DNA of 64,000 bases from Lentzea fradiae (lineage in GTDB: Bacteria > Actinomycetota > Actinomycetes > Mycobacteriales > Pseudonocardiaceae), in the NCBI RefSeq assembly GCF_900100955.1, contig NZ_FNCC01000013.1:1-64000 (forward strand), given 5' to 3'. The translations under genes were made by a program, and so were the position numbers. Shown here in pieces: positions 1 to 64,000 of this stretch; position 1 is the stretch's first letter, and every line of letters starts with the position of its first letter. A model generated the notes under the pieces. It saw nothing but the letters and a program-made list of their open reading frames with translations. It was not told the DNA's origin and made no database searches.

Positions 1-172
<172 letters not shown>

Positions 173-532
173 GGACTGTGTTTGATCGCTCCAGACGGAA
201 TATGTCTGGCAATCTGGTATTACTACTCAAAGGAATACTCCTGACGAGGAGTATTCATATTACTGGCTGTGTTTCGGCACGCTGTTGAGTTCTCAAAGAA
301 CACGCGCTCATCATCACGCTCCGCCATGCGGCGGCCCGATCCGAGGCTGTGTCGTACATAAGCTTGTGTTTGAAACTTCCGACGCCCTTGGCCTCTGAGC
401 TCAGACGAGCTACCGGCTGGGTCTTCGTCGTTTCGAGGTTACCCACTCTACCACACTGGGTGGAAGCTTGGTTCGTGACCTCCGCCGCACTCCGTTCCGG
501 TGTTCCCGGCCCGTTCCGCGCTGGCAGAGAGA
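173..532 (-). other. 16S rRNA precursor leader
   Basis: This is the transcribed leader between the rrn promoter and mature 16S rRNA; no protein gene is visible. It contains a perfect 10-bp hairpin at 233-256 (GAATACTCCT / AGGAGTATTC, 4-nt loop), a second small hairpin at 191-209 (CCAGAC / GTCTGG), and at about 282-302 the element whose core reads GTTCTTTGAGAAC on the minus strand. From memory, a similar element recurs in actinobacterial pre-16S leaders. The hairpins probably take part in precursor processing or antitermination; that role is inferred. Confidence 0.7.
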
Positions 533-561
533 AAGTTACACGCACGCCAACCCAGGGTCAA
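533..561 (-). promoter_or_regulatory. rrn promoter (sigma-70/HrdB type)
   Basis: On the minus strand there is TTGACC (556-561), a 17-bp spacer and TAACTT (533-538), facing the 16S gene. Transcription would start near 526, giving a leader of about 350 nt. It lies downstream of the tyrS terminator, so the rRNA operon is insulated from tyrS. Other promoters, such as a TAGAGT -10-like box at 445-450 without a good -35, are possible. Confidence 0.6.
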
Positions 562-687
562 ATCGGGGGCACCGCAGCCACCCGCGGCTAGAAAACCGCA
601 GGTCAGCGGCCCCGTGCAGGACCCAGGACCACGCTATCGCAGCCCGAATCCCGGCACACTGTGACCGCCGTCACGTTCAGAAAGATC

Positions 688-723
688 GAAGGCCGCCGAA
701 CCCGAGGGGGTTCGGCGGCCTTC
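688..723 (-). terminator. tyrS rho-independent terminator
   Basis: A perfect 16-bp stem, GAAGGCCGCCGAACCC (688-703) with its complement at 708-723 and a GAGG loop, lies 19 bp beyond the tyrS stop codon. On the minus strand it is followed by a weak T-containing tract (ATCTTTCT). Confidence 0.85.
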
Positions 724-742
724 AGCGACCGGTAGTCGCAGG

Positions 743-2026
743 TCAGGGCTGCACTCGCACGCCGGCGTTGTTGCGCTTGCCGCGGCGGAGCACCAGCCAC
801 TTGCCGTGGAGCAGGTCCGACGAGGACGGCTTCCACTCCTCGGAGGTCACCTTCTCGTTGTTCACGTAGGCACCCCCCTCGTTCACCGTCCGCCGGGCCG
901 CGCCCCTGCTGTCGGCCAGGCCGGACGCGATCAGCAGGTCGACGATCGTCGGCTCGTCGGCCAGCCGGACCTCGCCGGTCGGCGCCTCGGCTAGTGCGGC
1001 CTCCAGGACCGGTGCGTCGAGGTCGCGCAGCTCGCCGCGGCCGAACAGCGCCGACGAGGCGAGGACGACCTGCTGCGTCGCGCGCTCGCCGTGGACCAAG
1101 TCCGTGAACTCCTGCGCGAGTCGCTTCTGCGCGGTGCGCAGGTGCGGCTTCTCCGCGGTCTCCTTCTCCAGCGCGTCGAGCTCCTCGCGGGAGAGGAACG
1201 TGAAGAGCCGCAGGTAGCGGAGCACGTCGGCGTCACCGACGTTCACGAAGTACTGGTACCAGGCGTACGGCGAGGTCATCTCCGGGTCGAGCCACACGTT
1301 GCCGCCGCCGGTGGACTTGCCGAACTTGCGGCCCTCGGCATCGGTGACCAGCGGTGCGGTCAGGGCGTGCACGTGCTTGCCCTCGACGCGGCGGATCAGG
1401 TCGACGCCGCCGACGATGTTGCCCCACTGGTCCGAGCCGCCGATCTGCAGCGCGGTGCCGTACTTGCGGTGCAGCTCCAGGTAGTCGTTGGACTGCAGGA
1501 GCAGGTAGCTGAACTCGGTGTAGGACATGCCGTCGGTCTGGAGGCGGCGCTTGACCGTCTCGCGCGACAGCATGACGTTGATCGAGAAGTGCTTGCCGAC
1601 GTCGCGCAGGAACTCGAGCGCGGTGACCTGGCCGGTCCAGTTGAGGTTGTTCTCGACGACCGCGCCCGTGGGCGAGTCGTCGAACTCGACGAACCGCTCC
1701 AGTTGGCCGCGGATGCGCCCGGCCCACTCGGCGACGGTGTCCAGCGAGTTCAGCGTGCGCTCACCGGTGTCGCGCGGGTCGCCGATCATGCCCGTGGCAC
1801 CGCCCGCCAGGACGATCGGCCGGTGGCCCGCCATCTGGAAGCGCTTGAGCATGAGCAGCGGGACCAGGTTGCCGGCGTGCAGCGAGGGCGCCGTCGGGTC
1901 GAAACCGCAATAGAGCGTGAGCGGGCCGGCGTCCAGGTCCTTCCGGAGTGCGTCGAGGTCGGTGGACGTCGCGATCAGGCCGCGCCAGGAGAGTTCGTCA
2001 AGGATGTGCTCGCTCACGACGGCCAT
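743..2026 (-). CDS. tyrS: tyrosyl-tRNA synthetase
   Basis: This class I aminoacyl-tRNA synthetase charges tRNA-Tyr in the cytoplasm. The 427-residue protein has normal bacterial TyrRS length. The HIGH-type motif is seen as SLHAGN near residue 50 and the KMSKS-type loop as KFGKS near residue 235, followed by an S4-like RNA-binding domain at the C terminus (about 355-420). The substrate-pocket sequence [10 protein letters not shown] is intact. The gene is monocistronic, with its own terminator, and is transcribed towards the 16S rRNA gene. Confidence 0.97.
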
Positions 2027-2085
2027 TGTCCCCTACCTGGTCCAACGGGTTTCGGGAAGGTGTGCCGACGGGTACGTCCGTGGGC

Positions 2086-2523
2086 ATGACGGACCCACGT
2101 GATGCCGAGTTACGGCGGCCCACCGAGCGCATGCCTCGCGTGAACGAGCCGGTCGTCGAGCAGGTGGTCGAGCGTGACGACGACTACCGCAGGGTGCGGA
2201 CGGTGCGTGCCGTCTGCGCGGTGATTGATGTCGTGTGCTGGCTGTTCGCGATCGTGCTGTTCGTGCACATCTTCCTGGTGATCGCGGAGGCCAACGCGGG
2301 CAACGGGTTCTTCCAGTTCGTCTCGGGGTGGGCCGACGGCGTCACCCTGGGCCTGGACGGCCTGTTCACGCCGGACAACGACAAGGTGGCGACGCTGCTC
2401 AACGAGGGCCTGGCCGCGTTGCTGTGGCTGGTCATCGGTGCGTTGCTGACGAACCTGATCAGGCGGCTGGCGTTGCCGGTCGGTCATCGGCGCGCCTGGT
2501 ACCGCAGGACGGTCCGGCCCTAG
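2086..2523 (+). CDS. two-TM membrane protein, YggT-like, function unknown
   Basis: This is a 145-residue protein, counted from the ATG at 2086. An acidic/basic cytoplasmic N-terminus of about 48 residues is followed by a hydrophobic segment (about 50-72, AVCAVIDVVCWLFAIVLF) and a second one near 115-135 (LLNEGLAALLWLVIGALL). The organisation resembles small YggT-like membrane proteins, but I cannot assign a function. It diverges from tyrS (60 bp between starts) and ends only 12 bp before the GTG of the TIR-domain gene, so the two are probably cotranscribed. An in-frame ATG at 2131 is an alternative start. Confidence 0.75.
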   Translation: MTDPRDAELRRPTERMPRVNEPVVEQVVERDDDYRRVRTVRAVCAVIDVVCWLFAIVLFVHIFLVIAEANAGNGFFQFVSGWADGVTLGLDGLFTPDNDKVATLLNEGLAALLWLVIGALLTNLIRRLALPVGHRRAWYRRTVRP

Positions 2524-2535
2524 CAGAATCACGGG

Positions 2536-3570
2536 GTGCCGGAGTACGAGTTCGACGTCGCCCCGTCGTTCGCCGACGAGGACCGCGCCCGGGTCTTGCA
2601 GGTGGTCGACCGCCTGAAGGACCTGGGCGTATCGGTGTACTACGACGAGGACCAGGCCGTGGAGCGCTGGGGCTTGGACCTCGTCGAACACACCTCCGAA
2701 ACCTACGGCAGTCGTGTCCGCTACGTGCTTCCGTTCGTCTCACAGCACTACGTCGACGAACGGTGGGCGCGTCTGCAACGCCGCGTGGCGAACGCACGCG
2801 CGTTGGAGCAACAAGCCGAGTTCCTGCTGCCGATCCGCATCGACGACACGGACGTGCCGGGACTACTTGCGAGCGTCGGCTACCTGGACGTGCGCGTGCA
2901 CAGCACCGAGGTCATCGCACAGGCCGTGGTGCAGAAGCTCGCACAGCACCGCGCGTCGTTCACGTCGGCCACGCCGATCACGCCGCAGTCGGTGGCCGCG
3001 CTGGCACGGGAGAAGCCGCGCGGCTGGGAGTACCTGCTCTACGTCACCGTTGTGGCACAAGGACTTGCGGAGCTGGAGCAGAAGTACTGGGAGCACTTCC
3101 TGCGGTACGCGCCGCGCAACGGTTCCGTCGAACACGGCAACGGCATCTCGCTCATCCGGGACCGCAACGTGCTGCTCGGCGAGATCATCAAGGTCGCGGT
3201 GGACACGGTGTTCACGGCGGACACGCAGGAGGCCGCGTTCGGCGGGCCCGGAGTGCCGGGCGACCCCGAACGGATCGTGCACCTCGGTGAGCTGTTCGTG
3301 CGGACGTTCGACGAGATCCTGGAATGGGCGCGCGGAATCCACGGCACCAGCTACGCCGACGAACGCGCACGGGCCGCCGCACGCATCCAGGCCCAGTTCG
3401 CCGATCAGCAGCTGCGGGCGATGCACGAGGTCGCGCAGAACCTGCGGGAGGTGGCGGACACGCTGGTCGAGCGGTTGACGGCCGGGGAGCAGATCAACGT
3501 GACCGTGCCGCTGGTGTTCGAGGTGGATCCGGCTTTGGAGCGGGAGTTCAAGGCGGCGCTGGAGAAGCTG

Positions 3571-3579
<9 letters not shown>
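2536..3579 (+). CDS. TIR-domain protein with unassigned C-terminal domain
   Basis: Residues 3-130 form a bacterial TIR_2-like domain. A beta-A strand reads FDVAPSFADEDR; a GVSVYYDEDQ BB-loop region, WGLDL and a VLPFVSQHYVDERW strand/helix follow, then the LLPIRIDDTDVPG block. Such domains bind or cleave NAD+ in immunity, or mediate protein contacts. In close relatives that I recall, the helix after the conserved Trp reads W-x-x-x-E, the Glu being the NADase catalytic residue. Here it is W77-A-R-L-Q81, so the Glu is replaced by Gln. Residues 145-347 are mostly helical, end in a probable amphipathic or coiled-coil segment, and match no family I know. The start is a GTG 12 bp after the membrane-protein stop. 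The 3' end overlaps the convergent glycosylase gene by 9 bp. The role is unknown; defence or signalling is possible. Confidence 0.82.
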
Positions 3580-8404
<4,825 letters not shown>

Positions 8405-8408
<4 letters not shown>

Positions 8409-9273
8409 TTCGTGTCCCCCAACACCATCGTTCCGATGCCCTGCGAGGTGAAGACTTCGAGCAGCACGCTGTGGGCCAGCCTGCCGTCGATCACGTGCGC
8501 CTGCGGGACGCCGCCGCGCACCGCGCGCAGGCAAGCCTCCATCTTCGGCACCATGCCGCTTTCCAGGCCCGGCATGATCTTCTCCAGCTCGGACGCGCGG
8601 ATCTCGTTCAGCAGCGACGACTTGTCCGGCCAGTTCGCGTAGAGACCTTCGACGTCCGTGAGCACCACGAGCTTCTCGGCGCCGAGTGCGACCGCCAGAG
8701 CACCGGCCGCCGTGTCCGCGTTCACGTTGTGCGGCACGCCGTCGACGTCCGGAGCGACCGACGACACGACCGGGATGCGGCCCGCGCGCACGATGTCGAG
8801 CACGGCGTCGGGGTTGACCTCGGTGATGTCGCCGACGAGACCGATGTCGACCTCCTCGCCGTCGACCAGCGCGCCGCGGCGGGTGGCGGTGAACAGCTGG
8901 GCGTCCTCGCCGGAGATGCCGACGGCGTACGGGCCGTGCTGGTTGATCAGGCCGACGAGCTCGCGCCCGACCTGGCCGACGAGGACCATCCGCACGACGT
9001 CCATCGCCTCGGGCGTGGTGACGCGCAGGCCGCCGCGGAACTCGCTGTGGATGCCGAGCCGGTCCAGCATGGACTTGATCTGTGGGCCGCCGCCGTGGAC
9101 GACGACCGGGCGCAGGCCGCACAGCCGCAGGAACACCATGTCCTCGGCGAACGCCTTCTTCAGCTCGTCGTCGACCATCGCGTTGCCGCCGTACTTGACG
9201 ACGACGAGCGCGCCGCGGAAGCGCTGCAACCACGGCAGTGCCTCGACGAGGACGGCCGCCTTTTCCTGTGCGT

Positions 9274-9277
<4 letters not shown>
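8405..9277 (-). CDS. argB: acetylglutamate kinase
   Basis: ArgB phosphorylates N-acetylglutamate, the usual arginine-feedback step. The 290-residue amino-acid-kinase-fold protein has the N-terminal [10 protein letters not shown] motif, the [10 protein letters not shown] glycine loop and the [13 protein letters not shown] nucleotide/substrate block. Its N-terminal helix ([19 protein letters not shown]) is of the type found in arginine-sensitive hexameric enzymes, so feedback inhibition is likely. It is coupled to argJ and argD by ATGA overlaps. Confidence 0.97.
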
Positions 9278-11492
<2,215 letters not shown>

Positions 11493-11558
11493 CCGAGTGT
11501 GGCCACCTGTCCACCCGTTCAGGCCACCTGGCGCTGGGCGCCGTCACCACCGTCGACC

Positions 11559-13061
11559 ATGATGATCAGCGTGAACGGGAAGGTGCGGGACGGTCTGTGG
11601 GCGGCGAGCGCCTTCCTGCTGTCCCTCGTGACGCTGGTGGCGCCGTTCGGCAAGCCCGTCCCCTGGTGGGTGGTCGTGGCCTCCGCGGTGTGGTCGGCCG
11701 CGCTGGTGCCGCTCAGCGAGCACCGGCCGAAGTGGGCGATCGTGCTCACCGCTCCCCTCAACGCGACCAACAACCTGCTGGCCATCGCACCGGCCGCGCT
11801 CGTGGTGTTCCGCGCCGCCCGGTCGGTCCGCTCGCAGGGACAGCTGTGGGCGCTGATCGGCGTCGCGGCGCCGCTGCAGGTGGGCTCCGGCGCCCTCTAC
11901 TCCTGGTACGCGGCGGAGAGCCTGACCGACTACCTGCTCAACAACGGGTTCACCGTGGTCTTCCTGCTCATCTTCCCCGCCGTGGCCGGTGGGCTGATCG
12001 GCCGGCGCAAGCCGCTGACCCAGGTCCTGATGGAGCGCAACGACTACCTGGAGCACGCGCGGGTGCTGACCGCGAACACCGCCAGGTCCGCGACGCGCGC
12101 CCACATCGCGAGCGAGATGCACGACATGCTCAGCCACCGGCTCCGGCAGCTCACCGCGCACGCCGCCGCGCTGGAGCGGTCCGCCGCCGAGCAGGCTCCC
12201 GAGCTGCGGGAACAGGTCGAGCTGATCCGCAGGACATCCACCGTCGCGATGGAGGAGCTGCGCGAGATCCTGGGTGTCCTCGGCGGGTCGTCCGACGCCG
12301 ACGAGGACGCGGGCACGCGCGTCGACGTCGAACGGCTCGTGGCGGCGTCGACCGCTGCGGGGCTGTCCGTCTTCCTGGACTGGTCGGGCGACGACCTGGC
12401 CGACGCCGACCGGCGGCTGCGCCGGGCGGTCCACCGGATCGTCCGCGAAGGACTCACGAACGTGCACAAGCACGCGCCGTCGGCACGGACCCGCGTCTCG
12501 GTGCACGTCGCGGACCGGGTGCGCGTCGAGGTGGCCAGCGACCTGAGCAGCGAACCGAGGGGCGCGGGTACCCGGCGCGGGCTCATCGGCCTGGAGGAAC
12601 GGGTCGCGCTGATCGGCGGCACGTTCGACGCGCGGCCGTTCGGGGGCAAGTTCCGGGTCGCGGCCGACCTGCCGCTGCACCCGGTGGCGCAGGAGGAGAC
12701 GGGCGGGCAGGGCGCGGTGACCGAGGCGCCTCCCCCGATCACCGCCGAGGTGCTGACCACGCCGCGCGCGGTGGGCGGCGGCTGTCTCGCCACGCTCTCG
12801 CTGGTCCCCGCGGTCCTGACGGCGTTCGTGCTGCTCGCCCTGGCGATCTTCGCCAGGGCCGACATGAGCCGGGAGGAGTTCGACGCGTTGCAGGTCTCCG
12901 TCGCGGACGAGGAGGAGGTCACCGACAGGTTCGGCTTCGGCAAGTCCTCCGCCGGTGACGGGTGCCTGCGCTACCGCGTGCGGGACGCGGACGACCTCGA
13001 CTTCGAGCTGTGCTTCGACCGCGGCGGTGTGCTGACCACGAAGAAGGAGCTGCCGCGGTGA
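11559..13061 (+). CDS. NarL/DesK-type sensor histidine kinase, copy 1
   Basis: This 500-residue membrane kinase has an N-terminal set of about five hydrophobic segments (residues 12-150) and a HisKA_3 dimerisation/phosphoacceptor block EMHDMLSHRL with phospho-His at about H188. A GHKL ATPase follows (N box REGLTNVHKHAP, G box GTRRGLIGLEER). Unusually, the ATPase is followed by another hydrophobic segment (about 410-430) and an extracytoplasmic tail of about 65 residues with two cysteines (DGCLRYR and ELCF). It is about half identical to the next gene and clearly a tandem duplicate. Its stop overlaps the next start (GTGA). ATG 11562 and GTG 11571 are alternative starts. Confidence 0.88.
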   Translation: MMISVNGKVRDGLWAASAFLLSLVTLVAPFGKPVPWWVVVASAVWSAALVPLSEHRPKWAIVLTAPLNATNNLLAIAPAALVVFRAARSVRSQGQLWALIGVAAPLQVGSGALYSWYAAESLTDYLLNNGFTVVFLLIFPAVAGGLIGRRKPLTQVLMERNDYLEHARVLTANTARSATRAHIASEMHDMLSHRLRQLTAHAAALERSAAEQAPELREQVELIRRTSTVAMEELREILGVLGGSSDADEDAGTRVDVERLVAASTAAGLSVFLDWSGDDLADADRRLRRAVHRIVREGLTNVHKHAPSARTRVSVHVADRVRVEVASDLSSEPRGAGTRRGLIGLEERVALIGGTFDARPFGGKFRVAADLPLHPVAQEETGGQGAVTEAPPPITAEVLTTPRAVGGGCLATLSLVPAVLTAFVLLALAIFARADMSREEFDALQVSVADEEEVTDRFGFGKSSAGDGCLRYRVRDADDLDFELCFDRGGVLTTKKELPR

Positions 13062-14539
13062 GGTTCGTCTGGCCCGTCCTCGCGTTCGTGACCGGCCTGG
13101 TGCCGCTGGTCGCGCCGCTGGCACCGGACCCCCACCCGGCGCTGACGGTCGCGACGGCGCTGTGGACCGCGGCGCTGGTGTGGCTGGCGCCGCGCAAGCC
13201 CGTGTGGGCACTGCTGCTGACCGCGCCGCTGTTCGCGGTGAACAACCTGTGGGCGCAGGCCATCACGACGTTCGTCGTCTTCGCCGCGTGCCGTCGCATC
13301 ACGCCGCTGGGCAGGTTGTGGGCGCTGCTCGGGCTCGTGATCGCGCTGCAGAGCGCGTTCAGCCTGGTGCAGGACCACGGCCCCGGCATGTCCTTCGCGG
13401 AGACACTGCTCACCGCGGTCCTCAACTCGATGTTCTTCGTGCTCTTCCCCGCCGTCTCCGGCATGTTGCTGGGTCGCCGCCGTCCGATGGTCCGGGTCCT
13501 GCGCGAACGCAACGAGTACCTGGAACGCGCGAGGGCGCTGACCGCCGCGTCCGCCCGTACCGAGGAACGCGCGCACATCGCCGGCGAGATGCACGACATG
13601 CTCGGCCACCGGCTCAGCCTGGTCTCCATCCACGCGGGCGCGCTGGAGCTGGCGACCGCCACCAAGGCTCCCCAGCTGCACGACCAGGCCGAGCTGATCC
13701 GCACCACGTCGTCGCTCGCGATGGCCGAGCTGCGCGAGATCCTCGGCGTGCTGCGCACCAACCCCGAACCGGAGTCGCTCGACGAGGACACCGGCACCCG
13801 GTCCGACATCGCCGCGCTGGTCGAGAGCTCGGTGAACGCGGGGCTCACGGTGTCGCTCGACTGGTCGGGCGACGACCTGCACGACGCCGACCCGCGCACC
13901 CGCCGGGCCGTGCACCGCGTGGTCCGCGAGGCGCTGAGCAACGTCCACAAGCACGCCCCCGGCGCCCGTGCGCGGGTGCAGGTCTCGGCCGGCGGCGGAC
14001 GGGTGCGGCTCCAGGTGCTCAACGGCCCGTCGGCCGCGACCCCCGGCACGGGCACCCGGCGCGGCCTGGTCGGCCTGGAGGAACGCGTCGGCCTGCTCGG
14101 CGGCTCGTTCACCGCCGGTCCCCCTGCCGAGGGCGGCTGGCGGGTGGCCGCGGACGTGCCCCTGCGTCCGGCCGCCGCGGCCGACCAGTCCGCGGCGGAG
14201 GTCGCCGAGGTGCCGCCCCCGCTCGCGGCCGAGGTGCTGACCGTGCCTCGCGTGCTCGGCGGCGGGTGCCTCGGCCTGTTCGCGTTGCTGCCGGTCACCG
14301 GCGCGCTCGTCGTGCTGCTGGTGTTCGCGCTCCTCAACCCGATGGAGATGAACGCGCCGTACTTCGACTCGCTGAAAGTGGGCGTGACCGGCGAGGAAGA
14401 GGTGATGAACGAGTTCGGGCCCGGACGGTTCGGCTCGGACGGCTGCACGCGGTACCGGACCTCGCACAACCCGGAGCTGTCCTACAAACTGTGCTTCCGG
14501 GACGGCAAGCTCGCCTCCAAGGAGCAGGAACGCACGTAG
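13058..14539 (+). CDS. NarL/DesK-type sensor histidine kinase, copy 2
   Basis: This 493-residue paralogue of the preceding gene has the same order: five N-terminal hydrophobic segments, HisKA_3 block AGEMHDMLGHRLSLVS with H179, GHKL N box REALSNVHKHAP and G box GTRRGLVGLEER, a late transmembrane segment, and an extracytoplasmic tail with EEEVMNEFG, DGCTRYR and LCF. Its H-box (RLSLVSIHAGALE) is closer to the family norm than copy 1. The GTG start overlaps the copy 1 stop. The response regulator starts 9 bp downstream, so the three genes probably form one signalling operon; the stimulus is unknown. Confidence 0.9.
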   Translation: MRFVWPVLAFVTGLVPLVAPLAPDPHPALTVATALWTAALVWLAPRKPVWALLLTAPLFAVNNLWAQAITTFVVFAACRRITPLGRLWALLGLVIALQSAFSLVQDHGPGMSFAETLLTAVLNSMFFVLFPAVSGMLLGRRRPMVRVLRERNEYLERARALTAASARTEERAHIAGEMHDMLGHRLSLVSIHAGALELATATKAPQLHDQAELIRTTSSLAMAELREILGVLRTNPEPESLDEDTGTRSDIAALVESSVNAGLTVSLDWSGDDLHDADPRTRRAVHRVVREALSNVHKHAPGARARVQVSAGGGRVRLQVLNGPSAATPGTGTRRGLVGLEERVGLLGGSFTAGPPAEGGWRVAADVPLRPAAAADQSAAEVAEVPPPLAAEVLTVPRVLGGGCLGLFALLPVTGALVVLLVFALLNPMEMNAPYFDSLKVGVTGEEEVMNEFGPGRFGSDGCTRYRTSHNPELSYKLCFRDGKLASKEQERT

Positions 14540-14548
14540 TCTGCCACC

Positions 14549-15190
14549 GTGATCCGAGTCCTCCTCGCCGATGACGAGACGTTGATGCGCGCGGGCATCC
14601 GCCTGATCCTCGAGAACGACCCCGGGATCACCGTGGTGGCCGAGGCGTCGGACGGCAACCAGGCCGTGGAGCTGGCCAGGAAGCACGACGTCGACGTGGC
14701 GCTGCTCGACATCCGCATGCCCGGCGGCGACGGCCTCAAGGCCGCGGAGCAGATCGCGAGGACCGCCCACGTCGTCATGCTCACGACGTTCGGCGAGGAC
14801 TCCTACGTCGCCCAGGCCCTCAAGGTCGGCGCCACGGGGTTCCTGCTCAAGGACACCCCGCCCCAGGACCTGATCAACGCCGTGCGCAAGGCGGCGGGCG
14901 GCGAGCCGATCCTCGCCCCGCAGATCACCAAGCGCCTGATCGAGCGGCACCTCACCACCCCGGACCACGCCACGTCGGCGCGCCGCAAGATCGAGGCGCT
15001 CACCGAGACCGAGCGCACCGTGCTGGAGCTCGTCGGCGAAGGGCTGTCCAACACCGAGATCGGCGAGCGGCTCTACCTGGCGACCGGCACGGTGAAGGCG
15101 CACATCAGCCGGATCCTGCCCAAGCTGGAGGTCACCAACCGCGTGCAGGCCGCCATCGTCGCCCACGAGGCGGGGCTCACGAGGTCGTGA
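14549..15190 (+). CDS. NarL/FixJ-family response regulator
   Basis: This is a 213-residue two-domain regulator. The receiver domain (1-120) contains DDE at 8-10, the phosphoacceptor D54 in ALLDIRMPG, Thr in MLTTFG, and Lys in FLLKD. The LuxR-type HTH lies at about 148-205 ([20 protein letters not shown], then [11 protein letters not shown]). It presumably receives phosphate from both upstream kinases and activates unknown targets. GTG start at 14549. The 3' end overlaps the convergent sthA gene by 14 bp. Confidence 0.95.
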
Positions 15191-16592
15191 AGCGGTCCAG
15201 CGCCCTGATCTTGTTGGTGGCGTCCAGCGCCGCGACCTTGTACGCCTCGGACAGCGTCGGGTAGTTGAAGACCGTGTCGACGAGGTAGTCGACCGTGCCG
15301 CCGCAGCCCATCACGGCCTGTCCGATGTGCACGAGGTCCGTCGCGCCGGTGCCGAACACGTGCACACCGAGGATCTTGCGGTCCACAGTGGACACGAGCA
15401 GCTTCAGCATGCCGTACGCGTCACCGACGATCTGGCCGCGCGCCAGCTCGCGGTAGCGGGAGATGCCGACCTCGTACGGGACGGCCGACGACGTCAGCTC
15501 CGCCTCGGTGGCGCCGCAGTAGGAGATCTCCGGGATCGTGTAGATGCCGATCGGCTGCAACGCCGTCAGCTCGTGCACCGGCTCGCCGAACGCGTGGTAC
15601 GCCGCCAGCCTGCCCTGGTCCATCGACGTCGCGGCCAGCGCCGGGAAGCCGATCACGTCGCCCACGGCGTAGATGTGCTCGACGGGCGTGCGGTAGTGCT
15701 CGTCGACGGTGAGCCGGCCGCGGCGGTCGGCCTCCAGCCCGGCGGCGCCCAGGTCGAGGTGCTCGGTGCAGCCCTGGCGGCCCGCCGAGTACATGACCGC
15801 GGCGGCCGGGATGCGCTTGCCGGAGGCCAGCGTCGTGATGGTGCCGGAGTTCGACACCGAGACGTCCACGACCTTCTCGTCGAAGCGGAACGTGACGGCG
15901 AGGTCGCGCAGGTGGAACTTCAGCGACTCGACGATCTCGGGGTCGCAGAAGTCCAGCATCCGCTCGCGCTGCTCGACGACCGTCACGCGGGTGCCGAGCG
16001 CGGCGAACATCGACGCGTACTCGATGCCGATCACGCCCGCGCCGACCACGACCAGCGACGACGGGATCTCGGTGAGCGCGAAGACCTCGTCGGAGTCGAG
16101 GATGCGCTCCTCGTCGAAGTCCACCTCGGACGGACGCGCGGGCGTCGTGCCCGTGGCGATGACGACGTACTCACCGGTGATCGTCGTCCGGTCGCCGCGG
16201 TGGGTTCCCTCCACGGAGACGGTGTGCGGGTCGACGAACCGCCCGAAGCCGTTGAGCAGGTCGATGCCGTTGCGGTGCAGCTGGGCGCGCACGACCTGGA
16301 CCTCGCGGCCGATCACGTGCTGCGTGCGGGCCATCAGGTCGTTGATGGTGATGTCCTGCTTGACCCGGTAGCTCGCCCCGTACAGCTCGCGCTGGCTCAT
16401 GCCCGTCAGGTACATGACGGCCTCGCGCAGGGTCTTCGACGGGATCGTGCCCGTGTTCGCGCAGACGCCGCCGATCATCTCCTGCTTGTCGATCACCGCG
16501 ACGCGCTTGCCCAGTTTCGCACCCGCGATCGCCGCCTTCTGGCCGCCAGGACCAGAGCCGATGACGATCAGGTCGTAGTCGTACGACGTCAT
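15177..16592 (-). CDS. sthA: Si-specific NAD(P)+ transhydrogenase (soluble)
   Basis: SthA moves hydride between NADPH and NAD+ in the cytoplasm. The 471-residue flavoprotein has an N-terminal FAD Rossmann motif [10 protein letters not shown], a second NAD(P) motif [15 protein letters not shown] near residue 177, and an FAD-contact block [14 protein letters not shown]. The redox disulfide pair of lipoamide and glutathione reductases is replaced by a single Cys44 followed by [12 protein letters not shown], the SthA hallmark. It is monocistronic and convergent with the response regulator. Confidence 0.93.
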
Positions 16593-16652
16593 GGCGAGCA
16601 GCCTACTTCGGCTCGTCCGGTTCCACCCCGGAACGATCGAGAAACAACGGGA

Positions 16653-17642
16653 TCACGGAACGCCCGCGCCGAACGGCACCAGCAGGTCGACCAGCCGGGC
16701 CGTGGCGCGGTAGTCGGCGACGCGCTCCGCGAACGGCCGCTGCACGATCCCGCGCACGGTGTCCGGCGACAGGCGCTCGTAGGCCGGGACCGTGTCGTTG
16801 CTCAGGAAGTCCCAGCGGTCCTCGCGGTCGGCGTAGTTGAACGCGGGCAGCGGGCCGCCGAGCAGCGGCCGGTACCGCGCGGGCGTCTTGCCGCCCGGCA
16901 CCGGCATGGGCCCGGCCACGGTGATCGCGTAGGTGACGATCTCTCCGGGAGGCAGCAGCCGGGAGCGCATCCGGTCGAACTGGTCGGCGATCACCAGGTT
17001 CTGCTCGCGGAACGAGAACTCCATGACGGCCTGCGCCGGCTCCGCCCACGCCGCGGTGGTGTCCGGGTCGATGATCCCGGCGTCGCGCATCTCCTCGACG
17101 GCGGCGATCCCGCCGTGCAGGTAGGCGGCGTGCATCGCGCCGAGGTCCATGAAGATGTGCTTCTGCATCGACATCAGCATCGACGAGAACCAGCGCAGTT
17201 CCGGAACGGTGCCGAGATCGAGCATGCCCGCCGCGAACGCGGGCGCGCCGATGTTCGCGAATCCCATCCACCTCAGCGATTGCGGGTGGTCCAGGTAGAG
17301 CTTCGCGTAGAAGTCGTAGACCGCGAAGATCACCGAACGGTTCGAGTCGGCGCTGCGCTGCGGATCCCAGTCGGCCAGCCGCACTCCCGCGTCATCGGCG
17401 GCGCGCACTATCCAGTACTGCCACAACAACGCTTTGTAGCGCTGCGGGGCGAGGCCCTTCTCCCGGTACGAGACCAGCGCCTGCTCCAGGGCGGCACGGT
17501 CGTACGGCAGGTCGGGGTGGACGCCGCCCCGCCTCTCGCCGTTGCCGTTGACCAGCGGCAGATCCAGGTAGCCCACCGAGTCCGCCTTGGTGACACCCAT
17601 GCTGCCGAGCACGAGCGCCGCCACCACCATAAGCACGCGCAT
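16653..17642 (-). CDS. secreted protein of unknown function
   Basis: Counted from the ATG at 17642 the protein has 329 residues. It begins with a likely Sec signal peptide (MRVLMVVAALVLGSMGVTKA, cleavage after Ala20), followed by a soluble, helix-rich domain without a motif I recognise. Blocks such as LLWQYWIVRAADDAG, FSSMLMSMQKHIFMDLGAMH and SFREQNLVIADQFDRMR look well folded and conserved in style. A longer start at 17699 would bury the signal peptide. It is divergent from the AlkD-like gene. Confidence 0.8.
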   Translation of the reverse strand: MRVLMVVAALVLGSMGVTKADSVGYLDLPLVNGNGERRGGVHPDLPYDRAALEQALVSYREKGLAPQRYKALLWQYWIVRAADDAGVRLADWDPQRSADSNRSVIFAVYDFYAKLYLDHPQSLRWMGFANIGAPAFAAGMLDLGTVPELRWFSSMLMSMQKHIFMDLGAMHAAYLHGGIAAVEEMRDAGIIDPDTTAAWAEPAQAVMEFSFREQNLVIADQFDRMRSRLLPPGEIVTYAITVAGPMPVPGGKTPARYRPLLGGPLPAFNYADREDRWDFLSNDTVPAYERLSPDTVRGIVQRPFAERVADYRATARLVDLLVPFGAGVP

Positions 17643-17788
17643 GAACGCGAACTGTATCCGGAACGCGCGTGTTTCCCGTTCACACGTGCGGCGCGTCAAA
17701 GGATGCTATGCGAATTCGTTAGCAGTTATGACACGAATGGGGCCAATAATCTCAACAGCGCTACTCCTTATGGCTATACCGTGCGGGC

Positions 17789-18457
17789 GTGGCACTTGAG
17801 GTTCCCTTGATCAAAGCGGTTCGAGCCGGACTCCAGGAGCGCGCGGATTCACGCAAAGCCCCGGAGATGCAGGCGTACATGAAGTCCGCGATGCCGTTCC
17901 TCGGCGTGCGGAAACCGGCCCGCGCGGAGCTGCTGAAGACGCTGCCGGTGCCCGACGACCGGGACGAGTGGCTCGACGCCGTGCGGACGTTGTGGCGCGA
18001 GGCCACCTACCGCGAGGAGCGCTACGTCGCGCTGGCACTGAGCGGGGACCGGCGCTTCCAGTCACCCGACCTGCTGCCGTGGTTCGACGAGATGATCGTG
18101 ACCGGCGCTTGGTGGGACTACGTGGACGAGATCGCGTCGAAGCGGATCGGGCCGCTGCTCAGGTCGCACCCGGAGGTCGTACGGCCGTTGATGCTGCGGT
18201 GGTCCACCGACGCCGACCGGTGGCGGCGCCGCACGTCGGTGATCTGCCAGCTCGGGGCCAAGGGCGCGACGGACGTGGAGCTGCTCGCGGAGTGCGTCGA
18301 CGCGAACGTGGCCGATCCCGACTTCTTCCTGCGCAAGGGCATCGGGTGGGCGCTGCGGGAGCTCGCGAAGACCGAGCCCGGCTGGGTGCGGGCGTTCGTC
18401 GAGGCCAGGCCGCAGCTGTCACCGCTGTCGCGGCGCGAGGCGCTCAAGCACCTCTGA
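17789..18457 (+). CDS. DNA alkylation repair protein, AlkD family
   Basis: This 222-residue all-helical HEAT-like repeat protein matches AlkD: early YMKSAMPFLGVRKPARAELL, then WREATYREERYVAL, WWDYVDEIASKRIGPLL and FFLRKGIGWALRELAK. AlkD removes bulky or cationic alkylated purines without flipping the base. The GTG start at 17789 gives the normal family length. The catalytic Asp (in VDEIAS) and Trp (WWDYVD) positions are present. With the AAG-type glycosylase near 3.6 kb it gives the window two alkylation-repair enzymes. Confidence 0.92.
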   Translation: MALEVPLIKAVRAGLQERADSRKAPEMQAYMKSAMPFLGVRKPARAELLKTLPVPDDRDEWLDAVRTLWREATYREERYVALALSGDRRFQSPDLLPWFDEMIVTGAWWDYVDEIASKRIGPLLRSHPEVVRPLMLRWSTDADRWRRRTSVICQLGAKGATDVELLAECVDANVADPDFFLRKGIGWALRELAKTEPGWVRAFVEARPQLSPLSRREALKHL

Positions 18458-18509
18458 CCGCCTCCCCCTCCGGCCCTCCCGAAGGTAACGCGGGAGTCCC
18501 TCGTTTCCT

Positions 18510-18542
18510 CGTGGGGAACGCGGAGGCCCCGCGTTCCCCACG
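18510..18542. terminator. bidirectional terminator
   Basis: A 14-bp perfect stem, CGTGGGGAACGCGG (18510-18523) paired with 18529-18542 around an AGGCC loop, lies between two convergent genes, the AlkD-like gene ending at 18457 and the gene ending at 18556. There is no T tract on either side, as is common in high-GC actinobacteria. Confidence 0.7.
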
Positions 18543-18555
18543 GGGGAGTCGCAGC

Positions 18556-19053
18556 TCAGGCGTGCTTGGCGCGGCCGGAGTAGGTGAGCGGGAAGACGAG
18601 CTCCGCGCACTCGGCGGGGACGTCCTCCGCCACCTGCACCTGCATGGTCACCTCGACCGCCCCGCCCGCCGGGATCTCCACGACGTCGGTCAGCGGCACG
18701 ACGGTCAGCACGCCGGCCGGGCACTCCTCGACGCGCTGCTGGGTGGCGTCCAGGGGCTGGCCGGGCACCGCGGAGAGGCTCTCGATGATGATCGCGACCG
18801 GGTTCGGGTTGGAGAGGCGGACCGTGCGCTCGCCCTCGGCACCCGGCAGGAGCTCCACGGGCGCGCCGGAGATGTCGTTGATCTCGAACGGCTTGAGCTG
18901 CTGCATGCCCGACTCGCCGCTGCTCACGGAGTACGCCATCGCGGGCAGCCGGGGTTCGGGCCAGGTGAGGTGCATGGCCGCCACGACAGCCGCGCCGACC
19001 ATGAGAATCGTCAACGACACGGCGATCTCAAGGCGCGGACCCAGACTACGCAT
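18556..19053 (-). CDS. membrane-anchored or exported protein of unknown function
   Basis: This 165-residue protein has a short basic start and one hydrophobic segment (residues 9-28, EIAVSLTILMVGAAVVAAMH), then an extracytoplasmic beta-rich domain. The domain contains VRLSNPNPVAIIIESL and VEIPAGGAVEVTMQVQVAEDVP, the look of an immunoglobulin-like sheet. Two cysteines (VEECPAG, PAECAEL) could form a disulfide. I know no function for it. Confidence 0.75.
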   Translation of the reverse strand: MRSLGPRLEIAVSLTILMVGAAVVAAMHLTWPEPRLPAMAYSVSSGESGMQQLKPFEINDISGAPVELLPGAEGERTVRLSNPNPVAIIIESLSAVPGQPLDATQQRVEECPAGVLTVVPLTDVVEIPAGGAVEVTMQVQVAEDVPAECAELVFPLTYSGRAKHA

Positions 19054-19368
19054 GGCGCAACTCTCCAGAGTTGTTGCTCCAGGCGGTGGGTTCGCCTCTA
19101 GCTCCCCACCGGACCGGCGACCATACTCGCCCGGCGGTTCATCGCTTCGCCCCTCGGCCCAGCGGGCCGCGCCGCCAATCTTGGAGAAGCTTCACCTACT
19201 GCGCAAGCGTCTGACGGGCGCCGATTTCCCCTTGTAATCAGGGACTTTCGGCACCTTGACAGCCACGCAGGGCCCTCACCTGCTGGTTTGATTCCAAATC
19301 CCGCGAGGCCGGGTTCACCCGAACGAGCGAACTTGACCTACCGAGGCCACTACCGTCCCCGGACGTGT
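19054..19368. other. intergenic region, no gene seen
   Basis: These 315 bp separate the start of the exported-protein gene (minus strand) from the pheT terminator. I see no coding frame with sensible codon use and no tRNA. A TTGACA at 19256-19261 has no convincing -10 at the proper distance. The region should contain the promoter of the gene starting at 19053, which I could not pin down. Confidence 0.5.
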
Positions 19369-19403
19369 GAAGGCCCGGAACCCGCGCGGGGTTCCGGGCC
19401 TTC
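19369..19403 (-). terminator. pheST terminator
   Basis: A perfect 15-bp stem, GAAGGCCCGGAACCC (19369-19383) with its complement at 19389-19403 and a GCGCG loop, lies 15 bp past the pheT stop. It has the same GAAGGC..GCCTTC style as the tyrS terminator. Confidence 0.85.
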
Positions 19404-19418
19404 GCGCAGCGTCACCGA

Positions 19419-23080
<3,662 letters not shown>

Positions 23081-23096
23081 TTAGGATGTCGGCATC

Positions 23097-24848
23097 ATGT
23101 CGCACACCTTCCGCGTCGACCTGCGCGGCATCATCGACCTGCTGAGCCACCACCTGTACAGCAGCCCGCGCGTCTACGTGCGGGAACTGCTCCAGAACGC
23201 CGTGGACGCGATCACCGCCAGGCGCGAGCTCGACCCCGCCTGCCCGGCCGGCGTGACGATCACCTGCGGCCGCACGCTGACGATCACCGACACCGGTGTC
23301 GGACTCACCGAGCAGGAGGTGCACGAGCTGCTCTCGACGCTCGGCCGCACCTCCAAGCGCGACGAGCTGGGCTTCGCCCGCGACGGGTTCCTCGGCCAGT
23401 TCGGCGTCGGGATGCTGTCGTGCTTCCTGGTCGCCTCGTCGGTGACCGTCGTCACGCGGTCGGCCCGCGGCGGGCCGGGCGTGCGGTGGGAGGCGGACTC
23501 CTCCGGCAACTACACCGTGTCCGCTGTGGACGGTGACGTGCCGGTCGGCACCACGGTCGTGCTGACCGCCTCGCGGGGCAACGAGCACTGGCTCGAAGCC
23601 GACGTGGTGGGGCCGCTGGTGAAGGACTACGGAGACCTGCTGCCCGCGGCCGTGACGCTGGACGGCGCGGTGGTCACCCGCGGCGAGCGGCCGTGGGACG
23701 ACGAGGACGCCGACCTGTCCGCCTACTGCGAGCAGGTGATGGGGTTCACGCCGTTCGAGGCGATCCCGATCGAGGTCGAGGCGGCGGGGCTGACCGGTGT
23801 CGCGTTCGTGCTGCCGTCGGGTGTCCACCCGGGAACGCGGCAGACGCACCGGGTGTACCTGAAGCGAATGCTCGTCGGCGACAACGTCGAGGGCCTGCTG
23901 CCGGACTGGGCGTACTTCGTGCGGTGCGTGGTCGACGCGTCGTCGGTCAGGCCGACGGCGTCGCGCGAGTCGCTGTACCAGGACGAGATGCTGATGGCGG
24001 TGCGCGAGGAGCTGGGCGAGCAGATCCGCGACTGGCTGATCAGGCTGGACGCGATCGAGCCGCGCCGCGCGGGCGAGCTGCTGGCCGCGCACCACCTCGG
24101 CATCAAGTCGCTCGCGCGTTCGGACGACGAGATGCTGCGGCTGGTCGAGCGCTGGCTGCCGTTCGAGACCACGGACGGCCCGGTCCCGTTGCGGCAGTTC
24201 AAGCGCAAGCACGGCGCGATCCTCTACATCCCCGACGTCGACGAGTTCCACCAGCTCGCCCCGGTCGCCGCCGCGCAGGGCCTCGGCCTGGTGAACGCCG
24301 GCTACGCCTACGACCTGGAGCTGCTCAACCGCCTCGGCGCGCTCGACGGCCCGTCCGTCGCGCGCCGGGTGGCGCCGTCGGAGCTGCTGGCCGCGCTCGC
24401 CGACCCGGAACCGGACGTCGAGGCGGCGTTGCGGCTGCGGCTGTCCGAGGGCGCCGCGGCGCTCGACCGGCACGACTGCGACGCGGTGGTCCGCGACTTC
24501 GACCCCGTCTCGCTGCCCGCGCTGCTGATCACCAACGCCGAGCAGCAGCGCAAGCTCGACACCGAGCAGACCGCGGAGGAGACGACCGACCCGCTGTGGG
24601 CGGAGCTGCTCGGCCAGCTGACGGCGGGCTCCTCGTCGTCGCGGGCGGAGCAGCTGGTGCTCAACTGCCGCAACCCGCTGGTGCAGCGGCTGGCGAGGCT
24701 GACCGACCCGGCGCTCGTCGAGCTGACCCTCGAATCTCTGTACGTGCACGCCGTGCTCCAGGCACGGCGTGCGATGCGACCGAAGGACACGGCGGCGCTC
24801 AACCGCTCGTTCCTGGAACTGCTGGACCGCGCCGTTGGGGGCAAGTGA
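23097..24848 (+). CDS. HSP90-family ATPase (short HtpG-like protein)
   Basis: The N-terminal GHKL ATPase is intact: helix RELLQNAVDAI with the catalytic-type Glu30 and Mg-binding Asn34, ITDTGVGL at 63-70, and GQFGVGMLSCFLV near 100-112, matching HSP90 GQFGVGFYSAYLV. A middle-domain block (VRPTASRESLYQDE) corresponds to the HSP90 segment that ends in SRE. At 583 residues it is shorter than typical HtpG, and the C-terminal part is hard to align, so it is a divergent HSP90-like chaperone rather than housekeeping HtpG. The next gene starts 2 bp after the stop and encodes a large TPR protein, a natural co-chaperone candidate. Confidence 0.88.
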   Translation: MSHTFRVDLRGIIDLLSHHLYSSPRVYVRELLQNAVDAITARRELDPACPAGVTITCGRTLTITDTGVGLTEQEVHELLSTLGRTSKRDELGFARDGFLGQFGVGMLSCFLVASSVTVVTRSARGGPGVRWEADSSGNYTVSAVDGDVPVGTTVVLTASRGNEHWLEADVVGPLVKDYGDLLPAAVTLDGAVVTRGERPWDDEDADLSAYCEQVMGFTPFEAIPIEVEAAGLTGVAFVLPSGVHPGTRQTHRVYLKRMLVGDNVEGLLPDWAYFVRCVVDASSVRPTASRESLYQDEMLMAVREELGEQIRDWLIRLDAIEPRRAGELLAAHHLGIKSLARSDDEMLRLVERWLPFETTDGPVPLRQFKRKHGAILYIPDVDEFHQLAPVAAAQGLGLVNAGYAYDLELLNRLGALDGPSVARRVAPSELLAALADPEPDVEAALRLRLSEGAAALDRHDCDAVVRDFDPVSLPALLITNAEQQRKLDTEQTAEETTDPLWAELLGQLTAGSSSSRAEQLVLNCRNPLVQRLARLTDPALVELTLESLYVHAVLQARRAMRPKDTAALNRSFLELLDRAVGGK

Positions 24849-24850
24849 GC

Positions 24851-27553
24851 ATGGCCGACTTCACCGCGCAGGACGCCGAGCAGGCGTTCCTCGACGCGTA
24901 CAACATGCCGACGGGCATGCCGAAGCACGAGGCGCTGGAGCGGGTGGCGCGCATGGCCGACGCGCTCGGGCACCTGCCGCTCGGCGTGTCGTGCCGGATC
25001 GCGATGATCGACTCCGCGTACTACCTCTCGCGCTACGACCTGATGCTCGCGCCGTTCGCGTGGGCGCGGGCCGCGGAGGAGAAGGACCCGGAGGCGTTCA
25101 ACGAGTACGAGGTCCACTCGCTGAACTGGTCGCACAAGTGGATCGCCACGGGTCTGCGGCGCGACCCGCGGTTCTCGCTGGAGCAGGTCGAGGCCGTGAT
25201 CGGGCAGCTCGCGGATCGCTACGGGCGCCTGGGTTTCTCGGCCCAGCCGGTGCACGGCGCGCGGGCGGAGCTCGCCTACCACGTCGGTGACACGACCGGC
25301 CTCGCCGAGCACCTCGGCCGCTACCTCGCCACCGAGCGCGGCCCGATGGCCGACTGCGAGGCGTGCGTGGTCGAGGAGCAGGTCTGGATGCTGTCGCGGC
25401 TGGGCAGGCACCAGGAGGCCGCCGCGCACGGCTGGGAGGGCCTGTCCGGCCAGACCGGCTGCGCCACCCAGCCGCAGGGCATCCTGTCGGCGTTGCTGTG
25501 GCCGTTGCTGGAGATCGGTGACCTGGAACGGGCCGCGCACGCGCACACGACGGCGTACCGGTTGATCAAGGACGACGAGATCACCTCGTACGTGCACGAG
25601 CACATCCGGTTCTGCGCGCTCACCGGCAACGTGGCGCGCGGCGAGGAGATCCTGCGGCGGTCGCTGCACAAGGTGACCGCGACCCAGCTGCCCGCCGACG
25701 AGATGTCGTTCGCCGAGTCCGCTTCGGTTCTGCTGCGACGGCTCCCGCCCGACGTCGTCTTCGACGTGCCGCAGGTCGGCTCCCTCACCGCGGCCGAGCT
25801 GCTCGACCGGTTGTCGGCGCGGGCGCGAGAGCTCGCGAAGGCGTTCGACGAGCGCAACGGCACACCGGCGTGGGAAGGACGGGTGGCTCAGGCGCTGGCG
25901 CAGCCCGACTACCCGCACGTCGAGCTGGCCGTGCCCGCCGCGCCGGTGGCCGCGCCCACCGGCGAACCGCTCGTGTCCGGCGACCCGGTGGAGATCGCCG
26001 AGTCGATGGTGGCGCTCTACGAGCAGGGCGACTTCGTGACGGCGCGGCGGATGCTCGACTCGCTGCCCGCCGACATGGACCCGTTGCTGCCGCCCGACCT
26101 CGCGGCGCACGCGGGCATCCGGCGGATGACGACGGGGCTGGTGCCGTTCGACCTGGAGGCGTTCGACGAGCTGGCGGCGGTGCTGCCGCACGACCTCGCG
26201 CTGCGGTACCGGGCCCGCCTCGCGATCGGCCTCGAAGGCGGTCTGGAGCTGGCCGAGCGGTGCCTCGCCGAGGCGACGTCCGACTACACCAGGACGGTCG
26301 CGGCACTGACGCTGGCCGAGCTGTACGACCGCACCGAGGCGCACGAGCGGGCGGCGGAGATGATCGCGCTCGTGTCCTCTTTGGACGTTGCGGACCTGCG
26401 CGGCAGGGTCGCCGTGGAGACGGCGGAACACCGTGCCCGGCAACAGGACCTCGACGGCGCGCTCACCGAGATCACGGCGGTGATGGCAGGCGAGCTGCCG
26501 TTGAACGCGCGGTTCGAGGGCTACCGGCTCAAGCTGCGGCTGGAGACGCTGCTGCGGCGCGTGCCGGAAGCCGTGGCGACGGCGCGGGAGTTCGTGGCCG
26601 CGTTCCCGCCGCCGGAGTCCGCGGAGGCGCGCTGGTACCAGGTCGCGGCCATCCAGGAGCTGGACCAGGAAGGTGCCTGCCTGGCCGACCTGCGCGAGGC
26701 CGTGGCGATCTCGCGCGCGCACCTGTCCCCCGGCCACACCGCGCACTTCTGCTTCGCGCTGAGCGGTGGCTACGTCCAGACCGACAGGTTCGTCGAGGCG
26801 GCCGAGGTGCTGGAGGAGGCGCTGCGGCTGGTGCAGGAGGGCCAGGAAGACCTGCGGCTGCAGATCGTCTTCCGGCTCGGGCAGGTGTGCCGCAAGCTCG
26901 GCGAGCTGCCCGCCGCCGAACGGCACCTGCGCGAGGCGGCGGAGCTGCTGCCCGCCGAGGAGACCGCGCGCAGGGCGTTCCTGCTCGACGCGCTCGCGTC
27001 CGTGCAGGGCAGGCTGGACAAGCACGACGAGGCGACGGCGTCCTGGCGGGCGGCCGCCGCGCTGTGGCAGCAGGAGGGCGACGTCTCGGAGGCGATCGGC
27101 TCGCTGGTCGAGCTGGCGTCGACCCTGCCCGACGACGAGGTGGCCGAGACGACCTCCGCCATCGACGAGGCCGAGGCGCTGCTCGCGTCGCTCGACGACC
27201 CGGCGGAGGTGACGCGGCGGCAGGCCGAGATCCTCGCGATCCGCGCGTGGGTGCACACGCAGGCGGGCGAGTTCCCGCTGGCGATGAAGCACTACCGCGA
27301 CACCGAGGCCCTCGTGACGTCGCTGGGCGACCACAACTGGCGGGTGTTCGTGGTGCTGCGGGCCGCGCAGGTGCTGCTGGGCGCCGACGACGCGGAGGGC
27401 GCCGAGGCCGAGGCACGCAGGGCCGCGTCACTGCTGCCCGACGACGCCCAGGTGGGCAACGTGCTCTCGGTGCTGTCGGAAGCGTTGCACCGTCAGAACA
27501 AGCCGTCCGGCACGGACCCGTTGGTGCGGGAGCTGACGGCCAGGCTGGACTAG
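24851..27553 (+). CDS. tetratricopeptide-repeat protein, partner of the HSP90-like ATPase
   Basis: This 900-residue acidic helical protein is built largely of TPR-like helix pairs. Clear repeats run from about residue 590 to 880, for example FALSGGYVQTDRFVEAAEVL, FRLGQVCRKLGELPAAERHL, LDALASVQGRLDKHDEATAS and IRAWVHTQAGEFPLAMKHYR. An Ala/Pro-rich linker lies near residues 360-375. It has no signal peptide or membrane segment. The start ATG at 24851 is 2 bp past the HSP90-like stop, so the two are cotranscribed and probably form a complex. The last 4 bp overlap the convergent ABC gene. Confidence 0.85.
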   Translation: MADFTAQDAEQAFLDAYNMPTGMPKHEALERVARMADALGHLPLGVSCRIAMIDSAYYLSRYDLMLAPFAWARAAEEKDPEAFNEYEVHSLNWSHKWIATGLRRDPRFSLEQVEAVIGQLADRYGRLGFSAQPVHGARAELAYHVGDTTGLAEHLGRYLATERGPMADCEACVVEEQVWMLSRLGRHQEAAAHGWEGLSGQTGCATQPQGILSALLWPLLEIGDLERAAHAHTTAYRLIKDDEITSYVHEHIRFCALTGNVARGEEILRRSLHKVTATQLPADEMSFAESASVLLRRLPPDVVFDVPQVGSLTAAELLDRLSARARELAKAFDERNGTPAWEGRVAQALAQPDYPHVELAVPAAPVAAPTGEPLVSGDPVEIAESMVALYEQGDFVTARRMLDSLPADMDPLLPPDLAAHAGIRRMTTGLVPFDLEAFDELAAVLPHDLALRYRARLAIGLEGGLELAERCLAEATSDYTRTVAALTLAELYDRTEAHERAAEMIALVSSLDVADLRGRVAVETAEHRARQQDLDGALTEITAVMAGELPLNARFEGYRLKLRLETLLRRVPEAVATAREFVAAFPPPESAEARWYQVAAIQELDQEGACLADLREAVAISRAHLSPGHTAHFCFALSGGYVQTDRFVEAAEVLEEALRLVQEGQEDLRLQIVFRLGQVCRKLGELPAAERHLREAAELLPAEETARRAFLLDALASVQGRLDKHDEATASWRAAAALWQQEGDVSEAIGSLVELASTLPDDEVAETTSAIDEAEALLASLDDPAEVTRRQAEILAIRAWVHTQAGEFPLAMKHYRDTEALVTSLGDHNWRVFVVLRAAQVLLGADDAEGAEAEARRAASLLPDDAQVGNVLSVLSEALHRQNKPSGTDPLVRELTARLD

Positions 27554-28404
27554 CGTTTCCGCCTGTCGCGCGACGCGCGCAGGTAGCCCATCACCAACGA
27601 CTCCAGGTCGGGTGCCACCTCCGCCCAGCCAGGTGGCACCGGCCCGGCGTCGCGCAGCAGCACCGTGGCCTGGCGCTGCGTGCGGGTCGCACTGACGCGC
27701 GCACCCTCCAGTTCGGACTCACCGGTGACCGGGCCGAGGAGTATCCGGTGCCGTGCCAGCACTTCCTCGACGTCGCCCTCGATCTGCACCCGGCCGGCGT
27801 CGACCAGGAGGAGGTGGTCGCACACCTCGCGCAGGTCGGTGAGCAGGTGCGAGGACATCACCACCGTCGTGCCCCGGTCGGCGACCTCCGCCATGAGGAT
27901 GCGCAACGTCTCGTCGCGGGCCAGCGGGTCGAGGTCGGACAGCGGTTCGTCCAGGAGCAGCAGCCGGGGCAGCCTGCCCAGCGCCAGCGCGATGGCCACC
28001 TGGGTGCGGGCCCCCGCGGACAGGGTGCGGATCTCGGCGTTCTCGTCCACCCCGGCCTGCAACGCGAGCACCTCCTCGACCCTGCCGGTGGACCAGCGGT
28101 CGTTCATGGACGCGCCGAGACGCGCCATCTCCCGCACCGTGAGGTTGCCGTAGAGCGGCCGGTCCTGCGCCAGGAACGACACGTCCGGGTGGATGCGCCC
28201 GCGCACCGGCGTGCCGAACACCCGCAGCTCACCGGTGGTCGGGCGGACGAGACCCGCCGCCATGCGCAGCAGGGTGCTCTTGCCCGCGCCGTTCGGGCCG
28301 ACCAGGGCGACGACCTTGCCCTCGGGAACCGAGAAGGTGCAGTCTCGGACCGCCCAGCGAGCGCGGTACCGCTTGCCCACGGCCGTGGCGGCCAACGGAG
28401 TCAT
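27550..28404 (-). CDS. ABC transporter ATP-binding protein (YtrB-like)
   Basis: This 284-residue ATPase has Walker A GPNGAGKST near 40, a Q loop (FLAQDRPLYGNL), Walker B LLLLDEPLSDLD and H-loop SSHLL. The ABC signature reads LSAGA instead of LSGGQ, a degenerate form suggesting it may be the less active partner of the heterodimer with the second ATPase at 29821-30567. A C-terminal extension (about 215-284) is of the type seen in export-type ABC subunits. Its start overlaps the GntR stop (ATGA). Confidence 0.9.
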   Translation of the reverse strand: MTPLAATAVGKRYRARWAVRDCTFSVPEGKVVALVGPNGAGKSTLLRMAAGLVRPTTGELRVFGTPVRGRIHPDVSFLAQDRPLYGNLTVREMARLGASMNDRWSTGRVEEVLALQAGVDENAEIRTLSAGARTQVAIALALGRLPRLLLLDEPLSDLDPLARDETLRILMAEVADRGTTVVMSSHLLTDLREVCDHLLLVDAGRVQIEGDVEEVLARHRILLGPVTGESELEGARVSATRTQRQATVLLRDAGPVPPGWAEVAPDLESLVMGYLRASRDRRKR

Positions 28405-28811
28405 GGTCGTTCCTCGACGGGGTAGTGCTCGTCGCGGACCGCGGAGTACAGGGCGTCGACGTCCTCGACGTCGAGACCGCCCTCCCGCGCGCGGCCCATC
28501 CAGCGAGCCAGTTCCTTGCGCAACGGCGCGTCGTCCCCCGCGGTCGCCTCGGAGGACAGCGACTTGGTCACGTAGGTGCCCAGGCCGCGACGGCCCTCCA
28601 CGAGCCCTTCGCGTTCGAGCTCGCGGTACGCCTTGAGCACGGTGTTGGGGTTGACGGCGGTCGCCTCGACCACCTCCCGCGCCGCTGGCAGCCGGTCACC
28701 GGGGGCCAGCAGTCCCAGCCGCAGGGCTTGCTTGACCTGCTTGACGATCTGCATGTAGGTGGAGACCCCCGAGTGCCGGTCGATCCGGAACTCGATCACG
28801 TCGGCCAGCAT
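28401..28811 (-). CDS. GntR-family repressor, YtrA subfamily
   Basis: This 136-residue regulator has an N-terminal winged helix (about 5-75): FRIDRHSGVSTYMQIVKQVK, then PGDRLPAAREVVEATAVNPN and VLKAYRELEREGLVEGRRGL. The short C-terminal helical tail is the mark of YtrA-type GntR proteins, which repress linked ABC transporter operons. It sits between the permease and the first ATPase gene. Its likely site is the palindrome at 30600-30637. I chose ATG 28811; GTG 28799 is an alternative. Confidence 0.9.
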   Translation of the reverse strand: MLADVIEFRIDRHSGVSTYMQIVKQVKQALRLGLLAPGDRLPAAREVVEATAVNPNTVLKAYRELEREGLVEGRRGLGTYVTKSLSSEATAGDDAPLRKELARWMGRAREGGLDVEDVDALYSAVRDEHYPVEERP

Positions 28812-28834
28812 AGGTGCTGCGGTCGCGGGCCCGC

Positions 28835-29824
28835 TCAGCCTTGCCGGCGCAGGGCCCACACGGTGCCCGCCAGCAGCAGGACCGCGAGCCCTCCGTAGAG
28901 CGCCGCGTCGTAGACGTGCGCCAGCCAGGCGCTGCCGTCAGGGATGACGGTCAGGTAGCTCTTCACCGAGCCCTTCTCCGCCAGGCACGCCGTGAAGACG
29001 TCCTGCGCGTCCGGCCCTTCCGGGGCCGACGCCTTGCAGGCGTCGATCACCGCGAGGGACTCCCCCTTCGGCACCGGCCGCCCCGCGGCGTCGAGCATGC
29101 CCGACTCCAGCTCCAGGCCGCCGTCCGCGCGCAGGTTCACGTCCGAGGTCACCGGGGCCTCCCGCCGCTCGGACGGCACCCACCTGCTCGCCACCCCGGA
29201 CAGGACGACGCGCAGCGCGACGAACGCGGTGAGTCCCGCGGTCATCGCCACAAGGGTGCGGCGGGTCACGGCGCCGAGGAAGGCACCGAGCAGGAAGGCG
29301 ACGAGCGCGTACGCTGCCGGGGAGACGTGGTCGATGCCGAAGTTGAAGGGGTTGAACGGACCGTTCAACCGCGGCCCCAGCACGCCGGCGGCGGTCAGCC
29401 ACCACCACACCAGGTACTGCAGCAAGACCAGCACCACCAGTGCGGGCACCAGTGCGACGACCAGCTTGACGAACATCCACCGGGTGCGGCTCACGGACTG
29501 GGTGAAGGCCAGCACGTGGGTGCCCTGCTCCAGTTCCGCGGCGAACAGCGGCGCGCCGAGGAACACGCCGATCAGGGCGGGCAGCACGATGATCAGGAAA
29601 CGGGCGGCTTCGAAGAGATAGTCCCACTCCGTCACGAACGCCTTCACCGCACCGTCCGGCGCGGGACACTCGTCGAGCGTCGTGACGCACTGCGTGAGCT
29701 GCGCGGAGGCGAGCGCGTCGAGCATGTTCGACCGCAGCAGGACGATGACGCCCGCACCGACGACGAGCGCTCCGATGAGCACGAGCAACTGAAGGCGCTG
29801 CAACCGCAGCGTGGCCCAGATCAT
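28835..29824 (-). CDS. ABC transporter permease
   Basis: This 329-residue polytopic membrane protein has TM1 near 10-30 (LLVLIGALVVGAGVIVLL), a cluster of four or five hydrophobic segments between 75 and 215, and a final one near 300-320 (LYGGLAVLLLAGTVWAL). Extracytoplasmic loops carry cysteines (TQCVTTLDECP; DACKA; TACLA). It is the only permease for two ATPases, so the exporter is probably a homodimeric permease with two different ATPases. It is coupled to the upstream ATPase by an ATGA overlap. The substrate is unknown. Confidence 0.88.
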   Translation of the reverse strand: MIWATLRLQRLQLLVLIGALVVGAGVIVLLRSNMLDALASAQLTQCVTTLDECPAPDGAVKAFVTEWDYLFEAARFLIIVLPALIGVFLGAPLFAAELEQGTHVLAFTQSVSRTRWMFVKLVVALVPALVVLVLLQYLVWWWLTAAGVLGPRLNGPFNPFNFGIDHVSPAAYALVAFLLGAFLGAVTRRTLVAMTAGLTAFVALRVVLSGVASRWVPSERREAPVTSDVNLRADGGLELESGMLDAAGRPVPKGESLAVIDACKASAPEGPDAQDVFTACLAEKGSVKSYLTVIPDGSAWLAHVYDAALYGGLAVLLLAGTVWALRRQG

Positions 29825-30567
29825 GCCGCTTCCTCCTGTGCCGCCGCGCGCATGTGGTGGAGGACGAGCTGACCGAGCGGGGTGCCGTCGGCGCTGAGCC
29901 GGTTCACATCTCCCGCCAGCACGATCCGTCCACTGTGGAGCAGCACGAGATGGTCGCACACCCCTTCGAGCTCCGCCAGCACGTGCGAGGACAGCACGAC
30001 CGTGATGCCTTGGGTCCTCGCCTCGGCCAGCAACGCGCGCAACACCGCCTCGCGGGCGAGCGGGTCCAGGTCCGCCAGCGGCTCGTCGAGCAGCAGCAGC
30101 CGCGGGCGCTTGCCCAGCGCCAGCGCCAGCGCGACGCGGGTGCGCTGACCGCCGGACAGCGTGCCCACCTTCGCGTTCATCGGCACTTTCGCCTGCTCCA
30201 CCAGGCGCTCGGCGTACCGCTGGTCCCAGGCGGGGTTCGTCCGCGCGCCGAACTCCAGCGTCTCGGCCACGGTGAGCTGCTTGTACAACGGCTTCTGCTG
30301 CGCCAGGTACGACACCGCCGGGTGCAGTCCCCTCCCCGTCGGCCGGTCACCGAAGACGGTGATCGACCCGGCCGTGGGACGCGACATCCCGGTGACCAGG
30401 CCCATCAGCGTGCTCTTGCCGGCACCGTTCGGACCGACCAGCGCCACGACGCGGTTGTGCGGGATGACCAGGGACACCGGCCGCAACGCCCAGCCCCTGC
30501 GGTACTTCTTGCCCACGCCGTCGGTGTGGACGGGAAGCGCCGGTCCGGAGTGACTTCGGGTGCTCAC
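29821..30567 (-). CDS. ABC transporter ATP-binding protein, first gene of the YtrA-type operon
   Basis: This 248-residue ATPase has Walker A GPNGAGKST, canonical signature LSGGQ, Walker B LLLLDEPLADLD and H-loop SSHVL. The GTG at 30567 was chosen because an excellent ribosome-binding site (AAAGGAGG) stands 5 nt upstream; the frame remains open to 30606 but without support. It is paralogous to the ATPase at 27550-28404. It heads the operon ATPase - permease - GntR - ATPase. Confidence 0.92.
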   Translation of the reverse strand: MSTRSHSGPALPVHTDGVGKKYRRGWALRPVSLVIPHNRVVALVGPNGAGKSTLMGLVTGMSRPTAGSITVFGDRPTGRGLHPAVSYLAQQKPLYKQLTVAETLEFGARTNPAWDQRYAERLVEQAKVPMNAKVGTLSGGQRTRVALALALGKRPRLLLLDEPLADLDPLAREAVLRALLAEARTQGITVVLSSHVLAELEGVCDHLVLLHSGRIVLAGDVNRLSADGTPLGQLVLHHMRAAAQEEAA

Positions 30568-30599
30568 CGCCACCTCCTTTCGAGATCGAGGACAGCACC

Positions 30600-30637
30600 G
30601 TAACACCTTTCACTATTTCACTAGTGAAAGGTGTTAC
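30600..30637. promoter_or_regulatory. palindromic operator for the GntR/YtrA ABC operon
   Basis: A perfect 16-bp inverted repeat, GTAACACCTTTCACTA (30600-30615) and its complement (30622-30637), surrounds a TTTCAC spacer. It lies 32 bp upstream of the ATPase GTG start, where a repressor would block transcription. Nested CACTA / TAGTG half-sites are typical of GntR-type operators. Binding by the GntR protein encoded at 28401-28811 is inferred from linkage. Confidence 0.75.
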
Positions 30638-30689
30638 CCATGCCTCCCGGAGGCAACCCCGGCGGTGGGTGCGGCGTCCTACCGCGCGG

Positions 30690-31217
30690 TCACACCATGC
30701 CCTCGCGCAGGAGACGACCGCTCGCGTCGTACGCCCGGCCCACCATCGTCAGGTTCCTGAGGTCGTCCGAATAGGCGCAGAGGTAGACGTCGCCGTGCAG
30801 CTCGGCCTTGACCACCTCGCCATCGGCCAGCCGGAACTCCAGAACGGCGACCTCGGGACCGACCCGTCCGACGCCGACGACGCTGTCGTCGGGCAGGAGG
30901 ACCCCCACACCGCCCGCGAAGTAGCGGTCGTCCGGCGGTCCCACCTTCGCCTTGCTGGTCGTCCAGGCCCCGGTGACCCGGTAGGTGCAACTGACGAGCT
31001 CGTCATCGGTGACGCCCACCTCCAGCACCTGGCCCTCCAGCATCCGCAGGACGTGGCGGCGGTAGTCCGGCGGACGCTCGCACCCGTCGCCCATGATCGT
31101 CTCGATCGACGGCGCCGTCGGCGTCCCGGCGATGGCATGGACGCCACCCACGCCGTAACCGAAGGCCAGCGTGGCGACCACCGCGAGCCCGACTGGCACG
31201 AACCCGGTGATTTTCAT
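30690..31217 (-). CDS. secreted protein of unknown function
   Basis: This 175-residue protein has a Sec-type signal peptide (MKITGFVPVGLAVVATLAFG, cleavage probably near Ala28-Ala30) and a mature, beta-rich domain. Three cysteines are visible (GDGCERP, VSCTYR, LCAYSD). The ATG at 31217 has a good ribosome-binding site (GGTAGGAGAC). No family is recognised. It follows the S41 peptidase gene on the same strand with a 52-bp gap and may share its transcript. Confidence 0.8.
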   Translation of the reverse strand: MKITGFVPVGLAVVATLAFGYGVGGVHAIAGTPTAPSIETIMGDGCERPPDYRRHVLRMLEGQVLEVGVTDDELVSCTYRVTGAWTTSKAKVGPPDDRYFAGGVGVLLPDDSVVGVGRVGPEVAVLEFRLADGEVVKAELHGDVYLCAYSDDLRNLTMVGRAYDASGRLLREGMV

Positions 31218-31269
31218 GTCTCCTACCAATGCCGGAGGTCCAGGGCGACGACCGCCCGCCGGGGAGAGA

Positions 31270-32154
31270 TCACGCGATGGCCGCGACCGCCTTCTCGTAG
31301 GCGACGTCGAACGCCTCGCCGGCCGGGACCGCGATGTCCGGGACCACGCCGACGCCCTCCCAGTTGGTGCCGGAGACCGGGTTGACCGCGCGGCCGTTCG
31401 GGATGGACGACTTGAGGTGCGGGCCGACGCGGTAGCGGCTGCCGGGGTGCGCGCCGCCCTTGGTGGTCTCACCGACGAGCGTGGCACGCCCGTTCTGCTG
31501 GAGGTCGTAGCTCAGCTCCTCCGCGCCGGAGAACGTGCGGGCGCTGGTGAGGACGTAGACCGGCTTCGTGCCGCCGAACTTCGGGCCCGGGACGTGCGGC
31601 AGAGTCCAGAACTGCCTCGTGGAGTCGTCCGGGCGGTTGTAGATGTCGTTGAGGTGCACGGGTTCGTCGAACAGGTAGCTGCAGACGAGCGCGACCGTGT
31701 TCGGGTCACCGCCGCCGTTCTCGCGCAGGTCGATGATCAACGCTTTGGTGTGGGCCAGGATGGTCATCGCGGCGATGAAGGCCGGGGTGGCGAACTCGGC
31801 CGGGTGCAGGAGGCTCAGCTCCAGCAGGCCGATGTTGCCCTCCAGGCGCTCGACCCTGCGGATGCCGAACGCGTCCTGCTCGGCCGCCCTCCGGTACTCC
31901 TCCGGGTCCCACGCCTCGTCCTCACCGGTCTCCGGCACCTCCTCCTCGCTGTGCAGCAACCGGAGGTGCTTGTCCCCGTTGACCGTCTGCATGTCCTCGG
32001 TCACGAGCTTGGCGAACCCCTGGTCGTCCAGACCGGAGTAGACGCCCTCGGCGTGCCGGGCGCGCAGGACCTTCGCGACCTCGTCGGCCACGTCGGGGAA
32101 CACGTAGTAGGAAGCGAGCTGGGAGCAGAGGAGTTCTAGTTCGCGTTCACGCAC
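31270..32154 (-). CDS. S41-family peptidase (tail-specific/IRBP-like)
   Basis: This 294-residue protein has an N-terminal helical region like interphotoreceptor-retinoid-binding-protein modules (SQLASYYVFPDVADEVAKVL) followed by the S41 catalytic core. ALIIDLRENGGGDPNTV contains the structural glycines, and the nucleophile Ser is in TSARTFSGAEEL near residue 215. There is no PDZ domain and no signal peptide, so it may be cytoplasmic. GTG start at 32154. Confidence 0.88.
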   Translation of the reverse strand: MRERELELLCSQLASYYVFPDVADEVAKVLRARHAEGVYSGLDDQGFAKLVTEDMQTVNGDKHLRLLHSEEEVPETGEDEAWDPEEYRRAAEQDAFGIRRVERLEGNIGLLELSLLHPAEFATPAFIAAMTILAHTKALIIDLRENGGGDPNTVALVCSYLFDEPVHLNDIYNRPDDSTRQFWTLPHVPGPKFGGTKPVYVLTSARTFSGAEELSYDLQQNGRATLVGETTKGGAHPGSRYRVGPHLKSSIPNGRAVNPVSGTNWEGVGVVPDIAVPAGEAFDVAYEKAVAAIA

Positions 32155-32191
32155 CGGACGTACGGTAATCGCGCGTCCGGTACGCGTCAGC

Positions 32192-33031
32192 TCAATTCCG
32201 CTGGTCCCGCGCGGAGGCGTAGAGGCACACCGCGGCGGCCGTCGCGAGGTTCAGGCTCTCGGCCGCCCCGTACAGCGGCACCTTCAGCGACGTGTCGAGC
32301 TTCGCGACCACGTCGTCGGGCAGGCCGTGCGCCTCGCTGCCGAACACCCACGCCGTGGGCCGGCTCAGCTCACCCTGCGCGGAGGCCGCGACCAGGTCCT
32401 GCTCCGCGTAGCCGTCGGCGGCCACGAGCCGCAGACCGGCCCGGCGGCACGCGGCGAAGACCTCGTCCGCGTCGCGGGAGCGGGCGATCGGCAGGTGGAA
32501 GAGCGAGCCCGTGGAGGCGCGCACGCACTTGCCGTTGTGCGGGTCGACCGTGTCGCCGGCGAAGATCACCGCGTCCGCGCCCGCCGCGTCCGCCACGCGC
32601 GTGACGGTGCCCGCGTTGCCCGGGTCGGAGACCCCGTGCAGCACGGCGACGAGCCGGGGCGTGCCCCCCAGCGCGACGTCGAGGGGCTGCGGCACGACGT
32701 CGCAGACCGCGACGAGACCCTGCGGCGTGACCGTCTCCGACAGGGACGCTGCCGCCTTGTCGTCGACGTCGCTGATCCGGACGCCCTGCGACCTCGCCGC
32801 CTGCAACAGCTCGGCGTTGCGCTCGGCGGCCGTGGCGGTGACGAACAGCTCGTGCACCGCGCCGCCGGTCCAGGCGAGTGCCTCGCGCACGGCCTGGGCT
32901 CCCTCGACGAGGAAACGCCCTGCCTTGTCACGACCCTGGCGGCGCGTCAGGTGGCGAGCAGCAACGACCCGAGGCGTCCGTTCGGTGAACGGAGCTGCCT
33001 CGGGTCGGTGTGCTCGGGCGTGCTGGCTCAG
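32192..33031 (-). CDS. TrmH/SpoU-family RNA 2'-O-methyltransferase
   Basis: This SPOUT methyltransferase of about 279 residues has an N-terminal substrate-binding domain ([13 protein letters not shown]) and a knotted C-terminal domain with motif 1 [19 protein letters not shown], motif 2 [14 protein letters not shown] and motif 3 [18 protein letters not shown]. It probably modifies 23S rRNA. No ATG, GTG or TTG exists in frame near the expected N-terminus. The only near-cognate codon in position is CTG at 33031, which overlaps the rplT stop as CTGA with a GGGGACAGGG stretch upstream. I use it as the start with moderate confidence; the 3' boundary is firm. Confidence 0.88.
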
Positions 33032-33417
33032 GCCCTGTCCCCGGCCGGAGCGTTCACGTCGGCCGGGAGCGCGCCGCGCGCGATCTCGACCAGCGCCGCG
33101 AAGGCGGTGGCGTCGGTGACGGCGAGGTCCGCGAGGATCTTGCGGTCGACCTCGACGCCGCCCAGGCGCAGACCCTGGATCAGGCGGTTGTAGGTCATGC
33201 CGTTCGCGCGGGCGGCGGCGTTGATCCGCTGGATCCACAGCTTGCGGAAGTCGCCCTTGCGCGCACGCCGGTCGCGGTACGCGTAGTTGAGCGAGTGGAG
33301 CACCTGCTCCTTGGCCTTGCGGTACAGCCTCGAGCGCTGGCCGCGGTAACCGCTGGCGAGCTCGAGGGTGGTACGGCGCTTCTTCTGGGCGTTCACAGCC
33401 CGCTTGACGCGTGCCAC
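33028..33417 (-). CDS. rplT: 50S ribosomal protein L20
   Basis: L20 binds 23S rRNA early in large-subunit assembly. The 129-residue protein has the family features: basic N-terminus [20 protein letters not shown], then [20 protein letters not shown] and [20 protein letters not shown]. The GTG start at 33417 gives the normal N-terminus. A Pro/Ala-rich tail of about 10 residues is added at the C-terminus, typical of actinobacteria. It is third in the infC-rpmI-rplT operon. Confidence 0.98.
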
Positions 33418-33496
33418 GGGTCCATCCTGTCGATCTCATGGGGAGCGAGGGGTCGGGGCCCTCGCCCCCGAGTTAGCTAGGGGGTGTCGAAGCGGG

Positions 33497-33691
33497 TCAG
33501 AGACCGAGCAGCTTCTTGATGCGCGGCGCGTCGTTGTCCGACACGACGGCGGTGCCGGTCATGCGACGCGTCACCTTGCTGGACTTCTTCTCCAGGATGT
33601 GGCGCTTGCCGGCCTTCTCCCGGAGGATCTTGCCGCTGCCGGTGACCTTGAACCGCTTCGAGGTCCCGCTGTGCGTCTTGTTCTTCGGCAT
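33497..33691 (-). CDS. rpmI: 50S ribosomal protein L35
   Basis: This 64-residue basic protein has the L35 signature [20 protein letters not shown] near its start and the C-terminal [11 protein letters not shown]. It lies between infC and rplT, the universal bacterial order. The 79-bp gap to rplT contains a GCGAGGG / CCCTCGC hairpin at 33447-33467, possibly an operon-internal control element. Confidence 0.98.
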
Positions 33692-33745
33692 TTCCGTCCT
33701 CGTCTCGTGCTACCCACCGGGTCGGGGGCGGCCATGCGTCCGGTT

Positions 33746-34354
33746 CTACTCGGCGGCGGTCTCGGCGCCGTCGGTGTCGACGGCGTCGTCCTGCTTGACC
33801 GAACGCGGCTTGATGTTCTTGTGCGGCGCCAACACCATGATCATGTTGCGGCCGTCCTGCTTGGGGTTGGACTCGACGAAGCCCAGCTCCGCGACGTCCT
33901 CCGCCAGCCTCTGCAGCAACCGGTAACCGAGCTCGGGGCGCGACTGCTCTCGTCCGCGGAACATGATGGTCACCTTGACCTTGTTCCCGTGGGAGAGGAA
34001 GCGGGCCACGTGGCCCTTCTTCGTCTGGTAGTCGTGCGGGTCGATCTTCGGCCGGAGCTTCTGCTCCTTGATGACGGTCAGCTGCTGGTTACGGCGAGAC
34101 TCACGAGCCTTCTGAGCGGTCTCGTACTTGAACTTGCCGTAGTCCATGAGCTTGCAGACCGGAGGTCGAGCCTGCGCGGCGACCTCGACGAGGTCCAGAT
34201 CCGCTTCCTGCGCGAGTCGGAGTGCGTCCTCGATGCGAACGATCCCGACCTGCTCGCCGTTCGGTCCGACCAGACGGACCTCGGGCACGCGGATTCGGTC
34301 GTTGATGCGCGGCTCGGTGCTCACAGGAGCACCTCGGTTCGAGGGACTTGTCAT
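33746..34354 (-). CDS. infC: translation initiation factor IF-3
   Basis: IF-3 binds the 30S subunit, blocks early 50S joining and checks start codons. The protein contains the N-domain block [20 protein letters not shown], the linker [15 protein letters not shown] and the C-domain [20 protein letters not shown]. An acidic tail ([14 protein letters not shown]) follows. Two starts are plausible: ATG 34354 (with AAAGGA upstream, 202 residues) and GTG 34324 (with GAGG upstream, 192 residues), the latter giving the conserved STEPRIN N-terminus. Confidence 0.97.
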
Positions 34355-34391
34355 TCACGTCCTTTGAGACTCGTTTGCGCCAAAGACAAGA

Positions 34392-34419
34392 GCCCCGTCG
34401 TCGATGTCGACGACAGGGC
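34392..34419 (-). promoter_or_regulatory. attenuator-like hairpin in the infC leader
   Basis: On the minus strand the leader forms a 13-bp stem (GCCCTGTCGTCGA with a complement containing one G-U pair, 34407-34419 and 34392-34404). It is followed at once by the T-rich run TCTTGTCTTT. This is the shape of an intrinsic terminator placed about 40 nt before infC, so premature termination may control the infC-rpmI-rplT operon, as leaders do in Firmicutes. The regulator is unknown. Confidence 0.55.
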
Positions 34420-34571
34420 CCGCTTCCGACCGATCGCAAACCTGTCCCTCGGACGCCCGTGCGCCCTGAGCCAGGAGGACCGGACCCGGCCACCTCAAGA
34501 AGCGGTGATCGCGGGTGGGAGCGGGGCTCCACTTGCCGCTCTCGCACTAACGAGAGCTGGTCGCGTCGGAA

Positions 34572-34594
34572 ATACTACCAGACGCCGCTGTCAA
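34572..34594 (-). promoter_or_regulatory. probable infC operon promoter elements
   Basis: On the minus strand there is a perfect TTGACA (34589-34594) and a TAGTAT (34572-34577). They are only 11 bp apart, too close for a standard sigma-70 promoter, so one of them is probably used with a partner I cannot identify. The position, about 220 bp before infC and just upstream of the leader hairpin, fits the operon promoter. Confidence 0.4.
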
Positions 34595-34639
34595 CCCCCG
34601 AATCGCGGTCCCGCGACCTCGGCTTGCTTGAATGGGCGG

Positions 34640-34981
34640 GTGACCGATCCGCTTGACGAAAGCATCCGCGACCTCGGCGACGTCCCCAGCATCGAGGTGA
34701 TCAGCCGGGCCGCCGTGATGCTGCTGTCCGCCGCCGCGGAGCGCCTGGGCCTCGCCGACCCGGACCCCGACAACTCCCCGCGCCGCGACCTGGACGAGGC
34801 CCGCCGCCTGATCACGGGCCTGGCCGGCCTGGTGACGGCGACCTCGGAGTACCTCGGCCCGCACGCGGCCCCGCTCAAGGACGGCCTGCAGTCGGTCCAG
34901 CGGGCGTTCCGCGAGGCGTCCGCCGTGCCGGACGAGCCCGGCCAGGGCCCCGGCGAGAAGTACACCGGCCCCGTCTACTGA
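34640..34981 (+). CDS. DUF1844-family protein
   Basis: This 113-residue protein runs from the GTG at 34640. The core IEVISRAAVMLLSAAAERLG is followed by DLDEARRLITGLAGLVTATS and LKDGLQSVQRAFREAS. This helical pattern is that of DUF1844, a small family of unknown function often found beside infC in actinobacteria. The tail is Pro/Gly-rich. It is divergent from infC and only 1 bp from the convergent membrane-protein gene. Confidence 0.85.
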   Translation: MTDPLDESIRDLGDVPSIEVISRAAVMLLSAAAERLGLADPDPDNSPRRDLDEARRLITGLAGLVTATSEYLGPHAAPLKDGLQSVQRAFREASAVPDEPGQGPGEKYTGPVY

Positions 34982-34982
34982 C

Positions 34983-35618
34983 CTACTGGTCCGCCCTGAC
35001 CACCACGGGCTCCCACGGCTCCGCCTTGATCTGGAACACCGCGCTGGCCCGCTGGCCGGTCGCGGCCCGGAACGTGACGGCGGAGCCGTTGTGGAGCGGC
35101 CCGACGTCGAGGTGCTCCGACGGCGGCTCGTCGTACTGCGAGAGCCCCAGCACCCTGCTGCCCGGCACCACCGAGACGGTGAGCCGCTCGATCACGGCGG
35201 GCCCGCCGAAGTAGCTGAGCCGGAACTCGTCCGGCGCGGCCGGCGTGATCGCGAACGTCGGCATCCCGCGCCGCTGCCGCTCGGCCGCGAGCACCTCGGC
35301 GATCTCGTTGATCTGCACCGCCGCCTGCTGGGCACTGGCCTGCGCCTCGTCCGCCAGCAGCCGAGCGGCCCCGGCGGCCTCCTCGGCCTTCGCGGTCGCC
35401 TGCCGGGCCTCTTCGACGGCGTTCTTGGCCTGCAACGCGCTGGACGTGGCCTGCTCGACGGCCTTGCGCGCCGCCCGCGCCTCGTCCATCGCCTTCTCGG
35501 CGGCGTCCTGGGCCTTGCCCGCGGCCTGCGTGGCCTTCTTCGCCTCCCGCGCCTGCCACAACGCGACGGCCGTCGCGCACAGCGCCACGACCGCGGCGAC
35601 CACCGCGACGGCGTTCAC
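34983..35618 (-). CDS. single-TM protein with Ala-rich coiled coil, function unknown
   Basis: This 211-residue protein has an N-terminal membrane anchor (residues 3-22, AVAVVAAVVALCATAVALW). A long Ala/Glu/Lys coiled coil runs from about 25 to 115 (AAGKAQDAAEKAMDEARAAR), and a globular beta-rich C-terminal domain from about 120 to 211 (FAITPAAPDEFRLSYFGGPA). It is a plausible membrane-tethered scaffold. The GTG at 35618 overlaps the stop of the upstream membrane-protein gene (GTGA), so both are cotranslated. No family is recognised. Confidence 0.75.
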   Translation of the reverse strand: MNAVAVVAAVVALCATAVALWQAREAKKATQAAGKAQDAAEKAMDEARAARKAVEQATSSALQAKNAVEEARQATAKAEEAAGAARLLADEAQASAQQAAVQINEIAEVLAAERQRRGMPTFAITPAAPDEFRLSYFGGPAVIERLTVSVVPGSRVLGLSQYDEPPSEHLDVGPLHNGSAVTFRAATGQRASAVFQIKAEPWEPVVVRADQ

Positions 35619-36205
35619 GCCCGCACCCCCAGCGCCAGGAGCTGGCGGCGGGCCAGCTCGTCGATGACGTCGGTGTCGCCCGTCCGCCACGCCACGGCGG
35701 GATCGCCGTCGAACTTCGCCAGCTGCCGCGGGCTGAGGCTGGTGAGCGCCCGCAACGCGAGCAGGTCCGGCTTGTCCCTGAGCTTCAGGGTGTTGCCCGC
35801 CTTGCGCGCGTAGTGCAGCCGCACCGGCAACCAGGTGATCAGCAGGAACAGGACGGGCACCGCCACGATCGCGGTGGCCAGCCAGAACGCGGAGTCCTGC
35901 ACGACCGCGATCTGCGCGTTGCCCGCGCTGGTGAGCGTCTCCCCCGCCCTGGTGCCGTTGCCCAGGGCACCGGCCAGGTCACCGCCGACGAGCGGCAGGC
36001 CCCTGGCCTTGTCGGCGGCGTTGGTGAAGACGTCGCGAATGCTGCCGCCCGCGTTGACCAGGCCGTCGCCGGGGGCTCGCAGCTCCAGGACCCAGTCGTG
36101 GACGGTGGTGGCCACCCAGATCCACACCGCCACCCACGCCACGGCCGAGAGGTCGGCGATCACCTGCCCGGCGAGCCTGACCGGTCTGTCCGCGTACCAC
36201 TTCAT
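35615..36205 (-). CDS. two-TM membrane protein of unknown function
   Basis: This 196-residue protein starts at ATG 36205. TM1 lies at about 15-35 (IADLSAVAWVAVWIWVAT). A periplasmic-side loop of about 80 residues (NAGGSIRDVFTNAADKARGL) is followed by TM2 at about 105-127 (WLATAIVAVPVLFLLITWLP) and a basic cytoplasmic tail that includes LALRALTSLSPRQLAKFD. It is the first gene of a two-gene unit with the coiled-coil protein. Confidence 0.75.
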   Translation of the reverse strand: MKWYADRPVRLAGQVIADLSAVAWVAVWIWVATTVHDWVLELRAPGDGLVNAGGSIRDVFTNAADKARGLPLVGGDLAGALGNGTRAGETLTSAGNAQIAVVQDSAFWLATAIVAVPVLFLLITWLPVRLHYARKAGNTLKLRDKPDLLALRALTSLSPRQLAKFDGDPAVAWRTGDTDVIDELARRQLLALGVRA

Positions 36206-36280
36206 ACCGGGGATCGTGCCATGAGGGGGACGGGCGGCCGTGCGAGCGGGGTGCCTCGCCGCCGTGCCGAGTCCACCCGG

Positions 36281-36324
36281 ACGGGAAACAGGCACCCCCG
36301 GACCCGAGAGTGCCCGTTTCCCGT
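36281..36324 (-). terminator. terminator of the IclR-RidA operon
   Basis: A 15-bp inverted repeat, ACGGGAAACAGGCAC (36281-36295) and GTGCCCGTTTCCCGT (36310-36324), with one G-U wobble, lies 10 bp past the ridA-like stop codon. Confidence 0.7.
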
Positions 36325-36334
36325 TGTGCGGCAA

Positions 36335-36730
36335 TCAGTCGACGACGGCCAGCGCGTCGATCTCCACCAGCAGACCGGCGGGCAGACCGACGTAGACGGT
36401 GGTGCGCGCGGGTGCCGGGTCCGTCACGAACTCGCCGTAGACCTCGTTGAGCTCCGCGAAGTGCGCGGTGTCGGTGAGGTAGACGCGGATCATCACGACG
36501 TCGTCGATCGACGCGCCACCGGCGGCGAGGACGGCGTTGAGGTTCGCGAACGTCTGGCGGGTCTGCTCGGCGACGGTGGTGCCGACGACCTCGCCGGTCT
36601 TGGGGTCGAACGCGACCTGTCCCGCCACCTGCAGGATGTTGCCCTTGCGCACACCCTGCGAGAAGCGGGCCACCGGCTGCGGGGCGTCGGCGGTCTTGAT
36701 CTCAACCTTGGACAACGGGAACTCCCTCAT
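36335..36730 (-). CDS. RidA-family enamine/imine deaminase
   Basis: RidA proteins hydrolyse reactive 2-aminoacrylate-type enamines released by PLP dehydratases. The 131-residue protein has the family core RFSQGVRKGNILQVAGQVAF, the loop QTRQTFANLNAVLAAGGAS and the ligand-binding Arg region PAPARTTVYVGLP. Its ATG at 36730 overlaps the stop of the IclR gene, so the two are cotranslated. The nearby D-serine-dehydratase-like enzyme is the obvious source of its substrate. Confidence 0.93.
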   Translation of the reverse strand: MREFPLSKVEIKTADAPQPVARFSQGVRKGNILQVAGQVAFDPKTGEVVGTTVAEQTRQTFANLNAVLAAGGASIDDVVMIRVYLTDTAHFAELNEVYGEFVTDPAPARTTVYVGLPAGLLVEIDALAVVD

Positions 36731-37473
36731 CTCGGAACATAACCGCATTCGACTGATGCAGCTTCGGCGGTGGCGAGCAGGTCCGGCAGGTGGGCCAGCA
36801 GGCCGTCGTAGTCGAGCAGCACCTTCGGCACCGACATCGAGACGGCCGCGAGGACCTCGCCGCGGGCGCCCCTGATCGGGGCGGCGATGCAGTGGATGAA
36901 GTCCTCGTGCTCGGAGTTGTCGACGGCGTAGCCGTTGGCGCGCACGCGGTTCAGCTCTGCCAGGTAACCGTCGGGGCCGGTGATGGTGTTCTCGGTGAGC
37001 CGCGGGAACTCCATGCGGGCCAGCACCTTCTGCAGCGCCGCGGCGGACAGGTCGGCCAGCAGCACCTTCGCGACGGCCGTGCAGTGCAACGGCGCGCGGC
37101 GGCCGATGCGCGAGTACATGCGCATCTGGTGCCGTGACTCGTACTTGTCGATGTAGATGACCTCACCGTCCTCATAGGACGCGAGGTGGACGGTGTGGCC
37201 GAGGCGGGAGTTCAGCTCGCGCAACGCCGGTTCGGCGGCGCGGCGGACGTCCCGTTCCTCCAGGGCGCGGTTGGCGAGGTCGAACAGGGCGGTGCCGAGC
37301 CGGTAGTGGTGGACGCCGTCGCGTTGCACGAAGCGGTGCGACTCCAGGGTGCGCAGGAGGCGGAGGGCCGTGGACTTGTGCACGCCGATCACGCCGGACA
37401 GCTCGTCCAGCGTCTTCGGGCCCGTCGCGAGCTGGCTCACGAGTGTGAGCGCGCGGTCGAGGCTCTGGCTCAT
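36727..37473 (-). CDS. IclR-family transcriptional regulator
   Basis: In this 248-residue protein, the N-terminal winged helix (about 5-65) reads SLDRALTLVSQLATGPKTLD with the recognition region GVHKSTALRLLRTLESHRFV. The C-terminal effector-binding GAF-like domain (about 80-245) contains GRRAPLHCTAVAKVLLA. It probably controls the divergent D-amino-acid genes and its own operon with the sugar kinase. The stop of the kinase gene is at 37474, next to the IclR start at 37473. Confidence 0.93.
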   Translation of the reverse strand: MSQSLDRALTLVSQLATGPKTLDELSGVIGVHKSTALRLLRTLESHRFVQRDGVHHYRLGTALFDLANRALEERDVRRAAEPALRELNSRLGHTVHLASYEDGEVIYIDKYESRHQMRMYSRIGRRAPLHCTAVAKVLLADLSAAALQKVLARMEFPRLTENTITGPDGYLAELNRVRANGYAVDNSEHEDFIHCIAAPIRGARGEVLAAVSMSVPKVLLDYDGLLAHLPDLLATAEAASVECGYVPR

Positions 37474-38439
37474 CTACACCTCCAGGCGGGCGGACGCCCA
37501 GGTCCGCGGGTCGGCGTGCAGCAGCGGACCCGACACGTCGTCGGGCACAGGATCGCCGACGTCCTCCGCGGTGAGCAAAGCGGAGGCCGCCTGCAGGTGG
37601 CCCGCGCGCAGCCGGACGGACGGCGTCTGCCCGGCCAGGGTGGCGGCGAGGAACCCCGCCGCGAACGCGTCGCCCGCGCCGACCGGCTCGACGACCTCGA
37701 CGCGCAGCGCGGGCTCGAAGTGCGACTCGCCGTCCTCCAGCAGCGTCGCGCCCTCGGCGCCCTGCTTGACCACGAGGGACGCCGGGCCGGGCAGCAGCTC
37801 CCGCAGCCGTCGCGGGTCGCCGGTCCCCCACACCAGCTCCGCCTCGTCCGCGCCGGCGAGCACGACGTCGGCCTGGTCGGCCAGCTCGCGCAGCACGGCG
37901 GGGTCGCGGTCCGCCCACAGCGCGGGGCGCCAGTTCAGGTCGAACGAGATCCGGAAGCCGTGCCGCGGCCTGCGCAGGAGCTCGCGCAGCAGCGCGAGGC
38001 ACGAGTCGGACAGCGCGGCCGTGATGCCGCTGAGGTGCACCAGCTCCACCTGACCGAGGCCGAGCCGGTCGATCATCTCGACGCCCATGCCGGAGGCGGC
38101 CGAGCCGCGGCGGTAGTAGCGCACCGGGCTGCCCTGCGGCGACGCCTCCTTGACGTAGAGGCCGGTCGGTCGGTCCCGGTCGACCCGCACCGCCGAGACG
38201 TCGACGCCGAACCCGCCCACCGCGTCGAGGACGGCACGCCCGAACGCGTCGTCGCCGACAGCGCTCGCCCACGACGACCGCACGCCGAGGCGCGCGAGGT
38301 GGCAGGCGACGTTGGACTCGGCGCCTCCGACGGCACGGTGCCAGGTGCGCACCAGATGCACGGGACCGGGTTCTGCCGGAACCATCACCACCATGGTCTC
38401 GCCGAGGCACACGACACCGCCGACGTGTTCGAACCGCAT
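37474..38439 (-). CDS. PfkB-family sugar kinase (2-keto-3-deoxygluconate kinase-like)
   Basis: In this 321-residue ribokinase-fold protein, the N-terminal block VVCLGETMVVMVP and GGAESNVACHLARLG are followed by the ATP/anion-hole signature VEPVGAGDAFAAGFLA with catalytic Asp in GAGDA near residue 255. YVKEASPQGSPVRYYRRGSA is like KDG kinases. It probably phosphorylates a keto-sugar acid, but its place in a D-amino-acid cluster leaves the substrate uncertain. ATG 38439 was chosen, the frame being open to 38490. Confidence 0.88.
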   Translation of the reverse strand: MRFEHVGGVVCLGETMVVMVPAEPGPVHLVRTWHRAVGGAESNVACHLARLGVRSSWASAVGDDAFGRAVLDAVGGFGVDVSAVRVDRDRPTGLYVKEASPQGSPVRYYRRGSAASGMGVEMIDRLGLGQVELVHLSGITAALSDSCLALLRELLRRPRHGFRISFDLNWRPALWADRDPAVLRELADQADVVLAGADEAELVWGTGDPRRLRELLPGPASLVVKQGAEGATLLEDGESHFEPALRVEVVEPVGAGDAFAAGFLAATLAGQTPSVRLRAGHLQAASALLTAEDVGDPVPDDVSGPLLHADPRTWASARLEV

Positions 38440-38459
38440 GCGTGCTCCAGGGGTGTTCG

Positions 38460-38489
38460 TTGACCGGTGGCGCACCCGAATGCTACACA
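38460..38489 (+). promoter_or_regulatory. putative promoter of the D-amino-acid operon
   Basis: TTGACC (38460-38465), an 18-bp spacer and TACACA (38484-38489) face the dehydratase-like gene. The region between the divergent kinase and dehydratase-like genes is only 86 bp, so both promoters must lie here. Confidence 0.45.
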
Positions 38490-38515
38490 CTCCAGCATCA
38501 CATCGCGCAATGGGA

Positions 38516-38532
38516 GTTGCAAAATATGCAAC
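38516..38532. promoter_or_regulatory. palindrome overlapping the dehydratase start codon (candidate IclR operator)
   Basis: GTTGCA (38516-38521), AAATA, TGCAAC (38527-38532) is a perfect 6+5+6 inverted repeat. It covers the ATG at 38526, so a bound regulator would block transcription or initiation. The linked IclR protein is the natural candidate. Confidence 0.55.
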
Positions 38533-39818
38533 AACTGATGGAGATGGACCTCGCGGCCGTCGCCGGCATCCGCTCCGAACAGGTGAACTGGCGGTTCAAG
38601 GGACTGCCGTCGAGCACGTTCGGCAGGACCGTCGGCGAGGTCGCGGACGAGCGCCTCGACCTCTTCGCCGACGAGTTCGTCGGACCGCTCGTCGTGCTGG
38701 ACGAGGACGCGCTGGCGCACAACCTGACGACCATGGCCGCGTGGTGTGAGGGGCACGGCGTCCGGCTCGCGCCGCACGGCAAGACGACGATGGCGCCGCA
38801 GCTGTTCCAGCGGCAGGCCGAGCACGGCGCGTGGGGCATCACCGCGGCCAACGCGTCCCAGGTGCGCGTCTACCGCGCGTTCGGCGTCTCCCGCGTGCTG
38901 CTCGCGAACCAGCTGCTCGACCCGGCCGCGCTGCGCTGGCTCGTCACCGAGCTGGACTCCGACCCGCGCTTCGAGTTCAGCTGCTGGGCCGACTCGGAGG
39001 CGGGCGTCGCGCTGATGAGCGAGACGCTGCAGGAGCTCCAGCCGGGCAGGCCGGTCGACGTGCTGGTCGAGCTGGGCGCCCCCGGCGGGCGGACCGGCGC
39101 GCGCGACCTGGAGACGGCGCTGGCCGTGGCACGGGCGGTGGACCAGAGCCCGGTGCTGCGCCTGGCGGGAGCAGCCGGGTACGAGGGCGCGCTCGCGCAC
39201 GACGCCTCCACGTCCTCCCAGGCCGTCATCGACGGCTACCTGGCGGACCTGCGCACGCTCGTGCTGCGGCTGGCCGACGCCGGGATGCTCGACGAGCTGG
39301 ACTCGGCGATCGTCACGGCGGGTGGCAGCGCCTACTTCGACCAGGTCGCGGCGACGCTGGCGCAGCCGTGGCCGTTGCCGGTGACGCCCGTGCTGCGCAG
39401 CGGCGCGTACATCACGCACGACGACGGCTTCTACCGCGGGATCTCGCCGTTCGCGCGGATCGAGGGCGTGCAGCCGTTCCGGCCGGCGCTGCGGGCGTGG
39501 GCCCAGGTGACGTCACGGCCGCAACGCGACCTGGCGCTGCTGACGATCGGCAAGCGCGACGCGTCGTTCGACGAGGGCCTGCCGGAACCTCAGCTGCTGC
39601 GCCGCCGCGACGGCGCGGTCGCCCCGCTGACCCAGGCGACCGTCACCGCGCTCAACGACCAGCACGCGTTCCTGAAGCTCGGTCCCGAGGCCACGGTCCG
39701 GGTCGGCGACTGGGTCGGGCTGGGGCTCTCCCACCCGTGCACGGTCTTCGACAAGTGGCAGCTCATCCCGGTCGTGCGCGGCACGACCGTCGTCGACCTG
39801 ATCCGCACCTACTTCTGA
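38526..39818 (+). CDS. D-serine dehydratase-like / D-threonine aldolase-type PLP enzyme
   Basis: This 430-residue fold-type III PLP protein has an alanine-racemase-like N-terminal barrel with Schiff-base Lys86 in RLAPHGKTTMAPQL and a C-terminal D-serine-dehydratase-like domain. The Zn-binding His and Cys of the DSD1 family are visible as H-P-C in GLSHPCTVFDKW, about 25 residues from the end. It probably eliminates water or another group from a D-amino acid, releasing an enamine that RidA would clear. The ATG at 38526 lies inside a palindrome; ATG 38538 is an alternative start. It leads the operon with the deacylase and permease. Confidence 0.88.
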   Translation: MQQLMEMDLAAVAGIRSEQVNWRFKGLPSSTFGRTVGEVADERLDLFADEFVGPLVVLDEDALAHNLTTMAAWCEGHGVRLAPHGKTTMAPQLFQRQAEHGAWGITAANASQVRVYRAFGVSRVLLANQLLDPAALRWLVTELDSDPRFEFSCWADSEAGVALMSETLQELQPGRPVDVLVELGAPGGRTGARDLETALAVARAVDQSPVLRLAGAAGYEGALAHDASTSSQAVIDGYLADLRTLVLRLADAGMLDELDSAIVTAGGSAYFDQVAATLAQPWPLPVTPVLRSGAYITHDDGFYRGISPFARIEGVQPFRPALRAWAQVTSRPQRDLALLTIGKRDASFDEGLPEPQLLRRRDGAVAPLTQATVTALNDQHAFLKLGPEATVRVGDWVGLGLSHPCTVFDKWQLIPVVRGTTVVDLIRTYF

Positions 39819-39831
39819 TCGGAGCGCACCG

Positions 39832-41415
39832 ATGGACGACGTAGTCCTCCGCGGACCGCTGATCGCCGACGGCACGGGAGCGCCCGCGTACCGGGCAGAC
39901 GTGTCGATCAAGGACGGCGTCATCGCGTCCATCGGCGGGAACCCGAGCGCCACCAGGACCGTCGACGCGGACGGCCTGGTGCTCGCACCGGGGTTCATCG
40001 ACATGCACTCGCACTCCGACCTGCGCGTGCTCGCCGAGCCGGACCACCTGGCGAAGGTCTCGCAGGGCGTCACGACCGAGGTGCTCGGCCAGGACGGCCT
40101 GTCGTACGCGCCGGTCGACGACGAGGTGCTCGCGACGCTGCGCGGCCAGCTCGCCGGGTGGAACGACGACCCGCCCGGCTTCGACTGGGACTGGCGCACG
40201 GTCGGCGAGTACCTCGACCGGCTCGACCGGGGCATCGCGGTCAACGCCGTGTACCTGGTGCCGCAAGGGACGCTGCGGATGCTCGTCGTCGGCTGGGACG
40301 ACCGGCCGGCCACCGAGTCCGAAGTGGACAGGATGAGGGCCGTGCTCGCGCAATCGCTTGCGGAGGGCGCGATGGGCATGTCGTCGGGCCTGACCTACAC
40401 GCCGGGCATGTACGCGGACACGTCGGAGCTGGTCCGGCTCTGCGAGGTCGTGGCGCGGCACGGCGGGTTCTACAGCCCGCACCACCGCAGCTACGGCGCG
40501 GGCGCGCTGGAGGCGTACGCGGAGATGGTGGACGTGTCGAAGCGCTCGGGCTGCGCCCTGCACCTCGCGCACGCGACGATGAACTTCCCGGTCAACGAAG
40601 GCCGCGCGCCCGAGCTGCTGGCGTTGCTGGACGAGGCCATCGCCGGTGGCGCCGACATCTCGCTCGACACCTACCCGTACCTGCCGGGCGCGACCTACCT
40701 GTCCGCGCTGCTGCCGTCGTGGGCGACCGAGGGCGGGCCGGAACGGGCGCTGGCCAGGTTGTCCGATGTGGACACCCGCGAGCGCGTCCGCGCCGAGATC
40801 GAGGAGACCGGGTCGGACGGGTGCCACGGCGTGCCGGTCGACTGGGACGCCATCGAGATCAACGGCGTCCGCGCCGAGCGCAACGCCCACCTCGTCGGCG
40901 CCAGCGTCGCGGCCTCCGCTCGCCGCCTCGGGCGGACGCCCGCAGACCTGTACTTCGACGTGTTGGTCGACGAACGGCTGGGTACCTCCTGCCTCATGCA
41001 CGTGGGCCACGAGGAGAACGTGCAGGCGATCATGAGACACCCGGCACACACGGGCGGCAGTGACGGCCTGCTCGTCGGCGACCGGCCGCACCCGCGCGCG
41101 TGGGGCACGTTCCCCCGCTACTTCGCGCGCTACGTCCGCGAGCTGGGCGTGCTGAGCCTGGAGGAGTGCGTCGAGCACCTCACCGGCCGTGCCGCCAAGC
41201 GCTTGCGGCTCACCGACCGGGGTCTGGTCCGCGAGGGCTTCGCGGCCGACCTGGTGCTGTTCGACCCGGCGGAGATCACCGACACGGCGACCTTCGACGA
41301 ACCCCGGCAGCAGGCCGCCGGCATCCCGTACGTGTTCTGCAACGGGGTCCCGGTGATCGACGACGGAACCGCCACCGGCGCGCTGCCGGGGCACTCACTC
41401 AGGAGCCGCACGTGA
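39832..41415 (+). CDS. N-acyl-D-amino-acid deacylase
   Basis: This 527-residue amidohydrolase-superfamily enzyme removes the acyl group from N-acyl-D-amino acids. The metal-binding HxH is H59-S-H61 in GFIDMHSHSDLR. The barrel continues through MGMSSGLTYTPGMYADTSEL, GFYSPHHRSYG, LHLAHATMNFPVNEG and SDGLLVGDRPHPRAWGTFPR, the last being a strong D-aminoacylase block. The Cys that bridges zinc in A. faecalis D-aminoacylase (VGNCGIS context) appears as Asp here (LGQDGLS), a variant ligand. It starts 13 bp after the dehydratase-like gene and overlaps the permease start (GTGA). Confidence 0.9.
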   Translation: MDDVVLRGPLIADGTGAPAYRADVSIKDGVIASIGGNPSATRTVDADGLVLAPGFIDMHSHSDLRVLAEPDHLAKVSQGVTTEVLGQDGLSYAPVDDEVLATLRGQLAGWNDDPPGFDWDWRTVGEYLDRLDRGIAVNAVYLVPQGTLRMLVVGWDDRPATESEVDRMRAVLAQSLAEGAMGMSSGLTYTPGMYADTSELVRLCEVVARHGGFYSPHHRSYGAGALEAYAEMVDVSKRSGCALHLAHATMNFPVNEGRAPELLALLDEAIAGGADISLDTYPYLPGATYLSALLPSWATEGGPERALARLSDVDTRERVRAEIEETGSDGCHGVPVDWDAIEINGVRAERNAHLVGASVAASARRLGRTPADLYFDVLVDERLGTSCLMHVGHEENVQAIMRHPAHTGGSDGLLVGDRPHPRAWGTFPRYFARYVRELGVLSLEECVEHLTGRAAKRLRLTDRGLVREGFAADLVLFDPAEITDTATFDEPRQQAAGIPYVFCNGVPVIDDGTATGALPGHSLRSRT

Positions 41416-42809
41416 TCGACTGGTTGCAACACACGTCAGGGGGCCTGATCACCCTCGCGGTGCTCAGCATCGCGGTGCTGCTGCTCCTCATCATCAAGGT
41501 GAAGGTCGAGCCGTTCATCGCGCTGATCATCGTCGCGCTGCTGGTGGCGCTGGTCGCGGGCGTGCCGGTGAGCGATCTCGTCGGGTCGGCGCAGAAGACC
41601 TCGGACTCGTTGCTGGAGAAGGGCTTCGGCTCGATCCTCGGCCACATCGCCGCGATCATCGGCCTCGGCACGCTGCTCGGCGCGATCCTGGAGGCGTCCG
41701 GCGGCGCGCAGGTGCTGATGGACAAGCTGATGACCGCGTTCGGCGAGAAGCGCGCCCCGGTCGCGATCGGCCTGGCCGGTCTCATCTTCGGCGTGCCGGT
41801 CTTCTTCGACATCGGCATCTTCGTGCTGGCGCCGCTGGTCTACGTGGCGGCCAAGCGCAGCGGCAAGTCGATCGTGCTGTTCAGCATGCCGCTGCTCGCG
41901 GGCCTGTCGGTCATGCACGCGTTCATGCCGCCCCACCCGGGACCGGTGGCGGCGGCCGGTCTGCTCGGGGTGTCGCTCGGCTGGATCATCATCATGGGTC
42001 TCGCGGTGGCGATCCCGTCGTGGTTCGTCGGCGGTGTCCTGTACTCGTACTGGATCGGCAAGCGCATCGACGTGCCCGTGCCCGAGGAGATGCTGGCCGC
42101 GGCCGAGCAGGCGCGCGAGGAGAACGGCGACCGCGAGCCGCCGTCGCTCGGCCTGGTGCTCGGGATCATCGGCCTGCCGCTGGTGCTGATCCTCGCCGGC
42201 ACGTTCGGCTCGATCCTGCTCCAGCAGGGCTCGCGTCCCTACTCGGTGGCGACGTTCTTCGGCACGCCCGCGGTCGCGCTGACGATCTCGGTGCTGCTCG
42301 CGTTCTGGCTGCTGGGCATGCGCCGCGGCATGACCAGGGAGAAGATCGCCGAGCTGTCCGGCGCCTCGCTGAAGCCGGTGGCGATGATCCTGCTCGTGGT
42401 CGGCGCCGGTGGCTTCTTCGGCGCCGTGCTGGCGGCGACGGGCATCGGCAAGACGCTGGCGACCGAGCTGTCCGGCCTCGGCCTGCCGGTCATCGCGCTC
42501 GCCTACGTGATCAGCTGCGTCATCCGCGTCGCGCAGGGCTCGGCGACGGTCGCGATCGTGACGACCGCGGGCATCGTGGCACCGGTGCTGTCGGACCTGA
42601 ACTACTCGCAGCCGCAGCTCGCGCTCGTCGTCATGGCCATCGCGTCGGGGTCGATCATCGCCTCGCACGTCAACGACGGCGGGTTCTGGATCGTGTCGCG
42701 CTACTTCGGCCTGTCGGTGAAGGAGACGCTGCAGTCGTGGACGGTCGTCGAGACCATCCTCTCGGTCGTCGGTTTCGTGGTCGCGGCACTGCTCAGCTTG
42801 GTCGTCTGA
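41412..42809 (+). CDS. GntP/GntT-family permease
   Basis: This 465-residue protein with about 12 hydrophobic segments shows the GntP family pattern: an N-terminal TM pair, GTLLGAILEASGGAQVLMDKL near 85-105, VFFDIGIFVLAPLV, MHAFMPPHPGPVAAAGLLG (family hallmark) and the C-terminal ASHVNDGGFWIVSRYFGLSV. GntP permeases import gluconate or other hydroxy and amino acids (D-serine through DsdX). Genomic context suggests an N-acyl-D-amino acid or D-amino acid as substrate; gluconate or a KDG-like acid is the alternative because of the linked kinase. Confidence 0.93.
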   Translation: MIDWLQHTSGGLITLAVLSIAVLLLLIIKVKVEPFIALIIVALLVALVAGVPVSDLVGSAQKTSDSLLEKGFGSILGHIAAIIGLGTLLGAILEASGGAQVLMDKLMTAFGEKRAPVAIGLAGLIFGVPVFFDIGIFVLAPLVYVAAKRSGKSIVLFSMPLLAGLSVMHAFMPPHPGPVAAAGLLGVSLGWIIIMGLAVAIPSWFVGGVLYSYWIGKRIDVPVPEEMLAAAEQAREENGDREPPSLGLVLGIIGLPLVLILAGTFGSILLQQGSRPYSVATFFGTPAVALTISVLLAFWLLGMRRGMTREKIAELSGASLKPVAMILLVVGAGGFFGAVLAATGIGKTLATELSGLGLPVIALAYVISCVIRVAQGSATVAIVTTAGIVAPVLSDLNYSQPQLALVVMAIASGSIIASHVNDGGFWIVSRYFGLSVKETLQSWTVVETILSVVGFVVAALLSLVV

Positions 42810-42845
42810 TCAGACAAAATCCAACAATTTCACACGCTTGACAGT

Positions 42846-42907
42846 GCGGACCCCGTGACTGAGGATCGGCCCGATGTTCATTCGTGTTCGATGTGAACGG
42901 GGTCCGC
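42846..42907. repeat. inverted repeat upstream of the alpha-galactosidase gene
   Basis: GCGGACCCCGT (42846-42856) and ACGGGGTCCGC (42897-42907) are exact 11-bp inverted copies. The right arm ends directly at ATG 42908. A TTGACA at 42838-42843 precedes the left arm, so the left arm lies in the promoter region and the right arm at the ribosome-binding site. Either a repressor loop site or a structure masking translation is possible. Confidence 0.5.
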
Positions 42908-44995
42908 ATGAGCAACCCGGAGGTCGTGCACCTGCACGACGGCATCTCCAGCGTCGTCATCACCCTCCAGGGCACCGACCTCCCGGTCGTGGCGCACTGG
43001 GGACGCACCCTCGGGGACGTCGGCCAGGACGCGTTGCGCGGCCTCGTCGAGGTCGTGTCGTGGACCAACCCGAACAACGCGCCGGACGTCCCCGTGCCGC
43101 TGGCGCTGCTGCCCGACGCGGGCGCCGGGTACTCCGGCCGTCCCGGTCTGCGCGGGCACCGCGGCGGCGAGCACTTCGCCCCGGCGCTCGCCGTGACGTC
43201 GTCCACCGTCGAAGGCCGGACCTTCCGGTACACGGCGACGGACGAGGCCGCACAGATCACCGTCACCGGCACCGTCGAGCTGCTGGACTCCGGCATGCTC
43301 CGGGTCCGGCACGCCGTCCGCAACGACGGCACGACGCCGTACGCGCTGGAGGGCCTCGAGACCGCGCTGCCCGTCCCCGCGCACGCCGGTGAGCTGCTCG
43401 ACTTCACCGGCCGCTGGGCCCGCGAGCGGGAGCCGCAGCGGCAGGCGTTCCGGTTCGGCTCGTGGGTGCGCGAGAGCCGCCGGGGCCGCACCGGCCACGA
43501 CGCGACGATCGGGTTGCTGGCGGGCACGCCGGGGTTCTCGTTCCGCGGCGGCGAGGTGTGGGCCGTGCACGTGGCCTGGAGCGGCAACCACGTGACGTAC
43601 GCGGAGAACCAGGTCGACGGCTCGCCCGTGCTGGGTGGCGGCGAGCTGCTGCTGCCGGGTGAGATCACGCTCGCGCCCGGCGAGGAGTACGAGTCGCCGT
43701 GGCTCTACGCCGCCTACTCGGCCGAGGGCATCGACGGCATCAGCGCGGCGTTCCACCGCCGACTGCGGGAACGCGCGCTGCGCCCTCGGCCGGTCGTGCT
43801 GAACACGTGGGAGGCCGTCTACTTCGACCACGACCTGGCGCGGCTGACGTCGCTCGCCGACACCGCCGCCGCGATCGGCGTCGAGCGGTTCGTGCTGGAC
43901 GACGGCTGGTTCCGGCACCGCCGCGACGACACGGCGGGCCTCGGCGACTGGTACGTGGACGAGACGGTGTGGCCGGACGGCCTCACGCCGTTGATCAAGC
44001 ACGTCCGGGCGCTCGGCATGGAGTTCGGCCTCTGGTTCGAGCCGGAGATGGTCAACCCCGACTCCGACCTCTACCGCGCCCACCCGGACTGGGTGCTCGG
44101 GCCGCGTCCCGGCGTGCTGCCGCCGCCGTCGCGCTACCAGCAGGTGCTGAACATCGCGCACCCCGACGCCTACGCGTACATCCTCGACCGCGTCTCATCG
44201 GTGTTGTCGGACAACGAGATCGCGTTCGTGAAGTGGGACCACAACCGCGACCTGATCGGCTCGCGCGTGCACGCCCAGACCGCCGCGTACTACCGGCTGC
44301 TCGACGAGCTGCGGCGGCGGCACCCGCACGTGGAGATCGAGAGCTGCTCGTCCGGCGGCGGGCGGATCGACCTCGGCGTGCTCGACCGCACCGACCGGGT
44401 GTGGACGTCGGACTGCAACGACGCCCTGGAACGGCAGCTGATCCAGCGCTGGACCGGCGTGTTCCTGCCGCCGGAGCTGATGGGCGCGCACGTCGGTCCC
44501 ACGAAGTCGCACACCACCGGACGAACGCACGACCTGTCGTTCCGCGTCGCCACGGCGTTGTTCGGGCACTTCGGGATCGAGTGGGACATCAACTCCGCCA
44601 CCGACGAGGAACGCGCCGGGCTGCAAGCCGCGATCGAGTACTACAAGGACGTGCGGACGTTGGCGCACACCGGTGTCGTCGTGCGGTCCGACCACCCGGA
44701 CCCCTCGGCCTGGGTGCACGGGATCGTCGCCGCCGACCGGTCCGAGGCGTTGTTCTGCTACGCGCAGCTCACGACGCCGGTGCAGAACAAGCCGCGCCGG
44801 GTGCGGCTGCCGGGACTCGACCCGAAGCGCACGTACCGGCTCTCGTTCGACGCCCCGGCGGGCAGGCCGCGGCTGACGCAGCGGCAGCAACCCTCCTGGG
44901 AACCGGTGGAGCTGCCCGGTTCGGTGCTGACCGAGGCGGGGGTGCAGCTGCCGGTGCTGGAACCGGAGCAGGCGGTGCTGCTGCGCCTGAGGTGA
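42908..44995 (+). CDS. alpha-galactosidase, GH36 family
   Basis: This 695-residue cytoplasmic-type glycosidase hydrolyses terminal alpha-1,6-galactosides. It has an N-terminal beta-sandwich (about 1-310), a (beta/alpha)8 barrel with VLDDGWF, LWFEPEMVNPDSDL, the nucleophile D444 in FVKWDHNR, SCSSGGGRIDLG and the acid/base D502 in WTSDCNDA, and a C-terminal beta domain. There is no signal peptide. ATG 42908 was chosen; GTG codons at 42884 and 42893 are in frame. It probably forms its own transcription unit. Confidence 0.93.
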   Translation: MSNPEVVHLHDGISSVVITLQGTDLPVVAHWGRTLGDVGQDALRGLVEVVSWTNPNNAPDVPVPLALLPDAGAGYSGRPGLRGHRGGEHFAPALAVTSSTVEGRTFRYTATDEAAQITVTGTVELLDSGMLRVRHAVRNDGTTPYALEGLETALPVPAHAGELLDFTGRWAREREPQRQAFRFGSWVRESRRGRTGHDATIGLLAGTPGFSFRGGEVWAVHVAWSGNHVTYAENQVDGSPVLGGGELLLPGEITLAPGEEYESPWLYAAYSAEGIDGISAAFHRRLRERALRPRPVVLNTWEAVYFDHDLARLTSLADTAAAIGVERFVLDDGWFRHRRDDTAGLGDWYVDETVWPDGLTPLIKHVRALGMEFGLWFEPEMVNPDSDLYRAHPDWVLGPRPGVLPPPSRYQQVLNIAHPDAYAYILDRVSSVLSDNEIAFVKWDHNRDLIGSRVHAQTAAYYRLLDELRRRHPHVEIESCSSGGGRIDLGVLDRTDRVWTSDCNDALERQLIQRWTGVFLPPELMGAHVGPTKSHTTGRTHDLSFRVATALFGHFGIEWDINSATDEERAGLQAAIEYYKDVRTLAHTGVVVRSDHPDPSAWVHGIVAADRSEALFCYAQLTTPVQNKPRRVRLPGLDPKRTYRLSFDAPAGRPRLTQRQQPSWEPVELPGSVLTEAGVQLPVLEPEQAVLLRLR

Positions 44996-45003
44996 GGTGG
45001 GAA

Positions 45004-45032
45004 GAGCCCCGGCGGTGGTCCCGCCGGGGCTC
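45004..45032. terminator. bidirectional terminator
   Basis: GAGCCCCGGCGG (45004-45015) pairs perfectly with 45021-45032 around a TGGTC loop. It stands between the convergent galactosidase gene (ends 44995) and lipoprotein gene (ends 45044). Confidence 0.85.
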
Positions 45033-45043
45033 CCCTCCCCCTG

Positions 45044-46204
45044 TCACCGGCCGGCGCGACCTCCGTCGGCCTTGGTCGCCCACCACTTGCCGTCGACGCC
45101 CTGCCCGTTGGCGTCACCGCAGACCTCGTCCCCCGCGAACAGGTACTGCGGCCATCCGGCGATGGTGAGCTGCTGCTTGCCGTCCCGGTCGATCGTGCCG
45201 ACCAGCGCGGCGTCCACGCCCTGCACCTGGAAGCCCTCGCTGACGAACACGGGCGGCCACTGCCGGGCGCACTCCTCCGTGCAGGTGCTGGCGGACGGGT
45301 CGGCGGAGTCGTCGTCGAACCGGTAGAGCGTCATGCCGTCCCGGTCGGTGGCGACGACACCGAGGCCCGCGACCGTGGCGCTAGTGAGCGCGATGGCCTG
45401 GTTCTGCTGGGCCTTCTTGCCGTCGACCGCCGTCGCGAACCACTTCGGCACCGTGACGCCCTTGGCCTCACCGGGCTTGGTGTCGTTCTTGAACGTGTAC
45501 TGCGGCCAGTTCGCGACCGTGAGCTGCTTGCGGCCGTCCGCGCGGGTGATGGTGCCGAGCAGGGCCGGGTCGACGCCCTTCACCCGCGGCTGCTCCCCCT
45601 CGACGTAGACGGGCGGCCAGGTTTCGGCGCAACCACCGTCGCAATTGGACACAGAAGGCTGGGCCGTGTCGCCGTCGAACCGGTAGAGCGTGAGGCCCGC
45701 GTTGTTGGTCAGGACCGCGCCGAGACCGGAGATCACGCCCGTGCGGGCGGTGAGCTGGGTGCGTTCGCCCTGCTTCCCGGTGACGAACCACTTGCCCTGC
45801 AAGCCCTGCCCCTTGGTCTCACCGGGCTTCGCGTCCTTGGCGAACCGGTACTGCGGCATGCCGTCGACCGTGAGCTGACGGCTGCCGTCCTCACGCACGA
45901 AGCTGCCGACGAGCCGCTGGTCCACCCCCTCGACCGAGAACCCGTCCGCCTCGACGGTGGCCGGTGGCCAGGTGGCGGCGCACTCACCGTCGCAAGTGGA
46001 CTTGTCCGGTGCGTCGCCGTCGAACCGGTAGAGCGTGAAGCCCTCCGCGTCCGTGACGACCGGCCCGAGGTCCTCGACCTCGGCGATCTTCAGTGCCACA
46101 ACGCTTTCCCGCTGCTGCGCCACCGGCTCGCTCGCGGGTGTCGTCGTGCACGCGGCCAGGGAGACCATCCCCAGTACGACTGCCGCGGCGCTCTTGCGGA
46201 TCAT
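45044..46204 (-). CDS. lipoprotein with three Yx(FWY)xxD-motif repeats
   Basis: In this 386-residue lipoprotein, the signal peptide ends in the lipobox SLAAC (Cys19), so it is anchored on the outer face of the membrane. Three tandem copies of a ~110-residue module follow (about 40-145, 150-260, 265-375). Each has LYRFD, a C-x3-C-A pair before WPP, GVD..L.G, QLT, and a WPQY or MPQY block with an F-x-x-D. This is the secreted-repeat family seen in streptomycete SCO0930-type lipoproteins. Function is unknown; the paired Cys and aromatic residues suggest disulfides or redox/ligand binding. Confidence 0.88.
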   Translation of the reverse strand: MIRKSAAAVVLGMVSLAACTTTPASEPVAQQRESVVALKIAEVEDLGPVVTDAEGFTLYRFDGDAPDKSTCDGECAATWPPATVEADGFSVEGVDQRLVGSFVREDGSRQLTVDGMPQYRFAKDAKPGETKGQGLQGKWFVTGKQGERTQLTARTGVISGLGAVLTNNAGLTLYRFDGDTAQPSVSNCDGGCAETWPPVYVEGEQPRVKGVDPALLGTITRADGRKQLTVANWPQYTFKNDTKPGEAKGVTVPKWFATAVDGKKAQQNQAIALTSATVAGLGVVATDRDGMTLYRFDDDSADPSASTCTEECARQWPPVFVSEGFQVQGVDAALVGTIDRDGKQQLTIAGWPQYLFAGDEVCGDANGQGVDGKWWATKADGGRAGR

Positions 46205-46276
46205 CCCCCACCTCCTGGCTCGTGTCCTCCGACGCCTCCCACACGTACGGCGAGCCAGAACGGTTCAAACGAATTT

Positions 46277-47425
46277 TTAGAACATCGCGCGCTTCAGCGC
46301 GGGCACCGCCGACGCCGTCCTGAGCACCGTCCGGAACAGCGTCCTCACCAGCGGACTTCCGTCCGCGAACTGCTTGGCGGCACGTAGCGAGTCACGCACG
46401 GCGGCGAACCCGTACTCGTACATCTGCTCCTCGTAGGCGCTGATGCCGCCACCCGTGGTCAGTTCGCGCGCGAGCACCCGTGCGTCGCGCAACGCGATGT
46501 TGGCACCGATACCGCGCATCGGTGCCATGGCGTGGATCGCGTCACCGAGCAATGTGACGTTCGTGCTCGGCCAACGGTCGATCGGCTTCGACGACCGGAT
46601 GCGCCACTCGCTGACCGTCTCCGGGTGCGACGACGCGACGATCCGCCGGAGGTCCGGGCTCCACCCGCCGATCCGGCGCAGCACCGCCTCCCGCAGGCTC
46701 CCGCTCAGGTCGAGGTCGTTCGCCGCGAACGCCCACATCAGGTACGGGCGCACGTTGTCGAACAGCAGACCGTCGGTGTCGGTGTACCCGAGCCCGTCGT
46801 GACTGGCGAGGAACATGCCGCACCTGCTCGTCGGGACGACCGTGTTGGCCCGGTCGAGGAGCGCGCGGGGAACCCAGTCGTTCTCGTCCAGGAAGAGCTT
46901 TCCCGCCACCGCCACCACACCGACTTCCTCGGTGCCCGCGTGCGGCAGGTACTGCGCGCGCACGCGAGACCGTATGCCGTCGGCGCCCACGAGCACGTCG
47001 CACTCCGCGGTGCCGCCGTCCTCGAAGTGCAGCGTGATGGCACCGTTTTGCTCGTAGCGCTCGAACTTCTTGCCGAACTGCACGTCCAACCCGTCGAGCA
47101 GCACCTGCCGCAACGTGATCCGACTGGCCGAGTAGTGCTTCTCCTCGTCCTGGTCGAGCACGAGCAAGGGCTTGAGCTGTTCGGTCAGGAAGCCGAACCC
47201 GTTGCCGTCACTGCCCGCTGTCTCCTCGAACCGCGCCCAGTTCGCCGCCGGCAGGCACTCCCGCAACGCGTCCGCACCGTCCTCGTTGATGTGCACCCGG
47301 TAGCCCTGCAGGCGGTCCGTGCGCGAGAGGTCGCGCTCGTACACCGCCACGTCCGCTCCCGCCTTGCGCAACCCGTGCGCCAGGCACAACCCGCCGATTC
47401 CCCCACCCACCACAGCGATTCTCAT
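46277..47425 (-). CDS. FAD-dependent monooxygenase
   Basis: This 382-residue class A flavin hydroxylase has an N-terminal FAD motif VVGGGIGGLCLAHGLRKAG, the DG motif VLVGADGIRSRVRAQY near residue 150, and the second FAD motif VTLLGDAIHAMAPMRGIGAN near 290. Such enzymes hydroxylate aromatic compounds or antibiotics with NAD(P)H. It diverges from a TetR gene with twin operators between them, so it is probably induced by its substrate. ATG 47425 was chosen over the upstream ATG at 47440, because it gives the normal Rossmann start. Confidence 0.92.
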   Translation of the reverse strand: MRIAVVGGGIGGLCLAHGLRKAGADVAVYERDLSRTDRLQGYRVHINEDGADALRECLPAANWARFEETAGSDGNGFGFLTEQLKPLLVLDQDEEKHYSASRITLRQVLLDGLDVQFGKKFERYEQNGAITLHFEDGGTAECDVLVGADGIRSRVRAQYLPHAGTEEVGVVAVAGKLFLDENDWVPRALLDRANTVVPTSRCGMFLASHDGLGYTDTDGLLFDNVRPYLMWAFAANDLDLSGSLREAVLRRIGGWSPDLRRIVASSHPETVSEWRIRSSKPIDRWPSTNVTLLGDAIHAMAPMRGIGANIALRDARVLARELTTGGGISAYEEQMYEYGFAAVRDSLRAAKQFADGSPLVRTLFRTVLRTASAVPALKRAMF

Positions 47426-47436
47426 GCCGCCGAGTT

Positions 47437-47473
47437 TCAACCAATCGGTTGATTAAGTCAACCATCTGGTTGA
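47437..47473. promoter_or_regulatory. twin TetR operators
   Basis: Two palindromes, TCAACCAATCGGTTGA (47437-47452) and TCAACCATCTGGTTGA (47458-47473), have half-sites TCAACC/GGTTGA. Their centres are 21 bp apart, two helical turns. They fill the gap between the monooxygenase start and the TetR gene. Confidence 0.85.
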
Positions 47474-47499
47474 TAAACCTGGTCGGCTACCGTGTGCCG

Positions 47500-48096
47500 G
47501 TGGATCGACGTCGTTCTCCCGATGCCTCCGAACGCAAGCGCGACCCGGAACGCACGCGGGCCCTGCTGCTGGAAGCCGCCGTCGCGGAGTTCGGGGCGAA
47601 GGGCTACGCGGCCACGCGCACGTCGGACATCGCGGCACGGGCGGGCGTGAACAAGCAGCTGATCTCGTACTACTTCGGCGGCAAGGAGGGCCTCTACAAG
47701 GAGGTCGCGACGAGCTGGCACGACTCGGCCGCCGAGATGGCGGACACCGGGCAGCCGCTCGAGAAGGTGCTGGCGGGGTTCGTGCACACCACCCTCACCG
47801 ACCACGGCCGGCTGTGGGCGTGGTCGAACCTGGCCGGCGACAGCCCGCCCACCGACGAGGCGTTCCTGCGCACCCAGGTCGACCTGCTGCGCGAGCGCCA
47901 GGACGCGGGCGAGCTCCCGGCCGACCTCGACCCCGGCTTCCTGCTGCTGGCGCTGATGGCCGCGGCGGCCGCACCGCTGACCCTGCGCCACACCGCCCGC
48001 CAGATCACCGGCGAGGACCCGGCCACACCCGAGTTCGCGACGAGGTACGCCGAGCAGCTCGCCGCGCTGGTGCGGCACCTGTCGGGAAGTGACTGA
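47500..48096 (+). CDS. TetR-family transcriptional regulator
   Basis: In this 198-residue protein, the N-terminal HTH (about 15-60) reads ALLLEAAVAEFGAKGYAATR then IAARAGVNKQLISYYFGGKE, a clear TetR signature. The C-terminal ligand domain is helical and ends LAALVRHLSGSD. It probably represses the divergent monooxygenase gene and itself through the adjacent twin palindromes. GTG 47500 was chosen; GTG 47494 is equally possible. It converges with the SRPBCC gene. Confidence 0.93.
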   Translation: MDRRRSPDASERKRDPERTRALLLEAAVAEFGAKGYAATRTSDIAARAGVNKQLISYYFGGKEGLYKEVATSWHDSAAEMADTGQPLEKVLAGFVHTTLTDHGRLWAWSNLAGDSPPTDEAFLRTQVDLLRERQDAGELPADLDPGFLLLALMAAAAAPLTLRHTARQITGEDPATPEFATRYAEQLAALVRHLSGSD

Positions 48097-48117
48097 GCGC
48101 GAGATCGGCGCGGCGGA

Positions 48118-48597
48118 CTAGGAGTCGCGCCGGCGGACCGGCCTCTCCTCCAGCGCCTGCTTGAGGCCCTTGAACCCGCCGCGCATCATCAGGTCGTGGT
48201 TGCCGCGGAAGAACGGCTTGGCGATCAGCGCCAGCCGCCGCAGCAGGGCCTTGTTGACGACGACCTCCTGGTCGAACATCAGGTCGGTCCCGCCGTCCCT
48301 GCCGATGATCTCCCAGGTCGCGACCCCTTCGATGTCACCGGACAACGACGCGCGCAGCAACCCCGCCTGCTGGTTGCGGATGCTGCGGCGGACCTGGATC
48401 ACCAGGTCGAACGGCAGGAACGAACGGCAGCGGAGCTCACCGGTCTCGTCGTCGATCCTGGTGGCCGAACGGATCTCCCGCCACCAGCTCGGGTAGTTCG
48501 CGAGGTCGGACAGCACCTCGTACACAGCGCATGGAGACGCGTCGACGTGCCACACGCTGTGGAAGCGATAGCGGTTGAGTGACACGGCGACCATCAT
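48118..48597 (-). CDS. SRPBCC (START/Bet v1-like) family protein
   Basis: In this 159-residue protein, YRFHSVWHVDASPCAVYEVL followed by LANYPSWWREI is the classic start of polyketide-cyclase/dehydrase-like SRPBCC proteins, which bind hydrophobic ligands. ATWEIIGRDGGTDLMFDQEV and the long C-terminal helix (MMRGGFKGLKQALEE) complete the fold. The ligand is unknown. GTG 48585 (VSLNRYRF) is an alternative start. A palindrome lies just upstream. Confidence 0.85.
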   Translation of the reverse strand: MMVAVSLNRYRFHSVWHVDASPCAVYEVLSDLANYPSWWREIRSATRIDDETGELRCRSFLPFDLVIQVRRSIRNQQAGLLRASLSGDIEGVATWEIIGRDGGTDLMFDQEVVVNKALLRRLALIAKPFFRGNHDLMMRGGFKGLKQALEERPVRRRDS

Positions 48598-48603
48598 CCC
48601 GGA

Positions 48604-48619
48604 TCACTCGTCCGAGTGA
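48604..48619. promoter_or_regulatory. palindrome upstream of the SRPBCC gene
   Basis: TCACTCG (48604-48610), TC, CGAGTGA (48613-48619) is a perfect 7+2+7 inverted repeat, 7 bp upstream of the first ATG. It could be an operator; no linked regulator is obvious. Confidence 0.45.
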
Positions 48620-48671
48620 CAGGCACTCGACAGAATTCACAGACCACAGCGAATGACACATCGGTTGTACT

Positions 48672-48708
48672 GCGGCTCTAGTGGAAATCGAGCGTCCCAC
48701 TAGGCCGC
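48672..48708 (-). terminator. probable terminator of the uvrA operon
   Basis: GCGGCTCTAGTGG (48672-48684) pairs with CCACTAGGCCGC (48697-48708), a 12-bp stem with one bulged base. It lies just past the small gene that follows uvrA. Confidence 0.6.
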
Positions 48709-48714
48709 GGGTGT

Positions 48715-48896
48715 TCACTTGGCGGTGAGCTGAGGAAACCGTTCCAGGGTCCGCAACCAACCGACAGCCGCGACGCGGCGGAGTGCCTGCTCCGACGAGT
48801 CGAGCACCTCTGCGAGGCTGAAGGGGTACACCGCGGGCTCGCCGCGCGACGCCTGGAGGGCGCGCTCGCGGTGGGCCAGCGCATCGAGTGGGATCA

Positions 48897-48900
<4 letters not shown>
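48715..48900 (-). CDS. 61-aa protein coupled to uvrA, function unknown
   Basis: This small protein (..[20 protein letters not shown].., ending [10 protein letters not shown]) starts at a GTG (48900) that overlaps the uvrA stop as GTGA; the next codon is ATG. It ends shortly before a terminator hairpin. The coupling to uvrA and plausible codon use argue that it is translated. It is soluble and mostly helical and I recognise no family. A link to nucleotide-excision repair is possible from position only. Confidence 0.55.
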
Positions 48901-51776
<2,876 letters not shown>

Positions 51777-51823
51777 TGGGGTCCCTTCGGGTGTGATCGG
51801 CGGGTCACTCACGCCACACTCTT

Positions 51824-51839
51824 CCGAACAAGCGTTCGA
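51824..51839. promoter_or_regulatory. LexA/SOS box upstream of uvrA
   Basis: CCGAAC AAGC GTTCGA (51824-51839) differs in one base from the actinobacterial SOS consensus TCGAAC-N4-GTTCGA. It lies 47 bp upstream of the uvrA GTG and 164 bp upstream of the divergent gene. It implies LexA-controlled induction of uvrA by DNA damage. Confidence 0.8.
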
Positions 51840-52003
51840 AGCGTACTAGCACCGGCACGGAGATGGCGACCGACCCGCCACCCATGCTAGGTGCCTCCAC
51901 CGACAAAAACGGATCGGAGCGCTTCCGCATTCCCCTGAGCAGGCTCAACTCACTAGGCTGGGTCCTTCGATCAGGGCCTCAACGTCGGGGAGAGGCAGCA
52001 CAC

Positions 52004-52756
52004 ATGACCTACACGCCGTCCACGCAGCACACGTCCGTGCCCTCGCCGCGAGGTGTGCCCGACCGGCACATCGACGCCGTCCGGCAGGCGACGGACGTGC
52101 TGTACGAGGTCGTCGAGGAGCTGGACGAGTCCGCCGTGCGGGGCGACAGCCTGCTTCCCGGCTGGTCCCGCGGGCACGTCATCACCCACCTCGCGCGCAA
52201 CGCCGACGCGCTGGTGAACCTGCTCACCTGGGCGCGGACCGGGGTCGAGCACCAGGCGTACACCTCGCGGACCGACCGCGACGCGGACATCGAGGAGGGC
52301 GCCCACCGGCTCCTCCAGGTGATCAGGGCGGACCTGGACTCGGCCTGCCAGCGGTTCGACACCGCGTGCCGCGAGCTGCCCGCCCACGCCTGGCGCGCCG
52401 AGGTCTCGGCCCCGAAGGGCCAGCCGATCCCGGCGGCCAAGGTGCCGCTGCTGCGGCTGCGCGAGATCTGGATCCACCTCATCGACCTGGACGCGGGCAT
52501 CGGCTTCGACGACCTGCCCGCGGACTTCGTGCGGGAGTTCCTCGACGACGCCGTCGAGCAGTTCGCGGGCAGGGTCGACCCGTTCGCCATCGAGGTGACC
52601 CTGCCCGACGGGACTCAGCGCGGCTGGACCGTGAACGGCCCGGACAGCCGCGGCTCGGTGAGCGGGTCCGCGAGCGCCGTGCTCGGCTGGCTGACCGGCA
52701 GGACCGACGGTTCCGGGCTGCGCGGCGAGCTGCCGGAGCTGCCCGACTGGATCTGA
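52004..52756 (+). CDS. maleylpyruvate isomerase-family (DinB-like metalloenzyme) protein
   Basis: In this 250-residue protein, the mycothiol-dependent maleylpyruvate isomerase N-terminal four-helix domain (SLLPGWSRGHVITHLARNAD, with metal-ligand His in RGHVITH and later REIWIHLIDLD) is followed by a small C-terminal domain. Members use mycothiol, the actinobacterial thiol, as cofactor. ATG 52004 has GGGGAGAGG upstream. Its last 142 bp overlap, in antisense, the acyltransferase gene. The true substrate is unknown. Confidence 0.88.
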   Translation: MTYTPSTQHTSVPSPRGVPDRHIDAVRQATDVLYEVVEELDESAVRGDSLLPGWSRGHVITHLARNADALVNLLTWARTGVEHQAYTSRTDRDADIEEGAHRLLQVIRADLDSACQRFDTACRELPAHAWRAEVSAPKGQPIPAAKVPLLRLREIWIHLIDLDAGIGFDDLPADFVREFLDDAVEQFAGRVDPFAIEVTLPDGTQRGWTVNGPDSRGSVSGSASAVLGWLTGRTDGSGLRGELPELPDWI

Positions 52757-53763
52757 GTCAGCAGCCGGTACGCGGGCCGTTCGACGAACTTCGTCATCGC
52801 CCAGCCCAGCACCAGCGCCGAGGTGAGGAACGCCACCAGCAGCCACCAGGAACCGAACCCGGCGGCGCTGACGCGGTCCATCACCACGGTGCCGATCTGC
52901 TGGTGCACCAGGTACACCCCGTAGGAGATGCCGGCCAGCCAGGTCACCGGCCTGGCGACCGGCTTGAAGTACACCCAGTCGGGGCCCGCGGCCGCCGCGC
53001 ACACGAGGAGCAACAAGAAACCGAACCCGACCGTGGACCCGTACTCGGTCGTGTGAACCGCCTGCGCGAAGAGCGTCGCGAAGAGCAACCCGATCAGCTG
53101 CGGGGTCCCCAGCCTGTCCTTGTGCCACAACCAGATCGCGATGCCGGCGGCGAACAGCTGCGCCCGGTGCATCGCGAACCCGTTGTAGACCGCGAAGAGC
53201 GTCTCCGAGTGGTCCAGCAACGGCCGCAGCAGCAACGGCGTGAGCACCAACGCCCACAGGAACACCCGCAGTTTCGTCCCCCTGAGGACCTTCACGAGTG
53301 CCGCGGCCGCGATGAACGCCACGATCTGCACCGGGATCGTCCAGTACGCGAAGTCGACGATGTTGACGTCCGGGAACCACTGGTTGAGCAGCAGCAGGTT
53401 GTAGACGACGTCCCTGACGTCGAGCTGGTTCCACCCCTCCGGCGCGATCCAGCGCTGCACGGCGTAGGTGAGCACCACGGCCGCCATGTACGCGGGCAGC
53501 AAACGTGCCATCCGCCTCCACAGGAACTGGCCCGGTCTACCGCTGTTCAGCGTCGCGCAGGCGAAGAACGCCGAAACGACCATCAGGGTGCTCGCGCCCA
53601 TCGACATCGGGAAGGTGAACGGCAGCGACCCCAGGTGCGGGTGGCTGCTGACACTCGTGAGCGTGCCGTGGTGGAGCAACACGCACCCGATGGCGACGAC
53701 GCGCAGGACGTCCCAGCTGACCTTGCGGGCAGACCTGGGCTTTTCTGTTTGCGCTGAGATCAC
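52615..53763 (-). CDS. acyltransferase family 3 membrane protein
   Basis: This protein of about 382 residues has roughly ten transmembrane segments. The N-terminal block VSWDVLRVVAIGCVLLHHGT contains the conserved His pair of acyltransferase-3 enzymes (OafA-like), and RMARLLPAYMAAVVLTY follows the family arrangement. It probably O-acylates a glycan or lipid. The last ~48 residues are Ser/Pro-rich low complexity (SGSSGSSPRSPEPSVLPVSQ) encoded antisense to the isomerase-family gene, as if the original stop had been lost. The start is uncertain; GTG 53763 was chosen because the frame upstream (to a TTG at 53856) has no conserved features. Confidence 0.85.
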   Translation of the reverse strand: MISAQTEKPRSARKVSWDVLRVVAIGCVLLHHGTLTSVSSHPHLGSLPFTFPMSMGASTLMVVSAFFACATLNSGRPGQFLWRRMARLLPAYMAAVVLTYAVQRWIAPEGWNQLDVRDVVYNLLLLNQWFPDVNIVDFAYWTIPVQIVAFIAAAALVKVLRGTKLRVFLWALVLTPLLLRPLLDHSETLFAVYNGFAMHRAQLFAAGIAIWLWHKDRLGTPQLIGLLFATLFAQAVHTTEYGSTVGFGFLLLLVCAAAAGPDWVYFKPVARPVTWLAGISYGVYLVHQQIGTVVMDRVSAAGFGSWWLLVAFLTSALVLGWAMTKFVERPAYRLLTQIQSGSSGSSPRSPEPSVLPVSQPSTALADPLTEPRLSGPFTVQPR

Positions 53764-53903
53764 GATTAGGCAGGGGCTCTCGTCTTCGGTGCTGACTGCG
53801 TACGCACGGATCGAGGCTCGATCCTTCCTTACACTATGAGTGAGACCTGTATGCAACCTGAAGGTGTGCGTGCCGCCGCACGGACCGACTACCGTCTGCC
53901 ACC

Positions 53904-54581
53904 GTGGACGTACTCGAGAACTACACCGGTCACGTCGAGCCGGGCGGCCCCGCGGCCCGCCGCACCCTGGCCGCGCTGACCATCACGAAGGTCTCCGTCG
54001 GACCGATGGACAACAACGCCTACCTGCTGGTCTGCCGTTCCACCAACGAGGCGCTGCTCATCGACGCGGCCAACGACCACGACCGCCTCTCCGACCTCCT
54101 CGGCCACACCAGCACCCGTCCGCAGCTGCGCACGATCGTCACCACCCACCAGCACGCGGACCACTGGCAGGCACTGGGAGCCCTCGCCGGCTCCCAAGGA
54201 GCGAACACAGTCGCCCACGAACTGGACGCCGCCGTCCTCCCCGTCCCGCCCGACACCCTCGTCGAGCACGGCGACACCATCACGGTGGGCGAGGTCCCGC
54301 TCTCGATCATCCACCTGCGCGGCCACACGCCGGGCTCCATCGCCGTGCTCTACGACGACCCGGACGGCCACCCGCACCTGTTCACCGGCGACTCCCTGTT
54401 CCCCGGTGGCGTGGGCAAGACCACGTCCCCGGACAACTTCGCGTCCCTGATCAACGACGTCGAGGACCGGCTGTTCGCGGTGCTGCCCGACGACACGTGG
54501 TTCTACCCCGGCCACGGCGACGACTCGACGCTCGGCAAGGAACGCCCGTCGCTCGCGGAGTGGCGCGCACGCGGCTGGTAA
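53904..54581 (+). CDS. MBL-fold metallohydrolase (glyoxalase II-like)
   Basis: This 225-residue metallo-beta-lactamase-fold hydrolase has the metal motif THQHADHW (HxHxDH) near residue 93, HLRGHTPGSIAVL near 140, FTGDSLFPGGVGKT near 162 and PGHGDDSTLG near the C-terminus. GTG start at 53904. The last 40 codons are duplicated at 56297-56417, where the native terminator also lies, so the present 3' end may have been supplied by an inserted element. Confidence 0.93.
   Translation: MDVLENYTGHVEPGGPAARRTLAALTITKVSVGPMDNNAYLLVCRSTNEALLIDAANDHDRLSDLLGHTSTRPQLRTIVTTHQHADHWQALGALAGSQGANTVAHELDAAVLPVPPDTLVEHGDTITVGEVPLSIIHLRGHTPGSIAVLYDDPDGHPHLFTGDSLFPGGVGKTTSPDNFASLINDVEDRLFAVLPDDTWFYPGHGDDSTLGKERPSLAEWRARGW
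54461..54581 (+). repeat. 121-bp direct repeat, left copy (3' end of the MBL gene)
   Basis: Bases 54461-54581 match 56297-56417 with 4 differences in 121 (C to G, G to T, G to A, and TAA versus TGA stop). Sequence left of both copies is unrelated except for 1-2 bases. The pair flanks the ATPase gene and the iteron-like array, as attachment-site repeats flank an island. Confidence 0.9.
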
Positions 54582-54595
54582 CACATGTGCGTTAT

Positions 54596-54650
54596 GACCA
54601 CCTTCAGCAATTGAACGTGAACGACGAAGTCGAACGCGGCGAAGGTGGTC
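54596..54650. repeat. inverted repeat after the MBL gene
   Basis: GACCACCTTC (54596-54605) and GAAGGTGGTC (54641-54650) are exact inverted copies 35 bp apart. They could act as a weak terminator or recombination or protein-binding sites. The left arm carries TGACCAC, also the core of the downstream direct repeats. Confidence 0.5.
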
Positions 54651-54907
54651 TTAGCGCCGTTCGTGCATGACCGTGCGACGCAGCTGAGCCGTACCGTAGG
54701 CCGCGACTGCTGTTACACCTGAGACCAGTGTTCTTATGTTGAATCTCAAGACACCTGAATGGGGCAGTCAGAGGATTCGACTGGTCGTACGGTGCCATCG
54801 CGCAGACAAGTGAGTTGCAGACATCTTCAACTCCCCAACTCACCGAGCGGAGGGGCCAACCGGAAGGCTGGGCGCCTGCTTGGCGAAAGGTTCCACAGAA
54901 CTGGCGT

Positions 54908-54988
54908 CCAGACCGCCATCACCATGACGTCCAGATGACCACACGGATACCGACCAGATGACCACTCTTACCCTGGCCAGATGACCAC
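54908..54988 (+). repeat. iteron-like direct repeats with a 23-bp period
   Basis: CCAGATGACCAC occurs three times without change at 54931-54942, 54954-54965 and 54977-54988, exactly 23 bp apart. A degenerate copy (CCAGACCGCCAT, 8 of 12) lies in register at 54908. The array ends 29 bp before the ATPase start. Such spacing suggests cooperative binding of one protein, as at iterons or tandem operators. Confidence 0.8.
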
Positions 54989-55017
54989 TGATCTTGCTTG
55001 TACGGCACACTGGATCC

Positions 55018-56268
55018 ATGCCTGACACGTCCCGCCTGGTCCCCCGTCGCGCCGAGTCGCTGGTTCATGAGGCGCTTGAGGACACGCGTGTTGTCCTGGT
55101 CAACGGTGCTCGGCAGGTGGGCAAGAGCACGCTGACCAGGCTCGCCACAGATCGTCAGCCCACAGTGCTACGTCTTCTCGACGACCCGGCGACGCTACGC
55201 GCTGCCAAGGACGACCCCACCGGGTTCGTCGAGCACGACAGTCTGATGGTCATCGACGAGATCCAGCTGGTTCCGGAGCTTCTGCAGCCGATCAAGGTGT
55301 CCGTGGATCTGGATCCCACTCCAGGCCGCTACCTCTTGACGGGCTCATCACGGATCCTCGCCATGCGAACCCTCCCGGACGCACTACCCGGACGTATGGA
55401 GGTAATCGAGCTTTGGCCATTCTCCCAGGGAGAGATGCATGGCTCTCCTGACCGATTCATAGACGCCGCGTTCCGGCATGGCCCTCGAATCGACCACTCG
55501 TCGGAACTGCGGCGCCGGGACTACCTCGAACGTCTCGTTGTCGGTGGCTTCCCGGAAGCCACGCGTCGCACCCCTCGCCGGCGGACAGCCTTCTTCGACT
55601 CCTACCTGTCCACCTTGATCGAACGTGACGTCCTGGAGCTCGCAAGCATCGAGCGCCGGGGCGACTTGCTCAAACTGGTCGCCCTGCTGGCCGGGCGCGC
55701 TGGCGGCCTGTTGGAGCCGACCGTTCTCGCCTCTCAATCCGGTATCCCGCGGACCACTCTGATCCGCTATCTGGAGTTGCTGGCGTCGGTCTTTCTCATC
55801 AAGAGCATCCCCGCATGGTCGTCCGGTCAGACACGCCGTGCCGTGGGCACACCCAAACTCGCGCTCGTGGACACCGGGATCGCGTGTCACCTCATCGGTC
55901 AAGATCCTGTACGACTCGGTGAGCCGGGCGGAGCCGCAGGATCCATGATGGAGAACTTCGTAGTCATGGAACTCGCTCGCCAACTCACATGGTCCGAAGA
56001 GCGTGGACGGCTTTATCACTACCGCACCAAGGAGAAGCAGGAGGTTGACGCTGTCATCGAGACACCGGACGGCCGAGTGATCGGGGTTGAGGTCAAAGCC
56101 GGGGCGACCGTGCGCACTGAGGACCTCACCGGCCTGCGAAATCTGGCCAACCACTTGGGAGATCGGTTCGTCGCTGGATATGTGCTCTACGCCGGCCAGC
56201 AGACCCTGCCGTTCGGCGAGAAGATCAGGGCCCTGCCACTTGACGCGCTGTGGCGCCTCTCCCCGTAG
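55018..56268 (+). CDS. AAA ATPase with DUF4143 domain
   Basis: In this 416-residue protein, the N-terminal AAA_14 ATPase has Walker A NGARQVGKSTLTRL near residue 30 and Walker B LMVIDEIQLVPELL near 75, plus sensor LLTGSSR. The C-terminal DUF4143 region contains a PD-(D/E)xK-nuclease-like pattern, EVDAVIETPDGRVIGVEVKAG (Asp, then Glu-x-Lys). These ATPases are widespread, often on mobile DNA, with no settled function. The gene is less GC-rich than its neighbours and is bracketed by the 121-bp repeats. ATG 55018 lies 29 bp after the 23-bp repeat array, which probably controls it. Confidence 0.9.
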   Translation: MPDTSRLVPRRAESLVHEALEDTRVVLVNGARQVGKSTLTRLATDRQPTVLRLLDDPATLRAAKDDPTGFVEHDSLMVIDEIQLVPELLQPIKVSVDLDPTPGRYLLTGSSRILAMRTLPDALPGRMEVIELWPFSQGEMHGSPDRFIDAAFRHGPRIDHSSELRRRDYLERLVVGGFPEATRRTPRRRTAFFDSYLSTLIERDVLELASIERRGDLLKLVALLAGRAGGLLEPTVLASQSGIPRTTLIRYLELLASVFLIKSIPAWSSGQTRRAVGTPKLALVDTGIACHLIGQDPVRLGEPGGAAGSMMENFVVMELARQLTWSEERGRLYHYRTKEKQEVDAVIETPDGRVIGVEVKAGATVRTEDLTGLRNLANHLGDRFVAGYVLYAGQQTLPFGEKIRALPLDALWRLSP

Positions 56269-56296
56269 GACATCTGACGCTGATGTTCACCGCTAG

Positions 56297-56417
56297 CGAG
56301 GACCGGCTGTTCGCGGTGCTGCCCGACGAGACGTGGTTCTACCCCGGCCACTGCGACGACTCGACGCTCGGCAAGGAACGCCCGTCGCTCGCGGAGTGGC
56401 GCGCACGCAGCTGGTGA
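56297..56417 (+). pseudogene. duplicated 3' fragment of the MBL-fold gene (right repeat copy)
   Basis: This 121-bp fragment encodes the last 40 codons of the MBL protein in frame to a TGA. The metal-ligand region PGHGDD has become PGHCDD and the end reads RARSW instead of RARGW. There is no start codon of its own. It is followed by a strong terminator, so this is probably the displaced original 3' end of the gene at 53904. Confidence 0.85.
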
Positions 56418-56424
56418 CGCGAAC

Positions 56425-56450
56425 CGGGAGCCCGCCGATGCGGGCTCCCG
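56425..56450. terminator. terminator behind the displaced MBL 3' end
   Basis: CGGGAGCCCG (56425-56434) pairs with CGGGCTCCCG (56441-56450) around CCGATG. It serves the MBL transcript (plus strand) and probably the small gene at 56459-56605 (minus strand). Confidence 0.75.
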
Positions 56451-56458
56451 CAGAACGT

Positions 56459-56605
56459 TCAGCTACGACCGCGCTCCCACGGGTCCGAGTCGCCCACGCG
56501 ATCCTCGTCACCGAAGAACTCATCGGCCTCCTGGCGCATGCGGACGTAATCGACCGGGGTCAGGTCCTTGTGTCGTTCGGCGATCTCAACACCGTTCCGC
56601 GTCAC
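56459..56605 (-). CDS. 48-aa acidic protein of unknown function
   Basis: Starting at GTG 56605, with AAGGAAG 11 nt upstream, a 48-residue frame reads VTRNGVEIAERHKDLTPVDY and continues through VRMRQEADEFFGDEDR to DSDPWERGRS. It is acidic, with a helical N-terminal half, and resembles small antitoxin-like or regulatory proteins only in size and charge. It follows the gene at 56653-57246 on the same strand (47-bp gap) and ends 8 bp before the terminator stem. I recognise no family. Confidence 0.6.
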   Translation of the reverse strand: MTRNGVEIAERHKDLTPVDYVRMRQEADEFFGDEDRVGDSDPWERGRS

Positions 56606-56652
56606 GTCTCACCGCTTCCTTGACCGTATCTTCGAGCACTTCATCGCACGTC

Positions 56653-57246
56653 TCAGCGATCGAGGGCGTCCAGCAGGTCCAGGTAGCCGGTCGTCGTCCG
56701 CCACAACGCGTCCGCGTGCGGCGTCAGCTTCCCCGGACTCCACCGCTTGTCGGTGTACACCTGGTTCACCCGGCGCAGCGCCGCCAGGCTCACGGCCAGC
56801 TCGTCCTCCAGCCGTGCGCGCAGCTCCTCCGGTGAGGGCTCCGGCAGCCGGACCAGCTCGGCGGTGCCGTCGCTGATGGCGACCAGCGCCTCCTCGGAGA
56901 CGCCACCGGCCCGGCTCCACACCAGGGCGGGCCGGGTGATCTCGTGGTTCCACACGGGGGCGTGGGCTGAGCGCCAGCGGGCGATGATCGGGTTGCGCGA
57001 CATCCGCGTGGAGTTCGCCCAGTGTTCGGCGCCGACCGGCTCGGTGCGCCAGGGGACCTCGTCGACCGGGACGTCCGCGACCACGGCCACCTCGATGGCG
57101 TCCAGGTCGCGCGGCACGCCGAGCAGGTCGCCGAACGCCCACAGCTCGACCACGTCGAAGCGGAAGACGGGGCTGGGCGGCTCCGCGCACTTCTCGACGA
57201 GCTCGGTCAGGTGGTGCACTGCTCGGGTCCACTTCACCCGCGTCAT
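56653..57246 (-). CDS. conserved-looking protein of unknown function
   Basis: This 197-residue soluble protein starts [20 protein letters not shown]. It contains [20 protein letters not shown] and [14 protein letters not shown], faintly reminiscent of nucleotidyltransferase-like folds, then a Trp-rich stretch ([17 protein letters not shown]) and a C-terminal helical region ([20 protein letters not shown]). Start codons of this gene and the divergent amidase are only 17 bp apart. No motif is strong enough to assign a role. Confidence 0.75.
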
Positions 57247-57263
57247 TCTGCTGGAGGCGCACC

Positions 57264-58214
57264 ATCGACCCGGTTTCGGCCGCCCTGGCCCGGCTGGACG
57301 CCGTGGAACCGCGGCTGTGCGCGTTCCACGAGGTGTTCCGCTCGCCTGTGCGGAACGTCGACCCGTCGCTGCCGCTCGCCGGGGTGCCGATCGCGGTGAA
57401 ACGGGGCGAGCGCCGGAGTCACCGGGAGGCGTTGACGGCTCTCGGGTGCGTGCCGATCGGGTTGACGACGACGCCTGACGGCAGCACTCCGTGGCAGACG
57501 TGGGGCCGCAACTCCCGCGGTGTCACGCGCAACCCGTGGAACCCGGACCGGACGCCCGGCGGTTCGTCCGCGGGGTCGGCGGTCGCGGTGGCGGCCGGGG
57601 TCGTGCCGCTGGCCACGGGGGTCGACGGCGCGGGGTCCATCCGCATTCCGGCGGCGTGGTGCGGGGTGCTGGGGCTGAAGACGACGTCCTCGGAACGGGC
57701 CGCGGTCGGCGTGTTCACCCGCGACGTGGACCTGCTCGCGACCTACCTCGGCGTCTCCGGAACCGGCGAGCCGACTGCCGTCTGGTCAAACGACCTGGGG
57801 TTCGCGGAGGTGGACGACGAGCAGGTGGAGATCGCCTGGCGCGCCGCCGCTCCGTTGCGGCCGCGGCCTGTCCCGCTCGTGCTGCGCGACCCGGCGGAGG
57901 ACTGGTACGCGCACCGGTGCGGCCCGAACCCCGCGCTGGACGAGCTGTTCGAGACCACCGACCTGCTGCTCACCCCGGCGACGCCTGGTCCCCCGCACGG
58001 CCACGACGGGCCGGGGGCGCGCGTCAACACGGCGTTGACCTGGGCGTTCAACCTCAGCGGCCATCCGGCGATCAGCATCCCGGCCGGGTTCGACTCCGCC
58101 GGTCTGCCGGTCGGGCTGCAGGCCGTGGCACGGCACGGACGTGAGGCGGACCTGGTCGCGGCGGCCCGCGCCGTGCTCGGAACCACGTCGCCACCGCTCG
58201 CCTCGATCGGGTGA
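57264..58214 (+). CDS. amidase-signature family hydrolase (short form)
   Basis: The amidase-signature core is present: catalytic Lys in GVPIAVKRG, the Gly/Ser-rich block [16 protein letters not shown] and the nucleophile region [21 protein letters not shown], so the Ser-cisSer-Lys triad is intact. At about 316 residues it is shorter than the usual 420-500, with a compressed middle part. The first standard start is GTG 57303. However, a perfect GGAGG stands 6 nt before an in-frame ATC at 57264, which restores the normal N-terminus [19 protein letters not shown] give the ATC start with caution. Confidence 0.82.
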
Positions 58215-58279
58215 TTTGCTCCCGTTCGACCTCGGCGAGCTGGGTCTGTGCGCTGGGCTCGTGGCTTGAGGAGGCTGAC

Positions 58280-58921
58280 GTGGGACGACGAATCGGCGGT
58301 GCCGGCGGAGGCTCGGATCCGGCGGGCAAGAGCGGCGCCGTGGTGGCCGCGGGGGTGCTGGCGGTGTCGCTCGCGGCGGGCGGTGGGATGTTCGTCAGTG
58401 GAGGCGCGGCGACTGATCCTGCTGGGGTGAACCTCAACAAGGCGAGGTATGAGGGCAGGAAGTCGGCCCGCAAAGGTGATGCCGACGGGGCGTGGCGTCA
58501 GTTGAACATGCGCACGCTGAAGCACACCGCCAGGCAGGCGGCAGAGTGCATAACGCACTCCTTCGGCCAGGTGCAAGTCCACTTCACGCGCAACCCGTGC
58601 ACGTCGCTAGACCGATCACTGTTCGTCATCGGTGACGACAACGGTGCTGTCGCCGTCGTGTCCGTGGTGTGGGTCGGCTTCCGGACCCGGCGCGACGCGC
58701 GCGAGTTCAAGGAGTTGATCGACGTGCACGGCACGGGCGACGTCAGACCGCTCGCCACGCCGTTGCTCGATCTGGCAGACATCCGTTTCACCGGCCTGCA
58801 CTACCAATCCCGGCCGGACGGCAACACGGTCGTCATCGCCGAAACGGAACCCACGTCGGGACGCGCGAGCGGCGAAATGCTGGACGTGATGGCCGACGTG
58901 GCGAGCTGGTTGCCGCGTTGA
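58280..58921 (+). CDS. single-TM membrane protein of unknown function
   Basis: This 213-residue protein has a GTG start at 58280 with GAGGAGG upstream. A Gly-rich basic N-terminus precedes one hydrophobic segment (about 20-43, SGAVVAAGVLAVSLAAGGGM), then an extracytoplasmic domain with two cysteines (AAECITHS, RNPCTS) and a beta-rich core FVIGDDNGAVAVVSVVWVGF. Codon usage is ordinary. No family is recognised. Confidence 0.78.
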   Translation: MGRRIGGAGGGSDPAGKSGAVVAAGVLAVSLAAGGGMFVSGGAATDPAGVNLNKARYEGRKSARKGDADGAWRQLNMRTLKHTARQAAECITHSFGQVQVHFTRNPCTSLDRSLFVIGDDNGAVAVVSVVWVGFRTRRDAREFKELIDVHGTGDVRPLATPLLDLADIRFTGLHYQSRPDGNTVVIAETEPTSGRASGEMLDVMADVASWLPR

Positions 58922-58968
58922 GCCTCCACCGGTCCGGGCGCAGACACCCGTCGGTAGCCTCCTGACGC

Positions 58969-59661
58969 ATGGCGGTCGAGATCTACACCGACGGTGCGTG
59001 CAGCCCCAACCCCGGACCGGGCGGATGGGGTGCCGTGCTGCGCTACGGCGAGCACGAGAAGGACATGTACGGCGGCGACATCGGCCCCACGACGAACAAC
59101 CGCATGGAACTGATGGCGCCCATCATGGCGTTGGAGAGCCTGACGCGTCCGTCCACCGTGAACCTCTACACGGACAGCACCTACGTGCGGAACGGGATCA
59201 CCTCGTGGGTGCACGGGTGGAAGGCGAACGGCTGGCTCACGAAGTCCCGTGAGCCGGTCAAGAACGCCGACCTGTGGCGCCGGCTGGAGGAGGCCGCGAA
59301 CCGGCACGAGGTCGAGTGGCACTGGGTGAAGGGCCACGCCGGTCACCCGGAGAACGAGCGCGCCGACCGGCTCGCCGTGCGCGGGGTGGAGGAGGTGACC
59401 GGGCGGGAGGTCACGCAGCCGCAGGCGAAACCGAAGAAGGTCAAGCCGAAGCAGCCGCGTGAGCTGTCCGGTCAGCCGTGCGGGGCGGTCACGAAGAAGG
59501 GCACGCCCTGCCCGATCACGGCCGGCAAGAACGGGTTGTGCCACGTGCACGATCCCGCGTTGCAGTGCGGTGCGCTCACCAAGAAGGGCGTGCCGTGCAC
59601 CATCGCGACCGGCGGTGGCCGGTGCGAGTACCACCAGGACGCGCTCGAACTGTTCAGCTGA
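58969..59661 (+). CDS. rnhA: ribonuclease HI with tandem Cys/His C-terminal modules
   Basis: Residues 1-140 are a complete RNase HI, with catalytic D8 ([11 protein letters not shown]), E47 (NNRMELMA), D69 ([10 protein letters not shown]) and D133 (ENERADRLA). It cuts the RNA strand of RNA-DNA hybrids. A Lys/Pro linker (150-165) leads to two ~24-residue modules, C171-x9-C181-x9-C191-x2-H194 and C200-x9-C210-x8-C219-x2-H222. Both contain the motif TKKG-x-PC. They look like small zinc-binding knuckles and probably aid nucleic-acid binding. Confidence 0.92.
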
Positions 59662-59682
59662 CGCCGTCGTCGCGGAGCAGGC

Positions 59683-60819
59683 TCACCGCAGGACCTTCGC
59701 CAGCCGCCTCAGCCCTTCCTCGATCTCCGCGGGAGTGTTGGTGGTGAAGGACATCCGGAACGTCGCGGGGTCCGGCGTCGTCGCGAAGAACGGTGCGCCG
59801 GGCACGAAGGCCACGTCGTGGTTCAGCGCTTCGCGGAGCAGGGTGGCGCTGTCGGCGTCGCCGGGCAGGCGCAGCCACACGAACATGCCGCCGTCCGGGT
59901 CGCTCCACGTCGTTCCGTCGGGCACGGTGGACGGCAGGGCGGCGATCATCGCGTCACGGCGGGTGCCGTACTCGATGCACAGGCGGGCCACGTGTGCGTC
60001 CAGGTCGTTGTGGGACAGGTAGGCCGCGGCCGCTGCCTGGTCCACGGTGGACGTGTGGAGGTCGGTGGCCTGCTTCACGATCACGAGCGTGCGGAGCAGG
60101 TCCTCGGGGGCGCGCAGCCAGCCCAGGCGCATTCCGGGCGCGCCGATCTTGGAGAAGCTGCCGAGGTAGACGGTCCTGTCGCTGTGCGAGGCGATCGGGG
60201 CGACGGCGGAGCCGCGGTAGCGCAGTTCTCCGTACGGGTCGTCTTCCACGACCCAGAAGCCGTGCTCCTCGGCCATCGCGGCGACGGCGGCGCGGCGGGA
60301 CTCCGACAGGGTGCGGCCGGTCGGGTTCGCGAAGGTGGGCACCAGGTAGAGCAGCGTCGGGCGTTCGCGTTCGACGACGTCGCGGAGTGACTCGGGGTCC
60401 AGGCCGTCCTCGTCGCTCGCCACGGGGACGATCCGGACGCCCGCCAGTTGGAAGCACTGCAAGGCGGCCAGGTACGTCGGTTCCTCGACCGCGACGACGT
60501 CGCCGGGCTCCAGGAGCGCCGTGGTCACCAGCGACAGCGCCTGCTGGGAGCCGGTGGTGATCAGGACGTCCGAGGTGGGCAGCCCGCGCCGGGTCAGGCG
60601 GTCCGAGACGAGCGCGCGCAGTGCCCGGTTGCCCTCCGTGGGCGCGTACTGCAGCACCGAGCGGTCCTGCAGCGCGAGGTCGTACGCGGCGCGCAGGGCG
60701 GGCACGTCGAACAGCTCGGGCGCGGGCAGGCCGCCCGCGAAGGAGATCACCTCCGGGCGCGAGGTCAGCGCGAGCAGGTCGCGCACCGGAGAGCTGGCCA
60801 CGGAGAGGGTGCGGGGCAT
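59683..60819 (-). CDS. PLP-dependent aminotransferase (class I/II, MocR/LysN-like)
   Basis: In this 378-residue fold-type I enzyme, FAGGLPAPELFD is typical of 2-aminoadipate/LysN-type transaminases. LITTGSQQALSLV, YLVPTFANPTGRTLS and the PLP-Lys block YLGSFSKIGAPGMRLGW complete the active site. The donor and acceptor are unknown. ATG 60819 was chosen because upstream sequence lacks family features. It diverges from the ArsR gene with 89 bp between starts. Confidence 0.92.
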   Translation of the reverse strand: MPRTLSVASSPVRDLLALTSRPEVISFAGGLPAPELFDVPALRAAYDLALQDRSVLQYAPTEGNRALRALVSDRLTRRGLPTSDVLITTGSQQALSLVTTALLEPGDVVAVEEPTYLAALQCFQLAGVRIVPVASDEDGLDPESLRDVVERERPTLLYLVPTFANPTGRTLSESRRAAVAAMAEEHGFWVVEDDPYGELRYRGSAVAPIASHSDRTVYLGSFSKIGAPGMRLGWLRAPEDLLRTLVIVKQATDLHTSTVDQAAAAAYLSHNDLDAHVARLCIEYGTRRDAMIAALPSTVPDGTTWSDPDGGMFVWLRLPGDADSATLLREALNHDVAFVPGAPFFATTPDPATFRMSFTTNTPAEIEEGLRRLAKVLR

Positions 60820-60872
60820 GGACGAGACGCTATCCGCCGGGGGTGGCCAGGAGAACGCCCCTTCCCGGTGAC

Positions 60873-60905
60873 TGGACACGTATATTGCCCTCTGGCTATA
60901 TTGCC
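60873..60905 (+). promoter_or_regulatory. ArsR promoter/operator, leaderless
   Basis: TGGACA (60873-60878), an 18-bp spacer and TATATT (60897-60902) end 6 bp before ATG 60909, so the transcript should start at or next to the ATG. TATATTGCC occurs twice (60881-60889 and 60897-60905), and with the GGCTATA between them forms an imperfect palindrome. This is probably the site where the ArsR protein represses itself. Confidence 0.65.
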
Positions 60906-60908
60906 GAC

Positions 60909-61220
60909 ATGGCATCTACTTTTGCCGCGCTGGCGGACCCGAGCCGCCGGGAGATCCTCGACCTGTTGCGCGAGCGCGAACGGCCGGTCGGCTACCTGGT
61001 CGAGCGGCTGACGCTCGCCCAGCCGACCGTCTCGAAGCACCTGAAGGTGTTGCGCGAGGCCGGTCTGGTCGAGGTGCGCACCGAGGCGCAGCGGCGCTGG
61101 TACCGGGTCTCCCCCGGACCGCTCGCGGAGGTCGACGCCTGGCTCGCGCCGTACCGGCGGATGTGGGAGAAGAGCCTGGACGCGCTGGAACGACGACTCG
61201 ACGAGATCGAAGGGGACTGA
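60909..61220 (+). CDS. ArsR-family transcriptional regulator
   Basis: In this 103-residue winged-helix protein, TFAALADPSRREILDLLRER and VGYLVERLTLAQPTVSKHLK followed by VLREAGLVEV are the ArsR/SmtB HTH. No metal-binding Cys cluster is visible, so it belongs to the group paired with AHSA1/SRPBCC genes rather than metal sensors. The SRPBCC gene begins 2 bp after its stop. The mRNA appears leaderless. Confidence 0.93.
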   Translation: MASTFAALADPSRREILDLLRERERPVGYLVERLTLAQPTVSKHLKVLREAGLVEVRTEAQRRWYRVSPGPLAEVDAWLAPYRRMWEKSLDALERRLDEIEGD

Positions 61221-61222
61221 CC

Positions 61223-62098
61223 GTGGACGTCGAACTGCGGATGATCAAGGGCAGGCCGGTGTTGCGCTTCGAGCGCGAGCTGCGGCACTCGCCCGAGAAG
61301 GTCTGGCGGGTCGTCACCGACCCCTCCGAGATGCGGCACTGGTTCCCGGCCGAGGTCGAGCTGGACGGCCGGAAGATGCGCTTCACGTTCCCGGAGGCGG
61401 CGCCCGTCGACGCCGACGGCGGCGAGGGCGAGCTGATCGAGTCCGACCCGCCGAAGGTGTTCGCGTTCCGCTGGGAGCAGGACGTGCTGCGGTTCGAGCT
61501 CCTGCCCCGCGAGGACGGCTGCCTGCTGGTCCTCACCGTGGCCGTGACGTCGCGGCTCAGCGTCGGCCGCGACACTCCCGGCTGGATCGGCTGCCTCGAC
61601 GCGCTGGAGGCCCACGCCGATGGCAGGCCGTTCGAGCCGGTGACGGACCACCTGCCGCTGATCGAGCACTACGTCCGGGAGTTCGGTCTCGACCTGGGCA
61701 CCGACGAACCGGAGGGCGTGCGGTTCGTCCGCGACCTGGTCTGGGCCCCGCTGGACGACGTCTGGCGGCTCCTCACCGACGGCGGCGCGGACACCGTGCC
61801 GGCCCGTGCCGCGCACCCCGGCCTGACGCCCGGCCGGGTCACGAAGGCGGAGGCGCCCCGGCTGCTGGAGTACGAGTGGCTGCGAGACGGCGAACCGCAG
61901 GGCGTGGTGCGCTGGGAGTTCGAGCACGTGCCGTTGCAGGGCACCACGGTCACGCTGACCCAGGAGAACGCGCACGGGCCCGAGGCTCTCGCGGCCTGGC
62001 ACGTGCACCTGGAACTGTTCTTCGCGGCCATCCAGGGCGTCGAACGCCCGTGGTCCGCCGAACGCGAGGCGGAACTGACCCGGCATTACACCGGTTGA
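61223..62098 (+). CDS. SRPBCC/AHSA1-domain protein
   Basis: In this 291-residue protein, the first half is an AHSA1-like START domain (LRFERELRHSPEKVWRVVTD, PSEMRHWFPAEVELDG) and the second half looks like a second degenerate copy (VRFVRDLVWAPLDDVWRLLT to LRDGEPQGVVRWEFEHVPLQ). ArsR-AHSA1 pairs are common in actinobacteria, but their ligand is unknown. The GTG start at 61223 is preceded by AAGGGGAC. Confidence 0.88.
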   Translation: MDVELRMIKGRPVLRFERELRHSPEKVWRVVTDPSEMRHWFPAEVELDGRKMRFTFPEAAPVDADGGEGELIESDPPKVFAFRWEQDVLRFELLPREDGCLLVLTVAVTSRLSVGRDTPGWIGCLDALEAHADGRPFEPVTDHLPLIEHYVREFGLDLGTDEPEGVRFVRDLVWAPLDDVWRLLTDGGADTVPARAAHPGLTPGRVTKAEAPRLLEYEWLRDGEPQGVVRWEFEHVPLQGTTVTLTQENAHGPEALAAWHVHLELFFAAIQGVERPWSAEREAELTRHYTG

Positions 62099-62159
62099 CC
62101 GGGAAATGCAGCGAAAAGACCGTCGCCGAGCCAGATCGGAAACCGGCGGCAAGAACTGA

Positions 62160-62369
62160 TCAGGCGGCGAGCAGGGCCTGTCCGGCGCTGGTCAGGGCTG
62201 CGCGTCCGGGCCGGGCGCTGATCAGGCCCGCAGTGGTCAGGCGCAGGCCGACGAACTGGTCGGCGCAGCACAGGCCGTCGACGAGCAGGGAGTGTCCGGC
62301 GATCTCACAACGGCCGTCGGCGACGGCTTTGAGAACCGCTCGGTCGCGATGAGTGAGCGAGGCGTTCAT
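62160..62369 (-). CDS. 69-aa actinobacterial protein of unknown function
   Basis: This small protein (MNASLTHRDRAVLKAVADGR, then SLLVDGLCCADQFVG, ending SAGQALLAA) has an excellent ribosome-binding site (AGGAGAAGAAG) ahead of ATG 62369. The layout resembles a winged-helix half: a helix starting RDRAVLKAVADG, a central strand, and a C-terminal LTSAGQALLAA helix as in MarR-like proteins. Neighbouring CC residues could bind metal. I recall similar small proteins in related genera but no function. Confidence 0.7.
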   Translation of the reverse strand: MNASLTHRDRAVLKAVADGRCEIAGHSLLVDGLCCADQFVGLRLTTAGLISARPGRAALTSAGQALLAA

Positions 62370-62397
62370 CTTCTTCTCCTAGCGGTGGAACGTCTAC

Positions 62398-63459
62398 TTA
62401 CTGATACGTCGAAGGAGAAGAGTTCGGTTCGACATTTTCGGAGGAGAATTCCGCGCGGACTCCGAGAAGCCGCACAGCGCGACCGTGGTCGAACCGGTCG
62501 AGCACCACCAGGGCGGCGTCGGCCAGGTCCGACGCGGACGACGTCGGCTCCGGCAGCTTCATCAGGCGCACCTTCGTGAAGAACGGGACGAACCGCACCT
62601 TCACCCCCACCCGCACGACCGGGCGGCCCTCGGCTTCCACGTCCGCCGCCACCTGGTGGGCCAGTGCCACGACCTCGCGCCGGATGTCGTCCAGGGACAC
62701 CAGGTCCTGCTGGAACGTCTTCTCGTGCGAGCGGGACTTCACCACCCACGGCGTCGCGCTCACGGTCGTGTCGCCCGCGCCCCGGCCGAGGTCGTGGAAG
62801 TACGGACCCATCCGCGGGCCGAAGCGCGCGGCCAGGTCGCCCACCGGCGCGGTGGCCAGGTCCGTCACGGTCACGAGGCCCATCTCGGCCAGCTTGCGCT
62901 CGGTCTTCGCGCCGACGCCCCACAGCGCGGACGTCGGCCGGTGACCCATCACCTCCACCCAGTTGTCCCTCGTCAGGGTGAACACACCGGCGGGCTTGCC
63001 GAACTCGGTGGCGATCTTGGCGCGCAGCTTGTTGTCTCCGATGCCGACCGAGCAGTGCAGGCCGGTCCGCCGCAGCACCGCTTCCTGCAGCGACCGGGCT
63101 AGCGCGACCGGGTCGTCGACGGAGGCGCCGACGAACGCCTCGTCCCAGCCCAGCACCTCCACGACCACGGGGAACGACCGCAGCACGGCCATCACGTCCG
63201 CCGACGCCGACTCGTACAGGGTGTGGTCGGCGGGCAGGAAGACGGCGTCGGGGAGCTTCTTGAACGCGGTCCGCAACGGCATCCCGGAGCGGACGCCGAA
63301 CTCGCGCGCCTCGTACGACGCGGTGGCGACGACCGCGCGTTCGGTCGGATCACCGTTGCCGCCCACCACCACGGGCCTGCCGCGCAACGACGGGTCCCGC
63401 AGGACCTCGACCGCCGCGATGAACTGGTCGAGGTCCACGTGCAGGACGTGGTCCGCCAT
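62398..63459 (-). CDS. Y-family DNA polymerase IV, DinB2-like
   Basis: This 353-residue translesion polymerase has catalytic acidic residues D9 and D11 (HVDLDQFIAAVE) and the DE pair in GWDEAFVG, the Y-family block CSVGIGDNKLRAKIATEFGK, a helix-hairpin-helix thumb (TSALWGVGAKTERKLAEMGL) and a little-finger domain near 240-335. The residue aligned with the E. coli DinB steric gate Phe13 is Ile14; GWDEA in place of SIDEA is also a DinB2-clade trait, as in mycobacterial DinB2, which has Leu14 and accepts ribonucleotides. No C-terminal clamp-binding motif is obvious in the Ser-rich tail. It is divergent from the Nudix gene. Confidence 0.9.
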   Translation of the reverse strand: MADHVLHVDLDQFIAAVEVLRDPSLRGRPVVVGGNGDPTERAVVATASYEAREFGVRSGMPLRTAFKKLPDAVFLPADHTLYESASADVMAVLRSFPVVVEVLGWDEAFVGASVDDPVALARSLQEAVLRRTGLHCSVGIGDNKLRAKIATEFGKPAGVFTLTRDNWVEVMGHRPTSALWGVGAKTERKLAEMGLVTVTDLATAPVGDLAARFGPRMGPYFHDLGRGAGDTTVSATPWVVKSRSHEKTFQQDLVSLDDIRREVVALAHQVAADVEAEGRPVVRVGVKVRFVPFFTKVRLMKLPEPTSSASDLADAALVVLDRFDHGRAVRLLGVRAEFSSENVEPNSSPSTYQ

Positions 63460-63469
63460 GCTGGACAGT

Positions 63470-63916
63470 ATGAAACGGTCGGCCGGAATCCTGCTCTTCA
63501 GACGACGCGAGCAGCTGGAGGTGCTCCTCGGGCACATGGGCGGCCCGTTCTGGGCCCGCAAGGACGCCGGGGCGTGGTCGGTGCCGAAGGGCGAGTACAC
63601 CGAGGACGAGACGCCGGAGGCCGCCGCGCGGCGCGAGTTCGAGGAGGAGCTCGGGCTGCCCGTGCCCGAGGGCGAGCTGGTCCCGCTCGGCGAGGCCAAG
63701 GGGTCCGGCAAGGTCATCACGGTGTGGGCGCTGGAGGGCGACCTCGACCCCGAGGCGGTCGTGCCCGGCACGTTCGAGCTGGAGTGGCCGCCGAAGTCGG
63801 GGCAGCGCAAGACCTTCCCCGAGGTCGACCGCGTGGGGTGGTTCTCCGTGGAAGAGGCGAGCGCGAAGATCGTCTCCGCGCAGCGCCCCTTCCTCGAACG
63901 ACTCACGGCCAGATAG
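63470..63916 (+). CDS. Nudix hydrolase
   Basis: In this 148-residue protein, the Nudix box G-x5-E-x7-REF-x-EELG is complete (EYTEDETPEAAARREFEEEL, near residues 44-64). MKRSAGILLFRRREQLEVLL is the normal N-terminal strand, and the C-terminal half contains WPPKSGQRKTFPEVDRVGWF. Nudix enzymes split nucleoside diphosphates linked to other groups, including damaged NTPs. Its ATG is only 10 bp from the ATG of the divergent DinB2-like gene, so the two share a promoter region and may be regulated together. Confidence 0.93.
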   Translation: MKRSAGILLFRRREQLEVLLGHMGGPFWARKDAGAWSVPKGEYTEDETPEAAARREFEEELGLPVPEGELVPLGEAKGSGKVITVWALEGDLDPEAVVPGTFELEWPPKSGQRKTFPEVDRVGWFSVEEASAKIVSAQRPFLERLTAR

Positions 63917-64000
63917 CGGCGACCCACTCCGGGTGGTCGATGAACGGGTTGCGGTTGTGCTGGTAGCTGTCGAAGATCACCTGGTTGCGGCGCTTCTCGA
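63903..64000 (-). CDS. endonuclease I family protein, C-terminal end (partial)
   Basis: Read on the minus strand from the window edge, the last 31 codons before TGA (63903-63905) include RNQVIFDSYQHNRNPFIDHP and end EWVAAIWP. NRNPFIDHPE near the C-terminus is the hallmark of the endonuclease I / extracellular ribonuclease (Vvn-like, beta-beta-alpha metal) family. The rest lies outside the window. The end overlaps the Nudix gene by 14 bp. Confidence 0.8.
   Translation of the reverse strand, partial: EKRRNQVIFDSYQHNRNPFIDHPEWVAAIWP

Follow-up and report, generated by a model that had tools for sequence, protein, structure and literature searches.

The 3' end of an MBL-fold hydrolase gene as the predicted attachment site of large serine integrase elements, with a probable integrase-less passenger island in Lentzea fradiae

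Introduction

Chromosomal integrons combine a tyrosine integron integrase with an attI site and attC sites, and staphylococcal SCC elements insert at the 3' end of rlmH, where ccr-less pseudo-SCC also exist. CIMEs and accretion tandems consist of integrase-less units lined up in tandem with an ICE or IME at one gene, and in the account given in PMC5704250 they are presumed to have been moved in cis; the same account has IMEs with site-specific serine recombinases disrupting their target gene. Tandem islands with a serine recombinase are reported at ssrA in Dehalococcoides, 15 of 31 of them without an integration module (PMC3146451), and a minority (19 of 144) of the AICEs of actinobacteria are listed with serine recombinases (PMC3218068).

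The locus described here lies in a window of 64,000 nucleotides from Lentzea fradiae (contig NZ_FNCC01000013.1, positions 1 to 64,000), in which an island stands behind a gene for an MBL-fold hydrolase. From comparison of sequences we estimate a probability of roughly 0.7 that the 3' end of this gene is the attB of serine-integrase elements and that the island is an integrase-less passenger left by an element that has since departed, the array around it having decayed. The target gene is restored here, which differs from the statement on IMEs in PMC5704250 as it stands there. The end of an MBL or metallo-hydrolase gene was not named as an integration site in the literature titles and abstract openings searched, which is weak evidence, subscription journals lying mostly outside that search.

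Results

The repeat, the island and its ATPase

Features are given in window coordinates; genomes carry G numbers, G000 being that of the window, and loci of the species-wide scan carry L numbers.

53904-54581, + strand: MBL-fold hydrolase gene (Lactamase_B, Pfam PF00753, E=8.8e-15), the target gene
54387-54410, + strand: putative former attB core, MBL codons 162-169, third base changed in all eight (codon alignment)
54461-54581, + strand: left repeat copy, the 3' end of the intact MBL gene (sequence comparison)
54582-54815, no strand: left portion of a first unit; 54582-54816 matches G022 30836-31067 at 91% (235 bp)
54812-56294, + strand: ATPase unit, 93.1% over 1488 bp to G022 31686-33172 and 88% over 1409 bp to G013
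54931-54988, + strand: three CCAGATGACCAC repeats at 23-bp spacing, operator-like (repeat search)
55018-56268, + strand: AAA_14 plus DUF4143 ATPase, candidate defence gene (Pfam; PADLOC candidate PDC-S01)
56284-56296, + strand: element-type (P) half-site TGTTCACCGCTAG, still present where the unit ends on the right (half-site scan)
56296-56297, no strand: deletion point, with a net loss of ~75 bp covering the att core and MBL codons ~163-186, by comparison with G022
56297-56417, + strand: distal repeat copy, a displaced MBL 3' end (sequence comparison and profile search)
56427-56449, no strand: terminator-like hairpin behind the distal copy (read from sequence)
56455-56587, - strand: remnant of a Phd/PIN toxin-antitoxin unit, 85.7% over 133 bp to G022 33812-33944
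56653-57246, - strand: conserved gene, 197 aa, directly adjoining MBL at empty sites (locus comparison)

The left and distal copies are identical at 117 of 121 positions, which agrees with the four mismatches counted in the initial annotation, and ungapped extension of the pair gives 135 nt at 93% identity. Elsewhere in the genome (8.5 Mb, 43 contigs) there is one weak match, on another contig (82%, 53 bases). The island was described at the outset as less GC-rich than its surroundings and as carrying a DUF4143 ATPase with a repeat array, and both points are borne out, third-position GC in the window being 0.74 for the ATPase vs 0.93 for MBL, and profile and repeat searches returning the AAA_14 and DUF4143 domains and the spaced CCAGATGACCAC repeats. 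The absence of an integrase also holds, no relative of the integrase of this site having been found in the genome at E<=1e-60. Inside the unit a heuristic gene call returned nothing but the ATPase and, over the distal copy, a frame of 55 codons. The hairpin behind the distal copy had been taken for the native terminator, and this part is withdrawn: the hairpin does not resemble a native end of this locus. At the empty site of G003 the neighbouring gene starts within ~10 bp of the MBL stop codon. Similar hairpin-like stretches between MBL and the toxin-antitoxin unit were seen by eye in other genomes, G010, G012 and G023 among them.

The ATPase start was read from the sequence as an ATG, with the range 55024-56265/8 used in the analyses, and the mechanical open reading frame starts at a TTG at 54994. 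The match to the PDC-S01 profile has E=5.5e-169, and the tail of the protein, EVDAVIE...GVEVKAG, shows what we take to be a PD-(D/E)XK-like pattern. The gene is under strong purifying selection and, judged by profile and context, is most likely an anti-phage gene. Just upstream of its start codon stand the CCAGATGACCAC repeats, of which there are three in G022, one exact and two variant in G013 and two in G014, with exact and variant forms also in G150 and G179; kept in these five other genomes, the spaced repeats look like operators. Tandem Repeats Finder reported no array in 53500-57500, the CCAGATGACCAC array being detected by a separate repeat search. No relative of the ATPase was found in viral contigs by the peptide patterns used, the best place in each of 388 plasmid records was below 60% identity, and solved structures gave no sequence match at E<=0.01.

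Serine integrase elements at the MBL 3' end

The locus was compared in 24 Lentzea genomes, that of the window included. The MBL gene was found in all 24 and in each of 43 searched genomes from 43 other genera of the family. A search for empty sites in related genomes had been proposed in the initial annotation, and two of the 24 (G003 and G015) have one, with the homologue of 56653-57246 starting within ~10 and ~35 bp of MBL; the refuting condition named there, that an empty site would be found nowhere, thus fails. In four others (G005, G007, G019 and G022) an integrase gene lies 3' of MBL at the locus, in G005 over two contigs, and the last gene of each of these four elements encodes a protein of 501-508 aa. 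From the MBL stop codon to the first displaced MBL 3' end the distance is ~21-29 kb in G007, G019 and G022. The integrase of G022 contains Resolvase (PF00239) and Recombinase (PF07508) domains and is a large serine integrase; near it are a relaxase (PF03432), a MobC-like protein (PF05713) and an HTH_17 protein, and open reading frames with beginnings similar to these are found in the other three elements (in part in G005). As cargo the G022 element carries DrmD, DrmMI, DrmA, DrmB and DrmC, a DISARM set, and the G019 element a SAVED-type effector. A tyrosine integrase was considered as the driver and rejected, there being no PF00589 match at the site among the matches listed.

The integrase is present at E<=1e-60 in 7 of 297 genomes of the family, and in six of these seven loci, G005 being the exception, a further MBL 3' copy stands beyond the element; composite stages thus exist. 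A scan of GTDB species genomes returned 12 integrase loci, in Lentzea, Solihabitans, Nocardia, Kutzneria, Amycolatopsis and Pseudonocardia, the integrase being truncated in one of them (L129). An MBL 3' end lies beside the integrase in all 12, detected by tblastn in 11 and via a decayed copy in L120 (the same as G019). Because every one of the 12 integrase relatives found adjoins an MBL 3' end, this end is the predicted attachment site (attB) of the large serine integrase elements.

In an alignment of full genes and copies, the MBL gene is host-like up to the core GATTCACTCTTTCCGGG, past which the gene in the four element-bearing Lentzea genomes continues as a divergent 3' end, TGGTCCTGGGCGGACAACAAG, named P'. 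The displaced copies behind the elements start with TGTTCACCGCTAGTGTGATTYACTCTTTCC, whose left part (P) is foreign to the gene, and joining the outer flanks of three elements yields the core of the empty site. The crossover would fall at codons 164-168, within ACTCTTTCCGGG. As proof of the crossover centre, attP symmetry was tried and dropped, the inverted symmetry of the inferred site not being significant (527 of 2000 shuffles reach it). Insertion in the 3' end of the gene with restoration, as originally claimed, fits these relatives, in which the element supplies its own 3' end.

Of the MBL genes read, all five that adjoin an element (G005, G007, G019, G022 and G049) contain P', as against none of the 58 that do not, these being 20 from Lentzea, 10 from array genomes and 28 from further genera; 30 outgroup loci had been read, of which L088 (G049) and L080 (G041) were already counted. 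The integrase-bearing genomes G159 and G288 stand outside this count, the full MBL gene not having been read there. A P'-like stretch in L092 was dropped, as it lies outside the MBL gene.

Integrase-less units in Lentzea and in other genera

A profile search returned 17 extra MBL 3' ends, spread over 10 of the 24 Lentzea genomes; one shuffled control gave none. This count leaves out G006 1759-1903, taken to be the complete gene broken by N, as well as matches of E>0.1 such as G002 3839-3870 (E=0.67), possibly a decayed copy, and it retains G022 34169-34201 (E=0.057), which stands behind a half-site. A P half-site precedes 14 of the 17, the shortened site of the window included, and in a scan with a 26-nt half-site all 13 matches lie directly before a copy, at 22-27 bp. 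The other three copies have no recognisable half-site, and at some loci (e.g. G001, G008, G010, G011 and G012) cargo has no MBL copy behind it; both observations count against the explanation we prefer. The units carry the ATPase (G000, G013, G022) or Phd/PIN, G014 retains a remnant of the upstream region of the ATPase unit, and other genomes have a Beta protein (PD-Lambda-2_C-like) here, of which the G013 array contains a remnant. Four displaced copies are present in G022; two of these are decayed, one being weakly recognised (E=0.057). Copies within one genome differ at 1 of 121 positions in G013, G018 and G023 and at 4 of 121 in G000, the G006_R row having been ignored in this comparison because it was out of register.

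Outside the genus, the last 62 codons of MBL served as the query against the 297 family genomes, 293 of which gave a match and 45 at least two C-terminal matches (10 Lentzea and 35 others), the most being seven in G191, that is six extra copies. Thirteen of the 35 were inspected, and the remainder could hold paralogues; in all ten that were retrieved, further copies lie behind MBL. Among 24 copies in other genera, TTCACCGCT stands just upstream of 15, a near form of 4 and neither of 5, and on the coding strand of those stretches 15 of 16 TTCACCGCT matches lie before a copy. An ATPase of the window type occupies the same site in two other genera (G150 and G179; 93% and 95% amino acid identity), followed in each by a half-site and an MBL copy. 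Phd/PIN recurs in two other genera at 70-86%, and further cargo at the locus comprises a JetABCD (Wadjet) set in G149 and a Uma2 protein in G191.

Signs of decay in the window array

Comparison with G022 and G013 suggests that the window is a fixed, decayed array in which units have been joined, the right core deleted and the MBL core recoded, with a fragment of the next unit following. In G022 the counterpart of the first unit (30836-31067) sits directly behind the MBL 3' copy and runs on to a decayed MBL 3' copy; in the window this unit contains an imperfect inverted repeat (54589-54605/54641-54657) and its junction with the ATPase unit lacks ~618 bp present in G022. The extra stretch of G022 holds a decayed MBL copy (profile search, E=2.2e-9), and an insertion in G022 rather than a deletion in the window is possible at this junction. 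At the right end, the deletion was read from G000 3394|3398 against G022 33172|33251 (window coordinate = G000 value + 52900).

The left core was compared in 19 Lentzea MBL genes without an element, G006 being left out. The codons GGA GAT TCA CTC TTT CCG GGG are common to 18 of them and the next, GGT, to 17, and G000 alone differs at all eight codons 162-169. A 17-bp core pattern is present, at MBL and its copies, in 23 of 24 Lentzea genomes, the sole exception being that of the window, and in none of 273 other family genomes; by eye, all 30 MBL genes read from other genera have ordinary codons at the core. Because the rare-codon form is found in G019, the deepest branch of the MBL tree, its loss in the window is the simplest reading, in a tree that does not place G000 firmly relative to the other 23 genomes.

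The window unit carries no integration or transfer genes of its own, as is expected of a CIME. Retention of attL and attR, the second property of a CIME, was not found: the right core is deleted, and the left end is of the attB type without P' and with a recoded core. The window fails the definition of a CIME because its att sites are gone.

Age of the ATPase unit

The ATPase proteins are 92-98% identical, and a recent transfer argued from protein identity alone was dropped after silent sites had been compared. For three Lentzea pairs the silent-site identity of the ATPase gene is 0.806, 0.667 and 0.713, near that of neighbouring genes, the first value (G000-G022) exceeding those of five neighbouring genes (0.517-0.710); between genera it is 0.54-0.59 vs 0.43-0.55 for MBL. 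The gene looks old, having either been long at the site or moved there long ago, and appears strongly constrained. Its low GC3 (0.71-0.75 across the genomes compared, MBL having 0.83-0.93) and its patchy presence favour a foreign origin. The copies of the MBL 3' end within a genome are more alike than the age of the unit allows, so gene conversion must be assumed.

Discussion

The preferred reading, a passenger that stayed when its element left, can be set out in steps. Sequence comparison shows that an element inserted at the MBL 3' end supplies its own 3' end, so that the gene stays whole and the old end is displaced. Such an element may insert at MBL beside units already present, after which element and units could be excised together, by reaction of the left junction with the distal right junction, and the composite would insert in a new host. 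Should the element afterwards excise by itself, using its own right junction, the unit would stay behind with an intact gene of the attB type on its left and a right (P-type) junction on its other side. No step would need more than an ordinary reaction, attB x attP or attL x attR; repeated rounds would stack units next to MBL, and in the window the array would afterwards have decayed and become fixed.

That the unit is instead a classical decayed ICE, which has lost all but one cargo gene and its two junctions, would agree with the P half-site at its right end and with the integrase-bearing elements at the same site, and decay into CIMEs is described as usual in such tandems (PMC5704250). A decayed ICE would, however, leave P' in the MBL gene, and the restriction of P' to genes with an adjacent element (5/5 vs 0/58) speaks against simple decay. 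In addition, units with the same ATPase or the same toxin-antitoxin pair are also found in other genera, and no integrase fragment was seen between cargo and half-site in the sequences read by eye. We therefore hold simple decay to be very unlikely, and the distribution of P' speaks for passengers carried with an ICE that left later. Homologous recombination between the 3'-end repeats, with the integrase incidental, might also build and spread units and would suit the near-identity of copies within one genome; it needs no half-site, yet a conserved half-site from outside the gene stands before 14 of 17 copies and recurs in other genera, which makes this route highly improbable.

The small size of the units, their common half-site, arrays of up to six extra copies (G191) and the far greater number of genomes with extra copies than with an integrase could all point to independent circles of half-site, core and MBL 3' end, joined to attB by an integrase acting in trans in the manner of an integron. 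An attB x attR-type reaction, which serine integrases do not normally perform, would be required, and the composite pathway accounts for the same end product, so we regard such circles as improbable. A related proposal, that the MBL 3' end is an integron-like platform for a defence library in this actinobacterial family, with units of one or a few genes captured singly by a large serine integrase that comes from elsewhere and the site kept usable by host selection, is likewise unlikely; if it were true, each unit would end in a half-site and a copy of the last 62 codons of the host gene, and the keeping of the rare-codon core in 23 of 24 Lentzea genomes would be explained. Finally, the arrangement may date back to the ancestor of Lentzea and have been passed on vertically, with many losses and no recent movement, which for the window unit is compatible with the passenger reading. 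The order of ATPase followed by toxin-antitoxin unit in G000, G022 and G013 and a silent divergence like that of neighbouring genes agree with this; against it stand the finding of an ATPase of the window type here in no more than 3 of 24 Lentzea genomes, plus the upstream remnant in G014, the G000-G022 silent identity above that of the five neighbouring genes, and a GC3 below that of MBL. On this evidence strict vertical descent is possible but doubtful.

The initial annotation had offered a remnant and a new kind of mobile unit as alternatives. The first is consistent with a window array that has decayed and lost both cores; the second is too strong for the window, and a milder form, integrase-less passengers building up as cassettes do, is supported by what is seen in other genera of the family. 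A stable ancestral arrangement in relatives had been named there as an argument against mobility, and in part this is what was found: the ATPase unit stands in the same place in G013 and G022 with silent divergence close to that of neighbouring genes, and may be old. The array, the serine integrase in relatives, the half-site at the right end and the loss of both cores had not been foreseen.

On the passenger reading, the locus would offer actinomycetes a way of gathering single defence genes and toxin-antitoxin pairs that lack their own mobility genes. It is a fixed place in which to seek new defence genes in several genera, and with the recombinase family and the site named, the mechanism is testable.

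Among known systems, the locus resembles CIME tandems in having integrase-less units in series with an element at one gene (PMC5704250); it differs from them, as they are presented there, in that an intact gene of the attB type, and not attL, forms the left end, the integrase is a serine integrase and the att core of the window is deleted. It shares with the Dehalococcoides ssrA islands a serine recombinase, tandem islands behind one gene and 3'-end repeats (PMC3146451), whereas those islands, in the description given, target a tmRNA gene with a 20-bp repeat, and here a protein gene has ~62 codons duplicated and there are many small defence-type units. Serine recombinases, insertion at one gene and composite islands are also features of staphylococcal SCC (PMC3146451), for which, as far as that source describes it, the recombinase system, target gene and hosts are different. 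AICEs are, like these elements, integrative elements of actinobacteria (PMC3218068, as outlined there), but the G022 element has a MobA/VirD2-like relaxase and a MobC-like protein. Chromosomal integrons, in the features that could be compared, likewise form arrays of small units with a common recombination site, some of them with defence genes, whereas the recombinase here is a serine integrase and the site is the end of a host gene. Taken together, the locus would appear to work like the accretion islands while having a layout like that of an integron.

Codon usage in the attB core

In nearly all Lentzea, the proposed attB core within the MBL-fold hydrolase (MBL) gene consists of the rare codons GGA GAT TCA CTC TTT CCG GGG GGT, a form that is conserved even at silent positions. 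The corresponding stretch of the window is:

54387–54410, attB core in MBL; corresponding codons compared in 23 Lentzea genomes

When the MBL genes from 30 loci of other genera were read, ordinary GC-rich codons were found at the attB core position.

Cargo at the MBL 3' end in other genomes

A DUF4143 ATPase, 43% identical, lies directly 3' of MBL at locus L073 of genome G011. No copy of the MBL 3' end was detected behind this gene, which either arrived independently or has since lost its junction. At a locus of G149 (L145), two MBL 3' ends enclose 8.8 kb, with a JetABCD (Wadjet) set located between MBL and the next copy, and a search of this genome at E ≤ 1e-60 did not find the MBL-site integrase. 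The G022 element contains a second serine recombinase of 440 aa (L067, 9869–11191), situated amid its DISARM genes.

Two Phd/PIN-type stretches occur in tandem at a single locus of G023 (L069, 1684–3253), with a copy of the MBL 3' end between them; the distal stretch is 73–79% identical and looks degenerate. An array at a locus of G191 (L136, oriented 1–19300) contains six extra MBL 3' copies, and its cargo comprises two diverged DUF4143 ATPases and two Phd/PIN pairs, together with one Uma2 protein and two proteins that carry a 2OG-Fe(II) oxygenase domain.
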